Source of the DNA: Hydractinia symbiolongicarpus
Taxonomy: Eukaryota; Cnidaria; Hydrozoa; Anthoathecata; Hydractiniidae
Length of the DNA: 64,000 nucleotides
Assembly: GCF_029227915.1 (NCBI RefSeq)
Contig: NC_079878.1
Coordinates: forward strand, 21,415,501 to 21,479,500
Reading direction: 5' to 3'
Shown here one piece after another: positions 1 through 64,000 of the stretch (within the stretch, counting starts at the first letter, position 1; every line of letters starts with the position of its first letter). Position numbers and translations under genes: made by a program. The notes under the pieces are model-generated. The model was given only the letters and a program-made list of their open reading frames with translations. It was not told the DNA's origin and did not search any database.

Positions 1-417
1 ATTTAGCCTGAGCTTGGGATTTCCATGTTAGTTTACTATGTATAAGCCAGTACAGTATTTTTGTTAGTCCAACTTGATTTTATTAGCAGAATTAACGAGC
101 GTATCTCCTGAGCAGAAAGCACACAAGGTATGTAGTTTAGTTGTTGCGGATGCTAAATAGAACATGAGGAGGAGAGTGATTTCTTAGTTTATGAAATCCT
201 AACCGGGTTTCTGCGAAAATTTGTTTTGCAAGTAACGAAAGCTGCGACAGTATGTCCTGAATTACGTTTTTAGGTATTATTGAGGAGGTAGTTTTGTTGT
301 CTAGCGATTAGAAATAAAGACTTTTTTCGTGCATAGTTCCTTTGTGGACGAAGCAAAGTAGACTAAACGTTCTATTGACGTCATGTCTTTATTTAGAGAG
401 TGTATTCACAGGGTGAC

Positions 418-3400
418 ATGAAGAGTAGAAAGAGGAAGATGTCGGACAGTTCTGTAAGTATCCATCGTTATGCTTCGTTTGTTTGTTGTTTTTTAGGAAA
501 TTTACATATGTTTTATGCCTTCAGGGAAGAAGTTCTCGCGAGTGAGAGGCCCAAATAAAACATTTCAGCGGAACATCTTTTCACCCAGGGTTGCCACCCC
601 TCCTCAAAACTCCTCCATTATCCTTAATTTTGAAAAAGTAGATTTTCTATTGTAGGTTTTTCAACAACTTTCTTCTCAATTTTCTCCTTAATTTTCTTTT
701 ACAAAAATATAGTGGTCACATCCTTTTATTTTCAAAATACATGGAAATGCTACATGGTTATAGAAATGCTACATGGTTATAGAAATAATTTGTTCACTCG
801 TAGCCTCGTTACCTTAGAATATTTTCAATTATTCTAGATTTTTTGGAAAATATGAAAATGTTCTTTTTTTTTTTTTCAAAGAAAAATACCGTCGTCTTCC
901 TTAAAAAGCATGAAAATTCTAATCAAAAGTCTTCAAATCTTCTCAAATAAAGTGGCAACCCAGTCACGATTGAAAATTGTTGTGAAGAAAATACAAAACT
1001 AATTTGAGAAAAATTGCATTTTTTAATGATCAGCCAAAGAAAAATTATAAAATAAAAGTTAAGTTCCGCAAAAACTCCTTTATAAGAACAACCTGTAGTC
1101 TAAGTAAGAAACAAAATCTGCTTACGCAAAGTGATGCTTCACAAATAGCTCCATTACCAAGCTACCTGCCTGCAACATTATGTCATGTGTGGCAGCAGAT
1201 CAAGGAAAATTAAATTAAGAGAAAAATCTATCAAATCGTTTAATTAAAACACACGTTCGACACGAAATATGACGGAACGACAGTTGTTCGAAAAAGGACG
1301 GAATAACGGTCGTTATGTGTTAACGTCAAATTAGTTGCAGACTATCAAATGTTTGATCTCAATGTCGTAATTACCAAAATTTTTTTGAACTAAGAATTAA
1401 GGCTGGATCTTCAGTGAGGTTTAAGAAATTTAAATTTATTTCTAAATTTTCCAATGGCGTCATTAAATTCTCCATCTGCAATCAGTTTGTATTAAGACTC
1501 TACCATTATGCCAAGCATTACTAGTTCCGGTTTTATGGGCCGCGAGTGCTTTATGCCCCTCCGCCCCTCCTTTATCGGCTTCTCTCAAATGTTTGTAGCA
1601 ACCCTTAAATTTGTTTATTTTGCAGAACGATTCAGATTCCTTCATGGAACATGGTAGCTCGAGTAATGACGAAAAAGCAAGAGGTAAGATGGTGTTTTTT
1701 TTCGTTTCTTGGAAAGTACCAAGCAGTAGAATAATGCTAGCTACACTGGTTTTGTTTTGATGCTTTATAACATTTTTAGACATACATAAATAATCAGCAC
1801 ATTAATTACGAAGTCATTATTTTGTGTTATTTGTTTTGTGGATTCCCACTCCTTGAAACCTCCTTAAACTTCTTAAAAAAATTATCCTTAGCCTTATTCG
1901 GTCCGGGGTTTTCCGAACATATTATGACCGGCCCCTTTAATAACTTTTCATAGGCTTGTTCAAAAGTTCTTGAATCAAACTATGCACATCTATAGTACGT
2001 CACAAAATGTGCTGACGCAAGCAATAAATGTTTGCTTGCGTCAGCACATTTTCTATGACGTCATCAAAAACCTAAAATTTGTTCAAACTATCTGCCTAAA
2101 ATTCAATTACTTAAGTTGTAGAGCAAATTTTAACATTCTATTTAAAATCTACCCCCTCCCCCTCCCGGCGCGCAACCGAATAGGGTTAATTCTCCTGAGT
2201 AAAAAAATCTTCAAATGTTTTTTTTACGTCTGCGAAATCTTCTAAATCCACAAAAGTGAGCAGTAAGGGCTAAACACTAAGCATACTATTAAAAACATGT
2301 TTTAAACATAAAAAAGTATTTAAGCAAATGTCGTGCAATTTTATTTTGAAAAAAGAAATCCTGGGTTTTCAGTTTTGTTTTCATTTTAAGAGTGTACAAA
2401 CCGTATTTTGAATTTTTTTGTTTGTTTGTTTAGCTGATCAAAAAGGTTACGTCATGAGTTTTTTTGAGTAAGTTTTGTTTTGTCATGAGTTTTCTCGAGT
2501 AAGTTTTGCTCTGTCATTTCCAGTAATTTCTGTTTCTGAAGTTGAACTACTTTATGCATCACTAACATACTGATTGTGTATTGAGGAAGTACTACTTTGT
2601 TCATCACTAGCATACTGCCTGTAAGTGAGCGGGAATCGATCCGCGGTCCCCAGAACTGGGAGCCGCAGACGAACCCACTACACTACGTGCGATCATATGT
2701 TGTGATACATTCATATAGTTGTACTTCAATATGATCATATTTGCTCGTCATTTTGCTGTGAGGAAATTTACATTTATTAGCTTCAATTAACCCTTCTAAA
2801 TTACTCGATGAGAACTTTGCGAAACTAAACTGAAAAAGTTTTTTTTTTTCTTTTTTATAGTTTATTATTGACGCCAATGAAGAGACTAGGGCGGATATGG
2901 CGTTAGTATTAGAGTATTAGAAATGACCGAAAATGAAAGAATTAATTTGAATTATTTATAAAGACTTGTTATAATGTACATTGAATTGTTGTAAATAGTT
3001 ATTGGATAAATTGAGTTTAAAATAACTAATTATTCGTCCTGTTAATTGAATGTCAATTTCGATTTCGGTAGCCGGTGAAACTGCCATCGATTGAATTCAA
3101 CAATTTAACTATTTTTCTCAGAAAGCTATTGCAGCACCATACGCCCTTGGTTCATTCATTGGCTTACCACATGTTATAGAATAGTCAATAGACTTCAAGT
3201 TAACCTTCTTTACACTGTTATGGTAACAATGACTTGCCCCTATTCCACCAATGATATATAGCCAATGATCCTCTTGTTCGTTATTAGCCAATAAAACGCT
3301 AGCGCCAGTTCTCGGGTCTAGAGTGTGTTTTATAATCAACCACATGTTCAGTGCTTTGTTGTATTTTTCAATACAATCTAAAATTCCACCACTGTTGTGG

Positions 3401-6400
3401 CCTCCAACGACGAATATTTTCTCTCCGCATACTATAACACCGTGATCCATGCGAGATTTATTCAAATCTGCTAAATCCTGCCATTTGTTTGTCAGTGGAT
3501 CATATATCTCGCAATGCGCAACATCACCAATGCTGCAATAGCCACCGATGGCATAGATTTTGTTGTTTAATACGCCGCCACCGAAATGACTTCTGGGAAA
3601 TTTCATCTGTTGAACGGCCGACCACTCATCCTTCACTGGATCGTATCGTTCAACACATTTTAAAGATGAACCACCACAAGAACCGCCAATGGCGTACAAC
3701 CACCCATCTAACACCACAGCAGATAGCGCCCCTAAAATGTAAAAGTCGTTTTTAATATCTTTTCTTTAAATGAACTTTTTCAGCAAATGCATTTTTGTAT
3801 TCAGTTTTAAAACTTTCTAAAAACTTGAAAAATTATAAGGCCATAAAAAAAATTAAGATTAATGGCACCTTGTCCTCAGAGCTCTTCTAGGTCTATATTC
3901 TTACGAAACAGCTCTATTTATAGGCGTATCAAGTTCTGTGGACGTTGGATTAAGAAAAGGTTTTTTGATATTAAAAGGCAAATGCTTGTAAGTATTTTCA
4001 CCAAAACAAAACGACATACTTTAAGATCATTAAAACTCAGTACTTATGAAACCTTTTATTCAACTACTCCAAGAATATTTTTTTACCTTTGCAAGTTGTT
4101 AACGATGCCACGGATGACCATTTGTCCTGCGCTTGTTCATATTGTTCAACGCACATTAAGTCATGACCGCCACTGCCAATGCCACCTATGCAAAATATGG
4201 AACCGTTTAGAAGAACAACTGCTGGATATTTTCTTGACATATTCAGTGGTGCACATTCATGCCATGCTTTCGTCGTCAACTCGAGCATTTCAACTGTATC
4301 CAGTGAACCAGTTCGATCTAAAGGTGATGTTGTAAAACCAAGGTTAATTTTATCATATCTATTTTTAATTCCCGTGACAAACAGAAAATAACCAAAAGAT
4401 TTTAGTTATAATTATGGCTGACTAACACAAAAAATTTATTTACTGTACTGCAGCAAAAATACACTAGCGTCTAAAGATTAGGCCATGACGAAGATTAAGG
4501 ACAAAGCTTTGGCCAATGCAACCTTGCTTTTTGGGTCTGTAGCATTTTTAATATTAGGATGTTTCTTCAAAAACAGAAACTGAATACTCCAAGATCGATT
4601 TCAATAGGATATAACGAGGCTGGTGCCAATTTTTATAGGGAAGTTTAAAGGTCACCCCCAGCTTCGTAAATATGTCCGTGAGTGCCCGCCTATTCGTTTT
4701 TCAAAGGACGCTATTAAACAATCGCCTTTTGCTTGTTCAAACGATGCTATGACACTGTCTCCATCTCCATATATTATTGCCGTCATATTTTAACAATAAA
4801 ATTTGATTTTAAGTGACGTGTAAGTAAATGTTCAAATGAAATAGGAGTTACTGCGAGTTTTTTGAGACTAAAAGGATATAAGAAAATCGTGCAAAACTTA
4901 CAAGAAAATTCGTATGGAATCTGTAATGATACGTTGTGACAACCTTTTCCCCAAGGCTTTTCTACGCCTATGATATTCTGACGAGACGGACAATATTATA
5001 AGCGTAGAAAATCCCTGGGGACGAGGTTGGTTGTCGTAGACATTTTTATAAAAATGCAACATACTTTCTCCACCTATTACATATATAGCACTTGAAAAGC
5101 TGGCCCTGGGTGCACAGCACACGTGGTTTGTTACTGATCTTCTTTCTGGCACTAGATGATAATCCAGTGCGTTGTATAGATATTCTCGGCAACCTGAATC
5201 GGTTATAATCAACTCCTCCTTTGTAACATTATCAATCAAGAATTTTCTGGTTAGCATGGGAAATCGTATATGGGATAGTAAGTCTTTTAGGAATTCTTTT
5301 CTCGTTTTCGGATCGTGTTTTACCCACTTCAACACGGCCTCGTACACCTCTCCCTCGCAGAGGACATTTAAGTTATTGTGTGATATCAAGCCTACTAAAT
5401 GATCAAATGATAACTGCTGAAAGTCGGGAGAAGTCATAATGACACGAAAGTTTCGCAACCTGTAATCTTCTGCTATTTTTCTCAATTCATCACATCCATA
5501 TTTGTCTGCTAAATAAGCTACACCATAACTGTTACTAGTATCGATATTGTTACGAAGAAAAACGAAACATTCTTTTTGTATCGGGTAAATTCCGAGCATG
5601 TGAGCTGCCGCAAGTATTGCTTCGACATCGCAGGGGGAGAGGGTGATCTCTCCGGTATAACAATATTGTATAATCTTTCTCAATACATTCACATCAATGC
5701 TTTCTAGGAACACTTCGCTGCTTTGATTTTCTTTCATGTCTGATGTAAACATAGCCTTAAAGAAGGAACTTTTAGCAGCTAATACAACCCTATGAGCAGG
5801 AAACCTTTCTTCGTCGTCATATCCTTTTAATGTCACATCGCATAAAAGTTCTTCTTTTTGAAATTTGTGTAAAACATTATGAGTATCTTCATAAAACGTT
5901 TCCTTCTCCATCTTCATCAGGAAAGGAGCATTCACCAAAAATTTCGGTGAGTTCAACCATACCTTACCCATGCGACATGTGCGCGTTAAACAGAAGTGTT
6001 TACCGCCTCCCTCGTCCCGAGACTTTTCTTTTATTAAGCCGGATTTTTACCGTACAAGCCTGGAGAGGAATTCGACTTTTTCTGATGCATTCGAACGTCT
6101 CATTTTAGGCATGTTTTTGCATTATGCTGAATAAGAAAATAAATAAGACTATGTATTCGAACTCAGTGGGTCTACAGGTGTCTCTTTTCGAATGTTACGG
6201 TTTATCACCATAGCAATATGCTGAATATGCGATTTATTTAAGTAATTTCATTGTACTAGTCGGAAGCCTGTAAAAAAATCGCAGAAATATATAGAGGAAT
6301 ATATAGAATAGGTACAGAATAGGAATATATGGAGCGCAATAATTGTTCATCCAATTATTGCGCTCTATATATTCCGAGCATCGCTATTATTATCTAGCGA

Positions 6401-9369
6401 TTCTGTTTTAAACATACAAAATACGAAACGAAAGAAACTGACTTCCAAAATAATAAGAAACTTTTACGTAATTTTTAAGTAAGAAACCTTTTTCACGCAT
6501 TCGAATGACATTCAGGTTAATATTTAGAAATTTTTAAGTAAGAAACCTTTTTCACGCATTCGAATGGCATTCAGGTTAATATTGCCTGGTATAACAAGAA
6601 ATTGGGCGAATATCGAGTAGGTTATCTGAAGACATTTCTAAAAAATAATAATTTAAAAGGAACATTTTAGATGATATAAAAGGCGAGTAAAGCATTATTT
6701 CATCTTTTCTTGATTTACATGTTGATGAAAGTCTCTTTGTTGCGTCAAGATCATGATTTTGATTAAAAATCGTTAGCCCGTGGAAAAATCCACGGGTTCG
6801 CCCGTCTTTGTTATACCGCATATTGCGTGCGTCTCACTACTTGTACAGCTAAGCTACCATTTTGCGTGGCAGGCAGGCGGACGGACAAACGTATACGGGT
6901 ATTATAATATAGATATCTCTCTTAAGAAACTTGCTAAGAAACCTTTGGTGAAATGACCTCAGAAATTAAGAAAATTTGTACTAGTTATTCATTTTGGTTG
7001 CTTATAAAATACAAAATGTGCATGTAAAAAACTGGTTGTTAGCTCTCCCGTCGCACGTGCTTCGAGTATTTCGTGCTTTCTTCGATCACAAGGTAGTGGT
7101 TTACTACGATGGTCATTAGATGCACATGTCTTGTTTCTCTTACTTGAAAACACCTCTGAGAGGAGGAGGCTAGTATAAGAGGTTTTCTAATATTCCTAAG
7201 ATAAGGTTTAAGAGGGAAAATGACATTCCATTTCTTAAATTAAATAAAACTCTTTTTCTTTTGCTTTCATTCTATATAAATTTTTTTACTCAACATCGAT
7301 GTCTGAGTCAATTTACGAATCCACGTTAATTTTCAGTTCTTCTGGCGCAAAGTTTGGGGCGCCCACGTTATCAGTGATCGAAAAGGATTGCCAAGGTTAA
7401 TTTCCTCTAGAATTTCTAGGTGCTCCTTGAGTTTCGCTGTACCCTGCTCGTATGGTTGGCCGAGCTTAAAGCAGTGGATTTTATCATATATGTGCCATCA
7501 TCCGGTAGTGTCAGTGCACAGTATTTAAAGCAATCTACAATAAATTGCTTTGATAGACTTTCCCAAAATAATAAAATCCATCAAGAAATGGGACTTGTTG
7601 ACCTGTGTCTGCATATTGGCAACCAAGAACGCCAAGTTATGAGAATTATGCAGAATGAAAAAAATTAAAGAGCGTTTCTCATAGTAGAATTAAGAATTGA
7701 AAAAGACTTTATTTTATTGGGCCAACAATTCTGTAATTTATCGTATTGTAGGCAGAATAGCTCTTTCACTTAAGTTAAATTATATTTTTATTATATTTCT
7801 AATATAAGACGGTTCTACTACTAATTTGGCCTAATCTTGATAGGGGTCTAAAATTGAAAAGACCTAGTATTTGAGGGGTTGTTTTATTAGACAGATCATT
7901 ATGAGGGGGTTACATTTAGAAGTGGGGTAAGCTTTTTTTTCTCTTTTGATATAAGGGACGGCGTCCCCTAATAAAAGAGAGACAAGAGCCCGGAGTCCAG
8001 GTTGGGGTGTCTTATTAGTAGAAATACGGTACGCGCTTTGTTAATTTTATCCACTATTGTGGAGGTTGAAACATTATGTTATAACGACTCGTCTCGTCGT
8101 CCCATGAAAATGATACATGATCCTGGAAAAGAGATTGTCAGCACGATTCTGACTCATCATTTATATGACGTAAAACATGCCAAGTAATACGATAAATTAA
8201 AAAATAATCTCCAATATTTAAGGCATGGTTTACCTTTTATGAATTTTACCAACAGAAAAGAAAAAGAATTTAAATTAAAAAAAAAATATTTTATGCATAT
8301 TAAACCCTTTATCTTCAGTGACCAAGAATTGTTACCTGATTGTCACAGCCGATAGGGCGTACCTTAGATCAAAAACGTGGTTGCATTTTGTACAGTGTGA
8401 ACACATGTTTAACATTGAATGGACATGTTTATGTTTATGTAACATGAGATAATTGATTGATGTATATCTATTTGTTAATTAAATAATGAAAATTAAAAAC
8501 AATTTTTTTTCATTTACGCACACAGAAGATTTTTTAACATACAGTGAATAACTTCGAAACTGTATCAGCTGGATTGATTCCCAAGGCTAATATATATAAA
8601 AAGGTAAATTCTCACATAAATATTCAGTTATACTCGTTTTTTTCTTTTCTTTTCTTTTTTTTTTTTTGTTTCTTTTTTTTAACATCGCACCTAGGATTCT
8701 ATTTAGCACTAAGAATTAAAATCCGTCTCAAAAAAGTCACCAGGTTTTCTTTCTCGTTTTTTTAAGTATTAGTAAATTCAAGTGTTGTAAAGCTTGTTGA
8801 AATTTTACCATAGATAATGATAATTAGAACCCTGGAAATGAGGCTGAAGCTTTTTCCAAAACTCGTCTCCAAGTTTTTTGCATGATGTTAGGGCCGCTAT
8901 CACTTATTGACCTCAATTCCTCAATTCCAAAAAAACATAAGCCCTGGAAACGAGGTTGAGCTAATTAATTTAACTTTTAGTTGTGTAGTGAGTTGCCAAT
9001 ATTTTTGTAATAGCACAATTTTTGACTTTCATATTTCAATTTTTCTCTTTGTCTGAGCGGAAATTTTATGCTTTTCTTCTGTGACCCTTGTCTCTACAAC
9101 CTGTTTTGAAGTTCTCAGGAATATCCTGTTGACGGTTAACTTAACCTTGTGGAGACCTGTGGCAGCTGTATAGTCGGGCAATTGTGGTAGGTGAAGGATT
9201 CTATGATTTTAGCCTCCTGGGATTAGATAAAAACGCATTCTCTGCACAAGTTCGTCCCATATCAAATATGATCGACGAAAACGATTTTTGGAGGTATGGT
9301 ACCGCTGCGTCTTTAGGCTACGACCCTTTAAGGTTTAAAGTCAATTCCCGCTTTTGGACATCCCTTTGA
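418..9369 (+). CDS. Tentative six-exon gene, unrecognised 149-residue protein
   Basis: Model built by joining frames: exons 418-453, 1626-1683, 2434-2467, 7337-7395, 8545-8603 and 9166-9369. Each is bounded by AG/GT sites (for example TCT|gtaagt, tgcag|AAC, GA|gtaag, catacag|TG). Running lengths 36, 94, 128, 187, 246 and 450 keep phase throughout, and the last exon ends in TGA. The product starts with a basic then Ser/Asp/Glu-rich head (MKSRKRKMSDSS), followed by a more folded-looking C-terminal half rich in Tyr, Phe and Trp (VRPISNMIDENDFWRYG, then a SRFWTSL end). There is no signal peptide or membrane segment. I do not recognise a family. The small exons make any one join unsure. The large introns would contain the KLHL gene on the other strand. 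RNA evidence is absent, so treat this as a hypothesis. Confidence 0.45.
2004..2052. repeat. Perfect 21-bp hairpin
   Basis: Arms 2004-2024 and 2032-2052 are exact reverse complements around a 7-base loop. Flanks carry near-palindromic TACGTCAC and TGACGTCA sites (CRE-like). It sits inside a longer dispersed repeat whose relative is at about 11985-12250, and that relative lacks the perfect hairpin. Confidence 0.8.
2626..2690 (-). repeat. tRNA-derived SINE head
   Basis: On the minus strand the sequence reads TAGTGTAGTGG, an exact RNA polymerase III A box (TRGYNNARNGG), followed by ATCGATTCC, close to a B box (GWTCRANNC), at tRNA-like spacing. The cloverleaf is not complete, so this is a SINE or tRNA relic rather than a functional tRNA. 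Confidence 0.5.
3118..5971 (-). CDS. KLHL-type BTB-BACK-Kelch protein (Cullin-3 adaptor)
   Basis: Three coding exons, 5065-5971, 4087-4317 and 3118-3731, with donors A|gtatgt and G|gtaaaa and acceptors ttttag. Phases fit and give 583 residues. BTB domain is about residues 35-140 (ELLCDVTLKGYDDEERFPAH, then FFKAMFTSDM), BACK about 141-245 (YGVAYLADKYGCDELRKIAE), then six kelch blades, each with an aliphatic-Gly-Gly core (YVIGGE, CIGGIG, YAIGGS, YAIGGY, FVVGGH, YIIGGI). Family knowledge: such proteins bind CUL3 through BTB/BACK and substrates through the kelch propeller. Length is typical. Two starts are possible, Met1 at 5971 and Met21 at 5911. The second resembles usual family N-termini better. 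The first intron carries a foldback element just after the donor. I cannot name the exact ortholog. Confidence 0.9.
4940..5029. repeat. Foldback element, family A, in KLHL intron
   Basis: Left end caaccttttccccaaggc and right end tccctggggacgaggttg are inverted copies, with the inner arms (ttttctacgcctatgatatt / aatattataagcgtagaaaa) continuing the pairing. It lies wholly within the first KLHL intron, 36 bases past the donor. Non-coding; no transposase. Confidence 0.8.
6322..6375. repeat. 24-bp inverted repeat with six-base loop
   Basis: The left arm from 6322 (ggaatatatggagcgcaat...) pairs with the right arm ending at 6375 with one mismatch. It lies upstream of the KLHL start (minus strand), about 350 bases from it. 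Likely a small foldback element, not obviously family A. Confidence 0.7.
6468..6586. repeat. Tandem duplication of about 57 bp
   Basis: The block aatttttaagtaagaaacc followed by cacgcattcgaatg and cattcaggttaatatt occurs twice in direct succession with almost no change. Non-coding. Confidence 0.7.
6770..6914. repeat. Dispersed repeat family B, copy 1
   Basis: Family hallmark: an inner hairpin cccgtggaaaaatccacggg, then ttcgcccgtc, a cagctaagctaccattttgcg block, and a terminal tatacgggtattataatat. Further copies are at 22147-22284, 47167-47280, 50832-51010 and 60277-60394, with a decayed piece near 18608-18700. No coding capacity is seen. Confidence 0.75.
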
Positions 9370-10673
9370 ATGTCTAACAGCCATTTCAAGGTAAGAAACA
9401 GAAATCATGCGATATTGACGGCGAGGCTATTTGAAGATTTATGGTAGATGGTAAAATATCGTATATTTTCTTGGGAAATTTTGAAGCTCATTTTCCTTAA
9501 ACGGGTCACTCCTGAAGTGTAGAAGTTGTGATAAAAGTGCTGGAACCTAGAGAGTTTACAGTGAAAAAACGAAAATACAATGCGACCTAAAATATACATA
9601 TGCTACTTATGCGAAAAACAGTGGTGTTGGTTGTGCTGAGTTGTTAATGAGGAAAAGAATGGTTTTTGGGTAAACTGTGCATGTAACCAAATTACAATTT
9701 CATCAATTTTTTAAGCTGGCGAATATTGTGAAGGTGTGGCAAAAAAAAAACAGTAGCTCTGGACTTATTTTTTAGCTAAGTTGTTTACTTTAAAAAGGCT
9801 AAAAAATTTTCACTAAATAAACAAACAATGTGTTATTTTTGGCAAAATTTCAAACCCTAGAAACGGTGTAATTTATCACTGTTAACCGTGGTTTACTTTA
9901 TGAGTAACAGCGTTTCAAAAAAAAAAATTATTGACCATGTTTTCTCTGACGCAGCTTCTATTTGTTTTTATAATACGATTTTCTATCGTTGCTAGGTTTT
10001 TTCTGAACCGCACCATTAAAATTAAACTTCCGAACACAAAATGTGATCAAGCTACATAATTTAGTCAGGTGTGAACTAAAAACATCATTTTTTCCTTTTT
10101 GATATTTTTAATGCAAAAGCTCAAAAAATAGGATAATAGCGAAAGCAGGGAAGAGAGACAGGTATCCTTTTCATACTCAAAAATGCTATATTTGACATGT
10201 AACTATACCTGCATTTACTTTATTATTCCCCATCTATACTATTCCTGCCAGTAAACCTGTCTATTTGGTATGGTTTGAAAATGGGTTCAATAATCCAGCA
10301 TGCGGAATTGTTGTAACTTTCAACGAGATTGTACCCTATTAACATTCTCCAATAATTCTGCAGCATAGAAATATAAGTAGCATTTTAAAACAGTTATAAA
10401 TGCATACATGTTAGAAAAAAGTTGCGTTCTTCATTGCACGGAATATAAAAAAGGCAAGAGATCCTAGGAACGAGGTTGATGTATTGTGTACAAATCGTAG
10501 CCAAATAACGGTCAAACATAAAGGCCTAACCATCATTTTCTTCCCCAGGAGCTCTGGGGCCAAGAATGCCTAATCATATGACAAGGCTTCTTTACCTACA
10601 CTCCTTCTAAAAGTGTATGACTAGGTTTTCAATTTGCCGGTCCTTGTGTTTGTTTTAAATTATGGTATATCAT

Positions 10674-10786
10674 CAACCTCGTCCCTAGGACTTTTCTACG
10701 GCTGTGATATTCTTATGGTGCGGCTCCGTAATAAGACCATTCCGTTAGAGTATCATAGCCGTAGAATATCCCTGGGGACGAGGTTG
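10674..10786. repeat. Foldback element, family A (full copy)
   Basis: Ends caacctcgtccctaggac and tccctggggacgaggttg are inverted, and the arms continue as ttttctacggctgtgatatt / agtatcatagccgtagaata. The centre holds ggctccgtaataagacc. This is one of the best-preserved copies in the window. Confidence 0.85.
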
Positions 10787-12582
10787 GGTGTATCATCAAC
10801 CTCTCGATATATCACAAGATTTCACACACGTAATAATTAGTAGTTTAGCGGATAGTTTAAAGTTTGATAAGGGTGATCAGCGTGTTGTATAGCATTGAAA
10901 AACAATGTAGAAACACTTTTTACAATGAGCATGGTTGTATTGAATTATGTGTAATAATCTTTATAATATTGTAGGGTAATTTATTAGGTCCTTAATACAA
11001 TTGGCTTTAGGACACAAGAATTGGAGCTATGCAATCTTGCAGTGAGATTAAAAATGGCTGCCAATTCTAGGGTGCTATAACCGTAAGCATAAAAAGCGCA
11101 AAAAGCAATTGTTATAAACAAATTCTTTCACATCGCAAATTATGCATAATGTTCTTAAGGATGTACTGCATGAAACAAAATTTAATTAATCGCTATGGCA
11201 AGACATGAAAATGATTGTGTTGTGTAAGAGAATCCTTGCAATAATTAGACGCAAAAAATTGTCAAAGCAAATCCCTAAAATTCAAATCCACCTCACACCA
11301 AACCCTAAATTACGTCCAACCAATGTACACAAAGTCAGCGTGGTCACGTGATACTCTCTTAAATAATACAAGAATTAATTATATTTGTTCGGGTGAGTGA
11401 GGTCATTCGAGCTCAAAACAAAGGCCTTTCAGATATTGATCACATAAGCAAAGAACAATAGAATTAACCAATCAACAAGCGCGGGCAGTATTCTGACCGC
11501 AGAAAAACTGTTTGAGACCAAGCGTAATTTCCCCCACCTTAACTATTTCGATTCCCTAGTGGTAAAAAAAAAATATGTTAGGTCTCCTGGCTATTGCAAT
11601 ATGCTCAGCTCTCAGATGCGGGCCATCGTATATGTCGTATATATTTCCTCCTTTGCTACTTCTTGCGCCTTTCGGCACAAACTTGGCAGCCATTATGTAC
11701 AGAATAGCGGTATCGAAATAAAAGATGCATAAAAAGGAGTGCAGTTTTTAAAATATTCTGAAATTTCCTTCGTGCTGGGTTAATTAGTACGTAAGACATT
11801 TCTTCCAACACCAATTACAACAAATAAATAACAACACACTTCCCGTAAAATGATCCTTTATAAACAAGTCTATTATGTTAAATTTTCAGTATGTCAAAAA
11901 AAAAGGCGCGTGGGCAAAAAATAATATGGTGTGGGCGCGTTGAGGGCTGTGTATGAACTATTTTTTCTTCTTTTTTTTCTCCATTTTCAGCCCTATTCGG
12001 TTCGGGTATTTCGAAAATATCATGATCAGGGTTATAGTACGTCATTAAAAGGAACAAAATGGCAGTAATAAATTTTTGCTTAATGCTTTTGTGACGTCAT
12101 CGGAAGTTGAAATTTGTCTATTATACCACTACCTGTTAAAATTACGTTCTATAGCAAAATTTTTGCATTCTGTGTAAAGTTTCTGACAGCCAAATATTTA
12201 ACATTTCTGGTGTTTACTTGGCATAAATGAATAAAGGCCAAAAATTGCCTGAAATCCGTTTTTACCAGATTTTCATGCAAAATCCGAAAAAATCAGGTAT
12301 TCGGATTAATCACGTGTCCAAAATTTTTTAGAAAGATTTTCCTTGACGAAACAAAGTTGTCCTGAAGCTCAAGTCCTAAGAATAGTCCCAAAGAAAGTTA
12401 TTATAATTTCCGGATTATAAGATTTCATTGATATTTTTAGGTATTTTCGAATAATAGCCAATATCTAAAAATCTGGAATGTGGAACCTACATATTTGGCA
12501 TACAGGCGCCTAATAGATAAATACTAAAGTTCAGTAAGTATAATAACCATGCAGCATGCCAAAAAGGGTTATTAAAAAAACA

Positions 12583-12602
12583 GGGGAGGGAGGGGGGGGG
12601 GG
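12583..12602 (+). other. G-tract, possible G-quadruplex
   Basis: Runs of 4, 3 and 12 G separated by single A in otherwise AT-rich DNA. It lies about 400 bases upstream of the 12999 gene on the same strand. Quadruplex formation is inference. Confidence 0.6.
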
Positions 12603-12998
12603 CAGAATTTTCAATATAGTTTTGACTAAGCGAGACCTAAGCGTGCTATTTGGTTGTTTAAGATTTCGGAGGTATTTGGTATGCTGCATGGTTCATAACT
12701 CATACAAACAGCCTTCTTGGTGATTGGAGTTGTTTTCACAACCTCGTTTCCAAAACATTTAACTTTATGCTTAACTTTCACGGAGGCTATTTGGTGGAAA
12801 ATGTCTGTATGTAAGAAGCCCTAGGTTAAAAAAAAACCCGAGTTGTACTTTGCCGTATTTGTTTTAAACACTTTGAGAAACAAAAATATGTTTTTATGTT
12901 TAGACTTACAGACTTACATATCCGAGCTGTCAGCCCGTCGCAATTAAAATAGATTTTATTTTCTCCTGTTACTTTAGATTTGTTATGTTTTGGCCAGC

Positions 12999-13679
12999 AT
13001 GACGGAAACCGGATGTGGAGAACTAAGATATATTCGTCGCCCCACCAGCATAAAATTTTCAGATTACAGAATGAATCTTCCTGCATGCATGAATAGTATT
13101 AATTCGAAAGATTGTGCCACAGACGCACGAAGTTTACCCAAATTCCGTAAGCGCCGTTCATGTGATCAGTATTTTGTAACACCCGATACGTCAACTCGAC
13201 ATTCAATTGATTCTGTTAAGTGTGAACCAAACTTTATTAATCCAAAAGATGTTTCAGCATCCAGAGAAGTAATAACTCAATCATACGCTAGAAGATCAAG
13301 AAGTATGACCCAAAATTCAATACATTTACCGTCGCTTACTATACAAAGTTTAACAGGGGACGGAACACGCTACACGAGCTTCACCGATAAAAATAGACCA
13401 ATCCAATATGGTAGAACTCGCTCGAAAACAATATCGCACGCACCGACTTTACCAAAAATAAACTCCCAAAAAACATTTCTAGCCACAAAGTACTTACAAA
13501 AATGGAATAGTATGCACATGAATAAACAAGACAAAATAGCTGAAGAATCAAGTTTATTAGAAGACACGGGTCTATCAAGTCTTGTGCTAAATGTCACGTC
13601 GAGTCCCGAATTTGAACAGGTTTTATCCGAGATACAAAAAGACGTCCGAGATATTTCTCGTCAATCGTGGATGTTATAA
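12999..13679 (+). CDS. Orphan basic Ser/Thr-rich protein, 226 residues
   Basis: One long open frame in AT-rich DNA that otherwise has almost none. Start chosen at the ATG at 12999 (MTETGCGELRY). A splice acceptor (ttactttag) just before 12978 suggests an upstream untranslated exon. It ends TAA, and a poly(A) signal AATAAA follows at 13909-13914. The protein has many Arg-x-x-Ser/Thr sites (RRSRSMT, GRTRSKTIS, RKRRSC) that could be phosphorylated, no signal peptide, no membrane helix, and a short acidic/helical C-terminal part (EFEQVLSEIQKDVRDISRQS). Probably intracellular and largely disordered. No family recognised. Confidence 0.65.
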   Translation: MTETGCGELRYIRRPTSIKFSDYRMNLPACMNSINSKDCATDARSLPKFRKRRSCDQYFVTPDTSTRHSIDSVKCEPNFINPKDVSASREVITQSYARRSRSMTQNSIHLPSLTIQSLTGDGTRYTSFTDKNRPIQYGRTRSKTISHAPTLPKINSQKTFLATKYLQKWNSMHMNKQDKIAEESSLLEDTGLSSLVLNVTSSPEFEQVLSEIQKDVRDISRQSWML

Positions 13680-13908
13680 CTATTCTGTTTTTTCAGGTAT
13701 AATATTGTTATCCGGAGTGACACGGAACTTATTTGACAAAACTTTTTGAAAGCCTCGTGTTGTGCTATTAATTTTAAAAACGATAATATTATTAAAAACT
13801 AATTATTGCAAAACCGAAATCATTGTTAACCGAAATTGTTTTAAAAACGAAATAACAAAAGAACATTATTGATAACGAAATTAAGTTCAAAATTAAATTC
13901 AAATTTTC

Positions 13909-13914
13909 AATAAA
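13909..13914 (+). terminator. Poly(A) signal of the 12999 gene
   Basis: AATAAA 230 bases after the stop codon on the same strand. Confidence 0.55.
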
Positions 13915-13919
13915 AAGCC

Positions 13920-15241
13920 CTTCTTCACAGAAGTTTTGATGTTCTTCACCCTGTCCAATCCGAAAAACCCGGAAAATCGGACTTTTTTATTTTGTATAAG
14001 GATCTCTCTAGATAAAATCAAGGTATTGTTGTAACACCTACATCTTTTGTTTTCATCGCGTTGGGGCAGGCAAGCTGAACCTCTGTTCTCAGTGACGAAG
14101 CCTACAAAAAATGCTAGAATATATATGCTATCTCACCATCAAATTTTAAGGCTCTCAAGTCTTGTTGTAGCAAAATTATATGAAGTTCTCAAACATACCA
14201 AATCGAAACCGATTTCGAAATTCACAAATTATAACATAAGACGCGGTTCAAGGGTCCAGAATTTATTACTAGTGCCCAAATGTTAATAAGAAAGTGCCAG
14301 AATAGGTGATGAATTTCTCAGAATAGCCTCCTTTTTGCACTTTTTGTATGCTTCCCTACCGAAAACGGAAGGTTTAAATAAAGTGTAACTTGCCCCACCG
14401 CGATAAAAAATTAAAGATGGTATCCTTATTCCGAAATCAGGTATTATCATCCCAACGGAAGGTATTACATTTTACCTATCATAAGAACTTAAAAAAATTT
14501 AAGGGGGTAGTTTCGAATTAATAGTCAATATCTAGTGCTCAGGAAGGTATGGCACCTAACAAATTTTACAAACTGGTGTCTCATGGAATTTATAAAAACT
14601 CAGTAAGTGCCATGAATATACAATATAAAGAGTCAACAACAAAAAGGACAAGAGTTGAGGAGAATGGTTTCCAAACAAACGAGCCATCTTAACAAAAACA
14701 AATTCTTTTTTATAAACACGAAATACTTTTTCACTCTTAATTTTTTTACTTTAATAAATTCCTACAAAAATATTTACAATAGCTATCTAACCTTACTTCC
14801 GTAAGAAATATGGGCACAAAGTTCCAAAACCACACTTATTGACATAGCAAAACTAACGAGATTTAAACCAGGTATGGTTAACCAAAATTATTTTACTGAT
14901 ATGCTTTTTTAACCCCATTTTTTGATTCGAAACTACCATAAAATGCTAGAGATAACCGTGGTAGCAAGGCTTCTCTTTTCCCTACTCCGTATTAACCAAC
15001 CAGCTCTTACTTACTCCATATCAACCAATCGGATTTACTTCTGATTCAAAACAGAAACAGATTAACTTCAAAAGGAAACAAGTTATTATTACACAACTTC
15101 AGTTTATCATATTTCGTTGTCCACCATTTTCGTGAACTTTGACCGGACTGAACGTTGCATAGGTTTAGGCCAACTTGGTATAATAACATTATGGCGTCTT
15201 CAGTTGACGTGTAGCTATGTACAATCGAGTTGCTTCGACGT
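13920..15241. other. Gene-free stretch
   Basis: Between the 12999 gene and the UBE2E stop codon (minus strand) I see no coding exon or clear repeat array, only AT-rich sequence. It should include the UBE2E 3' untranslated region. Confidence 0.5.
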
Positions 15242-24932
<9,691 letters not shown>

Positions 24933-27855
24933 TTTGTTTCTCCTGGGTACTTTAAGCAATTTTGGTTAGCCTTCCTATACTCTGGTCTAGCCTCTCTTTA
25001 ACTCAGTTCTCGTCGTCACAAGAGGAGATTCAATAAATTTATTGTGTCGATCATGAACAAGAAACAACAGACATAAAAGCAGAAGCTTGTTAGAGTCGAA
25101 GCTGTTTATAAAAAATTCCTTGGTAATTTTAAGCAGACGTCATTTTGTAAAATGTCCCAACCTTATTTATTTAGACAAAATAAAATATCTTCAAAACTAT
25201 TTTTTTTATTTATTACGAGTTTTAAAAATATTCTTTGAGTAGATAAACAGAGCGAGAAAAAAGATTGGCAAACAGGTTCCATGCTGCAAACGTTTTGCTA
25301 ATCTGAAAAATTACACTTTGCGAATAAAACGGAATTTTCAAAAAAACTTTTTTAATATAACTTTGCCTCTAGTTCTTGAACTTCAGACTTACATTGTGTG
25401 ATGGACATAGATATTTAAAAACAAACTAAAGTTTTCACACTAGCTATGAACTCAGGATTACGTTTTTGCGATTTTTTATTTTGTCTGTCCTACGATTTGT
25501 TCGAGTTGAACGTTGAACTGATGTACATATTACACCTTTGATTTGCCATCAGTGCAAAGGGTGGTTGTTGCAAAGAATCTATTTATTTCTTATATACTCC
25601 AAAAAAACATTAAAAATGTTTTTAGCTTGCGCAGGAAAAAAAAAACTTTTAAATTTTATTCCGTTCATACACAGGTAGTCAGGTTATAATATTCCAGCCT
25701 TGATTTCAACAGTTTTACGGAATTCGAAAAACTCATGTGTTGGGTTTTGTAAAAGTATTCGGCTTCTGGAATTGTATGTTATTAAATTACGTGTCATAAG
25801 TGACTTATGTCAATCATAATTCCCATGACAACGACCTTATTGGGTCAGCGGTTTTTAAATTAACATTAACTGGGAGCTAGACACGAAGTTGTTATGCGGA
25901 CGTGCTAAATATGATTTGTTTTTGTTTTAAAGAAAATAGAACTTTATTCAGAAGGAACAAGAAAGAAACCTCGTTAACAAGTAGCCTCGATTTTGTTTTT
26001 TATTCGAATTTTAACCACCCACGTGAATAAAATGAATTAAAGCGCCCGCCCCTTCCCGAATTTTAAATTTCCTAAAAAATTAATAAGCGCCCGGGCTTTA
26101 ATTCCTTAATTTTTTTTAAAGATTCAGTTAGCATTTTCCCATAAATCATAAAATTTGTGTTTTTCTATGAGCTAAAAAAAATTGCCCGAAGTAAATGTAA
26201 TTACCCTGGGGCTTCTTGTCTATTTTTAGCCTTACTGTCACAAGCGATAGAAAGGCTTGGGAAGGAGGTTGGTTTTAAGCACTTCTTTGGAATTAACTAG
26301 GTCCTTGCCCTGAAACTCCAATAGGATTTGCTGTTCATTTAATACACCTTTTTATTTTAGAAACGTCTAAATGTCAGTAAGGCTGGATGGTTGTTTACAC
26401 TTTTTTTTAGCCTTGATTTATTTTATTTCTGTTTTTCCGAAAAAGTTGCGAGATTAGATGTACCAAAAAGAAAGAAAATATATGCTACGATTTTTGGATT
26501 GTGTGGAGTTAGGATATATAAATGGCGTTAAAGTTATCCTTTTGAAAAAAAATATATGTATTAGAGTACAAAGAAAAAGAAAATGTTGGAAGCCAATTTT
26601 GTTCTTATTCTGTGGAAAAAAATTTAGGTTAAATACGTTCTTAATTTTTGGCAAAATCGCAGACTCAACGTTCTATTAATAAAGGTAAAAAAAAATTCTC
26701 CAGAAGTTCTTATGTTATAGGGGGGTGGAGTGTGCAGCACCGGTGAACCGGAGTGTGCCGAAAACGGTAAAACTGGAAATATTATACTTATTTAAATAAA
26801 AAAAATATTAAGAACATACTTAGCCTGAATTCCTTCCATAAATTTTAAAAGAACACAAAAAAAGAATATTTGAGGCTGGAAAAAGATAGAAACAAGTATA
26901 CATCCAACCTGAAAAGTAACTTAGATATTCTTATAATAAAATGTACTCATAAGAAGGTAATGCTTAATAGAAACCAGGCCAATTTTTTAAGCCTTGTCTT
27001 CCAAATTAGTGTTTATTTCAAAAACATGATATTGATATAGACGATAGCTCTCTGAATTTTGTTAGGAGGATTGTTAAAAAATGCATGGAAGGAAGCGGCG
27101 TATTCAACGAGTAATTAAATCAAGTTTTTTAAAGTTTTTCTCGAAATTTTTGGGCGAGTATACTTCAACTCTTCTATTTGGCACCCGTCTTCTGTTGATT
27201 AAATATTAACGACTTCATACTGTTGAAGCTTGTAAAGTGCGTCGGTTTAAACAGAAGCGAATAACTTTGAAAAACAATCAAAACGTTGTTTAAACAAAAG
27301 AGAAAATAACGTGGACCACTTTGATTTCTTTTAAATGCTCGCGCATGCGTGTTGGACGTTATTAGAAATATCAAAGACGATATTTTAAATGGCTAATTAT
27401 TGCCTGTGGCCGAAAACGAAACTTAGGATTGTTTTTAGTAGTTTAGGCGATTTGAGTCGACAAAAGTCCTGGAGACGAAGTTTTCGAAAGGCGTGACAAT
27501 AAATAAAGTCTGTACCTAGCTAAATCGTTATTACCAAGCTTGGTAATTTATAAAATATATATAACACAGTAAAATCAGAACGACTTTGATGAAGTGAGAC
27601 AATCGCCCCACACTTAAAATTCTGTCTGTCTCCTTCCTCGATATTCTATGTAAAATAAGTTATAAACACATTTTCAACGCTTAAAGTAATTGAACACTTT
27701 GCTAAGGCTATCGACTTTTCAGAAACAATAAATCTTGATTCGCACGACAAGACTTGAAGCTGGCATAGTAGCTCAATCTACTACGCAAAAAACTCGAAAC
27801 GAGGTTGGGGAAATGATAGGAGAAGTAACAGATGGCTGAATTTTGGTTTTTAAGA

Positions 27856-27969
27856 CAACCTAGTTCCCAGGGCTTTTTGTCCCTTACTGGTGCGGCACTT
27901 ATTGATAGATCGTACGAATGTATATATACAAATATACAAAAAGAGACAAAAGCTCCTGGGTTTGAAGTT
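27856..27969. repeat. Foldback element, family A (diverged)
   Basis: Ends caacctagttcccagggc and gctcctgggtttgaagtt are inverted, with inner tttttgtccctt / aaaaagagacaaaa. Confidence 0.7.
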
Positions 27970-28430
27970 TTTTTTTGTAATGACTGGTTGCCTCGCGGTA
28001 GAGCGTTCGCTTTCAATGCAGAAAGTCAACCCCCGGCAAAGTCATGCCAGAAACTATAAAAATGTGAATAGATCCTTTCTTTTTAGCGTTTAGCATGAGA
28101 ATAGGATTGATATCTTAGGCTGTTGTCTAGTTGAGCGATTGTTATGCTCCCATGGTTTCGTAGCTCGAATGGGAGCTTTAAATACACTAGGACCCCTACC
28201 AAAAACATAGAAAATATACCAGGAATAATAATTATAGTAGCAATAAACATGTTTTGTCCAAATTTATCAAGAATAAAGAATTTCTCATGACACAATGAGC
28301 AAAAAACGCATATTAAACTAATTTCACTCTTAGTATTATTCTTCGTTTCTGAACTCTGAAGTATCCAAAACGTTTGAGATTTTATCTAATCTCATTTCTA
28401 ATTCTTATTATACCGTGATAACTATTATCT

Positions 28431-28494
28431 TGGATGTTCCCCTATAATGAAAAAAATACATATATGTATTATTTATTATCATAGGGGAACATCC
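28431..28494. repeat. Near-perfect hairpin, TIR TGGATGTTCCCCTAT
   Basis: The first and last 15 bases are exact inverted copies, and the inner arms (aatgaaaaaaatacata / tatgtattatttattatc) pair with few mismatches. Its ends differ from family A, so this is a separate small foldback family. Confidence 0.75.
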
Positions 28495-29114
28495 AGGGTA
28501 TGGGGAACATGCTGACATTGAAAATAAATTAACCACATTTTATTATTACAACACGTCGTTTGCTGACTGTGGAACACAAACTTTATAAAATTGCTAGTAT
28601 TTCATCTTGAATGGACAAATTTCTAACCACATCTCTTTTCTGTCTTTACGAGAACGGGGAATTGTAATTAAACCGGTAACGAAATGTTGGTAAAAATTTC
28701 CTTTTTCGTCGCATTCTACTAAGAAATTTATATTTTTTACAAAAAAATATCTATCTAAGAATTCCTGGGTACGAGGTCAACGATTTTGGAACACACGCTC
28801 AGATAATGTGCACAATTTCGGAAGAACATTTGATTTTCTTATTCTCTTGGAGAGACGACTGAATACAGTGACCAGGAAGGCCTTTAAGTTTCTTAAAACT
28901 ATGCTCCAAATTGGCTGAACCGCTATTCAAACTCTAAAGTTAATGACCTCCCCAACCGTAGGTTTATAGTTGGTCAATGTTCTTAATTTCTAATCAGCGT
29001 TGTGCATGTAGCGTGTATTGACAACTGTTTTCGCTAAATAATTGAATGAAATAAGAACTGACAAAGCATTCAATCAAATGCAATAAAAAGTTTAAATTTT
29101 TTTTTATAAAATAA

Positions 29115-29199
29115 CAACCTGGTCTCCGGGGCTTTTTAGTTCTTTTTAAAGTTAGGACGTCTTAATTTAAAAAAAACTAAAAGCCCTGGGACGAGGTTG
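29115..29199. repeat. Foldback element, family A
   Basis: Ends caacctggtctccggggc and gccctgggacgaggttg, inner tttttagttctttttaa / ttaaaaaaaactaaaa. Confidence 0.8.
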
Positions 29200-30124
29200 A
29201 TAAAATGGAAAACAATATGAACAGATTTTCTATAATTTTCCATTTTCAGCCTAAAGAAGTACTTTGCCTATAACTAAAATAAATAAATGAAAGATGTCAT
29301 TTCGAAGTGTGCACAATAGCCAAAATATACTTGGTCAACCACCAAGCCCTATGGATGAGGTTGATCTGCAACTTCATTTCTAGTTTTATACTATGGTTAA
29401 AAACTATTTTTAACGTTCTAAGGTTTAAAAATGAATACATCGTACTACTTGAATAATTACTACGCTCGAAGACTAGCCCTCTCACAGCAATTTCTTAGGT
29501 GTAATCACGTTGAGGGTGTAAACAACACATATGTTTCAAGCCAACCTTGTCCCCAGGGCTCTTCTAATCCTATGATATTTTGCATGGCGGCTTCGTAATA
29601 GTTGTCGTGCTTATGCAGAGGTGTATTCCAATGGTAAATTAGAGAGGCGGGATTGTAAATAAGTTAACCCTATTTTGTATGGATTTTTTTGGTTTTATAG
29701 GGATAAAATGTCTCAACTCCAATCCTAAAGTACAGGAATAGCTGGGGCGTGACCAAATGTTTTTTAGTTGGCGGGATGCAATTTTAATTTTTTTGTTGTT
29801 TCTCTTATCAATTGAATAAGGTCGAAAATGGACCTTTTTAGTGCCTGATCTTTGCTGTACAAAAGATCACAGGATTACACAGATAAAAAAATAAAGTCTT
29901 TTGTCGTAGTCGTATTAGGCAATATTCCTAATATTTAACACCGTTGGTTGGTACTGCTTTTATGCGGACACGCAGTCGCCTTGTTGACAGTACTTTTCAT
30001 ATTTTTGTATCTAAGCATTACGAAGATCTTTGAAAAGACCTGGCATTATTTGTCTCAATTTTCACTGGAAACTTCCATGATGTGTAAAAAAAATACTTTG
30101 ACAATTTATATTTTTATATTTTAT

Positions 30125-30340
30125 ATTTTAGCGCCCCATACAAACAAATGTGTAGAACATAAGACTAACCAACAATGACATGCGCGCACAGAATACATAA
30201 ATCTGCGCATGTGCAAAAATAAATATGACGTGATACACCTGTCCCATACAAACAGATGTGTAGAACTAAAACTAGCCAACATCAAGATGCACAGAGAGAA
30301 ACAATATACGCGCATGCGCAAAAAGTAAGTATGACGTAAT
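30125..30340. repeat. Tandem duplication, about 110 bp x2
   Basis: The blocks ccatacaaacaaatgtgtag, aactagccaaca-like, gcgcatg-gcaaaaa and tatgacgt recur in order. Each unit carries a palindromic GCGCATGCGC-like core that is notably GC-rich for this region. Confidence 0.65.
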
Positions 30341-31327
30341 GCAGCAAGGCGTAACTCGATTCCCATTAAATAAAGTGTGCTTGGACAAAACTTGTAGAGA
30401 TTCATGCCTAAAACTTTAAAACTAAAGTCAACAACAAGCGTCAAATAAAACATTTTTTACTATCTTTGTATCTTAGTAGCTGAGTAGATCTGCACAGTTA
30501 TTTGACGATCAGAGAGATTATCGTGTGAAGATCTTTTGAAAATTTGTTTGCAGTGGTGTTAAGATAAGTTGCTGAAAAACTACTTCGTGTAAGAGGAAAT
30601 AAGTTGAAAAGAAAAAGAGGGGTTTATTTTATCGTCATATCTACATATACAGGCTTAGATTGCGAGGCGCCTATACACGTAAGAAATACCATAAACAGTT
30701 AACGAGTGCTGATTTTCAATTTCAGGTGACTGATCTTCTCTATTTATTTATTTGTTTTCTTCCACAGTAAGATAAGGGAAACCTTGCTTTTATCAATAAA
30801 TAACCTAGCAATTTAATAACTAATTTTCTATTTTTTTTTCTAAATAGAAAAACTTTTAATAGATATGTTACCTAATGTTGTTAACATAAAATTTCTCATT
30901 CTACACTATATAAACGTGGAATTCGTGTTTCTTATCTTTGGTAAAGAATCAAAAAGTCGAGATTTTAGTGAGTATACCAATATAATTCAAAACTTTACTA
31001 AGACATTAGATCTAGATGTTCAATACATTAAACGGTATCATCTCAGCAATGAAAAACCTTTTTTAGTGAATAACAAAAGGCCTTGCAGTCAGGTAGTTGC
31101 AACCTCGTCCCCAGGGCTAACAAGTACTAAGGGCGAAGTTGAGGCAGGTGTTAACAGAGAATCTGCATTTGTAAAAATATTATCAAAACTATTATCGGTA
31201 CCTTGTGACAAAATTTTTAATAGTTGACGAGAGTTATGGCTGACGAAAATTTTTACCGACAAAGTTTGGGTTAGTAGATAACCCCTTTATTAAAATCAGA
31301 CTACTGCCTGTTCTACCCATTATGTAA

Positions 31328-31402
31328 CAACCCCGATCCCAAGATCTTTTTTCGAGTATCATCTTCATATAAAAACAAGCTCATAACCTGGGTTCGAGGT
31401 TG
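31328..31402. repeat. Foldback element, family A (diverged)
   Basis: Ends caaccccgatcccaagatc and aacctgggttcgaggttg are inverted. It lies 60 bases upstream of the 31461 exon. Confidence 0.65.
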
Positions 31403-31460
31403 ATTTATCTTATAACTGCTCGGTATTTAATTTGTGGAGTCAAAATATTTTTTATAATTT

Positions 31461-32090
31461 AGAGAGATGAGAAACGAGCATGACGTTTTAGCAAAATCCA
31501 TTGCATCTGCTGTTAGCACCGCCACGATTATTGTCAGTTTTGGTCCGTATATTTCATCAAACTATTTCCTTTTGATCATTTTGGCGTTCCTTTTATTAAT
31601 AACCTGCATTGAGATATACACAAAGAATTTCAGGAATGATGCAACAGTTACTCATGTGGCTATGATTCAACGTGGGTCATTCTTACACAAAAGCATGGGA
31701 AAGAAAACACAGTCAGTGCCCAATGTTGTAAAGCGTAGAGCTTACACTGAACACAGTGAGGTCATTAAAGGAACACCTAAATATTCAATAAAAATTACTC
31801 GACCAGTGAGTTGGAATAATAGCGAACACTTGCACCGTAACAACATTTTCGAGAAACCGTAAAAATACCGCAACAACATTTTCAAGAAACCGTAAAAATA
31901 CAACAACAACATGACATTTTTTGGCGGCAAAAGTTTCTGAAATTCTTTTTCTAAATTTTTATTTAGTTTTATGAAAATATTAAAAAGGAACTTTTAATTT
32001 AACAAAAAATAGCTTGGTTGCTTTTATATATTGAGCGAATTACTTAATAATAAATAATTATTAAATAAAGTTAATAAATAAAGGTTTCAT
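31461..32090 (+). CDS. Small membrane protein, 131 residues (tentative)
   Basis: A splice acceptor (tttataatttag) is followed by agagATG. The frame 31467-31862 is open to TAA, and two poly(A) signals follow (AATAAA at 32064-32069 and 32077-32082). The protein has two adjacent hydrophobic stretches (residues about 10-27 and 32-50, the latter YFLLIILAFLLLITCIEIY). A basic, Ser/Thr-rich tail follows (KRRAYTEHSEVIKG). This suggests a two-helix hairpin or a single helix with a cytoplasmic tail. No family recognised. The upstream untranslated exon was not located. Confidence 0.45.
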
Positions 32091-32099
32091 TTGCCTTTC

Positions 32100-33349
32100 T
32101 CAATCACAACACAGGATAACCTCTTCAGTTTCCAGTGGTTCTATTTTCAAGAAGCACAACGAAAACCCTCAAACAAGCTTCGGAGGTTGCCCGACCAAAG
32201 CAACCTCTCAACCACATAAACACTAAAAGACATCAATTCTATTCTTATTCTAAAGCTTGGCCTCTGAGCTGTTATTACGGAGCGGTCAATATTTTGCTGC
32301 TATAAAACTCATTACAAAGCCAAAATGCTCTGGGGACGAGGTTGTAGTTTTTGAGATACTAGAGCGAGCGCTTATTCGAAGAGGGGTACTGCCCAATAGC
32401 GAGTGGTGTTACTGATATAGATTAAAATTATTAAATATTTATTTTAAAGAACAGACGTTCATTATTAAATTAAAATTAGGCTATCCTTAGATTCTAACAA
32501 AAATATGCTTTTGTGTATTTTTCTAATAAAATATGCTTAAGGAAACACACAATGTCATGCCGTCCAATGATTGTTTATGATAATTTATTTAATGTAAGTA
32601 AGTTCATCTTAATGAAGCGCGTGTATTATTTATAGAGACTAGTCAGTAAACGTAAAGAAATCCAAGCGTTAGGCCGTCGTACTATTCCGGTCTGCAGATT
32701 ATCGTAGGTCGTACACATTCCATACGTAGGACAAAGTAGTGATTCGGCTACAATTTTAAACAAAATACGGGTGTAAATAAAAGAGACCAGCCGTTAGCGG
32801 ATTTACCCAGTCTTGTTGTTAGTCGTTGCTGAATATATAATACAGGAGTTTGTGTGTCACAACAAATTTAGTAAATATTTGTGTCTGTAGCAGAACTATT
32901 GAATTGCACAGAGGTAGACAAAATGCAAGTATTATTAATCAAATATAAAAATATAGGGAACTTTTCTGTTATTTTGAGCTATTCTCTGGTGTGTGATATA
33001 TAAATCGATTCAAAACGCTATTTTTGTCCTCAGCGCTCATAAACATTCTCCCCCGCCTTACGCGCGACTTTCGTGTAAGCCACTAAAAAGTTGTAGCTAA
33101 ACCAACGGCCGTTTTGTAGTCCCTTTAGTGAATGTATATTTTACATGAGATTGAATTAATAACCAGCGCTCTTACAACTAAATGCGATTTCGAAGTAAAA
33201 CTCATGAGACCGTGCCCTCAAGAGAAACTAAATCACTTAACTGAGCTCCCTTGAGGTGAGAAATATTGATTGAACTGTTAAAGCGCTACGCACCCAAATT
33301 TTCATGTGTTGTTGAGCTGTGTCTTGTTGTGGTAAACAAAAAAGTAGCG
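32100..33349. other. Gene-free stretch, includes promoter of 33350 gene
   Basis: Contains a partial family A element (32255-32346, right end gctctggggacgaggttg) and a TATA-like tatataata near 32834. No coding exon. Confidence 0.45.
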
Positions 33350-34409
33350 ATGAAATGTACATCACTGTATTTGGTTGCAATATTTATTTTTATGTCACAC
33401 GGAGTAAAATGTATGAACGCAAGAAGATATAATGAACAGCGTGAGTGAAATCTCGTTTAAACCGAAAATGTTAACGTTTATGTTAAGTTACAAGGAATGA
33501 TAGACTTTAGTTTTTCTGACCTACTTTCTGACGAAATTTCGTTAAGATTATAAACTATAAGTAAGTGTAGATTGATGCCTTCTGATTTATTTGAATTCCT
33601 AAGAATGCCTTTGTGTGACAAAATGGACTGATCCTGTCACGCAATGAAAAAACTGAAAGAGATTACTGCTATAAATGTAAACAAGAGAATTCGTCTATAT
33701 AAAGCGAAAGGTAAAGGCAAAAAAAGGGTTGCTTTTGTCAACAAGGTTGAGCGATGATTGCATAGTTAAATACCCCAAAGGTGGCCGCGTAAATAAAACA
33801 TGGGTAAAAAATATCTGATTGAATACAACCTCAACCCCAAGACGCATGGAGTAGTCAAAATTAAATGGTTGTACAAATGTGCGGTGAAAACTTGGAAATT
33901 TTAAACGACCAACAAGCAACCTCGACCCCGTCCCTTATATCATAAAAAGAAAGAAAGCGCCGGGATTGAGGTTGACCGGCAAGCTTTTACGGTATATGAA
34001 TGGGCATATATACATCATGTATTTAGACCAACGAGGCAAACAGAATGATGCGTCGAAAATCGTGGCCAACAAAAGGGATTATGAGTTGTCTTATTTATCT
34101 CTGAATATGAATATTTCTGAATATTCTCACGATAAATTACTTCTACAAAAATTTCGACAATTTATTAACCTATTCATCGAAAAAAAATACAGCGACGACA
34201 TGGTCGAAAATGGCCCGTCTGCTACCGCGAGTAAGATCACACGAAATGATCCACGGCCCGTTGATTACCGAACCCCACAGTTGGAACCGTTCTTCGATAC
34301 GAGAAAGTCTCTTCGCGATAAATTACAAAAAAGAGTATTTTCTCCTAACAAAATTTCATCTGATGAGGAGATTAATAAAGTGTATATTGCAGAATTTAGT
34401 AAACACTGA
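33350..34409 (+). CDS. Secreted two-exon protein, 157 residues, unknown family
   Basis: Exon 1 33350-33440 encodes a clear signal peptide (MKCTSLYLVAIFIFMSHGVKC) and ends CAG C|gtgagt. Exon 2 34027-34409 starts after tgtatttag in matching phase and ends TGA. The mature chain, about residues 22-157, has no cysteine after the signal region. It has amphipathic helical stretches (YELSYLSLNMNI, LLLQKFRQFINLFIEKKY) and several dibasic sites (NKRD, EKKY, QKRVF) of the kind cleaved in hormone precursors. A prohormone or helical cytokine-like factor is possible but unproven, since no known peptide signature (for example a Gly-Lys-Arg amidation site) is present. A family A foldback (33917-33974) lies in the intron 52 bases before exon 2. 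Confidence 0.65.
33917..33974. repeat. Foldback element, family A, in intron of secreted-protein gene
   Basis: Ends caacctcgaccccg and cgggattgaggttg are inverted. Short internal part. Confidence 0.7.
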
Positions 34410-37400
34410 AAAAGATAAATATGCAAATTACAACTGTTTTGAATTCTGTTGTTGATTGATTTCAACCCTCTTATGTCGTTCATACAGGCTCACTCTTGTA
34501 TTCGCGAAAAAGTACTACAATAGTGGATTACTGTAGTGTCGTTTTGTGTTAGCTCTTTTTGCGTCAGTGTATTCGAAGTCTGCTTTTTGTTTATACATCC
34601 TAACACAAACAAGTTTTAATCAAATAACAGGAATTTAATTTTGTCCCAGTGCGCATGCGCTAAAATACGTGCTGGTGTTTTTAGGGCAATGTTTTGGAAA
34701 TCCTGGTCGGTAAATAAAATGTCATTTGTTTGTCAGTGTTGCTATAGGTACAGATGTCTGAAAACTGTGATTATCGTTGCATGAAAGCAAACCAAGTGTT
34801 GTAATTCTCCGGCCTACGATGGCCCAGAAGGGTCATTATGGTAAACAAAAGTGATCGTTTTTTTAAATAGCACTGCACTGCGCACTTTTTTTCTTTAAAC
34901 ATTTTTTTTAAAACAATTGGTAACTTCGTATTTTTTTTAAGTCTTTTAAATCCTCGGCAAACCAAACATTGGTACGTGGTCTGCGGCCTTTTCATTTACA
35001 ACTTTACTTCAGTAATATCCTCCATTTATCTATTACACAAAATGGAAAACCTGCTTTTAGATCTGCTATGATAGTTATCTATAGCTAAAATCCTCAATAT
35101 TTGTCGAGCTCTAGCAACGACAGACATGTTGAATGATGTGATTCAAATAACTACAATTTACTGACCAGTTTCCAATTTTTTCCTTTTTTTATTTTGTTTC
35201 GAAGAAACAGAAATGGTGACGATGTTGATGTTTTATGTAGAGAATCGTCGGTTTAACCCTTTCTGTCCTCAAAAGTCTTGTATTATGGAGAAAAATTAAT
35301 TTAAAAGTTTCGCTGGGTTGTGAGGTGTCGCATTGGCGTAGCAATCCACTTGATATTGTAGAATAACCGATCTGGAGTTTACAAAAGTCATTAGATTTAA
35401 GACCTAGCCTTTCCAAAGTGGTATCCAAGACAACCCGTCCTGCGGTGGCAGAAAATTAAACTGTTAAAACGTATGATATTTTTAAAATATTTTAAGACTT
35501 AAAATTTTACAATTTTAATCCCAAAGAAGTTTTGGGTTGTAGTAATAAGTCTTGTAAAACATGCATTTTCATCGGACATGTGGAAACGAAAAACACTATA
35601 CTTAATAAGATGCGTGTACTCAAAGGTTATACTTCATACGTTTTGGAATTGCGAAATTAGTCAGTAAAGCACAGGGTGCTTAGACTTGTCTCCATTTCAC
35701 TGCATTTACCGTTAGTGTAAAAAGCTTTGTCAAAGTGTGGTATCTACTCGCCGAGTGCGAATATTATTGTTCTGTAAAATAGCTCACAAGAAAGTTTTCC
35801 GGTAGCTACTCTCCGAGTGCGAATATTATTGTTCTGTAAAATAGCTCACAAGAAAGTTTTCCGGTAGCTGCTCTCCGAGTGCAAATAATATTGTTCTGTA
35901 AAATAGCTCAAAAGAAAGTTTTTCGGTAGCTAGTCGACTATGAACATTATTGTTCCGTAAAATAGCTCACTATAAGATTGATCAAAACGATATACTCTTT
36001 CTTAATAATGCATAATAAAGATGATGAAGGCGCCTTATCTAGAACCGTTATCATGGAGCACACTATTAAGGTAAAAATTCCTGGAGCCGAAGTTGATTTA
36101 TTTTGATACTACATTACTTCATGTTGGGAGACCTGCAAAGGAAGCACTAAATCTGCACAAGCCTCTTGTCCAGACTCTTTATGCACTTGTTGTAACTGAT
36201 AACATTTAGAGCCATGACGTTCCGATTAGAAGCGAACGCTTGATAGCATGTCTCTAATTGTTAAGTATTTTGTTTTCATATAACATTTCCCTGTTTGCCG
36301 TAGGGTGGTTTCCGATCTTTTTTATACACCTTTTTTTACGCATTTTTTTATACACATTTTTTACTATTTCGGAACCAAGCGTGTGTTATGTCGTTCGTTT
36401 TCAAGCACGTAATTCAACTAACTGGGGTCTGGTGTCTAACTTATACACACAACAGCGTGCAGTAATCTACACAATCTTCCCGTTGTTTTAATAACATCAA
36501 CATGTCTGTTGTCAAACTCCCACATTATATGCGGTTGATTTTGTAACATGGTTACGTGTTACCTATAGTTCTCTGTACGCCAGGAAAAGATTTCAACTCA
36601 GAACAACTTCGTTGGACGCAAAATGCCCTGATTTATCTGCTATGTAAAAACGACTCAGGGGCCAAGAGATCCTGGGGACGAGGATGAACACAGAAGTAAA
36701 TTTAGTTGAATTTAAGCCATACTTTTTTCGGCAAAACTCGAACATAAGATTTAAAATGCTCTGTTCTGCTGTGTTTAGCTATCCGAATTTGATAAGCAAC
36801 AATCGGAGTCAGGCTCTATAGCAATAATATTTCGGAATGTGATTGGAGAGTTTTGATGTGGTAACAGAGTCTGTTTGTCACGTACTCACGTGGTCCTTTT
36901 GTATGACGATGGATGTATATTTGTGTTTTATCGTGATATGGCGTAGTGTGACATTTTACCATCCCTTACGCCGTATAAAAAGGAACTTCGAAAGCTAGCT
37001 TCGTCACCAACCTATTATCTCGTGACTTAAAAATTAATATTCCACAACTTTTTTTTTTAAAAAAAATGACAACACAAACATTGAACCTCTTTAAAAAAGC
37101 AATGGGAAAGAGATTGGGTAACAATATTTCATTAAATATTCGGAAAGAGGATCTCTCAAATGATAAAATATGGTCAAAAAAATAAGAGGATACAACGACA
37201 CGTCTAAATGAATGCTTTGTCGGGTATCTGTATCCATGACTACATAAATAATACCAGTACGGCTATAAACATCTTATAGTAAACATGTTTCACAACTAGG
37301 GCGTTCTGCGTAGCAGTGTGCACTGTTTCTAAGCAACAAAAGTTAAAACAAAAACAAAATAAACTTGCACCAAGCTGCAACATGGCGTAGCTACTAGTTA

Positions 37401-38057
37401 CTGCCATAATGTTTTAAGATTTTAATCGAAAAGCTCTTCATACTTGACAGGATAATGATGATTTGTACAACACAGTGGTCGTTGCATAGCAACAAAATGG
37501 TAGACTTAAGAAGGGATAACTTCATATTTTGAAATGCTATTTGAATTTTCTATTTTTAGCAATTATTAAATAAGTATACACGAAAATAAATTATCTGTAT
37601 AGGTATAAAAAAATACCACGGTTATTTATATACAATATATCTAAAAATAATTTTATAAATTCCATTTGAACTTACTGTAAATAAATGTAAATATTCCTTG
37701 ATTTTATGCCTCTCGTCCTAAAATTAGTCATGGAGACGAAGTTGGAAATCCAGTCGGTGTGCTCGCATTACGTTGGCAAGGCAGTTAAAACACGGTATGG
37801 GAAAATTTTTAAATAAACTGAGCAATAATATTTTTGATCGTAATCTAATTGCAAACACACTGACTTTGTGTAAATTAATCACGAATTTGTCCAATTATAT
37901 CTGTGTTATTGATGATGTAGTGATTTCGACATGTTAGGTCCACAGCATGTCCGGATTTTCTCTTTATGTTTTTCGTTCTTTAAAAATCTTTTTTTTTTTT
38001 TTTGACTTCTTCAGCTCTCAGCTTCCAGTATTTTTTCCTCACTACAATTAGTACGAA
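34410..38057. other. Gene-free stretch with minisatellite
   Basis: No supportable exon on either strand. Main structure is the 62-bp array at 35741-35975. A partial family A end is near 36655-36688. Confidence 0.5.
35741..35975. repeat. 62-bp minisatellite, about four copies
   Basis: Unit ctccgagtgcgaatattatt gttctgtaaaatagctcac aagaaagttttccggtagct; copies 1 and 2 nearly identical, 3 and 4 increasingly diverged. Confidence 0.85.
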
Positions 38058-39455
38058 CTATAAAATATTACATTTACATCTGCGTCCATTTTTCTTCGAT
38101 TTTTTCTTTAAAGCGCTGATGGCCGCAGTTTCAAACAGGGTCATAACACCAGCTTTCGTCAAAGCAGAACATTCTAGAAAAGCACTAGCCTCGATTTTAC
38201 TGGCTACTTCTTCACCTTCTTCAATCGAGACTGGCTTCTGTTTTGTTGCTTCTAACTCACGCTTCGTGTCTTCGTTGTGTCTCAAGTCCTTTTTATTTCC
38301 ACACAACACAATAGGCACTCCCGGACAAAAATGTTTAATTTCCGGTGCCCATTTTTCAACGGTATTCGACAAACTATCCGGACTGTCAATACTATAGCAG
38401 ATGACAACCACGTCAGCGTCCGGATACATTAGAATTCTCAGTTGGTCGTATTCTTCTTGGCCGGCAGTATCAAACAGTGCAAGTTCAACCTGCAAAAAAT
38501 AGAGGATATTTTACTACCCTTAGCGTATTTCGTATAATGGTATAACTGTTGTATGTTAAGTACATTGACGCTGGACATAACAAGTAATTGATTATTTTTT
38601 TTTATTATTTTTTTGTCTGAGAAAGGACGAGGGGTGAAAAGGGATGATCAAAATAATTATTCATATCCATAAGTGTGAGGAGTATCAATATATTATTTTC
38701 TTTAATTTATAAAAAAAGATGAAAATTTGAAATAAACTTATGGTGAATAAAATGTCTTTTTAAGGAAAGGAACATTATTTTATAAAGTCTTAGTTCGTTG
38801 TGTAGGAAGTTTGGCTAAGCTCGATGCGTCATAACAACACCATTCCTACGCATGCATTTAAAACTTTTTTGTTTTTTTTAATATTTTAATTACTTAGTAG
38901 TCTCCGATTTTTTTTGTGATAAAAAATGATTTAATTTTTTGTCGGTGATGTCATTTTAAGCGCATGCTTAACACCGTTGTTCGCCTCATTTTTTTGTGGT
39001 TCTTAGTTCACATGCGGTTCGAGTTTCAACGAGGTTTAAAATTTTCTTGTTATCACGCTTCAATATGTTCCCTTATTAAGACAAAAAAATTAACGAAACT
39101 GCGAAATGTGTTTTTATGGCAGTCATATATCCGCCATTTTGTTTGTTATTTCCTATTTTTCGCGCGTCGTTTTGTTGTAGAGATACTGACAGTTATTTCA
39201 AACTTTTTAAATAAAACTCGAATTTTAAAGATATAATTATACAACTAAAGATGATGGCTTTTAAACGAAAGATGAATATATATATTTTACCTGTTTGTTT
39301 TCTATTTCCATATCTGCCACGTAGTTATCAAATATTGTAGGAACGTAGTCAGTTGGCATTTCATCTTTCGTGAACACATACAACAAACTTGTTTTACCAC
39401 AAGCGCCATCTCCAACTATAACCAACTTTCTTCGATGAATTTGTTCAGTAGACAT
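38058..39455 (-). CDS. Rho-family small GTPase, 198 residues
   Basis: Exons 39291-39455 and 38058-38489, joined at CAG|gtaaaa ... ttgcag|GTT in phase 0. Nucleotide-binding motifs are intact: P-loop GDGACGKT (15-22), switch [13 protein letters not shown] with effector Thr40 (Thr37 in RhoA), switch [19 protein letters not shown] and ECSA. The Rho-specific insert region is present (NEDTKREL...). The C-terminus is polybasic ([10 protein letters not shown]) followed by CKCNIL, a CAAX box whose last Leu predicts geranylgeranylation. The upstream Cys may be palmitoylated. It is Rho-like by switch I and insert, but diverged ([29 protein letters not shown]), so I give no subfamily. Role: GTP-dependent control of actin at the membrane. 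Confidence 0.93.
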
Positions 39456-42112
39456 ATTCTGACAAATTTAACTGTATATAAATTGAATTTCTCTGTATAG
39501 TTTTCGTCTGCCACGCGCGACTCTCACGTTATATTCTTTCAGACTTCTCTCTTTTGTGTGTTTTTAAGTGTCTGTGTGCGCAGATGTTCTCCATATAAAA
39601 TTTCAGTAATAACGATAAAAACTCTACTCAACTGATAATAATCTTTGTTATTGTGTTAGCTTTCTTTTTATTGTTTTGAAATTTATCATCAAAGTTTATA
39701 AACTTTTTTTCATAAGTTTATATCAGCTCGTGTCTGAATTTAATGTTCAACTCGCTCAATAACCGTTATATAGCTACTTGTTTAGATCTATTCTGGTCAC
39801 ACGACAAATGTGCTTAGATTGCGAAACATCTTACAAATTTCTGCCATTGAAGTCATATTTGAATTGCACTATTCTGTTGAATATACAAAATTAATAAGTC
39901 ACGTGACTTTTAACCAATCAAAATAACAGTTATTTTAGGTGGATATAAATAAGCGGCGCAGCTGACAGAGGAGTTTTTACAAATTAAAAAAGCAAATAAG
40001 TTTTTGTTCTTTGTGGGGTTTGCCCTGTTGTCTGAAACAGTGAGTTTTCCCTATGTTGTACACGATGACTTTTATTGTGACAATTTGCGACACTGTTGCT
40101 TTTGCACATTCTTTGAATTCTTGAGATAATTTTCACGATTCCCTACGTGGAAATAAAAGTCTTCGGTGATTTCCTAACCAGCGGGAAAACAGCTTGTGAG
40201 AATGACACATTCGTAATTGTTCCTTAATTTTTCCCCGTGGCTCCAATTATCAATTTATCATAATCCACCATTTGCTACAGTTTCTCACTCCCCCTATATT
40301 TCTCACAGATATATTTGTCACCGATTCCCTACATTTTTTTTTAAACTTTATTTCTTAAATATTCCATACTTCATAATTTTCATTTTTTATCAAGAACAAA
40401 ATAGGTGTTTTCATCCTTGGGTAGAGTTTAACAAGCAAACACATATTTAGAACTATTTTAATTCCGAATGCATAAAAATAAACTTTTCAATGAACATGAG
40501 CAACAAATATTTTTATGTTTTGTGGTTTTTTTAAAGCGCTAATTATCTTACCAACAGCTTATTAAAAATATATATTAGATGAAACTTGCTAAAAGACGTT
40601 TTCTTGGAGAAAGACCGTTATGAAATAAATTTCCTGTTGTTTGCTTCTTAATAGTTCCGTGCGATAAAAAAACAATGTTGTGCCCAAGCCTCTTTCCAGT
40701 ATCAGCAAGCAAAAAAAAGCCGTTGAAAAAGAAGTTGGGCATATAGGCTATAAGATTTAAATTAAACTGTTATCAAAGTATTAGTTTACTTACAAATTTA
40801 ACAATAATTTAGTTGTTATGTATTTCTTACAAGGATGCAATATTTGACAAGTACGGGTTACCAACATGTGCGAGACATGAAGAGTTTCGAAACGCCCTCT
40901 TAGAACCTTCAGGGCGGGGTTTATATCCAGACATGTAATAGAGATCGTTTATAATTATAATTGATTGAAATGTATTGATCTTCTAAAAGATCATTATTCA
41001 TTTAGGTTGCATTCTCATTATCTGGTTTAGTTATCTAGTACTTTGTTTGACAGGATAAGTGCTTAACCAAAATACTGCTTTACAATGCACAGTGCACACA
41101 CACATGGGGAATAAACAATCTCTTACTATGCACAGGTGTCATCTGTATGCGGAAAAAAGATTTGGCTATCGCTCATTCAATCACAGAATTAAAAAAAACT
41201 GTCCAGAATGTAGAGATGTTTGCCATATATGGACACGCTGTCCTCCATTTTTTAAATTTAGCTGTCTGCCATTATGTATAAATTTAACTGCATTTTTCAT
41301 GCGTTGCATACATGAATCGACAATTTAATTGTCAGATATATAATTTGTGCTTGTGTGCTCACTATTTTGTTGTCACATAGATTTCAGTTGGTTGAAGTGT
41401 CAATCTTTTTAACACATGTGTTATGTTGCAAATCTTGTAGGCTGTCATGTACCAATATTTTAAATGTGTCATTCACCGACACGAAACTACTAATTAGACT
41501 TAATTAAGTTGTTGCGATACGTCATAATTGAAACAAATTAATCTTTTTAACTCTGAATGCAACTTGTCGCCCACATGGACTTTTCCATGGTCAACCCAAC
41601 ATTGCAAATTTTTGAATAGAATTGCAAATATTTCTTTGACGCTTTAGTTTCTCCACGGGCAATTTTTTTTGTCAATTTTCTTTGAAATTCTTCCTATTTT
41701 CTCATCATTTGTTTATCCAAAACACTAATGATTGAAAATTTAAACTATTGTCTGTTTCGTGCGAACTAAGCATAAAATTAGTATCACAAAATATATTTCA
41801 CAAAAGAAAATAATGATAGAAAAAAAAATAAATAAAAAAAATCCATACGTAATCCAGCAGTATAAATTTTTTTTTTCTTTCCTTGCTGGATAATAACTAT
41901 TTCTAAATTTTTTAAAAAAATTTAATTTTTATTTTATTTTTTCAAAGGATTTTATTAGCAGTTTTAAATAAAATAATTAATCGATTTTGTGGATAAAAAC
42001 GTTGGTTTTCTGAAAATCACGAGATAAGAAGTACGATTCTGATAAAGAAAGCGTGTGCTGACCCTACAATCTTTGTGTTTACTCTGTATATAGCAGTGTG
42101 TCATCATTGCAC

Positions 42113-42196
42113 AAGCTTGTCCAAGGACTTTTCTACGCCCGTTCCATCCGTTCTGGCAGACACAACCAGGCGTAGAAGAACTCTGGGGACGAGGTT
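42113..42196. repeat. Foldback element, family A
   Basis: Left caagcttgtccaaggactttt and right gaactctggggacgaggtt, inner tctacgcc / ggcgtaga exact. The inner motif matches copies at 4940 and 10674. Confidence 0.75.
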
Positions 42197-42663
42197 AATC
42201 ATTATATTTTTCCACAGAGATTGAGAGTATTAGAGATTTTTATATTTTTCCACAGAGATTGAGAAGATTGGAGGAGATTTTCAAGGTTAAGTCATGAGTT
42301 AAAAATTTTCATATAGTTAATTGTAGAACTGGAATTGGGGAGATTTGAGGAGTTTCGCGGTTAAAGTAATTATTTCACCTCCATAATATATATATGTGCG
42401 GAAAATTTGAATGTGTGCCAATTAAAAGTTCTAAAATTACACAAAAAATTAAAAAAATCGCTATTCCTTAGATACTACAAGACAATGTATGCAGCATAAT
42501 TAAATTTGAAATCTCCAAATTCAAATAGTCTATGTTGTATGTGTTAGGGCTAGGTACCACCCATAATGAACAAATTTCCATCTGTGCCAAAAGGAAGACT
42601 GAACCTTTGACTTTGTGATTTTAAGAATTCAGATTTTGGAATCTCTATGATTCTCAACCATTG

Positions 42664-42745
42664 CAACTTCGTTCTCAGTGCCTGTTGTGTTTTTTATATT
42701 GATATCAGAAAAGATACAAGATGCCCTGGCCCTGGGACGAAGTTG
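42664..42745. repeat. Foldback element, family A
   Basis: Ends caacttcgttctcagtgcc and ccctgggacgaagttg are inverted. Confidence 0.7.
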
Positions 42746-43294
42746 AACCGTACTCAGCAACCAATCAGTTAAAGAATATTGCACATATCTTTGTTTTGTG
42801 GACATAGTGACCGTCTGTCAATAAGCACCACATTGTAATTCTTCAGTATATAAACTGTACATCTAGTTTTTTTGTTCTCTTGACCACACTAGTGTCCTTT
42901 CATTTGATGGAAGATCGAGCAATCGAATATTGTCAACTAGTCCTATTTGAAGGTTTTCTAGTAGGCTGTTCAACAGCCAGGTAAGGGTCATCATTTTTTT
43001 TTTGGACTTTTTAAGGAAAATATATCGAAGATACGTTAATTAAGTATTGGTTTAAAAATAGTGTGATCGAAAATGAAAGCTCGACAAGTCAATAAATTCT
43101 CTCATTTAGTCGTCATAGCAAAATCTACACTGTACAATTGTCAACTACAAAAATATAATACAATTAATATCAAAAGTAGAACTCAAACCAAAGAATTAGA
43201 TATTAAAATATTTCTTAAACCGACGCACCCAAATTTTGTTTTTTTTAAATTAGCCTGGAGTTTTTTTTCTGATTTCCAGCAATGAGGAAAGAAG

Positions 43295-43300
43295 TTTATT
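43295..43300 (-). terminator. Poly(A) signal of the GAIN/GPS gene
   Basis: AATAAA on the minus strand, 54 bases past the stop codon at 43354. Confidence 0.65.
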
Positions 43301-43353
43301 AGAAAGTTTTGCAATTAAAATATATTTTTAGGCCTAGATTTTTCTATAAAAAA

Positions 43354-46300
43354 TCACCTATTGTTTGTATATCTTGGATCACGTGACGAGTCTTCCGTGG
43401 ACGAAGTAGGTGACCTCGTTGTACCAGTTTTACCTGATGTTTGAGTAGTCGAGTTAAAGTCTGTTGTTGTTTGCCCACGAGTAGTATTAGGGCTACGTAT
43501 ATCGCCAGAAGTTATCGTTCTCTCTGAGTTGGGCGCACTTTCAGTGTAAGACGAGCCCTCTGAAGATGCACTGTCTATTATGTCAGAGCCATTTTGAGCA
43601 TCTATACTTGTAGTGGGTTTGTTATTGTCTTCATCTTCTTCTGATATCGGGGAAATATTTCTTCTTCTTCTAGCATTTGCTTTGTTTCGTCTATTACCAG
43701 ATTTTTGTTTATTTTCTAGGTAAGGATCCCACTCCATTGAGGTAGCTTCGTTCAAATTTGCCGGCATTATCCTGTCATTTCGCCTGTCACTTATCGGACT
43801 GTCGTCATCCGAATTTGGAGGTCTTCTCCGCAGACGATAAGGTTCGCGTCGGGTAGACTCTGGAGAAGATTCCGAAGAATCCGATTTTTCTGGAGTTCTA
43901 TTTTTATCATTATACATACTCTTTGGGATCGGGGATTTTTCTCGTTTCGGACGCGGTTGATACGACCGCATTCGTCTTGGTGTTGTCTGAGTACTTGGTT
44001 CGGAAGTATTCGGGTATGAAGTAACTGTGGATCCGTAAATAGATTCAGCACTTGTATCTGGTCTTTCTTTTTCTTTTGTGAGGAAATGGTAAGGTTGAAC
44101 GTAGTCTTTGAAGAGCAAAGCTTTTTCTCTCAGTAACATATTCTTTGGGTGTTGAGCATTGCTCATCAATTTTCTCCATCCAGGACTATTTCCAGGTTCT
44201 GGAGAACTCTAAAAACGGAATCATTTTGTATATCAGACAAAGTGGATGATAATACCAAAGAAAAAGAAAAGTAGAGTGGTTACCGATCTTGATGAGGAGG
44301 AAGATGTTGTTCCAGGTGTTACTGGACCGCGTTGTGGATCCTAGAAATTAATATTATATTAAAACCAAGTCATCAAACTCAGCCCTGACTCCAGGACTAC
44401 TCACACCTTCTTGGCGTAAAGGTATTACTTTTATTTATACCCTTCAAAGAAGTTTACAATGAAAGTTTGATCTTGTTCTTTTACTGACCTGATTAATTTT
44501 GCTTTTATCAACCAAGTTATCACTTGTAGGATCTGTTTCAGGAGCTGATGATGTTTCGTTCAGTATATCTAATTACAAGAAAATTATTTTTATATTATTT
44601 TTCTCATAAAGCGACAGCTCTTTGACTTTTCCCCCTTTTTTTTATGATGATTATTATTTTTTTTATTTTGTTTGGTTGTTGTTGTTGTTGTTGTTGTTGT
44701 GGTTGCTTTCTTTACTAACAAAAACAATGTAGTTTTAAGTTTCTAGCCTGATTTTTTAAACAACAACAAAAATTCATATAAAATAGTCCCTTTTATCTGA
44801 AGTTTATTTATATTCAGCATATACGTGCTAGTTTACGTCAAGTACCAGTGCTAGGCATTTGCGGGATTGTTTCTTTTAGTTTTTCCTTTGATATTTACAT
44901 TGTTTGATTGTTCTGTATTTTTATGTTGTTGTTTTTTTAGCATATGTTTGTGCTGCGCTTTCTATTTCTTGTGGTTGGATTTTTGTAGTTAGTGCATGTG
45001 GTTTCTAACTCGTCTCCAGTGCTCTTTTTTCACTTCATGATTTTGGGATTGCGTTCTTCCCAATGTCAAAAAGTTAAAAAAAGAGCACGGGCGACGAGGT
45101 TGCGAGTCTAGTGTGTATATATCTTGTTTTCATGTGCGTGGGTTTAAGAGAAAGCATCTCCTCTAAAAAGGCACAACTAGACCAAGCCATTCTTTAACTC
45201 CTGCACCTCTTGACACATCATATGTAGAATCCACGTTATGTAGTTTTAGTGTATGACCAAGTAAGTTTTGTAAAAGGACTTCTGGCATATTCCCTTTTTC
45301 TTCACAACTAGGATTTGGAATTTTACCTTAAAAAGTACAACACAACTCAATTACAATACGAATAATATAAAAAAGTTATCGTCAGCTCTGTCGCCGTCAA
45401 CTCTCCGTTTGTCGGATCCAATGTAAATTTTTAATTTTGTGTATTCTGTTCTATTGACATTGTCGTATAACCTCGTTCCCAACGCCTATTGTCTCTTTTC
45501 TATATCGGTGTGGTCTCTCCGTCCAGACATAAAAAGTAACAACGCCCCCTGGGAACGAGGTTGATTGCTGAATGAATTCCAGGTTATGTAAATCAATAAT
45601 TAACATAATTACGACCTTTGACCTCGTGAAATATTTACGTCCAAATATAATTGTCACGTTTAATAGAAATTGTTCAACAAAAAATCGTCTCCGTCAACAA
45701 AGACATAAACTTGTTTGCCACAATGACCTTTATTTATGACCTATTGTCTTTTTGTTAAAATTAGTTTGTTTAGACATTTTAGTGTTATCAAGAAGCACGT
45801 CCGATGAAAACACTAATTTTGGGTCCGTCTGGATGTATGATTTAATCGGACCATGCTGCCGTTCTACAAAACCTCGACGGTAGTCGAGAGGTGTTGGCAC
45901 ATGTTCAATCATGACATCGTTTTTCGATTGTGTCTACTTTGTTGATACTTGTTATTTGCTGCGCAATGTTTAAATGTCAGTTGTATAAAAATGGTAGACT
46001 AGCTGTGCAATTCACTGCAGTTGTGTGTTATAAGGGGATATAAAATCACAAGTAAAAAAAAAATATAAACGTAAACAAACAAACATTCTACCTCTGTGAT
46101 CATCTTCTTCTTTTTTCCTAAAACAATAGAGAAAAAAATAAGATTAACATATACCACGTAGTTGCATCATTGTCTCGTTAACCTTCACCGAAAAGGTGTG
46201 GCGCATGGCCTTGTGTTATAGAGTTCGATTCGTAATCACAAGGCTCGCGGTTCGATCTACAGCGCGGGCATGTTTACCAAGTGCCTTTACTAGAGTTACG

Positions 46301-49300
46301 GGTTAACCCATATCATTTAAAAGAAAATGGGTAACCAATGCCGGTGTATACCTAATGTATGCAATCTACGTTCAAAACACAGGACCCACATTGCTAACAG
46401 TTTCCAACACTGAAGTGGCTGTATAAGTATTAGGGATAATAATAATAATACTTTAAAATATCGTATCTCAGTGCGTGTGAAAATGACTCACCTTTTTCTT
46501 CTGCAACACAAACAACAAATGCAGCAGCAACATAGCAACAGTAACAACAACAACAGCAACAACAAGAGTAGAATCCATAACCATTTGCGATCTTTCTTTT
46601 TGCTTTCTTGCTTGCTTTTACCAGGTGCTTTGCTTGGTCCCGGTGGTGGTGGTGCTTCCGTGGTAGTGGTAGTTGTAGAGGTTGTCGTGGTTGTTGTTGT
46701 GGTCGTGGTTGTATCAGGTTTCTTCTCTTCTTCTTTTGGTTTCTCCTCCTTCTTCGGTTTTTCTTCCGCTTTTGGCTTTTCTTCCTTAGGTTCTTTATTA
46801 ACTTCAATACCGCTACTGCCGCCCTTACTAGTCTGCTCCTCAGTTTTTTCATTCCCACCCTTGATAACAACCCCACCCTTAACGCTTTCGCCATCAGCAG
46901 TGGGTTTCTTATCAACAACCGCAGGCGGCTCCACGACAGCCTACAAACATAAGAATTGAATTCAGAACTCATTTTTTCAAAACGAAATCATAAATACAGG
47001 GTGAATGGAACACGTTTTATACCTTTCCGGAAGTATCAACCAAGACGCCGAAGGTTGTTAGATGCGTACATTCACAGGTGGTTATAGAAGCGTTTGAAAA
47101 TATCTTCTTGCAGCCATGGTCTTGCCATGATTCCCTTAAAAATTTAAATCAAAGTATTATTTTGTATCTCTATATTATTAGCCGTCATCTGTCTATTTTT
47201 CTGTCTGTTGCGAAAACAAGAAATGCGATATATAAAGGACGGCAACCCCGTAACTTTTTCCACGGGTTGATGACTAGTTAAAATATAATTATGTTTGCAC
47301 ATTTCCAATGTTCATGATCACACAGTGTAAAGTAAATTTAAAAGAATTGTTTTACACATATTTGGTAACAAAATCCGCAGATCAAAACCACAACTTCGAC
47401 CCCAGGGTATATTGTATCTTTTCGACACAGGGGCGGCAAACATGTTCGTATCGCCGTTTCGGATGTCAGGAAAATGCAAGATGACTTGGAGACGAGTTGA
47501 TTAAAATCAATGTCGCCATTACTTACTCTGTTCGATTCCAGAAAGAACATTGATGTGGTAAATTCTTCTGCGACAACTAAACATTGGAAAATAAATTTAT
47601 TTACATCCATTTAATGTATTTATCTTACTTATGATTCAACCTTGTTTCCAGGTCTCCGCCTGTGACATCTTCTGATGGGACAGCTCAGTAATATTACTAA
47701 TACAAGCCGTTCCGTCGGATGATGACATAAGCGTAGAATATCCCTGGGGACGAGGTTTACTTATGACTCTGTTTTAACTAGTTGCTTCTCACATCGTCAT
47801 TGGCGAAGGTGATAGAGACAGGGAGCTTCATTTCGTCTCCAAGATGAGGAACAACATTCATTGATAAAAGTTGCGATCCGACCACTACTGGGTTGTCATC
47901 TACTATTTCCTCTTCATTGCTAAATAGAAAATGAAAACAAAGTTGTTATCACATTCTTTGCAATAGAGTGCTATTCGTGACATCGCAATTCGTTTCCAGG
48001 TCTTTTACGAAAAAGAAGCACCAAAAACTTACTCGTCTTCTTTGTGAAACCTCTGTATCACAGCAGCTGTACGAAATCTTAAGAAAGTCACATGAATCGT
48101 TTTCATGGGTTCTAAATTATAAAATGTAACATTATATTACTGTTTTAGCATAAACTCTTGCTTCACCTAGCCTGGTATCTGCTTTAAAACGGAACTAGAA
48201 ATTTCCAAAACCTGATTCGCTTATAGGTGTTTTCGTTTTTTCGAAAATTGCAGTTCCGTCCTGAAGGAGAAATCGGGCTAGGTGAAGCAAGAGATCAAAT
48301 TTTTTTCTGCAGACAGGAATGGAAGACCTTAAAATAAAACTAATAAAAAAAAGGCTCACATATTTCGAATGCTTAGATAGCATGATTTTTATTCCTGATC
48401 CGATTTGAAGTGGATACGGAAATATATATCTATAATATGTTCAGCGTGTTTTTTGTTTACCGTGCCGATGTTTGTTAAAAACGGAACACAACAACTTCAA
48501 ATTTCAAAACTCGACAAATTACTGCTTTGACGTTGTTGACGTATGGCAATTTTCGTCATTGTTAGTTGAAATAAAAAAATAAGAAAAATATGGAATAATA
48601 TTTGACTTTGTTACCCAAAACTATAATTAGTTAAACAACCCATTCTGTTTTAACGTAAACATGAGATTTTAAAAGCGTCGGAAAACGTTAAGTGGTAGTA
48701 AGTGAGACCGTTACCAAATTTTGTACTCGGAATTGACGACGGCAGAGAAATTCTTTCAATTCCACACTTCCAACTGGATAGTCTAGGATCGTTTTTATAA
48801 TCAGGAAATGAAACCTCTCCATTTTTCTTTTCAAGTAATTGTTCAACCAAAATAATCCGAACTTGCATCACTAGTAAGAAAAGAAAAAATGATGCTATCA
48901 ACACTAAACAAGGGAAGAAAGTTTCGAAATTTTCTTTATATAGTTTATGAAACTGACATAAGAATTCTCGTGAGATTACAATTAAGAGAATTTGGTCACG
49001 GCATTTACACCGTAGCATTACTCAAACACTAACATACTTGGCTATAAATTTGACAGTCATCATGGATAATCAGAAACCCCTACGTCAGTTCACAGAAAAT
49101 GCGGCATTTTCGTTTGGTTAACTACCCCACGACAGAGCAATAAATTACATCGTTTTCAAATCTACAATCTTAGACAAAATATTGAGTCGAAGGCAGTTTT
49201 TTCCTCATTTTTTAAATATGGATAAAAGTGTCAAACATTCAATGCGCTGCAGCAGTCTGCAAAGTCGCTTTTGCACGCGCTTAGGCAGACAGCGCTGAAA

Positions 49301-52300
49301 AGTTGCTAGTCACATTCTGTAGCACACCGCACACTTCCCCTTTCCCAACCCTTGAATAACAATTCTGCTTTATACGGGCTTGCTTTATTTTATGTTCTCA
49401 GTAAACACCAAACCATTAATGCTTAGAAAGTGACATAAAAAGAAAAGTGGACGTTTTCGCTTGAAAATAAAGAAGAGTTGCTTTCTAATCTCCAGCTTTT
49501 TAAATTGAAGATTTGACACCTGTCCACGCTATTAAATAAACGTGTTCGCCCACTATGTAGGTCCATTTACCACACAGAGAGACGTTAAGCCTTACTAATA
49601 TTCTTGGTGATCATGGTCTGTTGGAATTTTGCGTTGTATCTTGTGAACAATTTTGCGATTGTGTTGCCGTACATCTCAATAGCGGATATGTAACTCATCA
49701 ACAGGTCATGTTTCTGCATACTCTGCAAGTAAATAAATATATTTGTGTAAATAAAAGATGTTATCACATCTCAATACATTTCGTTTTCTTAATTTTTTCC
49801 AACTCATATTATCCGATAGGTATTAGCGGAGAATTTTCGGGGTGTCTTGCCTGAAAAATTTAGAATACATATTCCACCTTCCAGCTAATAAGAGCCTTTT
49901 GAATACTCAGTGAACCGGATAAATAACAACTACTGGAGATTCTGAACACGGAATATTTACAAGTAAAAAGTGACTTTAAGAACCCTTCAAAAATTCCGAC
50001 CGCTTTTTTGCTGATTCCCTAAATGTGTTGGATTTTCTGAGAAAACTCTCCGGGTTTTAAAACAGAGAGGTTTTTGTCAGTCTGTGTTTTGCGCGAAAAA
50101 AATCTTCAGTGCTTCGTGTTTTACACGATAAAAATCTTCGCCGCTCTATTTTTTACACGATAGAAATCTTCGCCGCTCCGTGTTTTATACAATAGAAATC
50201 TTCGCCGCTTCATATTTTACACGACAGAAATCTTTGCCGCTCCGTGTTTTGTACGATAGAAATCTTCGTCGCTCCGTGTTTTATACGATAGAAATCTTCG
50301 CCGCTCCGTATTTTACACGATAGAAATCTTCGCCGCTCCGTGTTTTATACAATAGAAATCTTCGTCGCTTCATATTTTACACAATAGAAATCTTTGCCGC
50401 TCCGTGTTTTATACGATAGAAATCTTCGTCACTCCGTGTTTTATACGATAAAAATCTTCGTCACTCCGTGTTTTATACGATAGAAATCTTCGCCGCTCCG
50501 TGTTTTATACGATAGAAATTTTCGCCGCTCCGTGTTTTACACGATAGAAATCTTCGGCGCTCCGTGTTTTACCGGAAAAAAGCTTCACCGCTCTGTGATG
50601 TACACAAAAAAAAAGCTTCACCGCTCTGTGTTTTACAGAATAGATTGCTTTGCTGCTTATTATTGCTTATTAAATTTTCGTGAAACAAAGAAATGAAGAA
50701 GTAATATAGACATACTTTTTGTTTGTGAATCACTCTCCAATCATCGCTATCTTCGTTTACTTTGCTGTCGGGGCCGTCATTTTCGTTTCGTAACTGCTGC
50801 AAATGCTAAAATATACCAAGAGTTAATGAGATATCTATATTATAATAATAGCCGTCGTCTGTCTGTCTCTGCGCGACCCCCCGCTGAGTTAGAAAATCGT
50901 GCTACGGAAACACGAATATCAAATGCGATATATTCTTATCCCCTTTGTTGCCACGGGTAAATTTAAAGGACGGGCGACCCCGTGGATTTTTCCACGGGTA
51001 AACGACTAGTCTCTTATAATATGTGATTCAGATATTGTTTGAACTATTCATGTCATATACGCCTTTTTATAAGCAACAAAAAATTTGAGGTTCGGCGTTA
51101 ATTAATAATAATTCTCTTGAATTATTCTTCGAAGGTTTCTGAGTTGTTGGTTGTCTACTTACTTAAAAGTACCAAATTCACTTGTTCCCAAGTTGACTAG
51201 TGCGCCAATCAAAATCAAGCTATGGTTTTAATCACGTGTTTTTATAGAAATTACACCTTTAGAAGAAGAAATGTCTTGGAAACTATTGCTGTCTTTAAAA
51301 TCTTCGCTTTTGCCAACCTCAACCACAGAGCTCTTTGACGTGAACTGGAACTTTTTCTCAAAGAGCTCTGGGAACGAGAATACAGATTTGCCATTTTTTC
51401 TTTGTTTTATATGTCAGAGTGGGCTGTTGCTTAGAAGTTGCTCGTAAGAGTAGAAAAGCCCTGGGAAAGATGTTTTTCGAGAATAATGATTTGCCTCCAC
51501 GAATAGTTATGGCGTAGGTAGGATAAAAAATAAATATAAAAATAGACGAAACGTATGAATGACTAAAATTAAAATCAATAAAAATGTCAAAACCTTGTGG
51601 ACTTAATTTTTTTATGACCTATAGATTTACTCGGATAAGTTGCCCTTTTACTTACTCGAATTGAATGTTTCCATTCCATCTCATTAGCTTCATCAAGAAC
51701 AGCGCTAGATGCTTGTAGGAACTCCTGAAAAACGAAAATTTCTTTAGTGCGCAGAAATTGAAATTGCAAAAAGTTTTTATAAAAGTTATTAAGCAGTTAG
51801 GCGACCACATCGGCGACCTTGAATAAGTAAATTGAATAGTGAAACAGTGATCTCGCAATCCCCAGGGTCCCTTGGCCCCTAAGCTGATATTACGGAGTGG
51901 TTATCAATTTAATCAAAAAAGGCAAAATGCCCTGAAAACGAAGTTGCTTTTGATTTCATTTACCTCTACTTCTTGTATGGTCGGGCCGTTCTTTTTGTTT
52001 TTCGCATCTTTTAACAACTCATCTGTAATATCCAAACTTATCATGATGTCTCCACCGAACATCGGAGCGCGTTGTTTGCTATTCTCCTCCTCATAGGTGA
52101 AAATAAGGTCATCGCCTTCTTTTGGTGGGTGTTCTTTTTCTTTCTCTTCTTCTAAGGTAGGTTTCTTTTCTTCTTCCGGTTTTTTCTCCTCTGCTGGCTT
52201 CTTTGGCTCCTCTGGCTTCTTTACTTCAATCGGTTTAACTTCCTCCGGTTTTTTCTCCTCAACCGGTTTAACGTCCTCCGGTTTTTTCTCCTCGACCGGT

Positions 52301-55300
52301 TTAACTTCCTCCGGTTTTTTCTCTTCGACCGGTTTCTTATCTTCTGGTTTTTTATCCACTGGAGCACCGCTTTCGATTTTGACGGCTTCTGTTTTGTTGA
52401 TGACGGTGATTGATATTTCTGGTTTTGGTTTTTTATCTTTTGCTTCATTGTTCACTTCTTGCGGCTTCTCTGTCGGTTTTTTCTCTTCTTTAGGAGTTCC
52501 CTCAGACTCTGTTTCGTCATCAACATCTTGATAATCCGGATCGATTGTAGGAGCCATCGGTTTTGTTGTTGCCGGTACATTTGCTGTAGTCACTGCCGCA
52601 GCTTTTGTTGTTTCTGTAGTTGTTGTTGTTAATGGTGTTGTTGGTGGTGGTGACGATGTCGAAGTTGTAGTTGCCAACGTCGTTGCCATGGTTGTCGTAG
52701 TTGTTGTTGTTGTTGTCGTTGTGGTAGTTGGCGTAATAGGTGGAGCACTAGATGTTCCTACTTCATCGCTTGTGCCAGCTTGAGGTATCTGCGCCTCGCC
52801 TATCACTTTAGAACCTTGTTTTGAAAGCAGAGAGTCGTTATTTGAGTCTGGAATTTCTGGTGTGCTTTTTGGCTTACATTCGTTTTCGTCGCCGTTACAC
52901 TTTATTAAGACGTTTGTTTGAACATTAGTTTTGACGTTAGAGTTTACATTATGTTGTGTTTCTGCCGTGGAATTGACTTTTATATGCACAATATGTTTAG
53001 TCTCCGCGGGATTGTCTTTAGAAGCAGCATCCAGATTTAAGTCTTTTGGAGTCTCTTCAAATTCAATATTGGTAACTTTTAAATTTCCGCTTTTTACGAC
53101 ATGTCCAGTGGGAACGTCAACGATCGTCGGCTTTTCTACGACTTTGTGATACATCACTGGTTTGTACGCTTTTATATTAGCTGTTGGTTTGGATGTTCTT
53201 AAAAATTTCTTGTTTTTTACAACTAAGGCGGTTTGTTTGCGAACGTTGGGATCTTTGATTTTGTCAACGAAAAAGTTAGCTGGAGTATCGTCAGAAATAA
53301 AATCCGACATTGTCGGTGTTTTACTTCTTCCGATACCGCTCATAACAAAATGGTGATGTTTTACATCAGGAATTTCAGTCAATGTGGCTTGTCCATAAAG
53401 TTGTGTGAAAGGTTCTGATCTCCTTTGTTTGCTTGAATTTTCTTTCAACTTGTCTTCTTCCCCTAAACTTCTCTTAGAAACCGTTAAACTTGTATTCTCT
53501 GCAGAAATTTCTGATTCCAACTGTAACAAACTGGTAATGGGATCGCCTTGTTTATTAACCTCCCTTTTACCCTTTCTGTCAAACATACCACTTTCAAACA
53601 AATGTTCAAAATCGTCATCAGTTTCAATGGAACGTCTTTTCCTTGCCGCTTTCACATGACTTTGCCTTTTACTCGCGCCGCCCGTTCTTTTATTTACAGA
53701 GAACCAATCATTGTCGTTGTTTGGATGTGTAACTCGATTAGCTTCGTGAAACAGACTCTCGAAATCATCAGAATCATATGTGTGGTCATGTAAAAGTTCA
53801 CCCATTTTATCTCCGAAACGTTTACGTCTGATACTTTTTAATTGTTGTTTAGCACTTTTTAACATCTCAGCCTTGTTTGGACGACTTGTCCGGTCCCGTC
53901 TACTTTCGTATATAGGCACACCATTTGGCTCTAACTGATCATCTGCGTAGAAAGGTGCTATATCTTTGTGGTCTAGCGGCTGTGACGCTTGTTTTTCCGA
54001 CAAAACATAGGACTCTGTCTTGGCGCCATTTTTATCCTGTGAAAGGCCAACATATGTATGCACGTTTTTGTCAATGTTATTACTGTGAAAGTGTGATTCT
54101 TGTTGCTGAACCGTTTCGTCGCCATTCGGCTCATATTTTACACTCGCTATATTTGCCGGCTGTTCTGACACACTCGGAATTTCTTTCATTTCTATTTTTT
54201 TGGAATCTGGAGGTAAATTCGAAAATTGTTGCGAAACCTGTGCCACTTTATATGGCTGTACGCCCTGGACGGGAGATATTTCTCCCCACGCTGATGTTGC
54301 ATGATGGGAAGGATCACTTTCTACTCTGTTTGGAGATTGAGCCCCTAGGTCTCCTATAGGCTTTGGTTGACTCCAAAAGACATGAGTGCTTTGTTTGACA
54401 GAGTCCATTGGGTTTTTGTTGTTACTGTCGGTAATTCTATCATACTCAACGGAGATTGGTTTGGGAAGAGCTTGTGACGTCACTCGAAAATGTGAACCCT
54501 CCTTCTGCGAAGGTATATCTTCATTGACCTTGTCAGAGTCGAATTTTGGATTTGGATATCGTACGCTACTGAAACCTTTTGAAGTTTTTGGTCTTGATGA
54601 TTCAACTAAATTTGCTTTCGATGCAATAGATTTGTACAAGGATAGCAAGTCTGGCTGGTTTGTTTTTCCAAGCAAAGCAGATAAACCCATCTGACGTAAA
54701 TACGCTTTCAATTTATCAGGAGATAGACTCTCCTTCGTTGAGCCTGATTTGAAATAATGAAGTTGCTCCTCCTCCTCGGATGGCTTAGCTGCTTTATGTG
54801 GTTCAGGTTCAGCATCCTGCAGGTCATTGATCAATTGAAATTCTTTGGGAGGTTTTGAACCATAGGTATCCACCACGGTCAGCTGCAATAGACGGTCGAT
54901 AATAGACGCAGAAGTCACATCTGGCGTGTTGACTCCTGATGACGTAAGCAATTGGACCTTTAAAAGAAAAAAACATATGCTAAACTGTTATATAATTTCC
55001 CCTTTTCCCATAGTTTGTGCTTTCTCAAAAAAATCGGACTGTTCTCACAGAATTATCAACCCCAGAACTCGGCATTCATGTTAAAAATTCAAGTTTAAGC
55101 CCCGGTCTTTGAAGCAGAGTTAGAGTCGTAGTTGTGAAGATATTTGTAGTAATGGCCTACCTCACGAAGAAGAGATTCGTACTTGTATGTTACACAGTCA
55201 CTAAAATCAGGTATCGTCCACGACGCTTGCTTTGTCTCGGTTCCACTGCACTGCCGAGTTGTCAATCCTACAAGAACACATGTGCTTAATTTCTTTCTTT

Positions 55301-58300
55301 ACTTTAGTGCAATAGCTAAACTTTGGAGCACAAAGAAACCCTAACGTTTATATATTCAAGTTAAACTTAACTTCTATTTGATCGTAATATTTCGAGAAAG
55401 GATAACAAACAAGAGCTTACCACTCGCTTCCCTTGGACAAGGTATGCTTACAAAGGTACCATAGACACCGAGTGGCCAGTGAACATCAAAATTGTATTCA
55501 GGTGGACAAACCAAATTGTATCCTAAAATAAATTTTTGTATCAAAATTAACGTTTCACCAGGGGTTGGAACATGAATTTTATGGAATGAACCCAGATAAT
55601 GTAAATTCGAAGTTCTGAGCTCTGAGACGTGAATCTAGTTACGATACTAAAATTTAATTGTGGGAAGTTTGTCCATGAATACCTTTACTGTTCGTAAACT
55701 TAAATCCTCGCACATCGATGGTGAGTCTTCCCGCTATTGGTTCCTCGTGATTACGTAATTCACCCTTTCGCAGCACGTCTACCATCTTTTGCAACAACAC
55801 TTTCGGATTAGTGGATTTATCAGCCGTAATGTTAAATACAGCAACTAGAATTTTAGGCCTAAAAGGAAAACATTAAGAACTCGTGAACAATCTCTAGTTT
55901 TAAAACAATCTCGATCCCAGGACCCAGTGATAGACAAAAGTCCTGGAGACAAGGTTGGGTTTGAAGCAGTCGCTAACTCTAAGAAACCGACAGTGGAGTT
56001 CAAGACTGAAACAATATTCCTATTATGAATCAGTAGAAAATAATAAACTCACTTAAATGCAATCACTTCAACATATTTAAACCCTTCCAGATTTCCATAC
56101 AACCCAGCAATCTAAAATACGTTTATCGGGTTATATCGGAAAAAAGAAGAAAATATTTTGTTACGACAGAAATTTCAAGTAATCGAGACATCTATGTCTC
56201 ATTTATTTTAATTACAGCCATAAATATTTTAATTTTTGTTGAAGTTTAACGTACCATGCTTCGTAGGGTTTCGGCAAAGTTTAAAAATTCTAAGGATTCA
56301 TTATCCACCATTTCATCTTTGTATCGTTCGTTAGTGATATTCAACCAAACTGTATATTGACGATCTAAAAAAATCAAATGGAGAAGAATGGAGAAAATCT
56401 TCTTTTTTTTAAAGTTCTTTAAGAATATTCGATGAATTGACTGTTCCCGCTAACCGCTACTTTAGAAGAAGTTAACTGTATTTGGAAAGCCATTTCACTG
56501 TTTCTTCGTTTGTGGCACAACAGTACGAAGAAACATAGCTCGGAGCGTTCCCCTAAAATCTTTGTGATAAAGGCCCCCTTGTGCGCGAATGGAATAATTT
56601 TCAATTTCTATAAACATCAGATGCAGATTGGAATTAAAGCGTACTCGACTTACCCCCACCCCTAAGACATCAAATCTGTTCTTAGTCAAAGATTAAAGAC
56701 AAGTCGAACGAGCAATACTGTCTGCGGACACGTTCTGTTGCTTAAACGAGAGTTTTTCCTCTCGTTTAAGCCATAGAAATAAGGCTTATATAAGGACTCT
56801 AATATATAAACGTTAGAAGTAAAAAGGTTCAATATAAACTGAGACTATCCAGGAGAATTAAGTACGTAACTAAGTAACGGGTAGTTTCAACGTCCTTGGA
56901 GATTCCATTGTATAGCATTGCTCTAACTTGCTTGCATGCCACACAAGGCCATTAGCGGTCAGTACATGGCACTAAATGGGTTGACAACACTCTATTTAAT
57001 TTGCGCCGGAATGGGGACTCGAACGTGGAATCTTATGATTGCGAGTCGAATGCGCTACCACTACACCATTCCCACCTATACCATTACCAATAAAATTAAC
57101 TGAGCGTTGTGCGATAATAATATACGTTTTAAATGAGGAGTCTTTATTACCTGTTGGTAGCAACCCCGGAATGGACGTACGCTCTAAAATAAACACAAGA
57201 AAAACTTTAATTATTTAATTAAGGTAATGAAACTAAAAACAAAATCTGAAGACGCTAAAAAATGCATTATGCAACAACTTTTAGAGAAAACTTAACTAGC
57301 GCCCTTCTTTAACGCCTAAATACAACTTACTCTCGCTTATGTCCAGAACATCAGGGCGTTCGACAAATGCCAACATAGATTGCAACCTTCCAGCCTTCAC
57401 AGCTCTACTTGCGCATTTTCCATTTTTATAACATTGTACGGAATAACATCTTTTACCAAGAAGAAACGCAGCATCACAAAATAAATCGGCGCAACATAAA
57501 CTTAAACAAGCGTGGAAACCAGGCGTTAATCCCCTAAAGGTGTATATACCAGCTTTCTGTCCACCAATCAGAACGTGATTCTTCATTACTTTGTTATGCT
57601 GACAATGGCGTGTCAAACTGTCCGGTACATTGGGCTCTTCCCCGTCTTGTTTTTCATTGCTTTCTTTCTTAGCGGTTTTCTCGTACAATCTTTGCCGGTC
57701 ACGATCAAATTTCCACGATAAATAACGTTCTTGATCTCTCTGCATTTGCAGTAAATTTTCATGTTTTTTAGAAATTTTTAATTTCTCCTTACCAGCTATG
57801 TCTCGCTTTTTGATGACGTAAGCAAGTTGCGATGGTAACGTTGCTTGGCGCGAAGCGGGAATCATTTGACATTTTTCGAAGCTATAGCAAGATACAGTGT
57901 AACACGTTTTTTCTACCATGAACGAAACATCACAGAGCTTGTCCTTACAACACAAATCAACACATTGGCGCATGTCCCCGATCTTTCCATAATCGTAGAA
58001 ATCTCCTGAATCTGGTCCGTATTTTAGTGATACAGATGTAAATATTCGCGCAGGAAAGCATTTATCGCTTTTTACAATAACAGGAGGTTTCGCTGTTAAC
58101 AAATTATTTTGTTCGCTAAAAAATAACTCCGCTTTGCTAGTTTGGTCTTTTTGAGAATCTTTTTGTATGATAACCCGTTTATCGCCCGATTTATTTCGGA
58201 TCGTAGCACGTGGTAACTTGAACTGCTGTCTAACTAAAGGATTAATGAAAGTCCGTTCTTGAGCGGAAACATCTTTGTAAAAATGGGGAGTTATGCGATA

Positions 58301-59839
58301 GGCTAGCGGTAGTGTCTGACTTGGTGGACTCTTCATGAATGTTTTTAGAGCTTGAGTGTTTGTGTCCTTTAAACGAAGTTTGTGATGAGTGACGTAAGCT
58401 AGTTGAGGATTTAAATTGACACTCTTTGCTGGAACAGGACGGCAAAGAAACTGGTTGTTGCAACTCACTAAATAACAAATCCCTTTCGCCATGAAGGCTA
58501 CATTGCATCTTACTTCGTTGCAGCAAAATTGAATGCATTGTGATATATCTTTTACTGTACCGACTTTCTTGAACTGACCGGCTTCTATTCCGGCGTTCAA
58601 TGTTTGATCTCGAAGTACACGCCCGGCATTGCACGTCCAATCTCCAGATCTCGGATACAGCGGAGAGGCTAAACAAATAATCGGCTATGTATATACTGTG
58701 AAATAGAGAGAATGTTTGGTTCGGTAATTCTTCAAAATTATTTTAATTCTTAATGAAAAATAGGCGTTCCAAAACCTTAACTAGGATTAACAACCCTTTT
58801 TTTGTTTTAACTTTTTTAACTCCATCTTAGTTAGTAAGGGAATCACATGTGCATCATAAGAAATAGCGAACTAAGCAAATTAATTACTTTTTGTGATTTT
58901 CGCGAATTTTATCCACATTCTGTATGAAATATTCCAGAGTGGTCAATTATCAAAAAAAAAGCAATTCGAGCAAGTTCAATTAAAGGCCACCTTGTCTTAA
59001 TAGCCTTGGGATAAATCACCATTGCGAAAAACTGGTAGAAAAAACTTTAAAATGTTTCATTCGCGAAAAAAGAAACTTAAAGCTAACATTGCACAAATAA
59101 CAGAGCCAAAAAGAAAACAGTTTTTAAAAATACAAATATATAACACGAGAAAAAAATAGTATCGAAGTGTCTTTGCTACAGGAAAACCGAAAACCCGGTG
59201 CTGGATTACCTTTAGCTTGGGTTTTCTCGAATACATTGTACTGCAGCAAACATGTTTTGAAAGCATACACAACAACAACCAGATTTTCAGTAGATTCAAA
59301 ACACAAACAATGGCACGCTGCATGAATTCAGCATTTTTTTCCTTAACACCATTCAGAAATGATTTGCAGCTAGCTCACTCAGCTGTATTTGCTAACTTGC
59401 ATCTGTTTTGCACTTTATTTAAGATTTATTAGACCATTCGAGATTGTCAGAAAGAGAAAAAAAGCATCACTTTTGTATTTTTAATGCCGTCCCCAACCTC
59501 GTTCCAAAAATCTTTTAAAAAATTAAAAGCAGCGCTCCGTAATAGCAGTTCAGGGGCCAAGAGACCCTGTGTTCGAGGATATCTGTCCGCGAATTACTAA
59601 AACCCTGAAAATCAAAATATTAACATAAGCAACTTCAACACCAGGGGCCTCTTTAAAGAAAAAGAGGTCCTAGGATCGAGGTTTTTACTCGACATTATTC
59701 TTTTTTTTTAATTAACTAAATAAATAAACAAATCAATGAATATCACTGTACCTTGGAAAAGATTGAAAAGTGTGATAAATATTGTGTATTGTATCCATGT
59801 TGTTAAAATGACTTTCTTTAATTTTACGTGCACCGACAT
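43354..59839 (-). CDS. MANSC-SEA-HormR-GAIN/GPS single-pass surface protein, 2427 residues
   Basis: Twenty-two coding exons, all phases consistent: 59752-59839, 57331-58668, 57151-57183, 56255-56364, 56053-56111, 55683-55858, 55421-55522, 55161-55267, 51964-54957, 51656-51724, 50716-50805, 49596-49722, 48715-48870, 48033-48111, 47793-47919, 47527-47576, 47023-47134, 46492-46940, 46092-46117, 44489-44568, 44284-44340, 43354-44208. Domains: signal peptide 1-29; three MANSC-like 41-122, 233-315, 385-467; SEA-like about 489-600; HormR about 602-671; disordered 672-1669; GAIN 1670-1939 with GPS and HL/T cleavage site 1927/1928; stalk; one membrane helix from about 2059; tail 2090-2427. HormR plus GAIN is typical of adhesion GPCRs, but the seven-helix part is absent. 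Predicted cell-surface adhesion or mechanosensing protein, self-cleaved and held non-covalently. The role is inference. Confidence 0.87.
45006..45102. repeat. Foldback element, family A, in GAIN-gene intron
   Basis: Ends taactcgtctccagtgctc and gagcacgggcgacgaggttg are inverted; inner ttttttcactt / agttaaaaaaa. Confidence 0.75.
45469..45563. repeat. Foldback element, family A, in GAIN-gene intron
   Basis: Ends aacctcgttcccaacgcc and gccccctgggaacgaggttg are inverted. The centre resembles the 21324 copy (tatatcgg). Confidence 0.8.
46190..46425 (+). repeat. tRNA-derived SINE in intron 18-19
   Basis: The tRNA-like head gtggcgcatggccttgtg ... aatcacaaggctcg, cggttcgatct (B-box-like) is followed by a non-tRNA body (cccatatcattt, atgccggtgtatacctaatg). 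It occupies most of the intron. Confidence 0.6.
46492..46940 (-). other. Exon 18: stalk and single transmembrane helix
   Basis: Starts AVVEPPAVVDKK directly after the GPS C-terminal strand. Then come Lys/Glu/Pro repeats (EEKPKAEEKPKKEEKP), a Thr tract, PPPPGPSK and KKKDRK. The membrane helix has the form W-L-W-I, thirteen Leu, then CCCCICCLCC and RRKR. The juxtamembrane Cys are likely palmitoylated. The Leu tract is encoded by a trinucleotide-rich stretch. No second hydrophobic segment follows in the tail exons. Confidence 0.85.
47167..47280. repeat. Dispersed repeat family B, copy 3
   Basis: tctatattattagccgtcat, gatatataaaggacgg, ccccgtaactttttccacgg, gttgatgactagtt. In the intron between the two GPS exons. 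Confidence 0.75.
47391..47499. repeat. Foldback element, family A, between the GPS exons
   Basis: Ends caacttcgaccccagggt and acttggagacgagttg are inverted; inner atattgtatcttttc / gaaaatgcaagat partly paired. It ends 28 bases from the GPS exon 47527-47576. Confidence 0.65.
47638..47757. repeat. Foldback element, family A, in GAIN-gene intron
   Basis: Ends caaccttgtttccaggtct and tccctggggacgaggttt. The right inner arm ataagcgtagaatat matches the 4940 and 10674 copies. It fills nearly all of a 216-base intron. Confidence 0.75.
48155..48293. repeat. 139-bp element with perfect 18-bp inverted ends
   Basis: ctcttgcttcacctagcc at the left and its exact reverse complement at the right. Inner pairs include ttttaaaacggaact-like and agttccgtcc. 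It differs from families A and B, and sits in the intron between exons 13 and 14. Confidence 0.8.
50081..50645. repeat. 32-bp minisatellite, about 17 copies
   Basis: Unit ctccgtgttttatacgatag aaatcttcgccg, with variants (catattttacac, ttcgtcac). It fills over half of the intron between exons 11 and 12 of the GAIN gene. Confidence 0.9.
50832..51010. repeat. Dispersed repeat family B, copy 4
   Basis: tctatattataataatagcc, gtctgtctgtctctgcgcga, then ttaaaggacgggcgaccccg, tggatttttccacgggtaaa, cgactagt. Longer than the other copies through an internal insertion with a second ccacgggtaaat. Confidence 0.75.
51314..51379. repeat. Foldback element, family A (short)
   Basis: Ends caacctcaaccacagagctc and gagctctgggaacgag are inverted. 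Confidence 0.65.
51846..51945. repeat. Foldback element, family A (partial), next to exon 9
   Basis: Left tcgcaatccccagggtccct, inner aagctgatattacggagtgg, right atgccctgaaaacgaagttg. It ends 19 bases from the exon 9 donor. Confidence 0.55.
51964..54957 (-). other. Exon 9: 998-residue disordered insert between HormR and GAIN
   Basis: One 2994-base exon, phase 0 at both ends. It is Ser/Pro/Lys/Asp-rich. Furin-like sites: RRKR at about 1048-1051, RKRR at 1110-1113, KQRR at 1181-1184, with KR at 1166. Between them are two related acidic blocks (DSDDFESLFHEANR and TDDDFEHLFESGMF). A Thr tract (about 1411-1475, mucin-type O-glycosylation likely) is followed by tandem VEEKKPEEVKP-like units (about 1558-1640). 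No cysteine-rich fold is seen. Confidence 0.7.
55161..55522 (-). other. Exons 7-8: HormR domain
   Basis: Four cysteines in the hormone-receptor domain order: LVCPPEYNFDVHWPLGVYGT, VSIPCPRE, TTRQCSGT, then W-x-I-P-D-F-S-D-C. In adhesion GPCRs this module directly precedes GAIN. Here it is separated from GAIN by exon 9. Confidence 0.85.
55683..56364 (-). other. Exons 4-6: SEA-like domain
   Basis: YTVWLNITNERYKDEMVDN, then SLEFLNFAETLRSM, LYGNLEGFKYVEVIAF, then KILVAVFNI and a KGEL-type C-terminal strand. This follows the SEA order (strand, helices, FxxVxVxxF, central strand). The self-cleaving GSVVV is replaced by KPKILVAV, so autoproteolysis here is unlikely. Confidence 0.65.
55905..55957. 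repeat. Foldback element, family A (minimal)
   Basis: Ends caatctcgatcccaggac and gtcctggagacaaggttg with only about 17 bases between. In the SEA-region intron. Confidence 0.65.
56870..57075 (-). repeat. tRNA-derived SINE in intron 3-4
   Basis: On the minus strand: A box TGGTGTAGTGG and B box GTTCGAGTC are both exact. A seven-base pair ggaatgg/ccattcc closes the head, but the T stem does not pair, so it is not a working tRNA. The body continues to about 56870 (acccatttagtgccatgtac). Confidence 0.65.
57331..58668 (-). other. Exon 2: three tandem MANSC-like domains
   Basis: Each domain starts with a lone Cys (CNAGRV, CFPARIF, CQHNKVM) and has the core C-x3-CC-x4-C-(D/N)-(V/A)-(S/A)-F then C-Y-x-V-x-C and a last Cys before (S/A)-x-LA(Y/F)V. 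Core examples: CIQFCCNEVRCNVAF, CVDLCCKDKLCDVSF, CLSLCCADLFCDAAF. This is the MANSC/MANEC pattern known from HAI-1, LRP11 and KIAA0319. Spacers 1-2 (about 110 residues) and 2-3 (about 70) are Lys/Gln-rich. All three lie in one exon, unlike the highly split remainder. Confidence 0.75.
59493..59583. repeat. Foldback element, family A, in intron 1
   Basis: Left ccaacctcgttccaaaaatc, inner gcgctccgtaatagcag, right gagaccctgtgttcgagga. Confidence 0.6.
59630..59682. repeat. Foldback element, family A (minimal), in intron 1
   Basis: Ends caacttcaacaccaggggcc and ggtcctaggatcgaggtt with inner tcttta/aaaga pairing. Confidence 0.7.
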
Positions 59840-62416
59840 AAGTTCTTTCCTTCACATGCCATACATTCATCGAAACTAATTCTCTTCATCCAACATTAAC
59901 ATAAAAACTTGAAACGTTTTTTTGTTCTTTTTATACTCTTATTATATAGTTTTTTAATTCATACTTCTTAAAAATAAAAAAAAGGGATTTGACATGAAGC
60001 ACAAATTAGGTTTCATTTTGATTGGTGTAATATAATGCAGCATAAAAGAGGGTACGAAATGGGCTGCGCGTATTTTAAGATTTAGTGGCCTACACGAAAT
60101 CCAACTGAGGCGGTGAAAACATTTTAAATGTGCAGATTTTGCAGGCAATGCTAATAATAGCAACTATACAAATTGCACCTTTATTTAAAGTCACATCTCT
60201 TCTAAACGCAACAACGAAAAAGTTTGTCATATATCTTACTAGACTGACCGTGCTACCAGAAGAGAGATTATAGTAAACTAGTCGTTAGCCCGTGAAAAAA
60301 TCCACGAGTTCGCTCGTTCTTTTTATACTTGCTCAGCTAAGCTACCATTTTGCGTGACAGACGGACAGACGTATACGGGTATTATCATATAGATAAATAA
60401 ATAAATGCAGTTGCTTTTGCTCGAATAAGAAAATAATGTATCTTATGTAATCTTACAATCTCCAATAGAACGCATTATACCTAGATTGCAGAGATACAGA
60501 AAGCAAAGTTATCTAACTTCTAGGTTCTTCATTTTAACTCTTACAAGTAAATAACAAAAAAAAAGACTATTTCTTATAATAAAACTTAGTTTGCATGGAA
60601 CAAACTTCGATATTCCTAGTCTAGAACAGACAGCTTATAAAACCTCCGAAATTATACGCCTTAACCATATGGCATTAGGTAAAGGTTGAGTATTATGTAT
60701 CCTGCAACATTATTCTACCATGTGAAAGTGATAACTTTAAACAATAAATTTTAACATCCCAAATTTTAAAACAACTTTTCAAGCGATCTAAACCTTTCCA
60801 AGCCAGTTTTATTCTTGCAAAACAGAACGCCTGCTAGAGATGCAGGCGCTGTAGGAATTCTAAACACAAACAAACGCAGCTACAAAAAAATTTGCAATAT
60901 TCTGCAGCATATTTCTGCAGTCATGCGCATTATGATTGCAAACTTTTGCAAGTAGCATAAAAACAAAAACCACATCACTAGCAACATAAACTTCCATTTC
61001 GATATCTTCGCGAAAAAAAGCAAATTCTTGTTTCAAAATCCGTGCGGTTTTAAATTCCGATTGCAAACTCTTCCAAGTCTCTGCGGATAGCATGGTTGAA
61101 CTCTTGTTCGCACCGTATTACCTCACAGTAGAAAAATCGATTCAGATTTTTTAAAAGGTTCAATAATTCCATGCGCATTGAGCATGTTCCGCTTCATTGT
61201 GTTCACTCACAAAAGTATAATTCATATAAAAAACACCCCCAAACCAGACTTCTCATCACTGCGTAATCGCTGTACTTCGAAGACACTGGGAACTAAATTG
61301 CGTTTTTTGCTCAAAATAGTAAAAAATAGTAGGACAGCGAACAGTTTGAAGTTGGTTGCCATGGTATTTTTGACAAACTTATATGTTTAAGTTGCAAAAC
61401 GCGGAATTTTTTAAATGTTGTTTGACGATGTAAAGTAAAGCGAACCACTGAACAGGAGCAAAACAAGAAAACACGGTGGCGAAAGTTGTCGTTAAGAAAA
61501 CACGGTGGCGAAAGTTGTCGTTTTTATACTCGCTGCTCAGCTACCTAAAGTAAAATATTCACATGCTGGAAAGAAGAAACAAATAGGAATAACATTTGTT
61601 TCTCTATGCCAATAAAAATCAAATGCATTTAATATCTGCAGCTTTAACCTAGTCTTCCATCTAAGCAGGAATTCCAGAAACCAATTTATGATAATAGCGA
61701 GGTTGGGGAACTAAACTGTCAATTGAAACAAGTTGGAAAATCAATAAATTAGAAGATACAACGCAAACGATGACGTATATATTTATTGTATATTATCACT
61801 TCAGAACGGAAACTGTTATAGCCTTCTATTAAAAAGGTCTGGGAACTAAATTGTCAAATGAAACAACGAATGGGATTTCTTAACAAGATATGCATGTGAA
61901 TAAACGTGTCAGACGATTTGCTCATGTTAGGTGCACACCAAATCTCTTAACGTTCATAAAGAGTAACGACGAAATAGAAAATATGGAACAACAATATGTA
62001 TTTATTTCCAACTGCAAATTTCCAGATGGAAAAAAAAAGTCGATAAATTTGTTATATACCCTATGTTTCTTCAAATATATACAAATAAAATATTAAGGCT
62101 AAAAATATGATAAATATAACTAAATACATATAAAAATGAAAGAAAAAAGCATGGATCAAAGAAAAAAAACACAGCCAAGGAGATAAGATGAAACATAACA
62201 AAATAAGAAAAAGCTCCATCTGAGTTTATCCCGACAGCATAATTCAGCTCTTCTCTTTCACTCCACTTCATGTCGAGTGTACAAGAAACAAAGCAAAAAC
62301 TAACATTGATACATTATTCCATCATTTAATTACCTGCGGAGAAGTTTATTCTGACGGCATAATTCTGCTCACCTCCTTCATCCTCAGTCTTAACAATGAT
62401 GCATTATGTCATAATT
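59840..62416. other. Gene-free stretch upstream of the GAIN gene
   Basis: Holds the presumed promoter and 5' untranslated region of the GAIN gene, family B copy 5 (60277-60394), a 25-base tandem duplication (acacggtggcgaaagttgtc, 61472-61521) and the 3' untranslated region of the death-domain gene. No further exon that I can support. Confidence 0.5.
60277..60394. repeat. Dispersed repeat family B, copy 5
   Basis: actagtcgttagcccgtg, aaaaaatccacgagttcg, cagctaagctaccattttgc, gtatacgggtattatcatat. Same orientation as copy 1. Confidence 0.8.
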
Positions 62417-63939
62417 TTACGAGAAATGTTTTCGAGCTGTATCAACCTTCCCATACGCTATCAAAGCATCCTTCAAAACCTGATTCGTTGCACAGCTACC
62501 TCCACCATCTTTCCAAGCTAATAACATTTGAAACGCTTTTTCTGCAATGTCATCATAATTTATATGGTCCTTATGAATCATTTCGATTTTAGAATTTGGT
62601 ACTTTGAGTTTTCGTCCTAGATGTTTCCAATAAGTGGCGATATCTTTGGATAGTTCTTCCAATGTTTCTTCACTGGGCTGCGCACTTAAGGTGAGATCAA
62701 CCGTGCAGTATTTTTTGCTAGGACTTGGTGTCATAGGCGTATCCCTATTTCTCTGGTTGTCACCTGATAAGGAAATAAGAAGCGTAAAGTAGAACTTTTC
62801 AGCGACAAAAATATCCCCCTTAGAAATAGCTACAGGCTTATGATTTTTGCTACGTCCAAATTTTGATTGGTTGATAAAAAAGGTACTTTGCTGTCGAAAA
62901 TATTAAAATCGTTATATTATTACTATTTTTCAGGATGAAAACCCTTTAACACAAAATTAATAAGCAAAATAACCAATCAAATACAGTAATATTATTAAGC
63001 TGAAAATTTCTACGGTTTTTGTCGACATCCTTTCGCCGTTAAACGCAATTTCTGGTCAATTGTTGCTCCGCGACGGAAATATAATTCTCAAAGTGGAGTG
63101 GTCACGAGTTATAGCTAGTAGACAGCATGTGCAAGGGTCAATAAAAATCAAAAATGTCAAAACAATTTTAGACATACTTTTTTCGAAATAAGCAACAATA
63201 AAAATGAAAACTGTACAACAAAAATTCGGAGGTACGAAAATAAAAAGGAAGTTTAATATTTTTATTACAAAAGAATTACCATCAAGTGCCAACTGCCTTG
63301 TAACATAGCCAACGTGAAAATGTAATACCAATTTGTAACATTTACACAACACACTGGCGAAAATTTTTTTATGGTCGGAAATTTTCACGAAAAAAATTGG
63401 GCGATTCAAAAAAACTAATTTTTTTTTTGCCTTTTCGCGAATAATCAAAAATTTAATTTCGCCGAAATATACTTTTTTTGAATAATTTTTTTCTGCCTAA
63501 ACATATACAAGTACTAACCACACACGCATTTTCTAGTAATATTTTTTATTTTTGAAATTCCCGTAGAATAAAATTAGAATAAACTTTTAAAATTCGCGGA
63601 ATTTATTTTAACGGTTTGTCAAAAAAACATTTTGCGAACCTAATTTCGAGAATTTTCGAAAGGGTTAGCTAAATTTTACTTAATTTCCCAGTTAAAACGT
63701 TTTAGCATAAGTACAACTTCTTTTCAATTTCTCAGTGTTAATAAAATAATAAAATGTTATCGAAATTGGAAACATTTTTTGGCGACATATAAAAAACCAG
63801 TCGTTCTTCCCACAATTCCACTAACTTAGCTGATCGCGAAAACTTTCTTTTGGGTAAGGAAATAAAAATCACAGACCTTGCTCACTCAACCTTCTTTTCA
63901 ATTGATCAGCTGATTCTGTTACAGGCTTAGGAGTTGTAT
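62417..63939 (-). CDS. Death-domain protein, C-terminal part (5' end beyond window)
   Basis: Two exons visible: 63877-63939 and terminal 62417-62763, joined at CAAG|gtctgt ... atcag|GTGAC, with phase kept. About 136 residues. The Thr/Pro/Ser-rich linker (TPKPVTESADQLKRRL, RDTPMTPSPSKKY) leads to a death domain of about 85 residues: ELSKDIATYWKHLGRKLKVP, then KIEMIHKDHINYDDIAEKAF, QMLLAWKDGGGSCATNQVL and KDALIAYGK. The Trp in the first helix and the L-x-W-K-D-x-x-G motif are family-typical. The domain mediates homotypic assembly in apoptosis/NF-kB-type signalling. It is C-terminal here. The rest of the protein lies to the right, so its class (receptor, adaptor, UNC5- or ankyrin-like) cannot be told. 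Confidence 0.8.
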
Positions 63940-64000
63940 CTAAAATAAATGCAATATACTGCAGAATAAAAAACATAATTTTAGAGAACAAAAAAACATA

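Follow-up and report, generated by a model that had tools for sequence, protein, structure and literature searches.

Self-cleavage of the GAIN domain is usually explained by a tethered agonist that acts on a seven-helix (7TM) core. ADGRG6 (GPR126) is a 7TM protein with CUB and PTX domains, a SEA domain directly before HormR-GAIN, and an ectodomain that is processed by furin at a site in the SEA domain. The suREJ and polycystin-1-like proteins carry REJ and PLAT domains and, in most cases, 11 helices; they are not known to have a HormR, MANSC or SEA domain. KIAA0319 and KIAA0319L are type I single-pass proteins with PKD repeats and one MANSC domain, and are not known to have a GAIN domain. The Drosophila Cirl gene produces a one-helix (1TM) isoform by intron retention. 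PMC13197933 describes GAIN domains without a 7TM core in suREJ, in polycystin-1-like proteins and in a 1TM variant of the Drosophila latrophilin homologue Cirl, there an isoform of a 7TM gene.

Our reading, which we favor with some reservation on the strength of the sequence, is that a gene in the 64-kb stretch of DNA analyzed here (the window) encodes a dedicated, conserved, single-pass non-GPCR receptor with a GAIN domain and GPS, probably of a cnidarian lineage, that would be self-cleaved and perhaps also cut by furin. The HormR and GAIN/GPS regions of the protein align with those of ADGRB2 and ADGRB3 (BAI2 and BAI3), but it has one helix rather than seven, three MANSC domains and a SEA domain, an insertion of about 930 residues in GAIN subdomain A (GAIN-A), and a long stalk. 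As in ADGRG6, the SEA domain stands directly before HormR-GAIN, with MANSC domains in the place of CUB and PTX. Like suREJ and the polycystin-1-like proteins, it has a GAIN domain outside adhesion GPCRs; a Pfam search of the window product at E 0.05 found no REJ, PLAT or PKD domain. A MANSC-like N-terminal domain (PF23597) is common to it and KIAA0319/KIAA0319L. It resembles Cirl 1TM in being a single-pass form of adhesion-GPCR type; the Cirl gene also makes a 7TM receptor, whereas no 7TM exons were found in the 64 kb around the window gene, and its helix and tail recur in a relative, P0002. The initial annotation named suREJ1 as the single-pass precedent known to it. We accept this as a GAIN precedent but not as the sole one, the Cirl 1TM variant described in PMC13197933 being another. 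Searches of open-licence PMC papers gave no description of the order MANSC-SEA-HormR-GAIN-1TM, which is weak evidence of absence.

Gene structure

We rebuilt the gene from 22 exons on the minus strand (59839-43354), chosen by phase and GT/AG sites. In this model, the start codon is at 59839 and the stop codon ends at 43354; all 21 introns run GT...AG, and the joined reading frame is open over 2427 residues. As predicted from splice sites and protein comparison, the gene is one spliced ORF, and its domain order is leader, three MANSC domains, SEA, HormR, GAIN with an insertion and GPS, stalk, one helix and a conserved tail. Length, cleavage site (Leu1927/Thr1928), start and end are exactly those of the initial annotation.

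Homologue searches with a composite lacking exon 13 as the query gave two long relatives, P0001 (2395 aa, E 4e-278) and P0002 (2284 aa, E 8e-267). Comparison with P0001 revealed exon 13 (48870-48715), which we included because P0001 shows a gap without it; all Pfam figures given here are for the final 2427-residue product, and the composite models without exon 13 are superseded. By tblastn, the relatives matched 13 of the 22 exons (2, 4-10, 12, 13, 15, 17 and 22), including the last one. Exons 1, 3, 11, 14, 16 and 18-21 are short or of low complexity and are placed by their splice sites, with additional backing from protein alignment for exons 11, 14 and 16. Two first exons were considered:

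59752..59839, minus strand: exon 1, with the start codon and a probable signal peptide; its phase-1 donor joins 58668 (...NLFQ-ASPLYP)
59210-59323, minus strand: alternative first exon; leader hydropathy peak 2.29

The choice between them is two-sided. The leader at 59323-59210 is more hydrophobic, that of exon 1 having a Kyte-Doolittle peak of 1.58, just under the 1.6 cut-off; the 59839 start joins the first MANSC domain more compactly, as in P0002. The alternative exon has a strong signal peptide of its own (MQRAIVCVLNLLKIWLLLCMLS...), which suggests an alternative promoter or a chance ORF. Also left out was a 120-bp cassette at 45326-45207, between exons 19 and 20. It is open, in phase and flanked by splice sites, and was dropped because it has no counterpart in P0001 or P0002; it could be an alternative exon that places 40 residues in the juxtamembrane tail. 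A GAIN-like fragment at 51231-51413 was rejected, as it no longer fits into the order of the exons with 11 and 12 in position.

A minisatellite at 50084-50644, in the intron that separates exons 11 and 12, repeats a 32-bp unit 17.5 times with 84% matches. A tRNA-like stretch with A-box and B-box was seen by eye at 56999-57080 (minus strand), in the intron that follows exon 3; ARAGORN found no tRNA genes, this stretch included, and it is perhaps a tRNA-derived SINE. Upstream of the gene lies a Death-domain ORF (62420-62902, minus strand; PF00531, 1.1e-8). Downstream on the same strand are a Ras-family GTPase exon at 38061-38510 (PF00071, 1e-30; Rho-like by eye) and BTB-BACK and Kelch ORFs at 3121-6046.

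MANSC, SEA and HormR domains

The N-terminal part of the ectodomain is made of the following features:

58376..58633, minus strand: MANSC-like domain 1 (KIAA0319_N/MANEC), exon 2; tblastn of P0005 and Pfam
57809..58063, minus strand: MANSC-like domain 2, exon 2; tblastn of P0005, KIAA0319_N in three stretches
57353..57610, minus strand: MANSC-like domain 3, exon 2 (57331-58668); best KIAA0319_N stretch, aa 383-468; tblastn of P0002 and P0005
55683..56364, minus strand: SEA domain, exons 4-6 (56255-56364, 56053-56111, 55683-55858); Pfam SEA 4e-8, above its cut-off, aa 489-587
55161..55522, minus strand: HormR (HRM) domain, exons 7-8 (55421-55522, 55161-55267); alignment with the HormR of ADGRB2/ADGRB3, HRM sub-threshold

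KIAA0319_N (PF23597) matches in three stretches at 2.2e-31, with 108 bits against a cut-off of 27, and MANEC at 1.3e-8, above the Pfam cut-off. The SEA region aligns with P0001 and P0002 without gaps. A G-S-V-V-V-type motif marks the self-cleaving, mucin-type SEA domains. By eye, this motif is absent from the SEA domains of all three proteins, which read KPKILVAV in the window, RPNKVIAI in P0001 and KPNKVVAV in P0002.

The HormR domain called in the initial annotation aligns with the crystal chains of ADGRB2 and ADGRB3, but its HRM match (PF02793; E 3.4e-4, 21.4 bits) stays below the Pfam cut-off of 26.2. Its four cysteines are invariant across the window protein, P0001 and P0002. We then compared profile A3, made from the SEA-HormR-GAIN-GPS block of these three proteins, with PDB sequences. 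The top matches were ADGRB2 (8oek, E 5e-25) and ADGRB3 (4dlo, E 1e-23); in both, HormR and the first half of GAIN form one aligned stretch and the GPS end a second. For the next matches, CELSR1, latrophilin-1, ADGRL3 and ADGRG6, the best stretch is confined to the GPS end. The match to PTH1R is weak and covers HormR alone (E 0.009). Because A3 matches the HormR-GAIN of ADGRB2 and ADGRB3, we take this region to be of the adhesion-GPCR type despite the weak HRM score. Domain surveys may miss the gene, since an HRM E value of 3.4e-4 fails both the Pfam cut-off and the 1e-5 used in PMC12716839.

GAIN domain, insertion and predicted cleavage

The GAIN domain and GPS are laid out as follows:

54859..54903, minus strand: GAIN-A helix 1 (IIDRLLQLTVVDTYG), at the start of exon 9; aligned with ADGRB3, conserved
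52063..54858, minus strand: low-complexity (K/E/S/P/T-rich) insertion of about 930 residues between GAIN-A helices 1 and 2, within one 2994-bp exon
53818..53829, minus strand: furin-type motif RRKR, aa 1048-1051
53632..53643, minus strand: furin-type motif RKRR, aa 1110-1113, at a place in the insertion similar to that of RKKR-S in P0001
47793..52062, minus strand: remaining GAIN, end of exon 9 and exons 10-15; Pfam GAIN and alignment
51656-51724, 50716-50805, 49596-49722, 48715-48870, 48033-48111 and 47793-47919, minus strand: exons 10-15, GAIN part
47023..47576, minus strand: GPS, exons 16-17 (47527-47576, 47023-47134); CSFW...GC...CECTHL/TTFG, with the slash at the cut; Pfam GPS and residue comparison

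The initial annotation described a complete GAIN domain with an HL/T triad, and this holds. GPS (PF01825) matches at 3e-10 (40.9 bits, cut-off 22.5). GAIN (PF16489) matches at 4.5e-9 with 36.5 bits over the full-length product and 40.4 without the insertion (cut-off 26.5). Both subdomains are covered: of the 210 profile positions, the best stretch spans 12-70 in the full product and 64-206 in the insertion-free block. HLT is at residues 1926-1928, and the predicted cut, Leu1927/Thr1928, falls between 47059 and 47058.

The insertion separates helix 1 (IIDRLLQLT) from helix 2 (MFGGDIMISLDI), where ADGRB3 has a short loop. All five proteins compared have an insertion at this place, the four relatives with 804 (P0001), 871 (P0002), 855 (P0004) and 568 (P0005) residues. 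Each of the five insertions contains at least one R-x-[KR]-R motif, and none was found in the rest of the window protein's ectodomain. By shuffling, the chance of the motif count was 0.005 for the window, 0.010 for P0002, 0.009 for P0004, 0.044 for P0005 and 0.26 for P0001, whose count taken alone is not above chance; the five values are not independent because the sequences are related.

According to PMC13062082, cleaving and non-cleaving GAIN domains are separated by a Phe that stacks on the GPS His and by a conserved Gly, and the non-cleaving residues are Ser876 and Asn893 in B2 and Leu821 in B3. The window protein, P0001 and P0002 all have HLT, the Phe (CSFW, CGFW and CAFW) and a Gly before the Cys. 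At the same places, B2 and B3 have Ser and Leu, respectively, for the Phe, and B2 has Asn for the Gly. In an ADGRL3-like protein from a fish, used as a control, the Phe is present but the Gly is replaced by Asp, and the Gly is therefore the weaker indicator of cleavage. In its GPS residues, the window protein is nearer to latrophilin than to B2/B3. The initial annotation had left several interpretations side by side; because the extra cleavage residues of PMC13062082 are present, we favor its cleavable adhesion sensor. The insertion, the furin-type motifs and the Phe and Gly residues are additions to what it had described.

Stalk, membrane helix and cytoplasmic tail

Three features follow the GPS:

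46584..46940, minus strand: part of the stalk, exon 18, Lys/Glu-rich and then a Thr run; from sequence
46503..46583, minus strand: single transmembrane helix (WLWILLLL...CCCCICCLCC); hydropathy
43354..46117, minus strand: cytoplasmic tail and stop, exons 19-22 (46092-46117, 44489-44568, 44284-44340, 43354-44208); conserved blocks

By residue count, the stalk runs for 131 residues, from Thr1928 to residue 2058, and not for 120 as first annotated; in P0002 it has 78. Its length bears on cleavage. In PMC12488864, GAIN cleavage of ADGRE2 drops from 45% to 10% when a spacer is placed between the domain and the membrane. A 1TM truncation of ADGRE2 also gets to the surface and is still able to cleave, to an extent that could not be quantified. 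The spacer effect makes the stalks of 131 and 78 residues count against efficient cleavage, and the protein could be an adhesion receptor with a folded but uncut GAIN that the stalk keeps away from the membrane. In a comparison of the His, Thr, Phe and Gly singled out in PMC13062082, these residues stand in all three proteins, unlike in the non-cleaving B2/B3, and we consider an uncut receptor improbable.

At a Kyte-Doolittle cut-off of 1.6, the helix that follows the stalk is the one strong segment of the window product; the third MANSC domain, which is cysteine-rich, contains a borderline hydrophobic segment. In P0002, there is a leader, and a single helix follows the GPS. For the fish ADGRL3-like control, six hydropathy peaks were obtained across the 7TM region. 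The P0001 model lacks a helix and repeats a tail segment where the helix is expected, so that it looks faulty; the one-helix feature is thus based on the window and P0002.

We then searched the 64-kb window for 7TM exons with the 7TM regions of two adhesion GPCRs and found none (best tblastn E 0.029, best HMM E 0.1). Used at full length, the same two receptors hit the GPS exon with E values of 9e-5 and 4e-5, and a comparison of one 7TM region with the other gives 8e-81. Nor did Pfam at E 0.05 find a 7tm family in the 2427-residue product. The single-pass anchor proposed in the initial annotation is borne out by the one helix after the GPS, its recurrence in P0002 and the lack of 7TM exons within the window, where neither tblastn nor HMM gave a seven-helix exon set that could be joined to the GPS. 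These searches speak to the idea that the gene is a 1TM splice isoform or remnant of an adhesion-GPCR gene with its 7TM exons elsewhere, for which the Cirl variant in PMC13197933 is a precedent and with which an adhesion-GPCR-like HormR-GAIN would agree. We regard it as quite improbable: the 64 kb give no 7TM signal while the controls match, the GPS-to-stalk intron is just 82 bp, the helix and tail are found in P0002 too, and what lies downstream on the same strand is Ras-family and BTB-Kelch ORFs.

The tail has 342 residues with the conserved blocks LVDKS, EKALLF.DY.QPY.FL, MEWDPY and RNISPISEE. Its identity to P0001 is 67% over 49 aa and 37% over 246, and to P0002 36% over 269. Conservation of these blocks speaks for a dedicated protein and against a truncated receptor. 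It also weighs against a reading as a shed or structural adhesion protein, with GAIN and furin cuts that only mature or release the ectodomain (matrix, mucus, cnidocyte) and a membrane piece that has no part in signaling. The furin-type motifs are in keeping with shedding, and the Thr-rich, Lys/Glu-rich stalk and very long low-complexity insertion resemble mucin-like spacers, but long tail blocks kept in the window protein, P0001 and P0002 are unexpected for a passive anchor. We hold a shed protein to be unlikely.

Relatives and origin

Here, a relative or orthologue is a protein with shared order and similarity. The homologue searches listed 4 proteins of 7740 candidates, 4 of 7992 and 5 of 7988; in the latter two, scoring was limited to those candidates with the most words in common with the query. 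Because relatives may be missed through limits on length and the sampling of words, the phyletic range is a lower bound. The adhesion GPCRs P0006 and P0007 served as controls.

P0001 and P0002 have the same domain order in one chain. With the insertion left out, the SEA-HormR-GAIN-GPS block has 537 residues in each of the three proteins, and in an alignment of 541 columns the identity to the window is 51% for P0001 and 50% for P0002. Since this set of domains recurs in single chains of two other proteins, the combination is not a chance one. P0005, a partial relative from the sea anemone Actinostola, has a model that stops before the GPS. In the shared region, its identity is 33% to the window protein, 31% to P0001 and 30% to P0002; P0001 and P0002 are 56% identical to the window and 79% to each other. 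This close relative from Actinostola, together with the animal-type domains of the spliced genes in the window, makes a cnidarian lineage for the gene family probable, as judged by sequence comparison. P0003 (2525 residues), for which Pfam gives MANSC-like domains but neither GAIN nor SEA, is possibly a distant MANSC-rich relative and was left aside in the comparisons.

A single helix with HormR-GAIN could also be what an ancestral GAIN protein looked like before fusion to the 7TM core, an option raised in the initial annotation. Each of the three hits for which a species is given comes from an animal (sea anemone, fish and nematode), and PMC12716839 places HRM, GAIN and 7TM already in filastereans and choanoflagellates and traces the HRM-GAIN-7TM module back to the common ancestor of filastereans and choanozoans. 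We find an ancestral form scarcely credible; given that date, it is more likely that the 7TM part was lost or swapped, or that the protein was re-assembled.

Discussion

The reading we favor remains a dedicated single-pass receptor. From established GAIN biology, the GAIN domain would fold in the ER and undergo self-cleavage between Leu1927 and Thr1928. The large GAIN-A loop may be cut by a furin-type protease, and non-covalent contacts would keep the pieces together in one receptor at the surface. A matrix or cell-surface ligand could be bound through the MANSC and HormR region. Pulling or ligand binding would then free the N-terminal fragment and leave the one-helix fragment, whose conserved cytoplasmic motifs may serve signaling or cytoskeletal coupling. 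With no 7TM bundle in cis, the Stachel-like strand TTFGVLV is probably the last GAIN strand and not a GPCR agonist.

A bolder version can be offered only tentatively. The proteins might form a probably pan-cnidarian family with HormR-GAIN but no GPCR, in which a furin-cut, disordered loop of about 570-930 residues and the GPS self-cut make a three-piece, non-covalent mechanosensor or release switch, and the one-helix stub signals through its conserved tail. If true, this would set apart what GAIN cleavage does mechanically from Stachel agonism. Conserved cleavage residues and a Stachel-like strand on a one-helix protein would offer a natural test of cleavage without a GPCR, and the self-cutting module may be used here without an attached G-protein receptor.
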